Source of the DNA: an uncultured Clostridia bacterium
GTDB lineage: Bacteria > Bacillota > Clostridia > Oscillospirales > Ruminococcaceae
DNA: 43,401 nucleotides
NCBI GenBank assembly: GCA_947627045.1
Contig: CANQUM010000015.1
Span: 1 to 43,401 of the forward strand
Direction: 5' to 3'
In this document: in pieces, positions 1 through 43,401 of the stretch
How positions within the stretch are numbered: the first letter of the stretch is position 1
Layout of the letters: each line of letters begins with the position of its first letter
Made by a program: the position numbers and the translations under genes
The notes under the pieces: model-generated
The model's database searches: none
What the model saw: only the letters and a program-made list of their open reading frames with translations
What the model was told of the DNA's origin: nothing

Positions 1-2
1 AC

Positions 3-161
3 AGAAGCCGTATGGAGCAGAATTTTGATATATGGGATTTTAAGCTGACTGATGAGGAGATGAAGTCAATTTCTTCGTTTGATCTCGGTCACAGCGAAAT
101 TGTCAACCACTATGATCCCGCCTTTGTAAAAATGCTTCATAATATGAAGATTCATGAATGA
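3..161 (+). CDS. Aldo/keto reductase, C-terminal end (partial)
   Basis: This open frame enters from the left edge and ends at TGA 159-161, giving 52 residues. It reads RSRMEQNFDIWDFKLTDEEM followed by a Ser/Phe/Asp stretch, and ends in HNMKIHE. The R-x-x-x-N-F-D-x-x-D-F-x-L-T-x-E-E-M pattern is the usual end of the TIM barrel in NADPH-dependent aldo/keto reductases. The first Arg and Asn of that pattern lie in the NADP-binding C-terminal part. The catalytic residues are outside the window, so substrate cannot be judged. Next to flavodoxins and an alcohol dehydrogenase it probably belongs to a small redox cluster. Confidence 0.8.
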   Translation, partial: RSRMEQNFDIWDFKLTDEEMKSISSFDLGHSEIVNHYDPAFVKMLHNMKIHE

Positions 162-263
162 TATAATATTTCACACTGCAAGTCTAATGCGGTGTATGTT
201 TTGTATAAGATTTAAAACCGAAAGTTATAGTTTGAAAAATTTTTTTTACGAACGGTTCATTAG

Positions 264-335
264 CCTTTGACGTTCTATGGCGGGCAGTATGTGATAGAAA
301 TGGAAAAGATGATGGGCAAACAATACAATATTTAA
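264..335 (+). pseudogene. Possible 3' remnant of an unidentified gene
   Basis: After an in-frame TAG at 261-263 this frame encodes 23 residues, starting PLTFYGGQYVIEMEKMMGKQ, and ends in a TAA that overlaps the AAGGAGG ribosome binding site of the flavodoxin at 349. A stop codon fused to the next gene's binding site is the normal look of a real operon gene end, yet no start or upstream coding sequence is visible. I do not recognise the family. The remaining bases 162-263 show only AT-rich sequence. It could also be chance. Confidence 0.25.
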
Positions 336-348
336 GGAGGAATTTATT

Positions 349-864
349 ATGGCAAAAAATCTGATTATCTACTACTCACGCAAGGGTGAGAACTATTGGA
401 ACGGAAGTATCAAAAACATTGAAAAGGGCAATACCGAGATAGTTGCAGAGTTTATCCAAAAAGCAGTCGGAGGCGATCTGTTTAAGGTTGATACAGTTAA
501 ACCTTATTCGAGTGATTATATGACCTGCACCCGTGAAGCGCAAGATGAGTTACACTCAAATGCACGCCCTGAATTAAAACAGTATCTTGATGACATTTCG
601 GATTACGACAATATTTTTGTTGCAGGTCCTTGCTGGTGGGGAACTTACCCAATGGCAGTTTTCTCACAGCTTGAACGGCTTGATTTCACAGGCAAAAAAG
701 TTATTGCAGTTATGACCCACGAAGGCAGCGGACTTGGTTCTTGTGAGCGTGATTTGAAAAAGCTGTGTTCAGGTGCAGCTTTCGGTAAAGGTCTTGCTGT
801 TCACGGTGCTGACGCTGCGAAATCGGAAAGCACTGTTGCTGAATGGGCTAAGAAAGCAGTATAA
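349..864 (+). CDS. Flavodoxin family protein (cytoplasmic)
   Basis: The 171-residue product begins NLIIYYSRKGENYWNGSI, a variant of the flavodoxin FMN-phosphate loop after the first beta strand (residues 4-20). It has the aromatic FMN-stacking segment AGPCWWGTYPM near residue 93 and the third loop THEGSGLGSCERD near residue 124. Flavodoxins of this type carry FMN and transfer one or two electrons. There is no signal peptide, so it should be cytoplasmic, unlike the two exported homologues at 947 and 5878. The start is the ATG eight bases after AAGGAGG. The length fits a single flavodoxin domain. The electron partner is unknown. Confidence 0.85.
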   Translation: MAKNLIIYYSRKGENYWNGSIKNIEKGNTEIVAEFIQKAVGGDLFKVDTVKPYSSDYMTCTREAQDELHSNARPELKQYLDDISDYDNIFVAGPCWWGTYPMAVFSQLERLDFTGKKVIAVMTHEGSGLGSCERDLKKLCSGAAFGKGLAVHGADAAKSESTVAEWAKKAV

Positions 865-877
865 GGGGGATACGAAT

Positions 878-925
878 ATGAGTAAAGATGTAGTTATATT
901 AACCGGTGCAGGACAGATAAGTTAA
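878..925 (+). pseudogene. Truncated short-chain dehydrogenase (SDR) start
   Basis: This 15-codon frame begins with ATG shortly after the flavodoxin stop and reads MSKDVVILTGAGQIS before TAA at 923-925. The beta-strand plus T-G-A-G-Q-I is the beginning of the Rossmann NAD(P)-binding motif of short-chain dehydrogenases. Nothing resembling the rest of an SDR follows, because the next gene's AGGAGG starts five bases later. I read it as the 5' stump of a deleted SDR gene. It could still be translated as a peptide. Confidence 0.55.
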
Positions 926-946
926 AGTAGAGGAGGATTGATTATA

Positions 947-1585
947 ATGCAGTTTAGTTTAAGCGAAAAAAAGCTTTATCGTATATTATCAATAGCTTTG
1001 GCATTTGTTATGCTGTTTGCACTTGTAAATGTGAATAGTATACCTGCACAGGCAAAGGACAATAAAAAAATTGTAATTTTGTATTTTAGTGCAACGGGAA
1101 CGACAAAGGCAGTAGCTAAGAAGATAAAAAAGAATACAAATGGAAAGCTGATTGAGGTCAAAGCTGCTGACGCATATACTTCTTCTGATATTGATTGGAC
1201 AGACGACAACAGCCGTGTTACCAAAGAGCATAATAGTGCGTCATCTCCTGCAAAAAGCAGTGTAAGACCAAAGATAAAAAATCTCAGTGTAATTAAAAAG
1301 GCAGTCAAAAAAGCAGATGTTGTTTATATCGGATATCCAATATGGTGGGGAGAAGCACCTCATATTGTATATAGTCTTGTTGAGAATATCAGTTTAAAAA
1401 AGAAAACGGTTGTTCCGTTTTGTACATCTATGAGCAGCGGACTGGGAAACAGTGCAAAAAATCTTAAGAAAAATGCTATCGTTTCTAAGAAAACAAAATG
1501 GCTTAAGGGTCGGAATTTTTACGATATACCGTCTCAAAAGAAAGTAAATAAATGGATCAAGGCTTTAAAAGTTAAAAAAATCTAA
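947..1585 (+). CDS. Exported flavodoxin-like protein
   Basis: The start chosen is ATG 947, ten bases after AGGAGG (931-936). The upstream in-frame TTG at 938 sits too close to that site. The 212-residue product has a hydrophobic signal peptide (about residues 10-35, ending PAQAKD). A flavodoxin fold follows with IVILYFSATGTTKAVAKKIK as phosphate loop and VYIGYPIWWGEAPHIVYSL as the FMN-stacking loop. CTSMSSGLGNSAKNL is the third loop. It is Lys-rich throughout. The phosphate-loop T/S residues are intact, so FMN binding is plausible. An extracytoplasmic flavodoxin is unusual because the family normally acts in the cytoplasm. The gene at 5878 is a paralogue. No cell-wall anchor is visible. Confidence 0.8.
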   Translation: MQFSLSEKKLYRILSIALAFVMLFALVNVNSIPAQAKDNKKIVILYFSATGTTKAVAKKIKKNTNGKLIEVKAADAYTSSDIDWTDDNSRVTKEHNSASSPAKSSVRPKIKNLSVIKKAVKKADVVYIGYPIWWGEAPHIVYSLVENISLKKKTVVPFCTSMSSGLGNSAKNLKKNAIVSKKTKWLKGRNFYDIPSQKKVNKWIKALKVKKI

Positions 1586-1630
1586 TTATGATGCAGTGCG
1601 TTTAATTTTCTTTTTATTTGGAGGTTTATT

Positions 1631-2791
1631 ATGAACGATTTCACATATCAATATCCCGTTAAAGTTTATTTCGGTGCGAAAGCAGCCCAGAAAAATCTAT
1701 CCTCAGAGCTTGCCAAAGTCGGACAAAATGTAATGCTTGCATACGGCGGCGGTTCAATAAAGAAAAACGGCATTTATGAAGAACTGATTGAAATTCTTAA
1801 TAATGCAGGAAAAACCGTTACAGAGTTAAGCGGAATTATGTCTAATCCAACCTATGCTAAGGTGCAGGAAGGTGTAAGGCTGGCAAGGGAAAACAATATT
1901 GATTTTATTCTTGCTGTAGGGGGCGGAAGTGTTATAGACTGCTGCAAAATTATTTCTGCACAAGCAAAGCTGGATAAAGATATATGGGAGATGGAATACA
2001 CCGAGCATAAAAATCCGACAGAATTTATCCCGATGGGGGCTGTTGTAACGGCGTTCGGAACAGGTGCTGAGATGAATAACGGAGCGGTTATTACTAACGA
2101 GGAAAAAATGCAGAAATCTGCACTTTGGGGTGCATTCTATGACTTTGCAATTCTCGAACCGGCACACACTATGTCTATGCCAATCAAACAGGTTGTTTCA
2201 GGCTCGTTCGATGCTCTTTCTCATTGTATGGAAACCTATATGGGCTCGCCGAGAGAGATTAATCTATCAGACGAGATAAACGAGGCTTGTCAACGTAATA
2301 TCATACGCAATTTGCGAGCTACCCTGAAAAATCCGCAGGATATTACCGCAAGAAGCGAACTTATCTGGGCAGCGGCAATGGGCGAAAACGGTATTTTGAA
2401 AATTGGAAAGGTAACAGATTTTCAGGCACATATGCTTGAGCATCAATTGGGTGCTTATACTAATTGTAATCATGGGCAGGGTCTTGCGGTTATTCACCCA
2501 ATACTTTACCGTCATATGCTGCCTGAGGCGGCTCCGCAGTTTGCAAGACTTGCGGTAAATGTGTGGGATATTTCTCCTTATGGTAAATCTGACAAACAGC
2601 TTGCAAATGAATTTATTGACGCACTATCAGCGTTTATAAAAGAGGTCGGACTTCCGACAACATTTACTGATATGGGTATACTTGATGATACTGACTTCAA
2701 AGCGATTGCCGACAGCACCGTTAAAACGGCTGGCTGTTGCAGGAAATTTACCAGTGGAGAGCTATTGGAAGTTCTCGGCGAATGTAAATAA
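1631..2791 (+). CDS. Iron-containing alcohol dehydrogenase (butanol dehydrogenase type)
   Basis: The 386-residue product has the group III alcohol dehydrogenase layout. An N-terminal NAD(P)-binding domain carries GGGSIKKNG near residue 40 and GGGSVIDCCKII near residue 98. A helical metal domain follows with D and H in SFDALSHCMETYM near residue 195. HMLEHQLG and CNHGQGLAV near residues 265-285 supply the last two His ligands. It is closest in look to BdhA/YqhD enzymes, which reduce aldehydes such as butyraldehyde to alcohols with NAD(P)H. All four expected metal ligands (Asp, His, His, His) appear present. GGAGG precedes the ATG by eight bases. It is probably co-transcribed with neighbouring redox genes. 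Substrate is not determinable from sequence. Confidence 0.92.
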   Translation: MNDFTYQYPVKVYFGAKAAQKNLSSELAKVGQNVMLAYGGGSIKKNGIYEELIEILNNAGKTVTELSGIMSNPTYAKVQEGVRLARENNIDFILAVGGGSVIDCCKIISAQAKLDKDIWEMEYTEHKNPTEFIPMGAVVTAFGTGAEMNNGAVITNEEKMQKSALWGAFYDFAILEPAHTMSMPIKQVVSGSFDALSHCMETYMGSPREINLSDEINEACQRNIIRNLRATLKNPQDITARSELIWAAAMGENGILKIGKVTDFQAHMLEHQLGAYTNCNHGQGLAVIHPILYRHMLPEAAPQFARLAVNVWDISPYGKSDKQLANEFIDALSAFIKEVGLPTTFTDMGILDDTDFKAIADSTVKTAGCCRKFTSGELLEVLGECK

Positions 2792-2949
2792 ACAGATTAA
2801 TATAATTTAAAAAAAAGAAATATAGTAAGTTCAGTTATAACTTTTAGTATGAACTGATGAACTAATATATACTAATTAAGAAGTCTTTATTTTTATAATA
2901 TAAGTGTATAAATAAATTTAGGTTATAAAAATTGAAAGGAGTAATTTCT

Positions 2950-4344
2950 ATGATGTTGCGTAAAAAGCTTACAATACTTTTTCTGATAGTGGCATTGATT
3001 TGTCCTATGGTCTTTAGTGCCGGAAGCGTGCAGGCAGCAAGTAAAGTGAGACTGAATAAGACTAAGATCACCTTAGTTGTAGGGCAGAAAAAGAAACTAA
3101 AGGTAAAAGGCACTAAAAAGAAAGTAAAGTGGTCATCAAACAAGAAGTCTGTAGTATCAGTATCTAAAAAGGGAGTAATTAAAGCTAAGAAAAAAGGAAA
3201 GGCAGTTATTACCGCTCGTGTTGGAAAAAAGAAATTAAAGTGCAAGGTTACAGTTAAGAAGAAAAAATCAGCTTTGTCTACTACGCTGGCAACCAAGAGA
3301 TTTCCAACTTCTATAATAACAACTGCCGGCATAACTTCCGGCATAACAAATCCAAATGCAACGACTTCTGCTATTGAAAGCACAGAAACACCATCGGAAA
3401 GCAAGAGTCCAACTACCACCCAGCCAACTACACAGCCTACTACAGCTCCTACATCATCAGGAGATGTGGATAATAACACGGATTCTATAGTGTATATGAC
3501 AACTGATATTTCATCTGACGGTTTAATGGCAGCATATAAGGCTTTAGGTGTTGAATTGACAGGGGACAATATTGCTGTCAAGCTATCTACAGGAGAACCG
3601 CCTGCAAGCAATTATCTTGACCCGAATCTGATAAAAGATCTTGTTCAGCATGTTGATGGTACTATTGTAGAGTGTAACACGGCTTACGGAGGTTCACGTT
3701 CTGAAACGGCTATGCACTATCAGGTAGCTAAGGATCACGGATTTACCGATATTGCAGACGTTGTAATAATGGACGAAGACGGTTCAATGACAATTCCGGT
3801 AAACGGCGGAAATAGGCTTTCCGAAAACTATGTAGGCAAGCATTTTGCAGATTATGACGGGTTCTTGGTTCTTTCACACTTCAAGGGTCATGCAATGGCA
3901 GGCTTTGGAGGAGCGATAAAGAATATTTCAATAGGCATAGGTTCTAAAGAGGGAAAATGTCTGATACACACAGCAGGACAAAGTCATACCAGTCCTTGGG
4001 GAGGTAATCAGGACGCATTTTTGGAATCAATGGCTGATGCAGGAAAATCTGTAGTGGACGCTTTAAACGGCAACATACTGTATGTCAATGTTATGAATAG
4101 GCTTTCTATTGACTGCGATTGCGACGGTAATCCATCTGAGCCTGATATCCACGATATTGGAATACTTGCATCAACAGACCCTGTAGCACTCGACCAGGCG
4201 TGTGTAGACCTAATCTACAAGGCAGAGGGAAATGCTTCTTTTGTTCGCAGAATGGAAGGACAAAATGCACAACACGTTTTGGAGGCAGGCGAGAAAATAG
4301 GTCTTGGCAGCAGAAGTTATAAGCTTGTTTCAATTGATAATTAG
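2950..4344 (+). CDS. Exported Ig-like (Big_2) / DUF362 fusion protein
   Basis: The start is ATG 2950 after GAAAGGAG; the upstream in-frame TTG at 2932 lies before that site. The 464-residue product has a signal peptide (to about residue 30, ending VQAAS). A Lys-rich bacterial Ig-like domain follows (about 31-105), with the W-S-S-N-x-x-V-V-S-V and G-V-I-K-A-K-x-x-G-x-A-V-I-T strands. Next come a Thr/Ser/Pro linker (about 110-175) and a DUF362 domain (about 180-460) containing ECNTAYGGSRSET and LSHFKGHAMAGFGGAIKNIS. DUF362 proteins are often cytoplasmic with ferredoxin clusters. This one is exported and no CxxCxxC ferredoxin motif is visible. Its biochemical role is unknown. It probably heads an operon running to the lipoprotein flavodoxin at 5878. 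Confidence 0.85.
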   Translation: MMLRKKLTILFLIVALICPMVFSAGSVQAASKVRLNKTKITLVVGQKKKLKVKGTKKKVKWSSNKKSVVSVSKKGVIKAKKKGKAVITARVGKKKLKCKVTVKKKKSALSTTLATKRFPTSIITTAGITSGITNPNATTSAIESTETPSESKSPTTTQPTTQPTTAPTSSGDVDNNTDSIVYMTTDISSDGLMAAYKALGVELTGDNIAVKLSTGEPPASNYLDPNLIKDLVQHVDGTIVECNTAYGGSRSETAMHYQVAKDHGFTDIADVVIMDEDGSMTIPVNGGNRLSENYVGKHFADYDGFLVLSHFKGHAMAGFGGAIKNISIGIGSKEGKCLIHTAGQSHTSPWGGNQDAFLESMADAGKSVVDALNGNILYVNVMNRLSIDCDCDGNPSEPDIHDIGILASTDPVALDQACVDLIYKAEGNASFVRRMEGQNAQHVLEAGEKIGLGSRSYKLVSIDN

Positions 4345-4364
4345 AGTTAGAGGGAGCGATTTGT

Positions 4365-5276
4365 ATGGAGATATTAGAAGTTTTACAGCGTGAATTTGTT
4401 TATCTGCGTTACTATTTTGTGCTTCAGCTTAGTCAGATTGCTCCTTATTATGTGCTGGGTATCATACTTGGCAGCGTAATTTCAGTATTTGTCAAGAATC
4501 GTATACATGGCTTGTTCCGTGCATTAGGAAACAAAAAACTAGGTGTACTTGGAGTAATTCCTGCAAGTATTCTAGGTATTGCCTCGCCTCTATGTATGTA
4601 CGGCACAATACCTCTGGCGGCATCGTTCTCAAGAAGCGGTATACGTGATGACTGGCTGGCAGCGTTTATGATGAGTTCTATTTTGCTCAATCCTCAGCTT
4701 ATTCTGTATAGCACTGCTTTGGGCAGTGCAGCTTTGACAGTCAGGCTGGTATCCTGCTTTGTATGCGGAGTTGTAGCAGGACTTTTGATTAGATTATTTT
4801 ATAGAAATAAGAGCTTCTTTAACTTCACAGGCTTTGATGAGCCGCATAATCACGACACAGACCCGAACCTATTTCTAAGACTGCTTAAAAATATCGGCAG
4901 AAATATCAAGGCGACTGCTCTATGGTTTCTGATCGGAGTATTGCTTTCGGCGCTATTTCAGAGGTATGTACCGGCAGATTCGTTTGCCAAGCTTTTCGGA
5001 GAAGGAAACGAGGGATTTGGTGTGTTAATGGCGGCGACTATCGGTGTACCGCTATACGCTTGCGGCGGAGGAACTATTCCGCTTTTAAGGGAGTGGCTTT
5101 ACTCAGGTATGAGTATGGGAAGTGCCGCAGCATTTATGCTGACTGGTCCGTCTACTAAAATAACCAATCTAGGTGCGCTTAAAATTGTACTTGGTGTAAA
5201 GCGGTTTTTGCTTTATTTATCATTTGTTATCGTATTTTCACTATTAACTGGATTTATTGTTAATATTGTGATATAA
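4365..5276 (+). CDS. ArsP/DUF318-type permease
   Basis: The 303-residue membrane protein has about eight hydrophobic segments in two similar halves. The marker loops are SPLCMYGTIPLAASFSRSG near residue 67 and GVPLYACGGGTIPLLREW near residue 226, each with Cys and Gly-Thr-Ile-Pro, as in the PF03773 permease family. A polar His/Asp loop (DEPHNHDTD) sits between the halves near residue 165. Known members export organoarsenicals (ArsP) or metals, but most are uncharacterised. A signal-bearing DUF362 gene 20 bases upstream and an ECF S component 21 bases downstream suggest an operon. The substrate is unknown here, and no arsR or other ars gene is nearby. Confidence 0.8.
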   Translation: MEILEVLQREFVYLRYYFVLQLSQIAPYYVLGIILGSVISVFVKNRIHGLFRALGNKKLGVLGVIPASILGIASPLCMYGTIPLAASFSRSGIRDDWLAAFMMSSILLNPQLILYSTALGSAALTVRLVSCFVCGVVAGLLIRLFYRNKSFFNFTGFDEPHNHDTDPNLFLRLLKNIGRNIKATALWFLIGVLLSALFQRYVPADSFAKLFGEGNEGFGVLMAATIGVPLYACGGGTIPLLREWLYSGMSMGSAAAFMLTGPSTKITNLGALKIVLGVKRFLLYLSFVIVFSLLTGFIVNIVI

Positions 5277-5297
5277 ATTAATAAGGAGGATTTTATT

Positions 5298-5876
5298 ATG
5301 TCTAATACAACAATTATCAGAACAGTAGAAAAACCCCGTCTGTCGGTTAAAGTACAGACAATAGCAACTATTTTAGCTATCGCTGGAGCGGTTGCTGTTC
5401 CACAGTTGTTTCACTTGCTTGGTGCAGTTTCTGGTCTTGGAACGGCTCTTGGCGAAACATTCTTGCCAATGCATCTTCCGATTATTTTAGTCGGCCTTCT
5501 GGCAGGTCCGTATGCCGGAGCAATTTCAGGACTGCTCGGACCTCTTATGAGCTTTGCACTTTCAGGTATGCCAAGTGCCTCAATGCTGCCGTTTATGATG
5601 ATTGAACTATGTGTGTACGGTCTTTCGGCAGGACTGCTCCGAAATGTAAAGATACCAACAATAGGAAAGGTTTTAGCTGTACAGGTTGCAGGTCGTGCGA
5701 TACGTGCGGCAGCTATTTTGATAGCAGTTTATGCTTTTGGTAACGACAGTATAAAGGTAGCAGCTATTTGGAATAGTATTAGCGCAGGTGTTTTTGGTCT
5801 GGTACTCCAATGGACTCTTTTACCATTAATAATTTACCGTGTGGAAAATATTAAAAATAATAAGACAGGTGATTAA
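5298..5876 (+). CDS. ECF transporter substrate-binding (S) component
   Basis: The 192-residue product has about six hydrophobic helices. It carries the motif LPMHLPIILVGLLAGPYAG near residue 55, followed by GLLGPLMSFALSGMPSAS. This is the membrane signature of one group of S components of energy-coupling factor vitamin transporters. S components bind a vitamin or precursor and use a shared EcfA/A'/T module encoded elsewhere. No EcfA or EcfT gene is in the window. The substrate cannot be read from sequence. Co-occurrence with three flavodoxins makes a flavin-related substrate a possible guess only. AAGGAGG lies nine bases before the ATG. The next gene's ATG at 5878 follows its stop almost directly, so the two are translationally close. 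Confidence 0.85.
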   Translation: MSNTTIIRTVEKPRLSVKVQTIATILAIAGAVAVPQLFHLLGAVSGLGTALGETFLPMHLPIILVGLLAGPYAGAISGLLGPLMSFALSGMPSASMLPFMMIELCVYGLSAGLLRNVKIPTIGKVLAVQVAGRAIRAAAILIAVYAFGNDSIKVAAIWNSISAGVFGLVLQWTLLPLIIYRVENIKNNKTGD

Positions 5877-5877
5877 T

Positions 5878-6537
5878 ATGAAAAAAGCAATTGCATTATT
5901 TACAAGTTTGCTTATAGCAGTCTCTTTTACTGCGTGCAGTCAGAATACTAATGACAGTTCGTCAGATACTTCTTCTGAAACAAGTACAAGTAAAGAATCA
6001 CAAACAGAAAATACAACCAATAAAGCAGCCGCTGAAAATTCAGAAACGGCAGGCAGTAAATCCTTAGTAGTTTATTTTTCAGCAACGGGAAGTACCAAGT
6101 CTGTTGCAGGTTATATCGCTGACGCAGCTAACGCTGATACATTTGAATTGATACCTAAAGAGCCATATAGCGATGATGATCTGGATTGGACTAATGAGAA
6201 AAGCCGTGTGTCACGTGAGCATGACAATACCGATTTGAGAAATGTAGAGCTTACTTCAACTGCTGTTGAGAATTGGGAAGACTACAAAACTGTGTTTATA
6301 GGCTATCCTATTTGGTGGGGGACTGCCGCATGGCCGGTAAATGGATTTATTACTGCAAACGATTTTACCGGAAAAACTGTGATACCGTTTTGTACTTCGT
6401 CCAGTTCCGGAATTGGTGAAAGCGGAGAGCTTTTAGCAAAGGAAGCCGGAACAGGTAACTGGCTAGAGGGTGAAAGATTTCAGTCTGGAGCATCAGAAGA
6501 CGATGTTAAGAACTGGGTAGAAGGTCTTGATTTATAA
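5878..6537 (+). CDS. Flavodoxin-like lipoprotein
   Basis: The start is ATG 5878, giving 219 residues. An upstream in-frame ATG at 5839 would add 13 residues inside the preceding gene and is less likely. The N-terminus is a lipoprotein signal ending SFTAC, with the Cys near residue 19. A Ser/Thr/Glu-rich tether of about 40 residues follows, then a flavodoxin domain with LVVYFSATGSTKSVAGYIAD, VFIGYPIWWGTAAWPVNGF and CTSSSSGIGESGELL loops. The domain closely parallels the exported protein at 947. It should be held on the outer face of the membrane and could bind FMN. It ends the operon, since a strong terminator follows at 6607. Confidence 0.85.
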   Translation: MKKAIALFTSLLIAVSFTACSQNTNDSSSDTSSETSTSKESQTENTTNKAAAENSETAGSKSLVVYFSATGSTKSVAGYIADAANADTFELIPKEPYSDDDLDWTNEKSRVSREHDNTDLRNVELTSTAVENWEDYKTVFIGYPIWWGTAAWPVNGFITANDFTGKTVIPFCTSSSSGIGESGELLAKEAGTGNWLEGERFQSGASEDDVKNWVEGLDL

Positions 6538-6606
6538 GAGAAATTATCTAATTACTTGAAATAGCTTGATAAAACTAACTCTCTTAATCACATAGAGGAT
6601 AAGTTA

Positions 6607-6645
6607 CGTAAAGAAAGCCCCGATTTTTCGGGGTTTTCTTACGTT
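6607..6645 (+). terminator. Rho-independent terminator after the flavodoxin lipoprotein operon
   Basis: A long hairpin has the core GCCCCGA / TCGGGGT and outer arms ACGTAA / TTACGT with a one-base bulge. A T-rich 3' arm contains TTTTCTT. It closes the operon that ends at 6537. It is nearly symmetric and could act on both strands. Confidence 0.85.
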
Positions 6646-6748
6646 AAAAAAGCAATAAAAATGAATAGTTTTTTATAGGTGCATTTTGCTGAATTTACGG
6701 AACTGTAAGGACTTGAACTATCACTAACCAAATATTAAAAAAATCAGG

Positions 6749-6780
6749 CACATAGAAAAAATCTATGTGTCTTTTCATTT
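6749..6780 (+). terminator. Small terminator-like hairpin, left copy
   Basis: CACATAG / CTATGTG pair around an AAAAAAT loop and are followed by TCTTTTCATTTT. A nearly identical hairpin lies at 10607-10642, so the two bracket the metal-transport cassette. No gene ends immediately upstream of this copy; the nearest terminator is 100 bases earlier. The rest of 6538-6880 holds only this, the terminator at 6607 and the promoter at 6827. Confidence 0.6.
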
Positions 6781-6826
6781 TACAAAGAATTTAAACTTGT
6801 AGATATTAATGTTTATATAAAAGTTA

Positions 6827-6855
6827 TTGACACACTTTGATATGAATGATATAAT
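6827..6855 (+). promoter_or_regulatory. Sigma-A-type promoter for the metal ABC operon
   Basis: TTGACA (6827-6832) and TATAAT (6850-6855) are both perfect matches to consensus with a 17-base spacer. They lie 26 bases upstream of the start at 6881. Imperfect dyad sequence around the -10 (ATAT-GAATG-ATAT, flanked by CTTT and AAAG) could be a Fur/Zur-type operator, but it is not a clean match to a known box. Confidence 0.8.
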
Positions 6856-6880
6856 AAAGCATATTAGTGAAGGAGGAAAA

Positions 6881-7183
6881 ATGATGACTAGTAAAAAAAT
6901 CAGAATACTGTCATTTTTGACTTGTTTTGTAATCATATTAGTTTCGTTTGTTTCCTCTGCTTATGTAATTAGTCATATCGAGCATGATTGTACAGGCGAG
7001 AATTGTTCTGTATGTACTTCTATTTCTGCAGCAGAACATATCCTTGATAATCTGGGAACAGGAAAGATAACTCCATTAGCTTTAACAGCTGTAATTGGCT
7101 TTCTTGTTTTATCTCTGTCTAGTATATTTTCTGAGATTTATATAAAAACACTGATAGGTAATAAAGTAAGGTTAAATAATTAA
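6881..7183 (+). CDS. Small membrane protein with a Cys/His metal-binding loop
   Basis: ATG 6881 follows GAAGGAGG at proper spacing. The longer frame starting at 6827 would begin inside the promoter. The 100-residue product has a hydrophobic segment at about residues 10-30, then the loop HIEHDCTGENCSVCTSI (about 32-48), then a second hydrophobic segment at about 65-85. The H-x-x-H-D-C-x-x-x-x-C-x-x-C pattern would suit Zn or another soft metal. With two membrane spans the loop should face one side of the membrane only. It is the first gene before a Zn/Mn-type ABC importer, which supports a metal sensing or handoff role. This is inference, and I cannot name a characterised homologue. Confidence 0.7.
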   Translation: MMTSKKIRILSFLTCFVIILVSFVSSAYVISHIEHDCTGENCSVCTSISAAEHILDNLGTGKITPLALTAVIGFLVLSLSSIFSEIYIKTLIGNKVRLNN

Positions 7184-7195
7184 GATAGTTATAGT

Positions 7196-7251
7196 ACAAG
7201 GGATTGCTATACCCATTTTTTGAGTGAATATAGCAGTACCCTTGTCTTTTT
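7196..7251 (+). terminator. Terminator or attenuator inside the metal operon
   Basis: ACAAGGG-A-TTGCTATA pairs with TATAGCAGTACCCTTGT across a 17-base loop and is followed by CTTTTTAT. It lies between the small membrane protein and the substrate-binding protein gene. It may reduce read-through so that the first gene is made in excess. No separate promoter is obvious before 7290. Confidence 0.7.
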
Positions 7252-7289
7252 ATGCCTAAATTTAAAAATATCGGAGGTTTTTATAAATT

Positions 7290-8291
7290 ATGAAACGTAT
7301 TTTTTGTAATATTTTAGTTGCTGTATTAACATTAGCTTGTTTTACGGCGTGCGTTTTTGATTCATCCAAGAAGAAAGATAATTCTGAACTTTCTATTGTT
7401 ACAACTATTTTTCCTGAGTATGATTGGGTACGTCAAATACTTGGGGATAACATTAAAAATACTGAACTAACAATGCTGTTGGACAGCGGTGTTGATCTCC
7501 ATAATTTTCAGCCCTCTGCTGATGATATTATCAAGATTTCTTCCTGTGATATGTTTATCTATGTTGGCGGCGAATCTGATTAATGGGTAGAGAACACTCT
7601 TAAAGAAAAAAATAATGAGAATATGGTGGTCATTAATCTGCTTGATGTTCTTGGAGATACAGTCAAGGATGAAGAATTGGTTGAAGGTATGGAAGACGAG
7701 GAACACGACCATGATGATGCCGGTGGTGAAGATAACGAGTACGAGGAAGAAGTTGAATATGACGAACACGTTTGGCTCTCGCTTAGAAACGCTGAAACTC
7801 TTTGCAGATACATTGCGGATAAGCTATCTGAAATAGACGCTGATAATGCAGAGTCTTATAAATCTAATGCAGAAAATTATATCGGAAAGTTAAAAACTCT
7901 GGACGCTGAGTATCAGTCAGCGGTTGAAAGTGCAAAGCAAAAGGCAATATTATTCGGAGATCGTTTTCCTTTCAGATATTTGGCTGATGATTACGGCTTG
8001 AAGTATTATGCTGCATTTTCAGGATGCTCTGCCGAAACAGAGGCAAGCTTTGAAACAATATCCTTTCTAGCAGGAAAGGTTGACGAACTCGGTTTGAACA
8101 GCGTTTTAACCATTGAAGGAACAGATAACAGTATTGCTGAGACCATAATACAAAATACAAAAACCAAAAATCAGAGTATATTGACACTCGATTCAATGCA
8201 GTCTATTACCTCTGATGATGTTAAAAATGGTGCTGATTATCTTGCTATTATGGGTGATAACCTAACTGTTTTGAAAAAGGCTTTAGTATAG
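7290..8291 (+). pseudogene. Metal ABC substrate-binding protein (ZnuA-like) with in-frame TAA
   Basis: One continuous frame of 334 codons is interrupted by TAA at 7581-7583 (codon 98). Both halves read as one cluster A-I solute-binding lipoprotein. The N-terminal part has a lipobox ending FTAC (Cys21), a metal-ligand His in DSGVDLHNFQPSADD, and MFIYVGGESD just before the stop. After the stop it continues WVENTLKE and VVINLLDVLGD. An acidic His-containing loop follows (EEHDHDDAGGED), then ALFGDRF-type sequence (KAILFGDRFPFRYLADDYG), a GCSAETEAS stretch and an ILTLDSMQ end. The residue at the stop is usually Lys, so a single AAA-to-TAA change explains it. No frame change is needed. Restart at ATG 7623 lacks a good binding site. 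The other operon genes are intact. It may be a real nonsense mutation, a strain variant or a sequence error. Confidence 0.85.
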
Positions 8292-8309
8292 AAAAACGGA
8301 GGTGCAAAA

Positions 8310-9017
8310 ATGTCTTTATTATTGTGTGAAAACGTATCTCTCGGATACGATTCTAAAGTAGTTTTGTCTGATTTAAGTTTTTCTGTAAACAGCGGCGACT
8401 ACCTTTGTATAGTCGGTGAAAATGGTTCGGGTAAAAGTACGCTGATGAAAACTATTTTGGGTTTAAAAATGCCTTTGAGTGGAAAAATTTTAATGGGAGA
8501 AGGCTTAAAACAAAATGAAATAGGTTACCTTCCGCAGCAGACGGTAGTTCAAAGAGATTTTCCTGCATCAGTTTGGGAAATAGTGCTTTCCGGCTGTTTG
8601 AACAAAAGCGGACTATCACCATTTTACTCAAAGGAAAACAAAAAACGAGCAAAAGAAAATATGGAGAAAATGAATATAACATCTCTTTCTAAACGGTGCT
8701 ACCGTGAATTATCAGGTGGACAGCAACAGAGGGTGCTTCTTGCAAGGGCTCTTTGTGCAACTGAGAAAATGCTGTTGCTTGACGAGCCTGTTTCGGGACT
8801 TGATCCAAAGGTAACAGCGGAAATGTATTCACTGATATATGACTTAAACAAGCAGGGGATTACTATTGTAATGATCTCCCACGATATTCAGGCAACTGTA
8901 AAATATGCAAGTCATATTCTTCATATAGACGATGACATTTTCTTCGTAACAAAGGAAGAGTATATAAACAGCGTGAAAGGCAGACTCTTTTTAAATACAA
9001 AGGCAGGTGAAGAATAA
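8310..9017 (+). CDS. Metal ABC transporter ATP-binding protein (ZnuC-like)
   Basis: The 235-residue ATPase has Walker A GENGSGKSTLMKT near residue 37. It also has a Q-loop region YLPQQTVV, signature LSGGQQQRVLLARAL near 132, Walker B MLLLDEPVSGLD near 156, and switch His in MISHD near 188. Its length and the short C-terminus match the ATPases of Zn/Mn/Fe importers of the ZnuC/MntB group. CGGAGGTG precedes the ATG. The stop overlaps the start of the permease gene (9017), so the pair is translationally coupled. It would drive uptake through the permease at 9017 with the binding protein at 7290, which appears broken here. Confidence 0.92.
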   Translation: MSLLLCENVSLGYDSKVVLSDLSFSVNSGDYLCIVGENGSGKSTLMKTILGLKMPLSGKILMGEGLKQNEIGYLPQQTVVQRDFPASVWEIVLSGCLNKSGLSPFYSKENKKRAKENMEKMNITSLSKRCYRELSGGQQQRVLLARALCATEKMLLLDEPVSGLDPKVTAEMYSLIYDLNKQGITIVMISHDIQATVKYASHILHIDDDIFFVTKEEYINSVKGRLFLNTKAGEE

Positions 9018-9868
9018 TGTCAGCAATGTTTAAAAAACTTTCTATGTATTTTGAATTCCCATTTGTGAGATATGCGTTGATCGCCGGAGTGTTAATTTCT
9101 CTTTGTTCTTCACTTCTAGGAGTTACCTTAGTGCTTAAAAGGTTTTCCTTTATAGGAGATGGGTTGTCCCATGTTGCGTTTGGGGCAATGGCAATAGCGG
9201 CAGTTCTTAACTTTAATAACAATATGCTCTTTTTGCTTCCGATAACGGTAGTATGTGCAATATTGCTGCTTATGGGAGGTCAGAACAGAAAAATCAAAGG
9301 TGATGCGTCAGTAGCAATGATTTCTGTTGGCTCACTTGCTATCGGATACCTGTTAATGAATCTGTTTTCTACATCGTCGAACCTTTCAGGAGATGTTTGC
9401 AGTACGCTTTTCGGCTCAACTTCTATTCTTACATTAGACGTTACTGAGGTTATATTTTGTGCAGTTTTATCAATTATTGTTGTTATTGTATTTGTTTTGT
9501 TTTATAACAAGATTTTTGCGGTTACATTTGATGAGAATTTTGCAAGAGCAACAGGAATAAAAGCGTCTGCTTATAACTTTTTAATTGCCGTAATTATTGC
9601 GGTTATAATTGTTCTTGCTATGAATTTAGTTGGATCTTTGCTTATTTCTGCTCTCATTATATTTCCTGCATTGTCGTCAATGCGATTGTTTAAAAGCTTT
9701 AAAGCGGTAACTATTTGTTCTGCTGTGTCTTCTGTTGTATGCGCGGTATTAGGTATTCTAATTTCTGTATTATATGGAACACCTGTCGGCTCTACTATAG
9801 TTGCTGTTGATATTATAGGATTTGTTATATTCTATATTTTAGGCATTTTTGGAGTTAAACGAAGATGA
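9017..9868 (+). CDS. Metal ABC transporter permease (ZnuB-like)
   Basis: The 283-residue protein has about eight or nine hydrophobic spans. It carries ABC-3 family markers: FPFVRYALIAGVLISLCSSLLG at the N-terminus (residues 12-33), a long-conserved RFSFIGDGLSHVAFG loop near residue 43, and the coupling-helix region DENFARATGIKASAYN near residue 172. Permeases of this family dimerise and carry Zn2+, Mn2+ or Fe2+. The acidic-histidine GDGLSHVAFG segment is typical of the zinc/manganese group. The ATG overlaps the ATPase stop. The next gene starts at 9865 through an ATGA overlap, so four genes form a tight operon. Confidence 0.92.
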   Translation: MSAMFKKLSMYFEFPFVRYALIAGVLISLCSSLLGVTLVLKRFSFIGDGLSHVAFGAMAIAAVLNFNNNMLFLLPITVVCAILLLMGGQNRKIKGDASVAMISVGSLAIGYLLMNLFSTSSNLSGDVCSTLFGSTSILTLDVTEVIFCAVLSIIVVIVFVLFYNKIFAVTFDENFARATGIKASAYNFLIAVIIAVIIVLAMNLVGSLLISALIIFPALSSMRLFKSFKAVTICSAVSSVVCAVLGILISVLYGTPVGSTIVAVDIIGFVIFYILGIFGVKRR

Positions 9869-10584
9869 AAAAAACTTTAGCTATTTTTATTTCAATTGTT
9901 TTTGCTTTTGGTATGTGTGCCTGCGGACAACAGAAGAAAAGTACCGCTGCCGCAAAGACGCTTCCTACAATTATAGATACGACTGAATATGTTTTGTATC
10001 AAAATATATTTATGAACGAAATTGGTTCGGACTATGAAGGTAAGGCTGTTACCAAAAAAGGTACATTTACCACAATACATGACGAATTTAACAATGTGAC
10101 ACGTTATTATGTATGGGGATATAACGATCAGACAAAGTGCTGCGACTGGCAATGGGAACTTCATTTTAAAGATATACCTAAACTCCCTGCTAACGGTTCA
10201 TTAGTTGAGGCTGTCGGAACATTTACTGCTGATGAAAAGTCTTTGGATGGTTATTGGATAGATGACGCTAAACTTACCGTTAAAAAAGAATATAACGGAC
10301 CGGAATGTGATGTAGACCTTACCTCAATGGGAGGAACGCTTGAGCGGGTACAGCTTATAAATATACAGCAGCACCCTGAAAAATTCGAGGGAGATAATAT
10401 ATATGTTTACGGCAGAGTTTACTCACCTACAAGCATACAGCATCCGTATTATGATAACACCTGGACACAGGAGTTTTCAACAACAGATACAACACCGGCA
10501 ACAGGAACTGTGGTAATCGTATCAGGTATTCTAAAGAACGGTATCATAACAGAAAGCAAGGTCTCCGAGACAAATCAGTATTAA
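9865..10584 (+). CDS. Accessory lipoprotein of the metal ABC operon, function unknown
   Basis: The 239-residue product starts with a lipoprotein signal (FAFGMCACGQQKK; the lipidated Cys is near residue 19 or 21). The mature part repeats a beta-rich pattern twice. The first unit has YEGKAVTKKGTF and LVEAVGTFTADE, the second has FEGDNIYVYGRVY and GTVVIVSGILKNG. This looks like two OB-fold-like nucleic-acid- or ligand-binding barrels of the kind found in exported lipoproteins. A KCCDWQWELHF segment carries two adjacent Cys. Its ATGA overlap with the permease places it in the metal uptake operon. A role in metal capture or delivery is inferred only. It is followed by a terminator at 10607. Confidence 0.65.
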   Translation: MKKTLAIFISIVFAFGMCACGQQKKSTAAAKTLPTIIDTTEYVLYQNIFMNEIGSDYEGKAVTKKGTFTTIHDEFNNVTRYYVWGYNDQTKCCDWQWELHFKDIPKLPANGSLVEAVGTFTADEKSLDGYWIDDAKLTVKKEYNGPECDVDLTSMGGTLERVQLINIQQHPEKFEGDNIYVYGRVYSPTSIQHPYYDNTWTQEFSTTDTTPATGTVVIVSGILKNGIITESKVSETNQY

Positions 10585-10606
10585 TTAAAGCTATAGCTGA
10601 AATTTG

Positions 10607-10642
10607 GACACATAGAAAAAATCTGTGTGTCTGTTTTCTTTT
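10607..10642 (+). terminator. Small terminator-like hairpin, right copy
   Basis: GACACATAG / CTGTGTGTC pair around the same AAAAAAT loop as the copy at 6749 and are followed by TGTTTTCTTTT. It ends the metal transport operon and lies just before the stop of convergent apbE. Confidence 0.75.
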
Positions 10643-10654
10643 GATAATTAACCT

Positions 10655-11686
10655 TTATTTAAAGTTAATCACATTAACCTTCACATTATTATCCTTATTC
10701 ACTGAAAATTTATCCCTTACTCCATTGGTCAGGTAGATTTTTTCGTCGTCAGTTATTAGAATCATATCAAAATCTTTATACTTCCGCCAATGTTCAATTG
10801 CCTTGTCAAGACCCATAACAAATAGTGAGGTTGAAAGTGCGTCGCAAAGTTTGCCGTCTTTTGCGATAATTGTAACCGACAATAAGCCGTTTTCAACCGG
10901 CTGACCTGTCGCTGGATCAATAATGTGACCATACGTTTTTCCATCTTTGCCTGTAAAGTATCTCTCATAATTGCCGGATGTTACAACTGCAAGATCAGAT
11001 ACGCTCAGCACTCCTATATTTCCTTTGCCCTTTGGGTTCCTAACACCAAGCCGCCATTCACTTCCGTCCGGCTTTGAGCCTATTGTCTTAATGTTTCCTC
11101 CCAAATCTAACAAAGCGGAACTGACGCCATTATTCCTCAAGATTTCTGCTGAAATTTCACTTGCATAGCCCTTGCCTACAGCACCGAAATCAAGCATTAT
11201 ACCGCTGGCAAGCTGTATGCTGTTATCAATTAGTCTAACTTTATCATAACCTACTCTTTTTAATAGACTTTTGATTTCATTTTGGGAGGGTATACGATAT
11301 TTTTCTGTCGTAAAGCCCCATGCGTTTAGAATCGGATATATTGTAGGGTCAATAGCTCCTTTTGTTCTTTTAGACATTTTAAGCGAAAATGTCAATAGCT
11401 CTGCCGTTTCTTTGCTAACTTCTGTTGGCTTTCCGTTGCTGTGATTGACAGCGTATATTTCGCTGTTTTCATCGGTAACTGACCACAGACTGTCAAGGTG
11501 CTTGATTTGTTTCTTTGCCTGTGAAATAGCCTGTTTTGCATTTTCACCGTAGGCAGTAATGTTCATATAAGTATCCATTGCAAAGAAGTCAGCGCTTGAC
11601 TTTTTCGGTTCGGAGCTGTTATCAGAACACGCTGTTATGAACAGCATAACACAGAATATTAAAACTATTGCGGTTTTTCTTTTCAT
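10655..11686 (-). CDS. apbE: FAD:protein FMN transferase (ApbE family lipoprotein)
   Basis: The 343-residue product has a lipoprotein signal ending MLFITACSD (Cys near residue 20). The ApbE fold follows, with FFAMDTYMNITAYG at the start and AIDPTIYPILNAWGF near residue 113. The flavin/metal-binding motifs are LDFGAVGKGYASEIS near 170, LLDLGGNIKTIGS near 192, VVTSGNYERYF near 234 and HIIDPATGQPV near 254. ApbE enzymes move FMN from FAD onto Ser/Thr of exported proteins using Mg2+. No FMN-binding domain substrate or Rnf/Nqr gene is seen in this window. Two exported flavodoxin-like proteins are within 10 kb, but they bind FMN non-covalently in known cases. It is transcribed toward the metal operon and has only a weak binding site (GAGAAA). 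Confidence 0.93.
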   Translation of the reverse strand: MKRKTAIVLIFCVMLFITACSDNSSEPKKSSADFFAMDTYMNITAYGENAKQAISQAKKQIKHLDSLWSVTDENSEIYAVNHSNGKPTEVSKETAELLTFSLKMSKRTKGAIDPTIYPILNAWGFTTEKYRIPSQNEIKSLLKRVGYDKVRLIDNSIQLASGIMLDFGAVGKGYASEISAEILRNNGVSSALLDLGGNIKTIGSKPDGSEWRLGVRNPKGKGNIGVLSVSDLAVVTSGNYERYFTGKDGKTYGHIIDPATGQPVENGLLSVTIIAKDGKLCDALSTSLFVMGLDKAIEHWRKYKDFDMILITDDEKIYLTNGVRDKFSVNKDNNVKVNVINFK

Positions 11687-11777
11687 TCTAATTTCTCGTC
11701 TTTCAAAATTTTAGCCTATTTATATTTTATTTGGGTATGAATATATTGTCAAGTCATAAATCAAAAATCAAAAACCC

Positions 11778-11806
11778 TTGACTTTTTTGCCGAAAGATGT
11801 TATTAT
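11778..11806 (+). promoter_or_regulatory. Promoter for the leader ORF and LRR gene
   Basis: TTGACT (11778-11783) and TATTAT (11801-11806) are separated by 17 bases and lie just upstream of the AGGAGG at 11816-11821. The stretch 11687-11995 is otherwise filled by the leader ORF, a terminator hairpin and AT-rich sequence. Confidence 0.65.
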
Positions 11807-11828
11807 ATTCTTGCTAGGAGGAATATTT

Positions 11829-11876
11829 ATGTGCAGAACATTTAATGTAATAAAATGTAAACGGGGGGGGGCTTAA
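11829..11876 (+). CDS. Short leader-type ORF ending in a G9 tract
   Basis: AGGAGG (11816-11821) lies seven bases before ATG 11829, and the frame encodes MCRTFNVIKCKRGGA before TAA at 11874-11876. It contains two Cys and a basic C-terminus. The Arg-Gly-Gly codons lie in nine consecutive G residues (11863-11871), a tract prone to slippage. A shift there would move translation into a different frame downstream. A GGCTT-AA-AAGCC hairpin overlaps the stop and a terminator follows at 11939. I do not recognise the peptide. The arrangement resembles a translated leader that controls the gene at 11996. Confidence 0.45.
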   Translation: MCRTFNVIKCKRGGA

Positions 11877-11938
11877 AAGCCTGGCCTTTATTTGTTATGC
11901 ACAAAATAATTCTTTGAAATCTAATATTGGATATAAGG

Positions 11939-11970
11939 CGTAGTATGCATAGGCGTACTGCGTTTTTTAT
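11939..11970 (+). terminator. Terminator/attenuator upstream of the LRR gene
   Basis: CGTAGTATGC pairs with GCGTACTGCG (two G-T pairs) around an ATAG loop, followed by six T. It sits between the leader ORF and the ribosome binding site of the LRR gene with no second clear promoter after it. It may therefore work as an attenuator. Confidence 0.7.
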
Positions 11971-11995
11971 TTAATTATATTTAGGGAGGTCTATT

Positions 11996-13288
11996 ATGAC
12001 GAAAAAAGTTTTAAATCTATTAACAGTATTGGTAATGGCAATTAGTTTGGCAGGGGTGTTGCCGGTTATGACAGCGACGGCAGAAACATCAGGGGACTAC
12101 GAGTATACGGTTTTATATGACGAAACAGTAACAGTTGAGATAACAGGTTATACTGGCAGTGAAACAGAACTTGAAATCCCTAGTGAAATTGACGGAAAAG
12201 CTGTAACAAGTATTGGAGGTGGTGCGTTTAATGAGTGTGCCAGTTTAACTAGCATAACAATACCAAACAGTGTAACAAGCATTGGATATCATGCGTTTTC
12301 TGAGTGTACCAGTTTAACAAGCATAACAATACCTGATAGTGTAACAAGTATTGGAGATGAAGCATTTTATTGGTGTACCAGTTTAACAAACATAACAATA
12401 CCAAACAGCGTAATAAGCATTGGAAATTATGCGTTTGAGGGTTGTGAAAGTTTAACAAGTATAACAATACCAAATAGCGTAGCAAGTATTGGAGATAGTG
12501 CGTTTGAGGGTTGTGAAAGCTTAACAAACGTAACAATAGGAAATAGCGTAACAAGTATAGGAAATAGTGCGTTTTCTGAGTGTACCAGTTTAACAAGCAT
12601 AACAATACCAAACAGCGTAATAAGCATTGGATATTGTGCGTTTGAATATTGTGAAAGCTTAAAAAACATAGCAATCCCAAATAGTGTAACAAGCATTGGA
12701 TATAATGTGTTTTGGGGTTGTGAAAGTTTAACAAGTGTAACAATACCAAACAGTGTAACAATTATTGGAGATGATGCGTTTTTTGGTTGTGACAGTTTAA
12801 CAATAAAATGCTATAAGGATAGCTATGCAGAGCAATATGCAATAGAAAATGATTTAAAATATGAGCTTTTAGATGGCTCAAAGACACCAAACAACCCAAA
12901 CAATAATCAAAGCAATAAACCAAATAATAACTCAACCAAACCAAATAAAACCGTCAGTGCAACAAATAACAAAAAGACAAACCCAAGCACAAACAAAGTT
13001 ACCGTTCCAAAACCTGCCAAAGTAAAATCAGTTAAGCTGACCGCAAAGAAAAAGAAACTGAATGTAAAGTGGAAAAAGGTCAGCGGAGCGACAGGATATG
13101 AAGTAATGTATGCTAAAAATAATAAATTTAAAGGAAAGAAAACGGTTAAGGTAAAGAAAAACAAGATAACATTAAAGAGGTTGAAATCTAAGAAAAAGTA
13201 TTTTGTTAAGGTCAGAGCATATAAAAAGGTAAACGGAAACACATATTACGGTAAGTGGAGCAAGGTTGTTAAGAAAAAGGTGAAATAG
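11996..13288 (+). CDS. Exported BspA-like leucine-rich repeat protein
   Basis: The 430-residue product has a signal peptide (about residues 1-29, ending ATAE). A short beta domain follows (33-68), then nine 23-residue LRR_5 repeats (about 70-276) of the form V-T-S-I-G[18 protein letters not shown]. Next is an Asn/Pro/Thr/Lys linker (about 295-345), then a Lys-rich Fn3-like domain (about 347-430) with [19 protein letters not shown]. BspA-type LRR proteins are surface or secreted binding proteins in gut and oral anaerobes. No LPXTG motif is visible, so retention may rely on the basic C-terminus. AGGGAGGT precedes the ATG. The gene at 13306 shares the signal peptide and Fn3-like end, and probably the operon. 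Confidence 0.88.
12203..12823 (+). repeat. Nine tandem 69-base LRR-coding repeats
   Basis: Nine in-frame units of 69 bases, each beginning like GTAACAAGTATTGGA and ending near ATACCAAACAGT, code for the LRR array. Units differ mainly at the four to six codons around the A-F-x-x-C segment. High DNA identity between units should allow unit gain or loss by recombination. Confidence 0.9.
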
Positions 13289-13305
13289 TTAGGAGAAATA
13301 TTATA

Positions 13306-14112
13306 ATGAAAAGGATTATAAATCTATTGACAGCATTGGTTATGGCTATCAGTTTGATAGGAGTTATTCCAGTTGTAAATGTATGTGGTGAAACCGCAAA
13401 TCCAACCACAGGTTTATCAACAACTGTTTCGCCTATGACAGTTGTTAAGCCATCTTTAGTCTCCAGACCAACTTCAATAAAACCAACTACACCGAAAAAA
13501 AGATCAGTTACTAAAGAAAAAACAACTATTAAAGCAACTGAAAAGGCTACAAAAACCATAACCAAAGCTCAGGCTAGAGAAATAATGAAAAAGGCAAAAA
13601 TTAAAAAACTTAAAGTTGCAAGTAGAGACAATAAAATACTAGCAAATTGGAAATATATTAAAAATGCAACAGGTTATAAAATGCAAGTTTCAAACACTAA
13701 AAATTTTAAAAAAATAATTAAAACTGTTAATGTAAGAAATCCTAAAGAAAAAATTGTTGATGGTGATAATATTGCTTATTATGAACCTAGTATGGCAGGT
13801 ATTATGGTAAATAAAAAATTTCCAGCCGGTAATTCATATTATATTAGGGTTAGACCATATATTAAATATAAAACTAAAAAAGGAACTAAAAAGGCTTATG
13901 GAGCATGGAAAAAATCTAAAAGGATAAAAATAATTAAATCATCAATTAAAAGATCTTGGTGGTTAACAGATCAGTGGAAAACTTATAGTTATATAGATAT
14001 TAATAATAATTATTGGAATTCGGATGGATATTTCTGTAAATACGGAAATATGTTAAAAAAGAGTGGTGGTTTTTCTTCATATGAGATAAAACATATATTA
14101 AGTGAAATTTAA
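13306..14112 (+). CDS. Exported protein with a Fn3-like domain, function unknown
   Basis: The 268-residue product has a signal peptide resembling the LRR protein (NLLTALVMAISLIGVIPVV). A Thr/Pro/Lys-rich spacer follows (about 30-100), then an Fn3-like domain (about 100-205) with ILANWKYIKNATGYKMQVS and YYIRVRPYIKYKTKKG strands. A unique tail has aromatic clusters (SWWLTDQWKTYSYID, NNNYWNSDGYFCKYG). The tail has no family I recognise. AGGAG lies 11 bases before ATG 13306 and only 17 bases separate it from the LRR gene, so co-transcription is likely. It lies just upstream of the FtsX permease array and could be a substrate or partner, but nothing in the sequence proves this. Confidence 0.7.
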   Translation: MKRIINLLTALVMAISLIGVIPVVNVCGETANPTTGLSTTVSPMTVVKPSLVSRPTSIKPTTPKKRSVTKEKTTIKATEKATKTITKAQAREIMKKAKIKKLKVASRDNKILANWKYIKNATGYKMQVSNTKNFKKIIKTVNVRNPKEKIVDGDNIAYYEPSMAGIMVNKKFPAGNSYYIRVRPYIKYKTKKGTKKAYGAWKKSKRIKIIKSSIKRSWWLTDQWKTYSYIDINNNYWNSDGYFCKYGNMLKKSGGFSSYEIKHILSEI

Positions 14113-14132
14113 ACTAAAGGAGAAAAATAAAA

Positions 14133-14174
14133 ATGACCGTTGCAAATTATATGAAAGAAATAAGTCAATGTTAA
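14133..14174 (+). CDS. Possible 13-residue peptide ORF
   Basis: AAAGGAG (14116-14122) precedes ATG 14133 by ten bases. The frame encodes MTVANYMKEISQC before TAA. After the stop the same frame continues with DLGKA and another TAA, so it may be the stump of a longer peptide gene. It lies between an exported protein and the transporter array. Function is unknown and it may not be translated. Confidence 0.3.
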   Translation: MTVANYMKEISQC

Positions 14175-14211
14175 GATTTGGGAAAGGCTTAACAAATATA
14201 AACTAAACTGC

Positions 14212-14243
14212 AAAGCGTTCGGAATTTTTCCGAACGCTTTTTT
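14212..14243 (+). terminator. Strong terminator between the exported proteins and the permease array
   Basis: AAAGCGTTCGGAA pairs perfectly with TTCCGAACGCTTT around a three-base loop and runs into a T6 tract. The rest of 14113-14443 contains the possible peptide ORF, AT-rich DNA and the promoter at 14381. Confidence 0.92.
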
Positions 14244-14373
14244 GTCTCCGACCTAAGACTGTAGAATACAGAATATTTTAATACCTATCTAATGTTAAAC
14301 AATTTAAAAATTTGTTTCACAGTTAGTTTACTAAGTTTTACAAGTTTTTTTGTGCAGATTTTCTGAATAATAA

Positions 14374-14449
14374 AATATTATTGCTATTTTTTTAGAAAAA
14401 TGTTATAATTAATAAGTAAAATACATCAGGGGGAAATAGGTTTATGAGG
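14374..14449 (+). repeat. Duplicated promoter/start segment, copy 1
   Basis: This segment matches 24995-25069 from AATATTATTGCTATTTT through TTATGAGG with scattered substitutions. It carries the promoter, leader and ribosome binding site of A1. It marks A1-B1 and A6-B6 as a segmental duplication. Confidence 0.8.
14381..14409 (+). promoter_or_regulatory. Promoter of the array (A1 copy)
   Basis: TTGCTA and TATAAT (14404-14409) are 17 bases apart, 35 bases before the A1 start. The whole segment 14374-14449 is repeated almost unchanged before A6 (24995-25069). Confidence 0.75.
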
Positions 14450-15646
14450 TACTTGTTTAAGAATATCGGTCAGTTTATAAAACATAGCAAAGTTATCTTT
14501 GCTGTGTTTGTTATATGTGAAATCACAAGCCTTATGCTTATGATTTTCTCATATGGCATTTATCAAAACTATTCTCAGCAGGTAAAGGAGATAGCGTCGA
14601 ACGAACCAATTGAAGAAGAAATGGAATGGTTAAGATTTAATTTTTCTTCCGACATTAATGAGGATAATCCTATAACTAATGAGACAGTATTTGCATTTAT
14701 GAATGAGCTCTCTGACACTATCGGTGATAAAATAGGCAATGTTTATTTTAAGAGCAAAGACTATGATATGTCGTTGTCCTACAATAAGGGGTGGGAAATG
14801 ACAAATATAGGTCATAATCTTAAGGTGAACGGTGATTGGTACAGCGGCAGATACTTAAACAGAAAAGATTATGATAATGCCGCAAAGGTATGCGTTGCGC
14901 CAATTGAGTGTTATAAGGAAGTCGATGATGAAGTAGGCTATGATGATGAAATGTCTCCAAAGGATTTTAAATATCAGGCTTATGATAAAGATGGAAAGAA
15001 GTACATAGATTTGCCTATTGGTACATTTGAGGTAGTAGGTTTCTATAAAAGTTTTTCCGGTTTGAATTACATTCCGTATTCTACGCTGCCTCTTGACGCT
15101 AAAATAATAAGCTTGCCCAGTCTTGAAATAAAACAGATTCTTTTTCAGGATGAATATAACGGAGTTGTCAACTTATATGAAAAATACTTTGGGGATCATA
15201 TTACATCAGAAGACGAGTCAGATATGCCGGTATATGACGAGGAGGTTCTCAAAACATTTAAAACTAAAATGACGATCAGCATAATAATTGCGATAATATC
15301 TTCTATCAATATAGCAGCATTATTTAAGTTTGTAATTGAATTAAGACGCAGACAGATGTCGATATTCAGAATAAATGGCTGTACAAAAAACAAATTGCGA
15401 AGAATGATGATATTTGAAATGATGTTTTACAGTATTGTTAATGCGGCGATATGCGTAACTGTTTTCCATTTGTTTATTTTACCTAAGTTAGCAAAGATTT
15501 TCCCGTATATTTCACTTGCATACACGCCAAAAGGATATGCTCTGCTTATTGCCATATATTTAGCAATAACATATATAATTCAAAATATTATGATAATACT
15601 CAGTGTATCACATTCGCCGGTTAAAATGTTAAAGGTCAGGAGGTAA
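14444..15646 (+). CDS. FtsX/MacB-type permease A1
   Basis: The 400-residue protein has one N-terminal membrane span (about 17-40, containing FSYGIYQNY) and an extracytoplasmic domain of about 235 residues. Three C-terminal spans follow (about 278-300, 328-350, 372-394). The ectodomain has the MacB-like strand YSGRYLNRKDYDNAAKVCVA. The span-2 to span-3 loop has MSIFRINGCTKNKLRRM, the FtsX hallmark of a x-F-R-x-x-G-x-T-x-x-x-L-R-R helix. Such proteins do not usually form a classic import channel. They couple cytoplasmic ATP hydrolysis to movement of an outer domain. A1 is closely related to A6 and pairs with B1, four bases downstream. It begins the array under its own promoter. Its ligand is unknown. 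Confidence 0.85.
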   Translation: MRYLFKNIGQFIKHSKVIFAVFVICEITSLMLMIFSYGIYQNYSQQVKEIASNEPIEEEMEWLRFNFSSDINEDNPITNETVFAFMNELSDTIGDKIGNVYFKSKDYDMSLSYNKGWEMTNIGHNLKVNGDWYSGRYLNRKDYDNAAKVCVAPIECYKEVDDEVGYDDEMSPKDFKYQAYDKDGKKYIDLPIGTFEVVGFYKSFSGLNYIPYSTLPLDAKIISLPSLEIKQILFQDEYNGVVNLYEKYFGDHITSEDESDMPVYDEEVLKTFKTKMTISIIIAIISSINIAALFKFVIELRRRQMSIFRINGCTKNKLRRMMIFEMMFYSIVNAAICVTVFHLFILPKLAKIFPYISLAYTPKGYALLIAIYLAITYIIQNIMIILSVSHSPVKMLKVRR

Positions 15647-15650
15647 AGAG

Positions 15651-16895
15651 ATGAAAATTACAGCACCAAAATACGGCTTTAAAGAGTTTAAAAGAAATAT
15701 ACTTTTTAATCTTTTTATAATTGCACAGCTTACAGCTGTATTTATTCTGATGATTTATAGTATATCTTCTGTATCTTATGTTTATAAGTTTTATGATCCA
15801 ATAAAAGATTATATTAAAGGAAACGGAATTTGTACGGAGTTAACCAATTATAATGTTGAAAAACAGGTAAAGGCTCTTGATTATGTAGACAGTGTTTATT
15901 CTTTTAATGTTTGTGGCGGTGATGTTAATGATAATAATGCATATTATAATGAAAACTATACAAATGTAAATGTAAATTGCTATGATAATAAATTTATAAA
16001 TGATTATAAGCCGTTTCTTGAAAGGGGAGAGTGGCTGGATAAATATGAAACACAAACTGACGGTTATATAAATACAGTAGTGTCGTATAATCCTACATAT
16101 GATATAGGTGATACTTGTACATTAGTTTTCGACCCAGATAATCCGGAAAATAAATTAGAGTTGAAATTCAGAATAGTTGGAATGTTATGCGACGGTGCAA
16201 AAGTATTAACTCCTTATGAACTTACCAGTAAAGTTACTGACGTACAGTCTCTTTACAGAAATTATTATATGGAGGATCATTATAATCAGTATAATCATAC
16301 ATATGATCTGCTTTTTATAACAAAGGATGCAACTGATATTGTAGGCGGCTATCCTGGAATGTCATTTGTGAAATTCAAAGACGGTTACAGTCAAGACGAG
16401 TTAGAGAAAATTTATGCTGATTTGGGTGATAAGTTTGAAGACGATGTTGATTTAGTCTGGAACTTAAAAACCGAACGTATTAGAGAAAAAAGCTATAAAA
16501 CAATTAACGAGCAAAAAATGATGATGATGCCACTTATAGTTGGAATAGTTATACTTATCATAGTAAGTGTTTTCAGTATGAGTGCGATAAGCTCAAACAA
16601 ACAGCTTAAAAACTACGGTATATATACAGTATCGGGAGCGACGCGAAAAAGGTGTATTTTCATACAGATGTGGAATGTGTTTTACAGCTGTGTACTGTCG
16701 GTAGTGCTGGCGTATGTGGTATTCAAACTTATGACTGTGGGCGGTATTATAAGCTCGTCAATTGTCAGCATAGGCAAAAACGAACTATTGGCTTGCGGAG
16801 CAATAATAGTCATAGCGATAATAGCGTCAGCGGTAATGCCTGCTATAATCATAGGCAGGGCACAGGCAAAAGAGATGCTTAAAGAGGAAGAATAA
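15651..16895 (+). CDS. FtsX/MacB-type permease B1
   Basis: The 414-residue protein of the B class starts MKITAPKYGFKEFKRNILFN. It has a first span (about 18-42), an extracytoplasmic domain of about 245 residues, and three C-terminal spans starting near residues 290, 335 and 375. The loop KNYGIYTVSGATRKRCIFI is the FtsX-like motif. The ectodomain contains GEWLDKYE and LKFRIVGMLCDGAK, matching the MacB periplasmic core pattern. It would form a heterodimer with A1. The AGGAGGTAAAGAG binding site overlaps the A1 3' end. Its last about 390 bases are nearly identical to B6, while the ectodomain-coding region differs clearly. No ATPase domain is present; the only ATPase is at 27555. Confidence 0.85.
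   Translation: MKITAPKYGFKEFKRNILFNLFIIAQLTAVFILMIYSISSVSYVYKFYDPIKDYIKGNGICTELTNYNVEKQVKALDYVDSVYSFNVCGGDVNDNNAYYNENYTNVNVNCYDNKFINDYKPFLERGEWLDKYETQTDGYINTVVSYNPTYDIGDTCTLVFDPDNPENKLELKFRIVGMLCDGAKVLTPYELTSKVTDVQSLYRNYYMEDHYNQYNHTYDLLFITKDATDIVGGYPGMSFVKFKDGYSQDELEKIYADLGDKFEDDVDLVWNLKTERIREKSYKTINEQKMMMMPLIVGIVILIIVSVFSMSAISSNKQLKNYGIYTVSGATRKRCIFIQMWNVFYSCVLSVVLAYVVFKLMTVGGIISSSIVSIGKNELLACGAIIVIAIIASAVMPAIIIGRAQAKEMLKEEE
16503..16895 (+). repeat. 3' direct repeat shared by B1 and B6, copy 1
   Basis: By eye this segment differs from 27128-27520 at about a dozen positions, mostly silent. It codes for the C-terminal spans of the B permease. The upstream ectodomain-coding halves are much less alike. 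Confidence 0.85.
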
Positions 16896-16933
16896 GAAAC
16901 AAAAAAATTATTAAAATATTGAGGAAGCAGATT

Positions 16934-18097
16934 ATGAACATATTTAGACTTATATTTCACGATTTTAAATCGTACAGAATTGTTTCAATACTTATAGTGC
17001 TTAACATAATTATTTCTGCGTTTGTAATTTGTTTTTCTTATGGTATTTATCAGAATTACAATGTTCAGATAGACGAGGGTGAAAGCTCACAGCGGCAGTT
17101 AAGTATTATACATACTTCAAGCGACGGTATAGCTAAAACTTCTGTTACTACAAAGATGGTTATTGACACAGTAAAAAGTCTTTCTGACAAAACGCTCAAT
17201 AATATTGATTATTTTTATTGTTCAGCAGTTATTCCCACATCTGCAATGGAAATGAATTGTTTTGAATTTAGCTTTTCATATGATAACGGAAAATTTCATA
17301 ATGAAATTTTTACAGATGAGCAATATAATTCATATGATAAAATTATTGCGATAACCCCTGTTTTAAGAACTAAAGATGCAGTGGACCATGGTATAACGGT
17401 AATAGATATAGGTGATTGGAATGCTGTGTGTATAGGAGATACAGATACTATTGATGTAAACGGTGAGAAATTTAAAATAGTAAATGAGAATCTTTCTGAA
17501 TTAGACGGACTTATGATAGCACCTATAACTTCATTTTATAATGATACACCGTTACGTGGAAGAAACCAAAGTGTTGAAATTAATTTTAAAACTGATATTT
17601 CACGTTCGCAGTATGATGATATTGTAAATGCAGTTGCAATGAATATGGGGGATAACGCAGAAGTCCCTGAGATGGATATTTCACCTGTTACAGAGCTGTT
17701 TTATTATCGTACTATAATGTTGATCTCAGTGCTTATTTCCATTCTTGCATCACTGAATTTTGCTGTGCTATACAGATTTATTCTTGAAAAGCGTATAAAA
17801 ACGCTGACTGTTTTCAGAATCTGCGGATGTACAAGGCTGAGAATGATTTTAACATATCTTTTGGAATGTGTTATAATAGGCTTACCGATATTTGCTCTTA
17901 CGCAGCTTGTATTTGATAAGTTTGCTTTGCCATTGCTTTCAAACATATTTGAATATATAGGTTATGCATATAGTCCGCTGCTGTATCTTGCAATTTTTGG
18001 TATCTATGCAATATCGAGCTTTATAATTTTGCTTATTATGATAAGTGTTTATATTTCAAGACGTTCAATTATTGAATTAAGGTCAGGTGATAAGTAA
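16934..18097 (+). CDS. FtsX/MacB-type permease A2
   Basis: ATG 16934 is chosen because GAGGA lies just upstream. A TTG at 16919 would precede that site. The 387-residue product begins MNIFRLIFHDFKSYRIVSIL, has a span with FVICFSYGIYQNYNVQ (about 18-42), an ectodomain of about 215 residues, and three C-terminal spans. The FtsX motif is LTVFRICGCTRLRMILTYL near residue 298. The C-terminal third is highly similar to A3, while the ectodomains differ at many positions (TDAVDHGITV region). The stop overlaps the B2 start by one base. It belongs to the second A-B pair of the array. Confidence 0.85.
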   Translation: MNIFRLIFHDFKSYRIVSILIVLNIIISAFVICFSYGIYQNYNVQIDEGESSQRQLSIIHTSSDGIAKTSVTTKMVIDTVKSLSDKTLNNIDYFYCSAVIPTSAMEMNCFEFSFSYDNGKFHNEIFTDEQYNSYDKIIAITPVLRTKDAVDHGITVIDIGDWNAVCIGDTDTIDVNGEKFKIVNENLSELDGLMIAPITSFYNDTPLRGRNQSVEINFKTDISRSQYDDIVNAVAMNMGDNAEVPEMDISPVTELFYYRTIMLISVLISILASLNFAVLYRFILEKRIKTLTVFRICGCTRLRMILTYLLECVIIGLPIFALTQLVFDKFALPLLSNIFEYIGYAYSPLLYLAIFGIYAISSFIILLIMISVYISRRSIIELRSGDK

Positions 18098-19332
18098 TGA
18101 TTTTAAAATCAGCGTTAAGACAACTTAAAAGAAACAAATTTATGAACACACTAATTGTAATTCAGCTTACTGCGGTTATGACGATACTATGCGTACTTGT
18201 AAGTATGGTTGAATCAAGAATGGTTTATTATAAACCGTTTGCAGAAGAGATAAATTCACAAGGTTATTTATGTGAATTTGATGAGGGTGAAATTATGGGT
18301 GAAAAGCAATTACTAAAAAAACTAAAAGGTACAAAATGTGAATTTACATATATGAATCAATATCCTATAAACATTAACAGCGATGATGTAACTATGGAAA
18401 ATGAAAATAAATATGTTCCATATGCAGATATTCTTTCAGAAAAATGGATAGATGTTTACACTCCGCGAATGCAAAGCGGAAGTTGGCTGAATAAACTGCC
18501 GGACGACGGATATATTCACGTTGTTGTAACTCAGGACAACAAGCTGGGGCTTAAAACAGGGGATATAATTACTCTTCACGGCTATGACTATGATTCTGAA
18601 AAAGATATTGAAGAAAAAGCAAAGGTCATCGGAGTTATGGAAAATAAGCAGTATTTCGTTGGGTTTTCTTCATTCTCTCAGACAGATATTGCTAACCGTG
18701 AGAACTTTTTTGATATGTACTACACCTATAATTCCAAAGTTGAAACACGTTGGGGACTATGCGTTCCTAAATCTGAAATAGAGAAAAGCCGGCTCTATGA
18801 CGGCAATTTTGTAGTAGATGGAATGGGATTTATACTATGCAACGGTATGAATGAAAAAGAGTTGAAAGAGGTAAAAAATTTTCTTGTGGGTAATGATTCT
18901 TCTTATATAATGCCTCTTGAGGAAATAAGAGAAAATAGCTATGCTTATATATACGAACAGCTCTATATACTTCTGCCTATAGCGTTGTGTATTTTCCTTT
19001 TAACGCTTATAACAACAGTTTCAGTAATAAGCATTTCTATCAACAAAGAGCTTAAAACCTATGCTACATTCTACATATGCGGTGCAAAATGGCGGGACTG
19101 TGCGTTTATATCCTTCCTGTATTCGCTGATAGTGTGTGTAATTTCAGGCGTGTTAAGTCTTGCGGCTATATTTATCATTATGCAAAACTCACTTACGGTA
19201 ATCAAGCTGGGCGTTTTTGAAGTTGCAGTAATGTTAGTTGCAGTAATTATTTATCTGATTTTATCGGCAGTTATGCCGCTTATTATAATTGGTAAAACAC
19301 AGCCTAAAGAGATACTTAATAAGGAAGAATAA
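18097..19332 (+). CDS. FtsX/MacB-type permease B2
   Basis: The 411-residue protein starts MILKSALRQLKRNKFMNTLI. It has an N-terminal span (about 17-40), an extracytoplasmic domain with MQSGSWLNKLPDDGYIHVVV and LKTGDIITLHGYDYD, and three C-terminal spans beginning near residues 290, 335 and 378. KTYATFYICGAKWRDCAFI is the FtsX loop. The QPKEILNKEE end resembles the other B proteins. It starts one base inside the A2 stop, so A2 and B2 are translationally coupled and likely form a heterodimer. It is more distant from B1 and B6 than they are from each other, and closer to B5 in the loop. The substrate is unknown. Confidence 0.85.
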   Translation: MILKSALRQLKRNKFMNTLIVIQLTAVMTILCVLVSMVESRMVYYKPFAEEINSQGYLCEFDEGEIMGEKQLLKKLKGTKCEFTYMNQYPININSDDVTMENENKYVPYADILSEKWIDVYTPRMQSGSWLNKLPDDGYIHVVVTQDNKLGLKTGDIITLHGYDYDSEKDIEEKAKVIGVMENKQYFVGFSSFSQTDIANRENFFDMYYTYNSKVETRWGLCVPKSEIEKSRLYDGNFVVDGMGFILCNGMNEKELKEVKNFLVGNDSSYIMPLEEIRENSYAYIYEQLYILLPIALCIFLLTLITTVSVISISINKELKTYATFYICGAKWRDCAFISFLYSLIVCVISGVLSLAAIFIIMQNSLTVIKLGVFEVAVMLVAVIIYLILSAVMPLIIIGKTQPKEILNKEE

Positions 19333-19370
19333 GAAACATAAAAAACTTTAAAATAGAGAGGGTGCTGATT

Positions 19371-20504
19371 ATGAATATATTTAAACTTATATTTCACGAT
19401 TTTAAATCGTACAGAATGATTTCAATACTTATAATACTTAATATAATAATTTCTGCATTTGTAATCTGCTTCTCTTATGGTATTTATCAGAATTACAATA
19501 CTGTAATCGTCGAGGGTGAAAGTGCAGAGCATGAATTGGAAATATTACCGACAAAAGAGAGCGATGATTATAAAAGTTCTATAACAACTAAAATGGTTAT
19601 TGATACTGTAAAAAGTCTGTCAGACGAAACGCTCGGCAATATTGAATATTTTTCATGTGAAACTTATCTTCCTACCTCTGCAATAGAAAAGAATTTATTT
19701 AATTTTAGGTTTTCCTATAATAACGGTAAATTCCATGACGATTTGTTTACAGATGAAGAATATAACTCCTATGATAAGATTGTATCTATAAGTTCTTCAT
19801 TCAGAAAAAAGAATACTAAATTGATTTCCGGAATTGGCAATGATACTTATATATCAAAATACATAGGCGATGCAAAAAGTATAGATATAAACGGAGAAGA
19901 ATTTAAAATTATTGACACATATTGCAGTATGATGGCTTCTCCTATAACTGCATTCAATAATGATACGCCGCTTGTAGAGGGGTTGTCAATTAGTTTCAAA
20001 ACTGATATTTCACGTTCGCAGTATGATGAAATAAAAAATTCTGTCGCAATGAATATGGGAAATAACGCGGAAGTTCCGGAGCTGGATATTACACCTGCAA
20101 GCGAGCTGTTTTATTACCGCACCATACTTATGATTTCAGTGCTTATTTCGATTCTTGCCGCATTGAATTTTGCTGTGCTATATAGGTTTGTTCTTGAAAA
20201 GCGTATTAAAATGCTGACCATCTTCCGTATCTGTGGCTGTACAAAGCTGAGAATGATTTTTACATATCTCTTGGAATGTGTTATAATAGGTTTACCGATA
20301 TTTGCACTTACGCTGATTGCTTTTGACAAGTTTGTTTTGCCATTGCTTTCAAATATTTTTGAATATATAGGTTATGCGTATAGTCCGATTTTGTATCTTG
20401 CGATTTTCGGTATCTATTCAGTATCGAGCTTTGTAATTCTGCTTATTATGATAAGCGTGTATATTTCAAGGCGTTCGATTACAGAGTTGAAAGCGAGAAG
20501 ATAA
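19371..20504 (+). CDS. FtsX/MacB-type permease A3 (no B partner)
   Basis: ATG 19371 follows GAGAGGGTG. The 377-residue product is a close paralogue of A2, sharing MNIFKLIFHDFKSYRMISIL and the C-terminal FtsX motif LTIFRICGCTKLRMIFTYL. It is shorter, mainly because the ectodomain region around residues 135-180 has a deletion (INGEEFKIIDTYCSMMASP). No B gene follows. Instead an A1-type fragment lies at 20512-20559 and then A4 begins. A3 would have to pair with a B protein from elsewhere in the array, form homodimers, or be inactive. Its frame is intact. Confidence 0.83.
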   Translation: MNIFKLIFHDFKSYRMISILIILNIIISAFVICFSYGIYQNYNTVIVEGESAEHELEILPTKESDDYKSSITTKMVIDTVKSLSDETLGNIEYFSCETYLPTSAIEKNLFNFRFSYNNGKFHDDLFTDEEYNSYDKIVSISSSFRKKNTKLISGIGNDTYISKYIGDAKSIDINGEEFKIIDTYCSMMASPITAFNNDTPLVEGLSISFKTDISRSQYDEIKNSVAMNMGNNAEVPELDITPASELFYYRTILMISVLISILAALNFAVLYRFVLEKRIKMLTIFRICGCTKLRMIFTYLLECVIIGLPIFALTLIAFDKFVLPLLSNIFEYIGYAYSPILYLAIFGIYSVSSFVILLIMISVYISRRSITELKARR

Positions 20505-20511
20505 TATTTCT

Positions 20512-20559
20512 CATTATTCTCATCAGGTTAAAGATATTGCATCAAATGAGCAATTTTAA
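20512..20559 (+). pseudogene. Fossil of an A1/A6-type permease
   Basis: In the A3-A4 gap one frame reads HYSHQVKDIASNEQF then TAA. This aligns with QNYSQQVKDIASNKP in A6 (DNA 25187-25230) and with the matching part of A1. The DNA CAGGTTAAAGATATTGCATC is identical to A6. No start codon or other permease sequence surrounds it, so it is a leftover from a deleted or recombined A gene. Confidence 0.8.
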
Positions 20560-20573
20560 CTGTTCAGACTATA

Positions 20574-20982
20574 TTTTTGGAGGTTGCCGATATGATTAAA
20601 TATGTATTTAAAAATATTAAAAGTTTAATAACTAAAGAAACCACTATTTTTGTAATAATTATTATATGCCAGGTTAGTAGTATTTTGCTTTCTTTGTTTT
20701 CATACGGCGTTTTTCAAAACTATAAGGCTGAGACAAATCAGATAAATTTGAATAATGAGATTATAACAAATGAAGATGATCAGCCTGAATTTGAATACGA
20801 TCTTGGAATAAACAAAAAGCATCCTGTTGATTATAAAACAATACAAGATTTATGCGATGAGGTCGGCAACCTGCTAAAAGATAAGGTGGCATGTTTATAT
20901 ATAGAATGTGATAATGATGTAATAATGACACTTGATTATATAAACGGTGTATATAAACCGGCTGAGGAATATTATAAAAACA
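20574..20982 (+). repeat. 5' direct repeat shared by A4 and A5, copy 1
   Basis: This segment, from TTTTTGGAGGTTGCCGATATG to about codon 130, is nearly identical to 22441-22849. The constant offset is 1867 bases. Identity falls abruptly afterwards in the ectodomain-coding part and returns near 21289. Confidence 0.85.
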
Positions 20983-21791
20983 CAGTATCGTACGGAGAAT
21001 GGATAGAAGGAGAATGGTTTACTGATGAGCAAATAGCAAATAATGAAAAGGTTTGTGTTATATCAGAAAATATGAAGGAGGATTCAACTTTAAGAACTGA
21101 GGATTTTAATTATAAGATAATACCGCTTGCCAAAAAAATCGGTGATGATTATTATATAACTATAAGAGGTGATAAATACCGAGTAATTGGAGTTATAAAA
21201 TTCCCTGAAATCGTAATGGTACCGTGGGGAGTTTTACCTGATGATTATCCCGTTGAAACCTCGCCTTCTTTTTTATTTAACAGGCAGTTGACCCAAAGGG
21301 AATATGACAGCCTGATAGCGATATATGAAAAATATTTTCCAGACAGAATGGGAGCTCCTGCCCCTGAACTGGAAATATACGACCCCGAGCAGGTTTATTA
21401 CTATAAAACGAATATGGCAATATCGTTGTTTATAGCAATAATATCGGCAATAAACTTTGCACTTTTGTTTAATTACATATTTGATAAGAGAAAATTCACA
21501 CTGGCTGTGCTTAGGCTTAACGGATGTACTGCTAATAAGGCAAGAAGAATGTATCTGAGTGAGATAATGATAATTATGATACCGTTATTGATTATATGCA
21601 CACTGGTGTTTAATAGATATATACTTCCGTGGATTGATGGGCTGTTTCCGTACATAAATCAGGTATACAGTCTAAAGATTTACGGAATAATGGCAGGAAT
21701 GTATGTAGCAGTATCATATATCATAATGAATATTATGATAATATTACATTTAAGAAAGACGCCTGTTCTGATTCTCAGGAACAGCAATTAA
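20592..21791 (+). CDS. FtsX/MacB-type permease A4 (B partner lost)
   Basis: ATG 20592 is preceded by TTTGGAGG at 20575-20582. The 399-residue protein starts MIKYVFKNIKSLITKETTIF. It has a first span with SILLSLFSYGVFQNY (about 20-45), an ectodomain containing GEWIEGEWFTDEQIANNEKV, and three C-terminal spans. The FtsX motif is LAVLRLNGCTANKARRMYL near residue 306. It is almost the same as A5 in the first about 130 and last about 165 residues, but differs in the patch between (SYGEWIEGEW to PSFLFNRQL). Right after its stop is a collapsed B gene start (21805-21837). A4 therefore probably once had its own B partner. The frame is intact. Confidence 0.85.
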   Translation: MIKYVFKNIKSLITKETTIFVIIIICQVSSILLSLFSYGVFQNYKAETNQINLNNEIITNEDDQPEFEYDLGINKKHPVDYKTIQDLCDEVGNLLKDKVACLYIECDNDVIMTLDYINGVYKPAEEYYKNTVSYGEWIEGEWFTDEQIANNEKVCVISENMKEDSTLRTEDFNYKIIPLAKKIGDDYYITIRGDKYRVIGVIKFPEIVMVPWGVLPDDYPVETSPSFLFNRQLTQREYDSLIAIYEKYFPDRMGAPAPELEIYDPEQVYYYKTNMAISLFIAIISAINFALLFNYIFDKRKFTLAVLRLNGCTANKARRMYLSEIMIIMIPLLIICTLVFNRYILPWIDGLFPYINQVYSLKIYGIMAGMYVAVSYIIMNIMIILHLRKTPVLILRNSN

Positions 21792-21804
21792 AGGAGAATT
21801 TATA

Positions 21805-21837
21805 ATAAGAAAGTATGTACTTAATGAGGAAAAGTAA
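21805..21837 (+). pseudogene. Collapsed B-type permease gene (start remnant)
   Basis: After AAAGGAG (21790-21796) and the same eight-base spacing as B5, an ATA stands where B5 has ATG. The frame reads RKYVLNEEK then TAA. RKYVLNE aligns with RRYALKE at the start of B5, while LNEEK plus stop also resembles the LNKEE end of B2. Either the N-terminus was cut short, or start and end were joined by deletion of the whole middle. The ATA start suggests it is not translated. Confidence 0.75.
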
Positions 21838-21875
21838 CAAATAAAATTACAATTTATTATAATAACTACATAATA

Positions 21876-21904
21876 TTGACAGCTATTTATTTGTATGATA
21901 TAGT
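21876..21904 (+). promoter_or_regulatory. Promoter of the small exported protein
   Basis: TTGACA (21876-21881) and TATAGT (21899-21904) lie 17 bases apart and about 50 bases before the start. This gives the embedded gene its own transcription start inside the array. Confidence 0.75.
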
Positions 21905-21956
21905 AATTATGCTGGCATATTTTGGTGGTTAAAGTAAAGGAAGGGGGTTGCTTGAA

Positions 21957-22388
21957 TTGAGAACAAAAAAACTTATATCTATTTTGTTAGCGGTATTATT
22001 ACTTGCATCGACTTGCGTGGTAACAGTTATGGGTTATGACAAGCCATTTAAGAAGGGCTATAGTTATAGCGCAAAGGACAGTAAAGGTTATGTAAAAATG
22101 GAATATCTGCATAATACCGCTGTCAATGTTGTAAACACATATGCAAATAATTTGACTAATACTCAAATTAAAGCAATTTTATCTGCTCAGACTAAAGGAA
22201 AAACACATGATAAATTAAAATGTGAAACAATTGATACAAGAATAATTAACTCTGGAGCTAAATCTGGTGTAGGTACTTCAGACTGGCGCAGTAAGAGTAC
22301 AAATGTTTACTATAGTCATTCAGTCGAAATTTTTGGAAGCATTGGAACTAGCTATATAGTTTCTTCGATTGAAAGAAAAGTTGGTTAA
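21957..22388 (+). CDS. Small exported protein embedded in the permease array, family unknown
   Basis: The likely start is TTG 21957 after AAAGGAAGGGGG (21936-21947). TTG 21948 is in frame but touches the binding site. The 143-residue product has a signal peptide with LISILLAVLLLASTCVVTVMG (about residues 6-26). The mature part of about 117 residues is polar and basic, with KGYVKMEYLHNTAVNVV near residue 45. It has one Cys (KLKCETID) and a beta-rich end with STNVYYSHSVEIFGSIG and a final ERKVG. I recognise no family. Its own consensus promoter and its position between two permease genes make it a candidate substrate, ligand or regulator of the transporter. A bacteriocin-like role is possible but there is no leader cleavage motif or modification gene. 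Confidence 0.65.
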   Translation: MRTKKLISILLAVLLLASTCVVTVMGYDKPFKKGYSYSAKDSKGYVKMEYLHNTAVNVVNTYANNLTNTQIKAILSAQTKGKTHDKLKCETIDTRIINSGAKSGVGTSDWRSKSTNVYYSHSVEIFGSIGTSYIVSSIERKVG

Positions 22389-22440
22389 GATTTCTGTAAA
22401 TTATTAACTATTTAGCTATATTCAGCTAAATAAATTTATC

Positions 22441-22849
22441 TTTTTGGAGGTTGCCGATATGTTGAAATATGTATTTAAAAATATTAAAAGTTTAATAACT
22501 AAAGAAACCACTATTTTTGTAATAATTATTATATGCCAGGTTAGTAGTATTTTGCTTTCTTTATTTTCATACGGCGTTTTTCAAAACTATAAGGCTGAGA
22601 CAAATCAGATAAATTTGAATAATGATATTATAACAAATGAAGATGATCAGCCAGAATTTGAATACGATCTTGGAATAAACAAAAAGCATCCTGTTGATTA
22701 TAAAACAATACATGATTTATGCGAAGAAGTCGGCAACCTGCTTAAAGATAAGGTGGCATGTTTATATATAGAATGTGATAATGATGTAATAATTACACTT
22801 GATTATATAAACGGTGTATATAAGCCGGCTGAAGATTATTATAAAAACA
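22441..22849 (+). repeat. 5' direct repeat shared by A4 and A5, copy 2
   Basis: Second copy of the segment at 20574-20982, again starting with TTTTTGGAGGTTGCCGATATG. It carries the A5 ribosome binding site and its first about 130 codons. Confidence 0.85.
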
Positions 22850-23664
22850 ATGTAATGCTGGGAGATTGGTTAGAAGGAGAATGGTTTGAAGATGAACAGA
22901 TTAAGAATTCAGAAAAGGTTTGCGTTATAGCAGAGCCTATGAAAGAAGATTATACGGAAAGAGATGAGGATTTTAATTATAAAAGAACGCCGCTAGCTAA
23001 AAAAAGAGGTAACGATTATTATGTAACTTTAAGTGGTGAGGAGTTTAGAGTAATTGGATTTCTAAGTAAAAGACACTTTAATTTGGTTTTAGTTCCATGG
23101 GGAGTTTTACCTGATGATTTTCCCGTTGAAACCTCGCCTTATTTCTTATTTAACAGAAAGCTTACGCAAAGGGAATATGACAGCCTGATAGCGATATATG
23201 AAAAATATTTTCCAGACAGAATGGGAGCGCCTGCACCTGAACTGGAAATATACGACCCCGAGCAGGTGTATTACTATAAAACGAATATGGCAATATCGTT
23301 GTTTATAGCAATAATATCGGCAATAAACTTTGCACTTTTGTTTAATTACATATTTGATAAGAGAAAATTCACACTGGCTGTGCTTAGGCTTAACGGCTGT
23401 ACTGCAAACAAGGCAAGAAGAATGTATCTGAGTGAGATAATGATAATTATGATACCGTTATTGCTGATATGCACACTGGTGTTTAATAGATATATACTTC
23501 CGACGATTGACAAACTATTCCCATATATAGATCAGGTGTACAACTTAAAAGTATACGGAATAATGGTCGGAATTTATATGGCAGTATCATATATCATAAT
23601 GAATATTATGATAATATTACATCTAAGAAAGACGCCTGTTCTGATTCTCAGGAACAGCAATTAA
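22459..23664 (+). CDS. FtsX/MacB-type permease A5
   Basis: ATG 22459 follows TTTTTGGAGG. The 401-residue protein is a recent paralogue of A4, with the same N-terminal span, the same FtsX motif LAVLRLNGCTANKARRMYL and the same C-terminal LRKTPVLILRNSN. The ectodomain patch from about residue 131 to 235 differs by many substitutions and small indels (LGDWLEGEWFEDEQIKNSEK; FLSKRHFNLVLVPWG in place of VIKFPEIVMVPWG). Short islands of identity such as PWGVLPDD remain. It is followed 13 bases later by an intact B5, so it is probably the functional form of the A4/A5 pair. The gene begins right after the small exported protein. Confidence 0.85.
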   Translation: MLKYVFKNIKSLITKETTIFVIIIICQVSSILLSLFSYGVFQNYKAETNQINLNNDIITNEDDQPEFEYDLGINKKHPVDYKTIHDLCEEVGNLLKDKVACLYIECDNDVIITLDYINGVYKPAEDYYKNNVMLGDWLEGEWFEDEQIKNSEKVCVIAEPMKEDYTERDEDFNYKRTPLAKKRGNDYYVTLSGEEFRVIGFLSKRHFNLVLVPWGVLPDDFPVETSPYFLFNRKLTQREYDSLIAIYEKYFPDRMGAPAPELEIYDPEQVYYYKTNMAISLFIAIISAINFALLFNYIFDKRKFTLAVLRLNGCTANKARRMYLSEIMIIMIPLLLICTLVFNRYILPTIDKLFPYIDQVYNLKVYGIMVGIYMAVSYIIMNIMIILHLRKTPVLILRNSN

Positions 23665-23677
23665 AGGAGGTATCATT

Positions 23678-24937
23678 ATGCGTAGATATGCACTTAAGGA
23701 ATTTGTCAGAAATATTAAGTTCAATATATTTATTATCATACAGCTTGCTTTTGTATTCGCAATGATAGTATTTGCAGTTTCAAGTGTTTTACAGAATTTG
23801 AGATACTATATACCACTTAGCGATTATTTAAGTAAAGACGGAGCATATATTTTTGTTTCAAAGACCGTTGATACATCAAAAGACAAAAACGCTCTGGTTA
23901 ATTCCAGCGAGTATTTTGATGATGCTCTTTTTACAGGACAGGTGTTATTGGAAAAAGAGTTGACAGATGAAGAGCTTGCCAAGACACAGTCGGGAGATTT
24001 TGTCGGAGCTGATAAAAACCCTTATGACGCAAATGCTTATGCGTATTATAAGAATGTTGCAGATTTATACACGCCCATTATGGTTGGCGGAGATTGGCTT
24101 TCTGAGGTCGATAAATACGGCGGTGAAGATGATGTTTTGCACGCTGTAATAACTGAAAATGATTATGGTCTTAAGGTTGGAGATGTTTATACTCAGTCGC
24201 TGCCAATAGTCGACAGAGGTTTTAAAAATGTTAAGATAAAGATAATCGGCGTTATGAAAAGCGGTACAAGAAGCTTCGGAATGATAACCCGTTACAGATC
24301 GGATATTACTTTGGACGCAAAAGAGATGTTTAAAAGCTATGACGTCAATCAGGAGGGAGTACCTCTTGTGTTATTCTCAGCAGAGGAACTTGATAAAATA
24401 AATTGTCTTCAATCGGTTATGGGCGGAATGATGATGAAGTTCAAAGACGGATTGAGTGATGAGGAATATATAAACGCTGTGAATTCTACATACTCGCTTG
24501 GCACATCAGTTGAATTTAAAGAAATCCGTGAAAACAGCCTGAAAGAAATCAAAAATCAGATGACTGTTCTCGCACCGATAATAGGCGGAATAATTCTGCT
24601 TGTTATAGTCAGCGTTTTGAGTATGTCGGCGGTTAATACAAATAAACAGCTGAGAAATTATGGTATTTATTATATGTGCGGCTGCAAATGGCGGCAGTGT
24701 GCAATGATAAATGCGTTGAGTATTTTTATATCTGAGGCTGTTGCGGCAATTCTGGCATATGTGGCATTGAGAGGAGCTAAAATTGCAGGTTTACTTAGCA
24801 ATACAGTTGTTACTTTTGGAAAATGGCAGTTAATAGGCTGTTTATGTATAGCGGTTATAACATTGATCGTTGCACTTATTATGCCTGTACTTATAATAGG
24901 AAAATCCACACCTCGCGAGATTATAAAAGCACGTTAA
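23678..24937 (+). CDS. FtsX/MacB-type permease B5
   Basis: The 419-residue protein starts MRRYALKEFVRNIKFNIFII. It has a first span (about 13-37), the largest ectodomain of the array (about 265 residues, with MVGGDWLSEVDKYGGEDDVL and LKVGDVYTQSLP), and three C-terminal spans. The FtsX loop is RNYGIYYMCGCKWRQCAMI near residue 327. The end PREIIKAR departs from the KEEE-type end of the other B proteins. It should pair with A5. AAAGGAGG lies before the ATG. After its stop comes about 60 bases of featureless AT-rich sequence and then the duplicated promoter of A6. Confidence 0.85.
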   Translation: MRRYALKEFVRNIKFNIFIIIQLAFVFAMIVFAVSSVLQNLRYYIPLSDYLSKDGAYIFVSKTVDTSKDKNALVNSSEYFDDALFTGQVLLEKELTDEELAKTQSGDFVGADKNPYDANAYAYYKNVADLYTPIMVGGDWLSEVDKYGGEDDVLHAVITENDYGLKVGDVYTQSLPIVDRGFKNVKIKIIGVMKSGTRSFGMITRYRSDITLDAKEMFKSYDVNQEGVPLVLFSAEELDKINCLQSVMGGMMMKFKDGLSDEEYINAVNSTYSLGTSVEFKEIRENSLKEIKNQMTVLAPIIGGIILLVIVSVLSMSAVNTNKQLRNYGIYYMCGCKWRQCAMINALSIFISEAVAAILAYVALRGAKIAGLLSNTVVTFGKWQLIGCLCIAVITLIVALIMPVLIIGKSTPREIIKAR

Positions 24938-24994
24938 TAGAATGTTGTACTAAATCTCCACAATCTATTTATGCAAATTTCTAAAAAATCTAGA

Positions 24995-25069
24995 AATATT
25001 ATTGCTATTTTATTAGAAAAATGTTATAATTAATAAGTGAATTATATCAGGGAGACATAGATTTATGAG
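24995..25069 (+). repeat. Duplicated promoter/start segment, copy 2
   Basis: Matches 14374-14449 before A1. It provides TTGCTA (25002-25007), TATAAT (25025-25030) and the GGGAG binding site for A6. Confidence 0.8.
25002..25030 (+). promoter_or_regulatory. Promoter of A6-B6-ATPase
   Basis: TTGCTA and TATAAT with a 17-base spacer lie 35 bases before A6, copied from the A1 promoter. It probably drives A6, B6 and the ATPase at 27555, so the ATPase would be transcribed even if the upstream array were lost. Confidence 0.75.
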
Positions 25070-26273
25070 GTACTTGTTTAAGAATATTGGTCAGTTTATA
25101 AAACATAGTAAGGTTATCTTTGCTGTGTTTGTTATATGTGAAATCACAAGTCTAATGCTTATAATATTTTCATATGGTATATATCAAAATTATTCACAGC
25201 AGGTTAAAGATATTGCATCAAATAAACCTATTAATGAAGAACAGGAATGGTTAAGATTTGATTTTGCATCAGATATTGATGAAGATAATTCTATTTCTAA
25301 TGAATTAGTTTTTTCCTTTATTACTGAGTTTGGTGAGGCTCTTGGAAATAAGATTGGTGATGTTAGTTTTAATTGCAACGGCTATTATATGTCTCTTTCT
25401 TATGATAACGGCTGGCAAATGTATGATATTGGACATAACCTTGAGATATATGGGGAATGGTATAACGGAAGATATTTAAACAAAAAAGATTATGACAATG
25501 CTGCAAAGGTATGTGTTGCTCCTATTGAGTGCTATAAGGAAATTGAGGATGAACTTGACTATGATTATAATGATGAGGTAAGCCCAAAGGATTTTGAATA
25601 TCAGGCATATGATAGGAACGGAAAGAAGTACATAGATTTGCCGGAGGGTACCTTTGAAGTTGTAGGCTTTACTAAAATGTCTAATTTTGAGTATTATATA
25701 CCTTATACTGTTATGCCTTTAGATGCAAAAGTAACAAACTTTCCAGAAATCGAAATGAAGCAGATACTTTATAAGAATGAGTATAATAAGGCAGTAAATA
25801 TAATAAAAAAATATTTTGGGGAACATTTAGTCTCAGATGACAATTCGGATATGCCTGTATATGATGCAGAAGTTTTAAAGACTTTTAAGACTAAAATGAC
25901 AATAAGTATAATAATTGCGATAATATCGTCTATAAATATAGCGGCATTATTTAAGTTTGTTATTGAAATACGGCGTAAGCAGATGTCTATATTCAGAATA
26001 AACGGCTGTACTAAAAATAAACTGCGTAGAATGTTGATATTGGAAATGTTATTTTACAGTATAGTTAATTCGGCAGTTTGCATAAGTATCTTCCATTTTG
26101 TTATACTGCCGAAAATTGCTGATATGTTCCCGTATATATCGCTTGCATATACTTTAAAGGGATATGGATTGCTTATACTGATATATCTTGCAGTAACATA
26201 TATAATTCAGAACATTATGATAATATCAAGTATTTCACGTTCACCTGTTAAAATGCTAAAGGTCAGGAGGTAA
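25065..26273 (+). CDS. FtsX/MacB-type permease A6
   Basis: The 402-residue protein is the paralogue of A1. It shares the first about 47 residues almost exactly (MRYLFKNIGQFIKHSKVIFA on), the MSIFRINGCTKNKLRRM FtsX motif and the SPVKMLKVRR end. The ectodomain (about 50-275) has many differences, for example SFNCNGYYMSLSYDNGWQM against VYFKSKDYDMSLSYNKGWEM in A1. Both retain YNGRYLNKKDYDNAAKVCVA-type MacB sequence. It has one N-terminal and three C-terminal spans. It is paired with B6, five bases downstream, and lies closest to the ATPase. The B6 binding site AGGAGG overlaps its 3' end. Confidence 0.85.
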   Translation: MRYLFKNIGQFIKHSKVIFAVFVICEITSLMLIIFSYGIYQNYSQQVKDIASNKPINEEQEWLRFDFASDIDEDNSISNELVFSFITEFGEALGNKIGDVSFNCNGYYMSLSYDNGWQMYDIGHNLEIYGEWYNGRYLNKKDYDNAAKVCVAPIECYKEIEDELDYDYNDEVSPKDFEYQAYDRNGKKYIDLPEGTFEVVGFTKMSNFEYYIPYTVMPLDAKVTNFPEIEMKQILYKNEYNKAVNIIKKYFGEHLVSDDNSDMPVYDAEVLKTFKTKMTISIIIAIISSINIAALFKFVIEIRRKQMSIFRINGCTKNKLRRMLILEMLFYSIVNSAVCISIFHFVILPKIADMFPYISLAYTLKGYGLLILIYLAVTYIIQNIMIISSISRSPVKMLKVRR

Positions 26274-26278
26274 GATAT

Positions 26279-27520
26279 ATGAAAATCACAGCACCAAAAT
26301 ACGGCTTTAAAGAATTTGAAAGAAATATATTTTTTAATTTATTTATTATTATACAGATAACTGCTGTGCTTATCCTGATGGTCTATAGCATTTCCTCAAC
26401 GGCATATATTTCAAAATTCTATAATCCTATAAAAGAATATTTAGAGGGGAACGGACTTTGCACAAAGATAACAAATTATGGAATATCTAATGAGGTTGAA
26501 GCTCTTGATTATGTTGATAGTATTTACTCTTTTAATAGCTGTCAAGGTTTTACTAACAATAATAATGAATTTTATAATAATAAAAGTGCTGATATATATG
26601 TAAACAGCTATGATGATAAGTTTATAAATAATTTTGAACCGCTGCTTGAAAAGGGAGAATGGCTGGATAAATATGAAGCTGAGTCAGACGGCTGTGTAAA
26701 TGTGGTAATTGGTTATAATGAAGAATATAATGTCGGAGATGTATGTGAGGTTATTTTTGGTCCTGAGGACCCTAGTTATACACAAAAATTAAAATTTAGA
26801 ATAGTAGGAATGTTAAGTGACGGTGCAAAGATTTTAAATTTCTACGAAAGCACTGACGAAGTTACAGACGCAGAATCTTTATATCAAAACTATTATATGA
26901 ATGAACATTTTAATTCTTTTAATAAAAATTATGATTTGTTTTTTATTACAAAAGAAAATGTTTTAAATTTGGGTTATCCAGGAATGTCATTTGTAAAATT
27001 TAAAGATGGCTACAGTCAAGATGATTTAGAGAAAATTTATGCTGATTTGGGCAATAAGTTTGAAGATGATATAGATTTAATGTGGAATATGAAAACCGAA
27101 TACATAAGAGAGGCAAGCGTTAAATCAATAAATGAGCAAAAAATGATGATGATGCCACTTATAGTTGGAATAATTATACTTATTATAGTAAGCATTTTCA
27201 GTATGAGTGCGATAAGCTCAAACAAACAGCTTAAAAACTACGGTATATACACCGTATCGGGAGCGACACGAAAAAGGTGTATTTTCATACAGATGTGGAA
27301 TGTGTTTTACAGTTGCGTACTGTCGGTAGTGCTGGCGTATGTGGTATTCAAACTTATGACTGTGGGCGGTATTATAAGTGCGTCAATTGTCAGCATAGGC
27401 AAAAACGAACTATTGGCTTGCGGAGCAATAATAGTCATAGCGATAATAGCGTCAGCGGTAATGCCTGCGATAATCATAGGCAGGGCACAGGCAAAAGAGA
27501 TGCTTAAAGAGGAAGAATAA
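26279..27520 (+). CDS. FtsX/MacB-type permease B6
   Basis: The 413-residue protein is the paralogue of B1 and begins MKITAPKYGFKEFERNIFFN. After the first span its ectodomain (about 45-285) diverges from B1 (YGISNEVEALDYVDSIYSFN; NNNNEFYNNKSADIYVNSYD). From NEQKMMMMPLIVGIIILIIV to the end KEMLKEEE it is almost identical. The FtsX loop is KNYGIYTVSGATRKRCIFI. It should form a heterodimer with A6 and couple to the ATPase encoded 34 bases downstream. Together A6, B6 and the ATPase form a complete MacB-like transporter without the rest of the array. Confidence 0.86.
   Translation: MKITAPKYGFKEFERNIFFNLFIIIQITAVLILMVYSISSTAYISKFYNPIKEYLEGNGLCTKITNYGISNEVEALDYVDSIYSFNSCQGFTNNNNEFYNNKSADIYVNSYDDKFINNFEPLLEKGEWLDKYEAESDGCVNVVIGYNEEYNVGDVCEVIFGPEDPSYTQKLKFRIVGMLSDGAKILNFYESTDEVTDAESLYQNYYMNEHFNSFNKNYDLFFITKENVLNLGYPGMSFVKFKDGYSQDDLEKIYADLGNKFEDDIDLMWNMKTEYIREASVKSINEQKMMMMPLIVGIIILIIVSIFSMSAISSNKQLKNYGIYTVSGATRKRCIFIQMWNVFYSCVLSVVLAYVVFKLMTVGGIISASIVSIGKNELLACGAIIVIAIIASAVMPAIIIGRAQAKEMLKEEE
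27128..27520 (+). repeat. 3' direct repeat shared by B1 and B6, copy 2
   Basis: Second copy of the segment at 16503-16895, in the same orientation 10.6 kb away. Recombination between the copies would delete A2 through A6 and leave A1 with a hybrid B1/B6 gene next to the ATPase. Confidence 0.85.
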
Positions 27521-27554
27521 TAAATAATATAAATTAAAACAGGAGGAAAACATC

Positions 27555-28220
27555 ATGGTAAAACTCAACGACATTGTAAAGGTTTACAACCCAAAGAAGG
27601 CGAACGAGTTCGAGGCACTGCACGGAGTATCGTGCGAAATCAACGACGGCGAGATGGTAGCTGTAATTGGAAAATCGGGAGCGGGGAAGTCAACGCTTCT
27701 GCACATTTTAGCGTGTATTGACAACTATCAGGACGGTGAATACACAATTGACGACACACTTGTAAAGAAGCTGTCTGAGCGTCAGTATGCAAAGATCCGC
27801 AACGAAAAGATAGGAATGGTAATGCAGGATTTTGCGTTGGTAGAAGATTTCTCGGCGATAGAAAACGTAATGATACCGTTGTCGTTCTCGAAGAAAAAGA
27901 TCAAGAACAAAAAGGGCAAGGCACTTGAGGCACTCAAAGCAGTAGGGATTGAGGAGCTAGCAAAGAAGCCGTGCAACAAGCTGTCGGGAGGACAGAAACA
28001 GAGGGTAGCGATAGCTCGGGCAATAGTAAACGAGCCGAGTATGATTCTAGCCGACGAGCCGACGGGTGCACTAGACACAAAGACATCGGCAGAGATAATC
28101 GAGCTATTCAAGTCGCTTAACGAGCAGGGCAGAACGGTAATAATCGTAACGCACGACCCGAAGGTAGCCGAGCAATGCGACAGGATTATCGAAATAAGCG
28201 ACGGAAACATAGTTGCGTAG
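27555..28220 (+). CDS. ABC ATPase of the permease array (MacB/LolD type)
   Basis: The 221-residue ATPase has Walker [20 protein letters not shown] near residue 38, Q-loop [20 protein letters not shown] near 91, signature [15 protein letters not shown] near 144, Walker [17 protein letters not shown] near 164 and switch His IIVTHDPKV near 197. The D-E-P-T-G-A-L-D and I-x-N-V-x-x-P patterns place it with the MacB/LolD/SalX ATPases that work with FtsX-type permeases. It is the only ATPase in the array, so ten permeases would have to share it. By eye its DNA is clearly richer in G+C at third positions than the permease genes. AGGAGG precedes the ATG and a terminator follows. Confidence 0.93.
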
Positions 28221-28232
28221 AATAGACAAATA

Positions 28233-28260
28233 AAAATGGGTCCGAAAGGGCTCATTTTTT
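28233..28260 (+). terminator. Terminator closing the transporter array
   Basis: AAAATGGGTCC pairs with GGGCTCATTTT (two G-T pairs) around a GAAA tetraloop, with T-tract. It lies 13 bases after the ATPase stop. Confidence 0.9.
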
Positions 28261-28359
28261 GGTTATAAAATTGTCAGCAAAACAGCCACAATTTACACCT
28301 TTTAAAAGTTGATGATAAGGGTAAACTATTTTTATGACTAACAATTCGGAGGTGAAAGA

Positions 28360-28797
28360 GTGGCAAGGGAATCGCTGAAAATATGGACGGTATTCTTATT
28401 TGGCTGCTTTGCATACGGAATGACTGAGCTTATGTCCAGAGGCTTTACACACATATCAATGGGGCTTCTGGGCGGAATTTGTATGATATTTATAAACATT
28501 CTCAATGATAAAAGGGCATTTGGTTTAGGTTTGATACCTGCTTGTTTTATTTCGGCAATATTTATAACGGTTATGGAATTAGCAACAGGAGAGATACTGA
28601 ACATATGGCTGAGACTTGAGGTATGGGATTATTCAAATATGCCGATGAATTTCAAAGGACAGATATGTTTGCCTTTTTCACTTTTGTGGATACTTATATC
28701 GTGGTTAGGCTTTGCACTTGACAATTTTATAAGAAGCAAAATATTTTACGATGAAGCAATACCGCTTTTTGTCAGAAAAATCGGCACAGGTACTTGA
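28360..28797 (+). CDS. Small membrane protein, putative CmpB-like family (PF06541)
   Basis: The start is GTG 28360, six bases after CGGAGGTG. The 145-residue product has four or five hydrophobic segments and the motif LEVWDYSNMPMNFKGQICLP near residue 86. This is typical of the family annotated as putative ABC transporter type (CmpB). Despite that label no ATPase partner is known for most members and the function is unresolved. The stop codon TGA overlaps the -35 box of the alaS T-box promoter. It is outside the permease array, behind its terminator, and does not look related to the FtsX proteins. Confidence 0.75.
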   Translation: MARESLKIWTVFLFGCFAYGMTELMSRGFTHISMGLLGGICMIFINILNDKRAFGLGLIPACFISAIFITVMELATGEILNIWLRLEVWDYSNMPMNFKGQICLPFSLLWILISWLGFALDNFIRSKIFYDEAIPLFVRKIGTGT

Positions 28798-28822
28798 CGT
28801 ACTTTTAGTAATTTGGTATAAT
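28794..28822 (+). promoter_or_regulatory. Promoter of the alaS T-box transcript
   Basis: TTGACG (28794-28799) and TATAAT (28817-28822) have a 17-base spacer. The -35 overlaps the preceding stop codon. Confidence 0.8.
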
Positions 28823-28869
28823 AATGCTAATAAATCATTATAAATATTTACGGCGTTGAAGGAATTATC

Positions 28870-29068
28870 CGTAATCAGATTTTTCTCAGAGAGGAAACGC
28901 AAGCTGAAAGTTTTCAAAAATCTTTACGGTGGCTGCCCTGAGCCTTGCGGCAAACCGCAACGTATGTCTGCGTTAAGGGCATAGAGCGGCTGGAAGTATT
29001 TTAATTTCAGCAATTTGGGTGGTACCACGGATTTAAACTTCGTCCCATTTTTGGGGTGAAGTTTTTTT
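28870..29068 (+). ncRNA. T-box riboswitch of alaS
   Basis: The leader contains a stem I-like region beginning with CAGAGAGGAAACG. The T-box core follows as TTGGGTGGTACCACGG at 29015-29030, whose TGGT can pair with the ACCA end of uncharged tRNA-Ala. A terminator comes next: AAACTTCGTCCC / GGGGTGAAGTTT with a T7 tract (about 29035-29068). T-boxes switch on aminoacyl-tRNA synthetase genes when the cognate tRNA is uncharged. The specifier codon is likely one of the GCC/GCT triplets near 28930-28945, but I could not fold the stem to fix it. Together with the promoter this fills the gap 28798-29120. Confidence 0.88.
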
Positions 29069-29120
29069 AATTGTAAAAAGGTATAAGCCGTATTTAAAAC
29101 AGCGTAAAGGAAGAATTAAT

Positions 29121-31778
29121 ATGAAATGGACAGGACTTAATGAGCTTAGAGAATCTTACTTAAAATTTTTTGAAAGCAAAGGACATCTTAGAGTAAAGAG
29201 TTTTCCTCTTGTACCTCAGAATGACAACAGTCTGCTTTTAATCAATGCAGGTATGGCGCCGCTTAAACCTTATTTCACAGGTCAGGACGAACCTCCCTGC
29301 GTGAGAATGACCGACTGTCAGAAGTGCATAAGAACAGGTGATATTGAGAATGTCGGAAAAACGGCTAGGCACGGAACTTTTTTTGAAATGTTGGGTAACT
29401 GGTCGTTTGGCGAGTATTTCAAAGAGGAGGCTATTGAGTGGGCTTGGGAATACTGCACACAGGTTTTGGAGATACCGGTTGAGCGTCTTTATGTATCGGT
29501 TTATGAAGATGACGACGAGGCTTTGGAAATCTGGAATAAGAAGATAGGTCTTCCTCTTGATAAGATTTTCAAGATGGGTAAAGAGGATAATTTCTGGGAG
29601 GCAGGAATTGACGGACCTTGCGGACCATGTTCTGAGATATATTATGACAGGGGTGAGGAGTACGGTTGCGGAAAGCCTGACTGTACAGTGGGCTGTGATT
29701 GCGACAGATATATGGAATTTTGGAATCTGGTGTTTACGCAGTTTGAAAGGCATGAGGACGGAACATATACACCTCTCAAGCAGAAGAATATTGATACGGG
29801 AATGGGACTTGAGCGTCTTGCCGCTATGATGCAGAATGTTGATTCTATATTCGACGTTGACACGATAAAGGCTGTAAGAGATAAGGTTTGCGAAATAGCA
29901 GACTGCGAGTACGGTAAAGACAGTAAAAAGGATATTTCAATTCGTGTTATTACCGACCATATACGCTCTGTTGTGTTTATGGCGTCAGACGGCGTACTAC
30001 CTTCTAACGAGGGAAGAGGATATGTAATGCGGCGGCTGTTAAGACGTGCCGTTCGTCACGGAAAGTTGCTTGGCATTAACGGAAGATTTATCAAGGATAT
30101 AATCAAAACGGTTGTAGATTCTTCTAAGTGTGAGTATGAGGAGCTGGAGGAGAAATACGATTATATTACAAAACTGCTTGAGAACGAGGAAAAGAATTTC
30201 AACGAAACCATAGACAGGGGAATGTCTATATTAGACGAGTATATAAAGGATATGACTCAAAACGGCAATACCGAGCTTGACGGTAAATCCTGCTTTACTC
30301 TTTCCGATACTTACGGATTTCCGATTGATCTGACAAAGGAAATTTTAGAGGAAAAGGGTTTCACTTGTGATGAGAGCGGTTTTGCAGAGTGCATGAACGA
30401 GCAGAAGGAAAGAGCAAGAAAGGCTAGAGGCGGCACTAAATATATGGGTGCTGAGGATACTATTTTCCAGACAATTGATAAAACCTATCATACTGAATTT
30501 GTCGGCTATGAATTAAACGAGTTTACCTCAGTAATAGATTATCTGGCAACTGATGACGAGCTTATAGAAAATGCCGGCTGCGGCGATGAGGCTTATGTTA
30601 TATGTGCTAAAACTCCTTTTTATGCCGAGAGCGGCGGTCAGGCAGGCGATATAGGAACTATCACAACCAAAACAGGCAAGGCAGAAGTCCTTGATACGCA
30701 AAAGGTTGTGGGAGGTAAGTTTGCCCATAAGATAAAAGTAGTTGAGGGGGCGCTGTCAACAGGTCAGGAAGCTGAGTTCAAGATCGATGCTTCAAACAGA
30801 ATGTCTGTGATGAGAAACCACTCATGTGCACATTTGCTTCAGGCGGCGCTAAGACAGGTTCTTGGAGATCATGTTCATCAGTCAGGACAGCTTGTTGACG
30901 CTGACAGAGTCAGATTTGATTTCTCACATTTTGAAGCAATGACCTTTGATGAGCTTAATGAGGTCGAGCGTCTTGTAAATGAAAAGATTTTTGAGGCTAT
31001 TGATATAAAGACAGAGGAAATGCCAATAGAAGAAGCTAAAAAGCTAGGCGCTATGGCATTGTTCGGTGAGAAGTACGGCGATGTTGTAAGGGTAGTGAGT
31101 ATGGGTGATTTTTCAGTTGAGTTCTGCGGAGGAACACACCTGTCTAACACATCGCAAATAGGAATGTTTAAGATACTTTCAGAAAATTCGGTTGCGGCAG
31201 GAGTAAGGAGAATAGAAGGTGTAACAGGTAAAGGTCTGTATAAACATATAAGTAATATGAATACTCTCTTAACCGAGGCAGCGGCGGCTTTGAAAATAAA
31301 AACTCCGTCCGAACTTGTTGAGAGGTCGCAATCTTTGAACAATAAGGTCAAGGATTACGAAAAGGAAATATCAAGACTAAAATCAAGAATAATTGAATCT
31401 GAAATGGAAAAAATGCTTGAGAACTGGAAATCGGTTTGCGGAGTTAAGCTCATGGCGACGATGTTTACTAACGCAACTGCTGATACACTAAGAGGTTTTG
31501 GTGATAGGGTAAAGTCATTTGATGAACCAATAATAGCGGTATTTGCAGGAACGGGAAGCGAAAAAGGACAGTTTTTGGCGGTATGCTCTAAGAAGGCATT
31601 GGAGATGGGTGCTCATGCAGGAAAGCTCATTCAAAAGGTTGCGGCAATAACAGGCGGTAAGGGCGGAGGACGTCCTGATATGGCTATGGCAGGAATAGGC
31701 GATAAATTCAAAATTGACGAAGCATTGTCAAAGGTAAGCGACTTTGTTACAGAAATGCTAGGAGGAAAGGAAGATTAA
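29121..31778 (+). CDS. alaS: Alanyl-tRNA synthetase
   Basis: The 885-residue enzyme charges tRNA-Ala with alanine. The catalytic class II domain contains FFESKGHLRV, INAGMAPLKPYFTG and RHGTFFEMLGNWSFGEYFKE (residues 1-240). Then come the tRNA recognition helices, including RGYVMRRLLRRAVRHG near 296. The editing domain has RNHSCAHLLQAALRQVLG near 569 (an HxxxH zinc ligand) and FCGGTHLSNTSQIG near 671 (C and H ligands). A C-terminal DHHA1-like domain ends GGKGGGRPDMAMAG near 850. The length is normal. A Cys-rich insertion EYGCGKPDCTVGCDCDR near residue 180 is seen. The T-box upstream explains regulation. The HIT gene starts two bases after its stop. Confidence 0.97.
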   Translation: MKWTGLNELRESYLKFFESKGHLRVKSFPLVPQNDNSLLLINAGMAPLKPYFTGQDEPPCVRMTDCQKCIRTGDIENVGKTARHGTFFEMLGNWSFGEYFKEEAIEWAWEYCTQVLEIPVERLYVSVYEDDDEALEIWNKKIGLPLDKIFKMGKEDNFWEAGIDGPCGPCSEIYYDRGEEYGCGKPDCTVGCDCDRYMEFWNLVFTQFERHEDGTYTPLKQKNIDTGMGLERLAAMMQNVDSIFDVDTIKAVRDKVCEIADCEYGKDSKKDISIRVITDHIRSVVFMASDGVLPSNEGRGYVMRRLLRRAVRHGKLLGINGRFIKDIIKTVVDSSKCEYEELEEKYDYITKLLENEEKNFNETIDRGMSILDEYIKDMTQNGNTELDGKSCFTLSDTYGFPIDLTKEILEEKGFTCDESGFAECMNEQKERARKARGGTKYMGAEDTIFQTIDKTYHTEFVGYELNEFTSVIDYLATDDELIENAGCGDEAYVICAKTPFYAESGGQAGDIGTITTKTGKAEVLDTQKVVGGKFAHKIKVVEGALSTGQEAEFKIDASNRMSVMRNHSCAHLLQAALRQVLGDHVHQSGQLVDADRVRFDFSHFEAMTFDELNEVERLVNEKIFEAIDIKTEEMPIEEAKKLGAMALFGEKYGDVVRVVSMGDFSVEFCGGTHLSNTSQIGMFKILSENSVAAGVRRIEGVTGKGLYKHISNMNTLLTEAAAALKIKTPSELVERSQSLNNKVKDYEKEISRLKSRIIESEMEKMLENWKSVCGVKLMATMFTNATADTLRGFGDRVKSFDEPIIAVFAGTGSEKGQFLAVCSKKALEMGAHAGKLIQKVAAITGGKGGGRPDMAMAGIGDKFKIDEALSKVSDFVTEMLGGKED

Positions 31779-31779
31779 T

Positions 31780-32121
31780 ATGAACGATTGTTTATTTTGC
31801 AAAATAATCAGCGGAGAAGTTCCAAGCACAAAGATATACGAAGATGATTTAGTTTACGCATTCAAGGATATTGAGCCAATGGCTCCAATTCATTATCTTG
31901 TGATACCAAAGGAGCATATAGAAAGTGCGGCAAAAATAACTTCTGAGAACTCGGCGGTTATTGCTCATATTTATGAGGTCATTGCAAAAATTGCAGAAGA
32001 TGAGGGTCTTGACGACGGTTTCAGAGTTGTAAATAACTGCGGTGAAACAGCGGGTCAAACGGTGTTTCACATACATTTTCATCTTCTTGCAGGAAGAAAG
32101 CTGGAGTGGCCTGCAGGTTAA
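31780..32121 (+). CDS. HIT family nucleotide hydrolase
   Basis: The 113-residue protein starts CLFCKIISGEVPSTKIYEDD, the hallmark N-terminus of HIT/HinT proteins. It has the histidine triad HIHFHLLAGRKLEW near residue 96. HinT proteins hydrolyse aminoacyl- or lysyl-AMP and similar phosphoramidates. Pairing with alaS, two bases downstream, suits such a role. The Cys-x-x-Cys pair and the upstream His could bind zinc. Length and motifs are complete. Confidence 0.93.
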   Translation: MNDCLFCKIISGEVPSTKIYEDDLVYAFKDIEPMAPIHYLVIPKEHIESAAKITSENSAVIAHIYEVIAKIAEDEGLDDGFRVVNNCGETAGQTVFHIHFHLLAGRKLEWPAG

Positions 32122-32183
32122 AAACTTAAAGTTTGTCATTGAGAGTGATAAATGTAAGTATTCCAAAAAAGGAATAGTGTTAA

Positions 32184-32213
32184 GCGTGAAAAAATTTTTC
32201 ACGCACGTTTTTG
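32184..32213 (+). terminator. Perfect hairpin after the HIT gene
   Basis: GCGTGAAAAA and TTTTTCACGC form a ten-base inverted repeat, and GTTTTT follows closely. It probably terminates alaS-HIT. A second small dyad GAGCCGG-AA-CCGGCTC lies further on (about 32250-32266), before comEC. Confidence 0.55.
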
Positions 32214-32312
32214 AGCCTTAGCCGCAAAAGTATGGGGCAATTCCGGAAGAGCCGGAACCGGCTCAAATTACGAGGAAAGGTGGTCTTTGCTAAGCAAAGG
32301 CAGGTGATTTAT

Positions 32313-34364
32313 ATGAAGCGAAAAATGGCGTGGATAGGTTTTTCTTATCTTTTCGGTCTGTTTCTCGCTTCATTTTTTAATGTTAGACAAAATGTTATAA
32401 TAGCAGTTTCGGCTTTTTTGATAGAAGTACTATTATTTCTTGCTGTAAAGAATAAGAGACCTTTGATACTGATTGTTTCGATTCCTGTATTACTTGCGGT
32501 ATGCTCAAATATTACATATACAGAGCTTGTCTATAATAAAATAATCTCATATAATGACAAAAGCGTTGGCTTTTCTGGCAAAATAGTTGATATAAACGAG
32601 CAACCGTCTGATAAGGTTCTTTTGACGCTAAAGGGAAAGATAGACGGAAAAACAGGCGCTGAAATCGTTGTGTTTACCGATATGGCTGATATGGATTACG
32701 ATGATAAAATTTCGTTTACAGGAACAATGCAGAAAATTGAGAATTCTGTCAGCTTTTCATCAGAGGATTATTATAAGCCAAAGGGAATTTATCTTAACTG
32801 CTTTGATGCAAAAAATGTTAGGGTAACGGATGTTCCGTTCTCTCTCAAGCGGTATATAATGAATTACAGAGATTTTCTGTTTGATAAAATAAACAGCATA
32901 CTTCCCGGTGAGGAGGGTGCTTTTATCGGTGCTATGCTCTGCGGTGATAAGTCGGAGATGTCGCAGTCAGTTAAGTTGTCGCTTTACAGAACAGGAATAG
33001 GACATATATTTGCCGTTTCGGGAACGCATCTTGTAATTATAACTGCTATTATTTTGTTTTTGCTGAATGCTTTAAAGCTGCGCAGAAATATAAGATTTAT
33101 TATTCTTGAAGCCTTTATTGCAGTGTTTGTAGTGTTTTCAGGAGCGTCAAGCTCGGTTATAAGAGCAGGAATAATGCTTACTGTAGTGTTTGCGTCAGAC
33201 TTGTTTAACAGAAAATCTGATACTCTGAACACTCTTGGATTTTGTGCAGTGCTTTTGACGGCGTTTGATCCCTTTTTAATAAAAAACTTATCATTCGTTC
33301 TTTCTATGAGCGGAGCGTTTTCAATAGGAGTTGCCGCACCTCTAGTTATCAAAGAGTGCAGTTTCAAGGGCAGGTTTAAATCTCTAAAAGAAAACATAGT
33401 TTCACTTTTGACTTTGTCGCTTTGTATGCTGCCTCTAAGTATATTCTGCTTTAATGAGGTGTCATTGATTTCACCGCTTGCAAATTTGCTCTTAATACCA
33501 ATATGCTCTATAGCACTGGCACTTGCAGTTGTTGTTGCCTTTTTTGGCGGAATATCCTTTGTTGCGAATACTTTGCTGATTACCGCAGGTTTAGGTATAA
33601 AAGTAGTTTTATATTTAGCTGATCTGTTTAATAAAATTCCATTCAGCTACATTTCAACGGGAAATATCTATTTAAAGTGCTTTGTTGTTCTGGCTGTGAT
33701 CATATCAGCGGCTGCTTTGATAAGATATAGAAACAGCATTAAAACCTCATTTTTGCCGGTTATAATGAGTGCTGTTTTGGTAGTTGCCGGAACAACTGCG
33801 TCAGTTGTTATGGACAGAGGCACACTTCATCTTTTTCTCTTATCTGACAATGTTTCTAAAGCTTTGCTATTGTATAAGGGAGAGCAAGCTGTTATAATAG
33901 ATTTGTATGGCAGAGGAAAGATGTCGTCTGTTTGTGAAAATTATATAGAGAAGTTCGGTATCAAATCGGTAAAGGCATTGTTTATCAACAATGATAATGC
34001 AAATAATGTAAATTCAAATTACAGAGAAGCAATATACGTTGAAATTGATAATTCATTTAGGACAAGCGAGGGCTTGTCGGATGACGAGATAACCTATGTA
34101 TCACAGAATACTGTTTTGAAAACTAACGGATTTGAAATTAAGGTTTTAAAAGACGGCGGATATTTGATTTCATACGGCGGAACAACTGTTGAATGTGCAA
34201 AGACATTGAAAAATTCGCTGTTTGACACAAACGTGAAAATATTATATGATGATAAAAGACTGCTTTATGAAAATACAGATATTTCTTTGACAAACGATAA
34301 CGGAGACGCATTTCATATAGCAATAAAGAATGGTTCAGATTTTTCAGTCAGGAGGTTGAAATAA
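32313..34364 (+). CDS. comEC: ComEC/Rec2 family competence membrane protein, degenerate C-terminus
   Basis: ATG 32313 after CAGGTG is chosen. The frame stays open upstream to about 32211, but that part overlaps intergenic hairpins. The 683-residue protein has N-terminal spans (about 1-60) and an OB-like DUF4131 region (about 80-160). The Competence domain (about 190-460) contains GEEGAFIGAMLCGDKSEMS and FAVSGTHLVIITAIILFLL. ComEC forms the channel for single-stranded DNA uptake. The C-terminal part (about 530-680) follows the metallo-beta-lactamase layout, but LFINNDNANNVNS stands where the HxHxDH motif belongs. The nuclease-like domain is therefore probably inactive. No other com gene is in the window. 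The stop overlaps the start of holA. Confidence 0.88.
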   Translation: MKRKMAWIGFSYLFGLFLASFFNVRQNVIIAVSAFLIEVLLFLAVKNKRPLILIVSIPVLLAVCSNITYTELVYNKIISYNDKSVGFSGKIVDINEQPSDKVLLTLKGKIDGKTGAEIVVFTDMADMDYDDKISFTGTMQKIENSVSFSSEDYYKPKGIYLNCFDAKNVRVTDVPFSLKRYIMNYRDFLFDKINSILPGEEGAFIGAMLCGDKSEMSQSVKLSLYRTGIGHIFAVSGTHLVIITAIILFLLNALKLRRNIRFIILEAFIAVFVVFSGASSSVIRAGIMLTVVFASDLFNRKSDTLNTLGFCAVLLTAFDPFLIKNLSFVLSMSGAFSIGVAAPLVIKECSFKGRFKSLKENIVSLLTLSLCMLPLSIFCFNEVSLISPLANLLLIPICSIALALAVVVAFFGGISFVANTLLITAGLGIKVVLYLADLFNKIPFSYISTGNIYLKCFVVLAVIISAAALIRYRNSIKTSFLPVIMSAVLVVAGTTASVVMDRGTLHLFLLSDNVSKALLLYKGEQAVIIDLYGRGKMSSVCENYIEKFGIKSVKALFINNDNANNVNSNYREAIYVEIDNSFRTSEGLSDDEITYVSQNTVLKTNGFEIKVLKDGGYLISYGGTTVECAKTLKNSLFDTNVKILYDDKRLLYENTDISLTNDNGDAFHIAIKNGSDFSVRRLK

Positions 34365-35407
34365 TGCCGCAGTTAAGCGATATTGAAGTTGCCAGACGTA
34401 TCCGCACAGGCACTATTGATAATCTCTATTTTTTCTACGGACATGATATTGCATCAATAGAGGCGTATACAAAAAGACTTATTACTAAAGTCGTACCTAA
34501 TGAGGTCCAGGATATGAATTTACATATCTTTGAGGGTAAAAGCCTTGATTTAGGTGAACTGAGCGATGTCTGCGAGGGACTTCCTATGTTTTCGGAAAGA
34601 ACCTGCATAACTATAAATGATTTGGATATAGAAGGCTTAAAAAAAGACGATATGACCTATTTAAAGGATATTTTGTCTGACCTTCCGGATACTACGGTAG
34701 TTATAATTTACTCTACGGGAATAAACGTATATAAGTCTAAAACAAGGCTTCTTGATAAGACCGGAAGATTTGCCGCATTTTGTGCAAAAAACGGCGTTGC
34801 CTGCGAGTTTAAATTCAAGTCTCAGAGCGATCTGGCTAAAATTATAATGGTCAAGGTCGAAAAGCAGGGCTCGTCGATTTCAAAGTCAAGCGCTGTATAT
34901 CTTGCACAGAAAACTCTTTGCGATATGCTTATAATCAATAATGAGGTAGCAAAGCTGTGTGCTTATGCAAACGGACGTGAAATTACAAATGATGATATAG
35001 ATTTGCTTTGCTCAACACAGGTTGAAACAGATTCTTTCAGACTTGCTGACGCTATTGCAAAAGGTGATGCTAAGAGGAGTTTCAGCATTCTTGACAGACT
35101 TTATGCAGATCAGCTTGATACAGTTACAATAGTCGGGGGTATATCTTCATCATTTGTTGATTTATACAGAGCAAGGCTTGCAAGGGATTCAAAGAGAACT
35201 TATAAAAATGCCGCAGATGATTTTTCATATCCTAAAAATCTGGAATTTAAAATTCAGAATGCTTATAGGGATTGCTCTGGATATAAAGCCGACAGACTTA
35301 GAAAATGTATACAGTATTTAAGCGAAGCAGATTTAGATTTAAAGTCATCAAAGACAGATTCAAGAATTATTCTTGAAAAGACAATTACCAAAATGCTTAT
35401 GAGATGA
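34364..35407 (+). CDS. holA: DNA polymerase III delta subunit
   Basis: The 347-residue product loads the sliding clamp as part of the clamp-loader complex. It opens with NLYFFYGHDIASIEAYTKRL, the P-loop-like start of HolA in which the ATP site is degenerate. The middle LSDVCEGLPMFSERTCITIN and the C-terminal helical part with ADAIAKGDAKRSFSILDRL and VGGISSSFVDLYRA are typical. The order comEC-holA is common in Firmicutes and supports the call. Its ATG overlaps the comEC stop. The Toprim gene follows after four bases. Confidence 0.92.
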   Translation: MPQLSDIEVARRIRTGTIDNLYFFYGHDIASIEAYTKRLITKVVPNEVQDMNLHIFEGKSLDLGELSDVCEGLPMFSERTCITINDLDIEGLKKDDMTYLKDILSDLPDTTVVIIYSTGINVYKSKTRLLDKTGRFAAFCAKNGVACEFKFKSQSDLAKIIMVKVEKQGSSISKSSAVYLAQKTLCDMLIINNEVAKLCAYANGREITNDDIDLLCSTQVETDSFRLADAIAKGDAKRSFSILDRLYADQLDTVTIVGGISSSFVDLYRARLARDSKRTYKNAADDFSYPKNLEFKIQNAYRDCSGYKADRLRKCIQYLSEADLDLKSSKTDSRIILEKTITKMLMR

Positions 35408-35411
35408 TAAA

Positions 35412-35999
35412 ATGATACATATTGACAAAGCAATAATTGTAGAGGGAAAATACGATAAGATAAAGCTGTCCTCGATATTTGACGCACCGATTATAGTTAC
35501 CGACGGATTCGGTATTTATAAAAACAATGAGATCTCAGCTCTTATAAGGTTCTACGCTGAAAACGGAGGTATTATTATTCTTACCGATTCTGATTCGGCG
35601 GGGTTCAGGATAAGAAACCACATAAAGGGTCTTGTTTCAAATGATAAGATAACAAATGTTTATATACCCGAGATTTTTGGCAAAGAAAAGCGCAAGGACA
35701 AGCCTTCAAAGGAGGGTACAATAGGCGTTGAGGGAATTGATAAAGATATAATTATTGAGGCATTTAAGAAAGCGGGAGTTCTGGCAAACGGTGAATCAGC
35801 GTTTGAACAGAAAGATGACTGTATAACTAATCTTGATCTTTTTGATTTAGGCTTTATAGGAATGAAGAACAGTAAAATAAAAAGGCAGGAGCTTTTAGAG
35901 TCTATGGACTTGCCGAGCCATATTTCAACTTCCTCCTTGCTTGAATTACTCAATAAGGTTATGACTAGAAATGAGTTCTTAAATAAGTTTTCTAAATAA
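35412..35999 (+). CDS. rnmV: Toprim protein of the RNase M5 family
   Basis: The 195-residue protein starts with the Toprim acidic motif AIIVEGKYDKIKLSSIFDA (Glu near residue 11). It has GGIIILTDSDSAGFRIRNHI near residue 53 as the D-x-D-x-A-G motif. RNase M5 matures 5S rRNA, and its members have this length and domain order. The C-terminal half (LFDLGFIGMKNSKIKRQELL) fits the family's second domain. Its usual neighbours (ksgA or tatD) are not here, so annotation rests on sequence alone. It is coupled to holA by a four-base gap. Confidence 0.8.
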   Translation: MIHIDKAIIVEGKYDKIKLSSIFDAPIIVTDGFGIYKNNEISALIRFYAENGGIIILTDSDSAGFRIRNHIKGLVSNDKITNVYIPEIFGKEKRKDKPSKEGTIGVEGIDKDIIIEAFKKAGVLANGESAFEQKDDCITNLDLFDLGFIGMKNSKIKRQELLESMDLPSHISTSSLLELLNKVMTRNEFLNKFSK

Positions 36000-36035
36000 A
36001 TTTTGGGATAGCGTGGATTTTCACGCAAGAAAGGT

Positions 36036-37136
36036 ATGATGATTAGAATGAAGGATGTAAAAACCGAATATTCTCATTTAATTGACTTAAATGATTATTC
36101 TGTTGAATGGTGGGAGCAGGTAGTAAATCTGGGAAAAGAGATATATGAAAGCCCTGAAAGCTATGCTCACAAGCTGGACGGTAAAATAATGGCTACGTTG
36201 TTTTATGAGCCTTCAACAAGAACTCAAATGTCGTTTCAGACTGCTATGCTGAGGTTGGGCGGAACACTGATAGGTTTTGACAATCCCTCTACATCATCAG
36301 TTGCAAAGGGAGAAAATCTCAAGGATACCACTAAAGTAGTCAGCAGTTATGCAGATGTTTTAGTTATCAGGCATCCGCTCGCAGGAGCCGCAAAGGCGGC
36401 TGCTCTTACATCTGACTGCCCTATAATCAATGCAGGCGACGGAGGGCACCTTCATCCAACGCAGACACTTACCGATATGCTCACATTAAAGCTCGAAAAG
36501 GGAAGGCTTGATAATCTGACCATTGGTCTTTGCGGCGATTTAAAATTCGGCAGGACGGTACATTCGCTTGTTAAGGCGATGTCCTGCTTTAAGGGAAATA
36601 AATTTGTGTTTTTTTCAACTCCTGAGCTTAAGATCCCGCCATACATAAGAGATATTTTAGACGCAGGTGGGATTGAATATGAAGAAACCGACGCTCTGGA
36701 AAAGGGAATAGACAAACTGGATGTTTTGTATATGACGAGAATTCAAAGAGAAAGATTTTCCTCGGAGGAGGAGTATTTGGCTCAAAGAGATGTATATGTT
36801 TTAGACAGACACAAGCTGATGCTTTCAAAATCTGATTTAGCAGTTTTGCATCCGCTGCCCAGAGTCGATGAGATAACTGTTGATGTTGACAGAGACAGCA
36901 GAGCTTGCTATTTCAGGCAGGCAAAGTACGGAGTTTATGTGCGAATGGCGCTTATTCTCACGCTGCTTGATAAAGATTGCTGCAAACCTAAGCTTATTGA
37001 GGGTAAAGAATACAATAATCTGCAATGCTCTAATGAAAAGTGTATAACCAATTGCGAGCAATACCTTCCTAAATCATTTAAGGGATTTGGAGATAATCTT
37101 GAATGTGAATTCTGCAACGAACGTACTCTTCTGTAA
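36036..37136 (+). CDS. pyrB: Aspartate carbamoyltransferase with fused PyrI-type zinc domain
   Basis: The 366-residue protein is longer than the usual 305-310 of PyrB. The catalytic part has [15 protein letters not shown] near residue 55, [14 protein letters not shown] near 110, [12 protein letters not shown] near 138, TRIQRERF near 234 and [10 protein letters not shown] near 272. It condenses carbamoyl phosphate with aspartate in pyrimidine synthesis. The extra tail has C331, C336, C357 and C360 (C-x4-C-x20-C-x2-C), matching the zinc domain of the regulatory subunit PyrI. The allosteric nucleotide-binding domain of PyrI is absent. Start choice is uncertain among ATGs at 36036, 36039 and 36048 because AAAGG is very close. 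No other pyr gene adjoins. Confidence 0.93.
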
Positions 37137-37233
37137 ATTTACACATTTGCCATAGAAACAGATAAGGCACGAATATTATAAAAATATAAGGAACAAAACA
37201 AAGCATCATATTTAGAATGTGTAGGTATAGGGA

Positions 37234-38025
37234 ATGGAGAAACAGAATAGGCATACGTTCATTTACTGGGACAGGGTAATTATTGCCCTGTGCATTTTTG
37301 TTCTGATTATTATTTTTATAGTTATGGGAATAAAGGCGATTATAGGTGCTTTTACCGATGATAAGAAAAATGATGCGGTTCAGGCTGCAAATACTGATAC
37401 TGCTATAATAGGAGAAGGTCAAAAGCTTCTTGTCTGTATTGATGCAGGTCATGGCGGCGAAGGCGACTGCGGAGCACTGTCGAATGATGAGTCAAGATTT
37501 GAGAGCGACGATGATTTGAATATGGCTCATGCTGTTGAAAAACACCTTAAAGAGCTGGGTGCAGATGTTCTTATGACCAGAACTGAGGACAAATACGTTG
37601 ATCTCTATCAAAGACCTGAAATGGCAAACGATGCTGACGCAGATATTTTTGTGTCGTTACACAGAAACAGTGCTGAAACAGGTCAGGGGGTTGAGGTCTG
37701 GGTAAATTATGACGCTCCGGATGACGATACACTGCTTGCTAAGAACATTTTAAAAGGTCTTGACAAGGTGGGGATAAGCCAAAATAGGGGAGTGCAGTAC
37801 GGCTATCAGGGTTATGACCCTGCTGCAAAGGTCAATTATGTAGTCAACGAAAAATCAAATATGCCGAGCTGTCTGGTGGAGCTGGGTTTTATTACAGATG
37901 ATGAGGATAACATACTCTTTGACAAAAACCTTGATGCTTATGCAAAATCAATAGCTGAGTCTGTAGTCAAATCAGCTGAAGAACTTAATATTATCAAAAT
38001 AAGCAATAAGGCTGTTCAAAACTAA
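37234..38025 (+). CDS. N-acetylmuramoyl-L-alanine amidase (Amidase_3)
   Basis: The 263-residue product has an N-terminal membrane anchor (about 13-36). An Amidase_3 catalytic domain follows (about 65-255). It contains LVCIDAGHGGEGDCG (zinc His) near residue 66, then Glu in DDDLNMAHAVEKHL near 90. VLMTRTEDKYVDLYQRPEM is near 111, IFVSLHRNSAETGQGVEVWV (second His) near 137, and CLVELGFITDDEDN (catalytic Glu) near 211. The enzyme cuts the bond between MurNAc and the stem peptide. With a single anchor it should act at the outer membrane face. No extra cell-wall binding repeats are present. It is followed by a terminator. Confidence 0.93.
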   Translation: MEKQNRHTFIYWDRVIIALCIFVLIIIFIVMGIKAIIGAFTDDKKNDAVQAANTDTAIIGEGQKLLVCIDAGHGGEGDCGALSNDESRFESDDDLNMAHAVEKHLKELGADVLMTRTEDKYVDLYQRPEMANDADADIFVSLHRNSAETGQGVEVWVNYDAPDDDTLLAKNILKGLDKVGISQNRGVQYGYQGYDPAAKVNYVVNEKSNMPSCLVELGFITDDEDNILFDKNLDAYAKSIAESVVKSAEELNIIKISNKAVQN

Positions 38026-38098
38026 CCGAATGTAACGGTGCTCAGCCGTCAGAGGCAAGAAGTAGATACTAAATCAAGAAAAAAATTGTAGATGAACT

Positions 38099-38131
38099 AA
38101 AAAATCCTGAGATATTTTTCTCAGGATTTTA
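38099..38131. terminator. Bidirectional terminator between the amidase and stomatin genes
   Basis: AAAATCCTGAG and CTCAGGATTTT form an 11-base stem with an eight-base loop, A-rich before and T-rich after. It serves the convergent amidase (plus) and SPFH gene (minus). Confidence 0.85.
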
Positions 38132-38147
38132 TATATATTATTCAGCT

Positions 38148-39086
38148 TTACTTAACGTTATCATTATCTGAAATAATTCCTTTAAGTCCGGCAGCAAGAC
38201 CTGCAAGCCCTTGAATTTCTGACGGGATAATTATTTTTGTTGCCTTTCCGTCGGCAGCTTTTTGGAATGCCTCAAGGCTCTTTAACTGAATTACTTGCTC
38301 GTTCGGATTAGCTTCGTTTAGCTTCTTAATGCTGTCTGCAAGAGCGAGCTGTACGGTTTCAATTGCTTTTGCCTCACCCTCTGCTTCAAGTATTTTCTTT
38401 TGTTTAACAGCGTCAGCTCTAAGAATTTCAGCTTGTTTTTCTGCCTCAGCGGCAAGAATTTTTGACTCCTTTTCGCCCTCTGCAACTAAGATAGCCGACT
38501 TCTTTTCACCCTCAGCCTGTAGTATTTTTTCACGGCGTTCACGCTCGGCTTTCATTTGCTTTTCCATAGCGTCCTGAATTTCACGGGGAGGAAGTATATT
38601 TTTAAGTTCAACCCGATTTACTTTAATTCCCCAGCGGTCGGTTGCTTCGTCAAGTATGACCGTGATCTTGGTGTTTATAGTATCACGGGAGGTCAGAGTT
38701 GCATCAAGTTCAAGCTCGCCTATGATATTACGCAAGGTTGTTGCAGTAAGATTTTCAATAGCAGAAAGCGGACGCTCAACGCCGTAAGTGTATTGCTTAG
38801 CGTCGGTAACCTGAAAGAATACTACCGTATCTATCTGCATAGTTACGTTATCCTTTGTAATAACTGCCTGCGGTTTAAAGTCTACAACCTGCTCTTTGAT
38901 TGAAACCCTTTTTGCAACTCTGTCAACAAAGGGGATCAAAAAGTGCAGACCTGTCTGCCATGACACACGGTATGCTCCGAATCTCTCGATAACATAAACC
39001 TGTGCCTGAGGAACAATTTTAATGCACGCAATGATTATCAGTAATATCACTGCAATAACGATTAGAATTGGAATATACGCTTCCAT
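38148..39086 (-). CDS. SPFH/stomatin-like membrane scaffold protein
   Basis: The 312-residue product has an N-terminal membrane segment (about 4-24). An SPFH domain follows (about 25-190), with VYVIERFGAYRVSWQTGLHF and DFKPQAVITKDNVTMQIDTV. A long coiled coil rich in Glu/Ala/Lys comes next (about 190-265; AEGEKKSAILVAEGEKESKI), then a C-terminal helix. Stomatin-like proteins of the QmcA/paraslipin type oligomerise at membranes and organise membrane domains. The neighbouring NfeD gene, 80 bases upstream on the same strand, is the usual partner. TATGGAGG lies before the ATG. Confidence 0.93.
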   Translation of the reverse strand: MEAYIPILIVIAVILLIIIACIKIVPQAQVYVIERFGAYRVSWQTGLHFLIPFVDRVAKRVSIKEQVVDFKPQAVITKDNVTMQIDTVVFFQVTDAKQYTYGVERPLSAIENLTATTLRNIIGELELDATLTSRDTINTKITVILDEATDRWGIKVNRVELKNILPPREIQDAMEKQMKAERERREKILQAEGEKKSAILVAEGEKESKILAAEAEKQAEILRADAVKQKKILEAEGEAKAIETVQLALADSIKKLNEANPNEQVIQLKSLEAFQKAADGKATKIIIPSEIQGLAGLAAGLKGIISDNDNVK

Positions 39087-39166
39087 AAAAATACCTCCAT
39101 ATATAAATATTTTGAGTCAATAAAAATCAGCTGATTATGAGATAACAAGTTATAGGTAAGATGATT

Positions 39167-39622
39167 TTATTTTTTTACATAAAGCTTTGAACCCTCAATT
39201 TTAGTAACAGTTACATGCGAGTCTTTGTCAATAAACTCACCCGTATCGGAAACTGCTGACCAGTCAACGCCCTTTAGTCTAACACGGCCAGTTGCTTTTG
39301 AGTTATCTATATCCTCAATTACTTTTGCCGTTTTTCCTATAATTATTTCAAGATTGGTATCAATATTATTTTTATTAATTTTTTTAGCTATAGGTCTTGT
39401 GCAGATTAGAAGTATAGCCGATACCAGAATGAATATCAAAAGCTGTATCCACAATGGAACTTCAAACACTGATAAAATCAAAGCAGCTAGAGAGCCCATT
39501 GCAAACCAAATAGAAATCAGCGCCATAGAAGTTATAAATTCAACAGCCGCAAACAAAACAAAGGCAGCAAGCCATATATACAGATATGTTTCCATATTAA
39601 TCACTATGTCTTTGCAATGCAA
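39167..39622 (-). CDS. NfeD-like membrane protein
   Basis: The 151-residue protein has two to three membrane spans in the first half (YLYIWLAAFVLFAAVEFITS; WIQLLIFILVSAILLI). A soluble OB-fold domain occupies the last 65 residues (IGKTAKVIEDIDNSKATGRV; DSHVTVTKIEGSKLYVKK). NfeD proteins act with stomatin homologues, here the gene at 38148. Two starts are possible. One is TTG 39622 five bases after AAAGGA, and the other is ATG 39595 beginning METYLYIW, with a weaker binding site. The stretch 39623-39886 before the divergent lipoprotein shows only AT-rich DNA and the promoter at 39820. Confidence 0.85.
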   Translation of the reverse strand: MHCKDIVINMETYLYIWLAAFVLFAAVEFITSMALISIWFAMGSLAALILSVFEVPLWIQLLIFILVSAILLICTRPIAKKINKNNIDTNLEIIIGKTAKVIEDIDNSKATGRVRLKGVDWSAVSDTGEFIDKDSHVTVTKIEGSKLYVKK

Positions 39623-39819
39623 AGATTTCCTTTCAAAAATTAAAAATTCACTTATATATTTGTATGTATTTAAAAATGTTTTTCAATAAGAGAATTATAT
39701 ATTTTATTATATCATAATTAAATTATGAATTCAACCGGTAATTCGTAGAAGCAAATTTAAAAGTCAGAGCCTATGTCGGTTAATAGTAAATTTAGTCTTT
39801 TGATTACATTGAATTTCCA

Positions 39820-39848
39820 TTGACAAGTTATTGGCATATTGTTATAAT
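39820..39848 (+). promoter_or_regulatory. Consensus promoter of the large lipoprotein gene
   Basis: TTGACA (39820-39825) and TATAAT (39843-39848) are perfect boxes separated by 17 bases, 39 bases before the start codon. Confidence 0.88.
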
Positions 39849-39886
39849 TAATTGTAAAAATAAAACAAATGTGCGGAGGTCTTTAA

Positions 39887-41545
39887 ATGAGAATTAAGAG
39901 TTTAATAAAAAGAACATTTTCAGTTTTATTGGCAGGTGTAATTGCAGTATCTGTTTTCGCAGCCTGCGGTGAGAATGAGGATAAAAAATCCGATTCCATA
40001 TCTGCAAAAGAAATGCTTCTGAATGTATTTGATAATTCATTTGATACAAACTCGTTGTTTGGCATTTTTTCAGGAAAGGCTGATAAAGCGTCAAAATCAA
40101 ATGCGGTTATAGAGTTCAAAAAGGGCATTACAGACGCATTGGGAGCAGAAGTCAAGCCGCTGTCTATGACCTATGACACAAAACTGAAGAGAAATAAGGC
40201 AGGTACGGACATTTCTGTTGCATATGACGGTAAGGACCTTGTATCATTAAACGGCGTGTATGATAATGATGCCAAAACTGTTTACATAAAGGTTCCGGAG
40301 CTTTCTGACGCATATTTGAGTGCGTCTTCAAAGGATTTAAACGTTCTTAAAGAAGACATTATATCAAAAGGTATGGGTGTTAGCGGAATTGAAAATTTTA
40401 AAATTCCTGATTTGAAAAAGCTAACGGAGTTTAAAGCTGTTGATTATGAGGATATTTTGAACGATTATATAAATGCAGCAGCAGATAAACTTCCCAAGTC
40501 ATCAAATGAGGAGAAATTTGAAGGAGCAATTGAGTCGGTTGAATATAAGTACATTCTTAAAACTTATTCTATAACCGAAGATAACATTAAAAAGTTAGTT
40601 GAAAGTCTATTTGACAAGCTAAAAAATGATGATAAGATCAAGGAATATGCAGTAGACATTTTAGGTTCGGCATATGATATTACCGATGAAAATTACGCAA
40701 CAAAAATTGACGAGGCAAAGGATATACTTCTTAAAGAACTTGATTTAAAATCAGGTAATGTTGAGATAGGTCTGATTTATAACGGTGATAATATAGTTGG
40801 AATAAAGTATGGAGATATTGTCTTTTTAAGCGTCGACAGAAACGATGCTTATGCCATAAGCATAGGAGGAAAAGGCATAAATTATTCGTTTACTGCCGTA
40901 AAGGACGGCGAGAAGCTTGACATTGAATGCGAAGTAACTGTTAATTCATTAAATGAAAATGCTAATGATTTTTCATTAACGGAGAAAATTAATGATTACG
41001 AGGTTGTAGATAAGGAAAACGGATTATCAAACGGAAGCACGGAAGTTGAGGCAGTATTTGGAGACAAGAAGATAAAAATTGTTGGAACTGATAAAGCAGA
41101 GAAAAGTAAATTGAATACAGAAATGGATGTTTCGGTTAATGATGTTGAATATGCAGCAATTTCCGTTACAAGTGAAATAACAAATGCGTCAGACATAACA
41201 ATCCCTAAAGGAACAGTATACACATTAGATCAGATAGAAAAATATCAGTCGTCGATGAAGTTAGATAGGCTGCTTGCTAATTTTAAGACGGTTTTGGGAA
41301 AAGATCTAACAGCAGCGTTTTCTAAGCTAAGCGAAAGCTTTTTGGCTAGTAAAATGGGCGGTGCCGATACAGAGACTTCTGAAGATGATGAAGGCGCAAT
41401 TATGCTGGAGGATTACTATAATGACGACGGGACCTTTAACTACGACAAGCTGAAAGATGCTTTGGGAGAAGAGGAATATAAGGCTTTTATGTCGCAGATC
41501 AATATCGAAGACCTTGAAATCGATGCAGACGATATAGAGTTATAA
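39887..41545 (+). CDS. Large lipoprotein, function unknown
   Basis: The 552-residue product has a lipoprotein signal ending VSVFAACGEN (Cys near residue 27). The mature part is acidic and rich in Lys/Asp/Glu. It shows beta-rich stretches such as VIEFKKGITDALGAEVKPLS and ISVAYDGKDLVSLNGVYDN, later IVGIKYGDIVFLSVDRND and EAVFGDKKIKIVGTDKAEKS. This suggests a repeated outer-face beta domain, as in lipoproteins that bind or fold around other surface molecules. I recognise no named family. The end is strongly acidic (INIEDLEIDADDIEL). It stands alone between a consensus promoter and a terminator. Confidence 0.7.
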   Translation: MRIKSLIKRTFSVLLAGVIAVSVFAACGENEDKKSDSISAKEMLLNVFDNSFDTNSLFGIFSGKADKASKSNAVIEFKKGITDALGAEVKPLSMTYDTKLKRNKAGTDISVAYDGKDLVSLNGVYDNDAKTVYIKVPELSDAYLSASSKDLNVLKEDIISKGMGVSGIENFKIPDLKKLTEFKAVDYEDILNDYINAAADKLPKSSNEEKFEGAIESVEYKYILKTYSITEDNIKKLVESLFDKLKNDDKIKEYAVDILGSAYDITDENYATKIDEAKDILLKELDLKSGNVEIGLIYNGDNIVGIKYGDIVFLSVDRNDAYAISIGGKGINYSFTAVKDGEKLDIECEVTVNSLNENANDFSLTEKINDYEVVDKENGLSNGSTEVEAVFGDKKIKIVGTDKAEKSKLNTEMDVSVNDVEYAAISVTSEITNASDITIPKGTVYTLDQIEKYQSSMKLDRLLANFKTVLGKDLTAAFSKLSESFLASKMGGADTETSEDDEGAIMLEDYYNDDGTFNYDKLKDALGEEEYKAFMSQINIEDLEIDADDIEL

Positions 41546-41558
41546 TTGAATACAAAAT

Positions 41559-41597
41559 AAAAAAGTCTGGCAGGATTTAATCACTGTCAGGCTTTTT
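41559..41597. terminator. Bidirectional terminator between the lipoprotein and rqcP
   Basis: AAAAAGTCTGGCAG pairs with CTGTCAGGCTTTTT (two G-T pairs) across a ten-base loop. It serves both convergent genes. Confidence 0.85.
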
Positions 41598-41608
41598 AAG
41601 TTTATGTT

Positions 41609-41851
41609 TTATTCAATTACTTGATAATAGTCTGAGACTTCTTCCTTTTTTACATAGTCGCTTATGCTTAACACCTTTACCCTCAGCGGCTTTTGTCCCA
41701 TATTTATTTCTATTATGTCGCCGATTTTGACGTCGTATGATGCACGGGCTGGCTTATTGTTTACACAGACCTTGCCTGCATCGCAGGCTTCATTTGCTAT
41801 TGTGCGCCTTTTTATTATTCTGGTTATTTTAAGGTATTTGTCCAATCTCAT
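41609..41851 (-). CDS. rqcP: S4-domain RNA-binding protein RqcP (YabO)
   Basis: The start is ATG 41851 after AGGCGGTG; a GTG at 41860 overlaps the binding site. The 80-residue protein is almost all S4 domain, with MRLDKYLKITRIIKRRTIAN at the start, then AGKVCVNNKPARASYDVKIG and GDIIEINMG. RqcP works in ribosome-associated quality control by helping RqcH add alanine tails to stalled chains. In Bacillus yabO follows yabN (mazG). Here the order is mazG-hup-rqcP, which supports the call. The sporulation genes yabP and yabQ do not follow. Confidence 0.88.
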   Translation of the reverse strand: MRLDKYLKITRIIKRRTIANEACDAGKVCVNNKPARASYDVKIGDIIEINMGQKPLRVKVLSISDYVKKEEVSDYYQVIE

Positions 41852-41894
41852 ATTTCTCACCGCCTAATTATAATTATCTGCCTTAATAAAAATT

Positions 41895-41922
41895 AAAAGC
41901 CTGTCAGTTTTCTGACAGGCAA
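41895..41922 (-). terminator. Terminator after hup (minus strand)
   Basis: GCCTGTCAG and CTGACAGGC pair around a four-base loop. Read on the minus strand the stem is followed by TTTTAATTTTT. It lies between hup and rqcP and may only partly separate them. Confidence 0.8.
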
Positions 41923-41935
41923 GCATTATAATGAT

Positions 41936-42211
41936 TTACTTAGCAACTGCGTCTTTAAGAGCCTTTCCAGCCTTGAAAGCAGGAACCTTCTTAGCAGGAA
42001 CTTGAATTTTCTCCTTAGTCATAGGATTGATAGCGGTCTTAGCAGCTCTGTCACGAACTTCAAAAGTACCGAATCCTACAAGGGAGATCTTTTCACCTTT
42101 CTTAAGTGATGTTGTAATTGCGTCAATTACTGTTGCCAATGCTTTCTCAGCATCTTTTTTTGAGTAGTCTCCCTTATCTGCGATAAGGCTTACAAGCTCT
42201 GTCTTTGTCAT
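41936..42211 (-). CDS. hup: HU family DNA-binding protein
   Basis: The 91-residue histone-like protein starts MTKTELVSLIADKGDYSKKD. It has the helical dimer part with KALATVIDAITTSLKKGEKI, the GFGTFEVRDRAAKTAINPMT beta arm start, and the DNA-wrapping arm tip with Pro in NPMTKEKIQVPAKKVPAFKAG. HU bends and compacts DNA. GGGAGGA lies before the ATG, as expected for an abundant protein. Its place between mazG and rqcP is a common clostridial order. Confidence 0.96.
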   Translation of the reverse strand: MTKTELVSLIADKGDYSKKDAEKALATVIDAITTSLKKGEKISLVGFGTFEVRDRAAKTAINPMTKEKIQVPAKKVPAFKAGKALKDAVAK

Positions 42212-42290
42212 TTTAATTTCCTCCCAAATTGTTGGCTAAAAGCCATAATTATTTTATTCGCTTACCGATATTGATTTTCGGTAAAGCCAT

Positions 42291-42319
42291 TTAAAAGAAA
42301 TTTTATGCAAATTTCTTTT
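42291..42319 (-). terminator. Hairpin between mazG and hup
   Basis: TAAAAGAAATTT and AAATTTCTTTTA form an inverted repeat of about 12 bases just after mazG on the minus strand. A smaller dyad TTACCGA/TCGGTAA lies nearby at about 42263-42285. They may end mazG transcription or set the hup mRNA leader. Confidence 0.5.
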
Positions 42320-42327
42320 AGCCAGAT

Positions 42328-43125
42328 TCATTTGTCTTCCTTTGCCTTGTTCCAGTATTTGTCCAACTTGTCCGCTGATAGATCCTGCATATTCTCGTTA
42401 TTTTCAATAGCCATTTGCTCGACCTTTTCAAAGCGTGTTATAAACTTCTCATTTGCCTGAGTAAGAAGTTCTTCTGCGTTAAGCCCTGATTTTCTCGCAA
42501 CATTTACAGCTGAGAAAATAACATCTCCTATTTCTTCTGAAATCTGTGCAGTATTATCAGCTTCAATAGCGGCTGTTAATTCGTCGACCTCGTCTTTCAG
42601 CGATTTTAGAGCATCGTCTGCGCTTTTAAAATCAAGATTAGCTCTTGAAGCTCTCTTACCCAGCTTGCTTGCCCTTAAAAGAGAAGGGAATACGCGGGGT
42701 ACGCTTTTTAAAGTATCAGTAAAGGTTTTCTGTCCTTTTGTATCTTTTTTGATTCTGTCCCAGTTTTTCAAAACTTCTTCAGAACTGTTGACAGAAACCT
42801 CACCGAAAACGTGCGGATGACGAATAATTAACTTTTTACAAATATCATCTGTAACATCTGAAAAGCTAAATGAGTCTTTTTCTGTTTCTATCTGGGAATG
42901 AAACACAACCTGTAAAAGAACATCGCCAAGCTCTTCTCTTAGCATATCCTTGCTGTCAAAATCAATGGCTTCAATAACCTCATAAACCTCTTCCAGAAAA
43001 TCCATACGAATTGATTTATGTGTTTGTTCTTTATCCCAGGGACATCCATTTTCACTTCTCAAAAGCCTTACGATTTCAATTAAATCTTCAATTGTATATT
43101 TATCTTTGAAATTGAAATCGACCAT
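42328..43125 (-). CDS. mazG: MazG-type nucleoside triphosphate pyrophosphohydrolase
   Basis: The 265-residue protein has two tandem MazG domains. The first (about 10-120) has CPWDKEQTHKSIRMDFLEEV and the acidic metal motif E-E-V-Y-E-V-I-E-A-I-D with EELGDVLLQVVFHS. The second (about 160-250) has KDEVDELTAAIEADN and EEIGDVIFSAVNVARKSG. MazG removes abnormal or excess NTPs by hydrolysis to NMP and pyrophosphate. It is shorter than Bacillus YabN, which has an extra N-terminal methylase domain. It heads the minus-strand set mazG-hup-rqcP. Confidence 0.95.
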   Translation of the reverse strand: MVDFNFKDKYTIEDLIEIVRLLRSENGCPWDKEQTHKSIRMDFLEEVYEVIEAIDFDSKDMLREELGDVLLQVVFHSQIETEKDSFSFSDVTDDICKKLIIRHPHVFGEVSVNSSEEVLKNWDRIKKDTKGQKTFTDTLKSVPRVFPSLLRASKLGKRASRANLDFKSADDALKSLKDEVDELTAAIEADNTAQISEEIGDVIFSAVNVARKSGLNAEELLTQANEKFITRFEKVEQMAIENNENMQDLSADKLDKYWNKAKEDK

Positions 43126-43282
43126 AAGTAAAATAACTCCAATTGATTTTTCAATTATGCAAAATACATTCGCACATAGACTGATGTACAGAATATTAAT
43201 AAACCTAAAATCAGCACTGTTTGCCGGTTAAAATAAATGCAGTGCAATTATACGGTTCTTTGCAGGATTAATAACCTTTAAT

Positions 43283-43311
43283 ATAATACCCCAAATCAAA
43301 CTAAATTTCAA
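43283..43311 (-). promoter_or_regulatory. Promoter of mazG (minus strand)
   Basis: Read on the minus strand, TTGAAA (43311-43306) and TATTAT (43288-43283) have a 17-base spacer. They lie about 155 bases before the mazG start. The rest of 43126-43401 shows only AT-rich DNA with no gene I can support. Confidence 0.6.
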
Positions 43312-43401
43312 GGGTTTTTTAAACATTTGTATTAGAAAAAAGGCTTTTTATAGTATTTTTGTTGAAAACAGACAATAAACACATAAATAAAATGTACATA
43401 A

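Follow-up and report, generated by a model that had tools for sequence, protein, structure and literature searches.

A gene array of FtsX/MacB-type half-transporters with a single ATPase and a small secreted protein in an uncultured Clostridia bacterium

The window analysed here is a stretch of 43,401 nucleotides from the genome of an uncultured Clostridia bacterium of the family Ruminococcaceae. It contains an array of genes, all on the + strand, in the order A1 B1 A2 B2 A3 A4 [S] A5 B5 A6 B6 ATPase, where A and B are two kinds of half-permease and S is a small secreted protein. A sequence-only reading of this DNA had described six A and four B half-permeases of the FtsX/MacB class in a row, followed by one ATPase. 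The ten permease open reading frames and that of the ATPase are present at those positions, free of internal stops, and the order and strand stand, but the row is interrupted by the S gene (21948–22388), which was not in the earlier description.

The array begins with A1 (14444–15646; 400 aa; Pfam FtsX 35.1 bits) and B1 (15651–16895; 414 aa; FtsX 11.8 bits), the latter assigned to the B family by alignment. These are followed by A2 (16919–18097; 392 aa, TTG start), whose FtsX score of 25.1 bits falls below the cut-off of 25.5, and B2 (18097–19332; 411 aa), again a B by alignment and below the FtsX cut-off. A3 (19362–20504; 380 aa, GTG start; FtsX 27.6 bits) and A4 (20577–21791; 404 aa, TTG start) have no B of their own and are paralogues of A2 and A5, respectively; A4 is above the Pfam cut-offs for both MacB_PCD (30.2 bits) and FtsX (25.8 bits). 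S, 146 aa long as called, has homologues at the equivalent position in relatives. Its partner A5 (22444–23664; 406 aa, TTG start; FtsX 26.4 bits) is also the partner of B5 (23678–24937; 419 aa), a B by alignment with no FtsX match at E ≤ 1. A6 (25065–26273; 402 aa; FtsX 32.7 bits) and B6 (26279–27520; 413 aa; FtsX 15.1 bits) are each 75% identical to A1 and B1, respectively, and the array ends with the ATPase (27555–28220; 221 aa; ABC_tran 116 bits), the sole member of its clade in the genome.

A promoter-like site precedes A1 (14381–14409, + strand) and its two hexamers are found again before A6 (25002–25030), while a further site precedes S (21876–21904). The sites before A1 and S are consensus matches only, and 130 promoter-like sites were found against 85.7 expected in shuffles. 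The pairs A2/A3 and A4/A5 share DNA blocks that are 96–97% identical. The sequence-only reading had called for a search of genomes for loci with at least four adjacent FtsX-domain genes and one ATPase, and arrays of like build with one terminal ATPase are present in other genomes of the genus. Given these arrays and the recognisable duplicates, the pattern is due neither to chance nor to a single assembly.

By hydropathy, each of the ten permeases has a single hydrophobic region near the N-terminus and three near the C-terminus, and A4 has an extra one at residues 203–221. The half-permeases are about 380–419 aa long, with a large outer domain following the first span. This is the architecture originally proposed, and the predicted model of A5 (pLDDT 78.1) has the same 1+3 topology. 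Five of the ten permeases (A1, A3, A4, A5 and A6), and no B, are above the Pfam FtsX cut-off; A2, B1, B2 and B6 are below it. The A5 model resembles type VII ABC structures, with 40 PDB matches at E ≤ 0.001, the best being 5xu1 (4.7e-10) and LolCDE chains being among them, at TM-scores that are low (0.16–0.38 by query length). When profiles were compared with the sequences of solved structures, the sole relevant match of the A profile was MacB (E = 0.012), and the B profile had no relevant match at E ≤ 1. Conservation is highest in the cytoplasmic TM2–TM3 loop (0.48 in A, 0.51 in B) and lowest in the outer domains (0.17 and 0.20). By their topology, and for A5 by predicted fold, the array permeases belong with the half-transporters of the type VII ABC (MacB/FtsX) superfamily.

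Whether A and B arose by splitting of a DUF1430-type permease was examined with mixed results: DUF1430 aligned at 91% with the profile of B, at 90% with that of A and at just 4.5% with the fused A-B profile. The A and B profiles, surely of one superfamily, align with each other at 94.8%, and any kinship of A-B with DUF1430 beyond the shared fold is putative. TIGR01654/DUF1430 had no match among the six window permeases scanned, and a stretch of B6 reached 23.7 bits against TIGR01654 in the genome search, far under the cut-off of 189.35. As regards a mobile origin, B5 had no plasmid match and the B profile no viral-contig match.

The best NCBIfam match of the ATPase is TIGR03608 (231.5 bits, under the cut-off of 254.85), followed by LolD (227.1 bits) and then MacB; in two relatives the MacB or LolD models outscore TIGR03608. 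The genome contains eight A, six B and one ATPase of the clade. Other ATPase genes dedicated to these permeases had been named in advance as an observation that would count against a shared motor, and the search of this genome found no second ATPase of the clade: the array ATPase scored 469.6 bits and the runner-up, 46% identical, 182.9 bits. With at least 275 bits required of the clade ATPase, it occurs together with A and B in 10 of 13 genomes of the genus and all three are absent from the other 3, and every positive genome has one clade ATPase, whether it has one B or up to seven. A class-wide sample gave 9 positive genomes of 393 (at most four candidates per genome being scored), so that the clade is sparse in the class. 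High GC3 of the ATPase gene was considered as a mark of high expression and rejected, rpsB and tsf in L046 having values of 0.29 and 0.31.

B lies immediately downstream of A in 71 of 77 cases. A second genus of the family has most of its A and B joined in fusions and scattered; 19 A-B fusions were counted. The outer domains of A and B within a module correlate at 0.95 (26 pairs). The linkage and the fusions point to fixed A-B pairs, which goes against the earlier suggestion of freely mixing, competing heterodimers. The orphans A3 and A4 are the sole hint of mixing. In two genomes of that other genus (G066 and G160) the ATPase genes have no permease neighbour, and since the ATPase stands alone there and the A-B genes are scattered, it probably works in trans. 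The literature searched, which covered few subscription journals, contained no description of type VII permeases with a shared motor.

The S gene is called from a TTG codon, its exact start being uncertain, and the N-terminus resembles a signal peptide. The mature part is about 117 aa with a net charge of +8. In relatives, the simple unit is S-A-B-ATPase, one of each, with S about 145 aa long. Of 81 A genes, 31 are immediately preceded by a short ORF for a secreted protein, compared with 1 of 77 B genes and 43 of 624 other genes (Fisher 4.6e-13 and 6e-10). S is upstream of just one of the six window A genes and of none of the 19 fused genes, and is thus not essential to the transporter. The S sequences vary strongly between modules. 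A cysteine at the end of the signal peptide is present in the window S and absent from its counterparts in G004 and G014; as it is not conserved, S is probably not a lipoprotein. Neither the window S (Pfam and NCBIfam at E ≤ 1) nor its homologues (8 in Pfam; 7 and 6 in NCBIfam) matched any bacteriocin family above cut-off, and none of them hit the lactococcin_972 family, so that these scans do not support S as a member of that family. One homologue (L052:5627–6067) weakly matches bacteriocin model NF053514 at its signal-peptide end (15.6 bits, cut-off 40). The predicted structure of S is weak (pLDDT 65.6), and a structure search had no match at E ≤ 0.001.

Pfam found no two-component regulator and no HlyD/MacA-like adaptor in 20 window proteins, those encoded between 9865 and 34364. 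To this extent the absence reported earlier holds, but LytTR/GHKL or agr genes lie near the modules of some relatives, and in four relatives the S-A-B genes adjoin an AgrB gene. The latter arrangement fits S being a quorum-regulated secreted product. The likeliest role for S, a putative one, is that of a secreted effector resembling a bacteriocin.

A comparison with a sister genome singles out the C-terminal part of S and the A5 outer domain as divergent, and eight other outer domains are 96–100% identical. Divergence between the two genomes is seen in further stretches too, chiefly in the membrane part of A2. Over seven homologous pairs, S correlates with the A outer domain at r = 0.66–0.70, as against r = 0.13 with the spans. 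Over 30 pairs the S-A correlation is equalled by the B outer domains (0.95 and 0.94), and similar evolutionary rates may therefore explain part of it. The location of the divergence supports the idea, already put forward in the sequence-only reading, that the outer domain would be the part that sets specificity.

We hypothesise, with somewhat less than even confidence, that the locus is an array of bacteriocin-like S proteins and cognate A-B protection transporters with a shared motor, most of the modules here being without S. Each module would be an A-B heterodimer of type VII half-transporters, with specificity given by the outer domains. In the genus the permeases multiplied and the ATPase stayed single, so that one LolD-like ATPase would dock on every A-B pair in the cell, including pairs from other contigs, via the conserved cytoplasmic TM2–TM3 loop; the pairs would thus physically share the motor. 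The A outer domain, together with B, would recognise its cognate S on the surface of the membrane; movement driven by ATP would then strip or expel this S, protecting the producer and its kin. A module that lacks S would serve as orphan protection from the S variants of neighbours. The sequences themselves show the anatomy, the S-A-B linkage, the single ATPase, the A-B fusions elsewhere and the co-variation of S with the A outer domain; sharing of the motor, binding of S, its toxicity and immunity to it are features that we infer. More tentatively, one promiscuous type VII ATPase may power a repertoire of A-B receptors, in arrays and dispersed over the genome, that neutralises a fast-diversifying, partly quorum-regulated S family. 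The C-termini of S and the outer domains of A would then recombine to give new specificities, the interface of membrane and motor remaining constant.

Some of these observations would equally suit S as a secreted ligand or modulator rather than a toxin, with modules for surface sensing or signalling, possibly in self-recognition, and an ATPase that drives or gates signalling. Co-variation of S with the A outer domain suits ligand and toxin alike, and regulator genes adjoin some modules. There are also precedents: YsaD, a secreted peptide whose gene accompanies those of the Bce-like YsaCB transporter, is proposed as a signalling modulator (PMC7438565), and FtsX is described with an extracellular partner, EnvC (PMC7668044). 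However, most window modules have no S, and the high diversity of S between modules is likelier in an arms race than for a fixed modulator. We consider this reading unlikely, though deserving real weight. A role in freeing S, or other proteins of the cell surface, from the membrane, by analogy with lipoprotein extraction by LolCDE, would agree with the closeness of the ATPase to LolD and of the A5 model to LolCDE chains, but is rendered quite improbable by the many modules without S and by an S that is probably no lipoprotein.

The remaining alternatives concern the permeases themselves. In a combinatorial sensing or export system, any A would join any B and the pairs would compete for the ATPase. 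The excess of A over B in this genome, the lack of a B for A3 and A4 and the conservation of the docking loop throughout would be expected of such a system. Against it are the adjacency of A and B, their fusion in another genus and the correlation of their outer domains, which is expected of fixed pairs, rate effects being possible, and we regard free combination as improbable. Alternatively, only A6-B6, beside the ATPase, might be functional and the others be decaying copies, as the three of four pairs without adjacent S and the orphans A3 and A4 might suggest. But all ten frames are open, dN is lower than dS in every region of four paralogue comparisons, and several genomes keep arrays as well as pairs on other contigs, making decay very improbable indeed.

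The S-A-B linkage suggests a testable role in strain competition for a family, so far without a name, of gut-Clostridia secreted proteins and transporters, some of them encoded beside agr-type genes. The joint change of S and the A outer domain offers a natural series for studying transporter recognition, and bears on the putative roles of transporter genes in lactococcin-972 loci. In such loci (e.g. scbABC; PMC11796350), a secreted bacteriocin is encoded with a DUF1430/TIGR01654 permease and a TIGR03608 ATPase, in the same order of secreted protein, permease and ATPase as in the S-A-B-ATPase unit. S, like these bacteriocins, is a Sec-type secreted protein, and TIGR03608 is the top NCBIfam match of the window ATPase. 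The window differs in having an S outside the lactococcin families, a permease split into two half-transporters and many permeases per ATPase, with scores under the TIGR03608 and TIGR01654 cut-offs. The role of the transporter in lactococcin-972 loci is itself putative, a point against our reading.

Among transporters, MacB, YknZ and the S. pneumoniae protein 5xu1 share the half-permease fold, 1+3 topology, large outer domain and separate ATPase, whereas the window has A-B pairs, a putatively shared ATPase and no HlyD/MacA-like adaptor in the 20 proteins scanned. LolCDE likewise combines two unlike half-permeases with a single LolD-type ATPase, but S has no conserved lipoprotein signal and one ATPase would serve many permease pairs here. 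BceAB-type systems are also type VII ABC transporters, described as protecting the surface against peptides (PMC7038271), and in YsaDCB a secreted peptide accompanies the transporter (PMC7438565). BceB is described as a single permease of ten spans that has one outer domain (PMC5985334), in contrast to the four-span halves of the window, every one of which has its own. No BceRS-like system was found in the proteins scanned. In the type VII systems compared here, one ATPase serves one or two permeases. Sharing is reported for MsmK, an ATPase common to several sugar transporters (PMC4519317), and for MceG, common to Mce systems (PMC9947336); both serve importers, whereas the window permeases are type VII. 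If our reading is true, a motor for six to ten or more transporters specified by their outer domains would be the type VII counterpart of MsmK and MceG.

The array comprises, as the sequence-only reading had described, ten half-permeases and one ATPase. The half-permeases, all of them open reading frames, belong to two FtsX/MacB-type families, A and B, and the gene order on the + strand is A1 B1 A2 B2 A3 A4 S A5 B5 A6 B6 ATPase. S (21948-22388; 146 residues as called) was absent from the list given in that reading. Its N-terminus is signal-peptide-like, and the mature protein is modelled as all-beta, with low confidence (pLDDT 65.6). By hydropathy, each of the ten permeases has four hydrophobic regions, one at the N-terminus and three towards the C-terminus; the large extracellular part after span 1 is here called the outer domain. 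The growth of the array can be traced from duplicated blocks (A1 with A6 and B1 with B6, 75%; A2 with A3; A4 with A5). The genome (2.1 Mb, 75 contigs) is close to those of rabbit-gut Clostridia metagenome assemblies.

The ATPase gene is followed by a CmpB-like membrane gene, then a T-box leader (28847-29050; RF00230, 100.9 bits) and then alaS. Directly 5' of the array, 11996-14112 encodes a BspA-type leucine-rich-repeat protein with a fn3 domain and a 268-residue secreted-looking protein; a terminator-like hairpin (14212-14240) lies 3' of these genes. Also 5' of the array, 8310-10584 holds two genes and a further ABC ATPase gene, whose product is 31% identical to the array ATPase over the matched part. 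Hairpins of 13 pairs lie inside A1 (14480-14509) and A6 (25101-25130), about 36 bases past the start codons. They are almost unchanged in relatives, with folding z-scores of -6.9 to -6.5 (four sequences), and sequence differences are retained as G-U pairs. It is possible that they form an RNA control element within the coding sequence. Third-position GC is 0.59 in the ATPase gene (27555-28220) and 0.24-0.35 in the permeases; it exceeds the local permease mean in all but one of 16 loci with both, and the mean of other genes is often exceeded too. High expression as the cause was ruled out by a rpsB/tsf check.

A search of the same genome with the LolD-like ATPase returned 469.6 bits for itself and 182.9 bits (46% identical) for the next match, which sits on contig C34 behind two other permeases. 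The genome has eight A and six B matches in total, and the two extra A-B pairs, on contigs C24 and C10, have no clade ATPase (a homologue at 275 bits or more) at either site. A, B and clade ATPase occur together in 10 of 13 genomes of the genus, and none of the three occurs in G009, G010 or G011, G010 having only two matches, at 235-239 bits. Each of the ten has one clade ATPase, with 1 to 7 B matches. Eight further genomes, picked because matches were present, have 1 to 13 B matches and one clade ATPase, except for two in G024 and G160. Another genus of the family (G066, G118, G160) mostly has A and B joined in single proteins of approximately 790-880 residues, which are scattered over several contigs. 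No permease gene adjoins the ATPase gene of G066 or one of the two in G160; the distance from the former to a contig end is 600 bases, and an opposite-strand gene flanks it on either side. Of all the evidence, ATPase genes set apart from permeases in this way speak most strongly for service in trans.

The best-conserved part of A and B is the cytoplasmic TM2-TM3 loop, the presumed docking loop, with a mean pairwise identity of 0.48 in A and 0.51 in B; the outer domains, at 0.17 and 0.20, are the least conserved (14 sequences each). The ATPase is 95-100% identical to that of the window in five genus genomes and 81-89% in four more. In three of those five (G003, G004, G014) the outer domains are 68-86% identical. 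AlaS is 92% identical in G003, the sole genome compared, where the ATPase is 95%.

Linkage of S, A and B recurs in relatives. A one-each unit S-A-B-ATPase is found at seven loci (L038, L040, L055, L062, L080, L086, L090), and L052 (G006) has S A B three times before the ATPase. Small secreted ORFs were called by a rule (same strand, gap <400 bases, 85-215 residues, positively charged start, N-terminal hydrophobic stretch) whose signal-peptide part is heuristic. Across 76 sources they lie directly 5' of 31/81 A, 1/77 B and 0/19 fused genes, and of 43/624 other genes. The excess at A is significant by Fisher's test (4.6e-13 against other genes, 6e-10 against B), on counts that are non-independent because the genomes are related. 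In the window, S is present at one of the six A genes. An AgrB gene (Pfam) adjoins S-A-B in L038, L039, L040 and L041; the kinase and regulator beside it are Pfam-confirmed in L038 and called from size and order in the other three. In L080 a kinase and a LytTR regulator lie immediately 5' of S. On C10 (L058), L064, L110 and L108, an A-B pair stands right behind genes for an ABC ATPase and for a permease that is ABC-2-like. This order is the same across the four genomes, and L108 has a 151-residue ORF where S would be.

Comparison with the sister genome G012 locates the divergence. Identity is 96-100% in the outer domains of eight permeases, 88-100% in the membrane parts and 100% in ATPase and AlaS. 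S is 89% identical over residues 1-95 and 71% from 96 to the end, and the A5 outer domain is 86% identical, with dS raised to 0.31 (other outer domains 0.04-0.14). Binned DNA identity falls to 0.87, 0.71 and then 0.49 from the S C-terminus into the intergenic gap, and is 0.78, 0.68 and 0.80 in the A5 outer domain. Further dips occur near 16891 at the B1-A2 junction (0.65), in the A2 membrane part (0.81-0.89), at 16351 (0.87), at 23470 (0.80) and at segment ends.

Over seven S-A pairs (six genomes; two pairs with the same S), S C-terminal identity correlates with A residues 51-130, 131-225 and 226-265 (r 0.68, 0.70, 0.66; p 0.002, 0.02, 0.003), and is uncorrelated with span 1 and spans 2-4 (r 0.13 for both; p 0.34, 0.31). 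In a set of 30 pairs, simple correlation gives 0.95 for the outer domain, 0.81 for spans 2-4 and 0.77 for span 1. With spans 2-4 controlled for, the outer domain keeps a partial correlation of 0.86; the reverse is -0.01. Since B outer domains also correlate with S (0.94), part of the correlation may reflect similar rates, and the A outer domain still adds 0.56 once the B outer domain is accounted for (26 pairs).

As the likeliest reading we hypothesise that S is secreted, that A-B would recognise it at the membrane surface, and that the shared ATPase would drive its removal, so that the module would guard against S, be it its own or that of a neighbour. Orphan protection would then be the role of those A-B pairs that lack S. 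In mechanotransmission as outlined for type VII systems (PMC5985334), span movement on ATP binding is relayed to the outer domain. The main rival takes S to be a modulator, for which YsaD, as presented in PMC7438565, is a precedent.

Other permease-ATPase systems also occur. Right after an array in G004, L046:16145-19258 encodes a 172-residue protein with an N-terminal span, a 650-residue permease that matches DUF1430/TIGR01654 weakly and an ATPase similar to TIGR03608. The trio is lactococcin-972-like and adjoins the shared-motor array. In G138, a 95-residue secreted ORF (L128:5914-6201), which may resemble lactococcin 972, adjoins a TIGR01654-like permease and an ATPase. The C34 system (L059:8660-11742) is a second, distinct one in the genome of the window, made up of an ATPase and two FtsX-like permeases; a stretch of this locus matches TIGR01654 at 37 bits, below the cut-off.

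The spread is sparse (18/247 genomes in an order sample, 9/393 in a class sample), and no description of such a system was among the papers that a literature search listed. Against the profiles, the DUF1430 group gave 91% for B and 90% for A, which suggests that this group may be distantly akin to A and B, but 4.5% for fused A-B. The A5 model (pLDDT 78.1) gave 40 structure matches at E<=0.001, with low TM-scores, to type VII ABC structures: S. pneumoniae 5xu1, MacB, YtrEF, LolCDE, HrtBA and BceAB. Judged on the features tested, the array is not of the lactococcin-972, BceAB or MacAB kind; topology places it among the type VII ABC systems, as does fold in the case of A.
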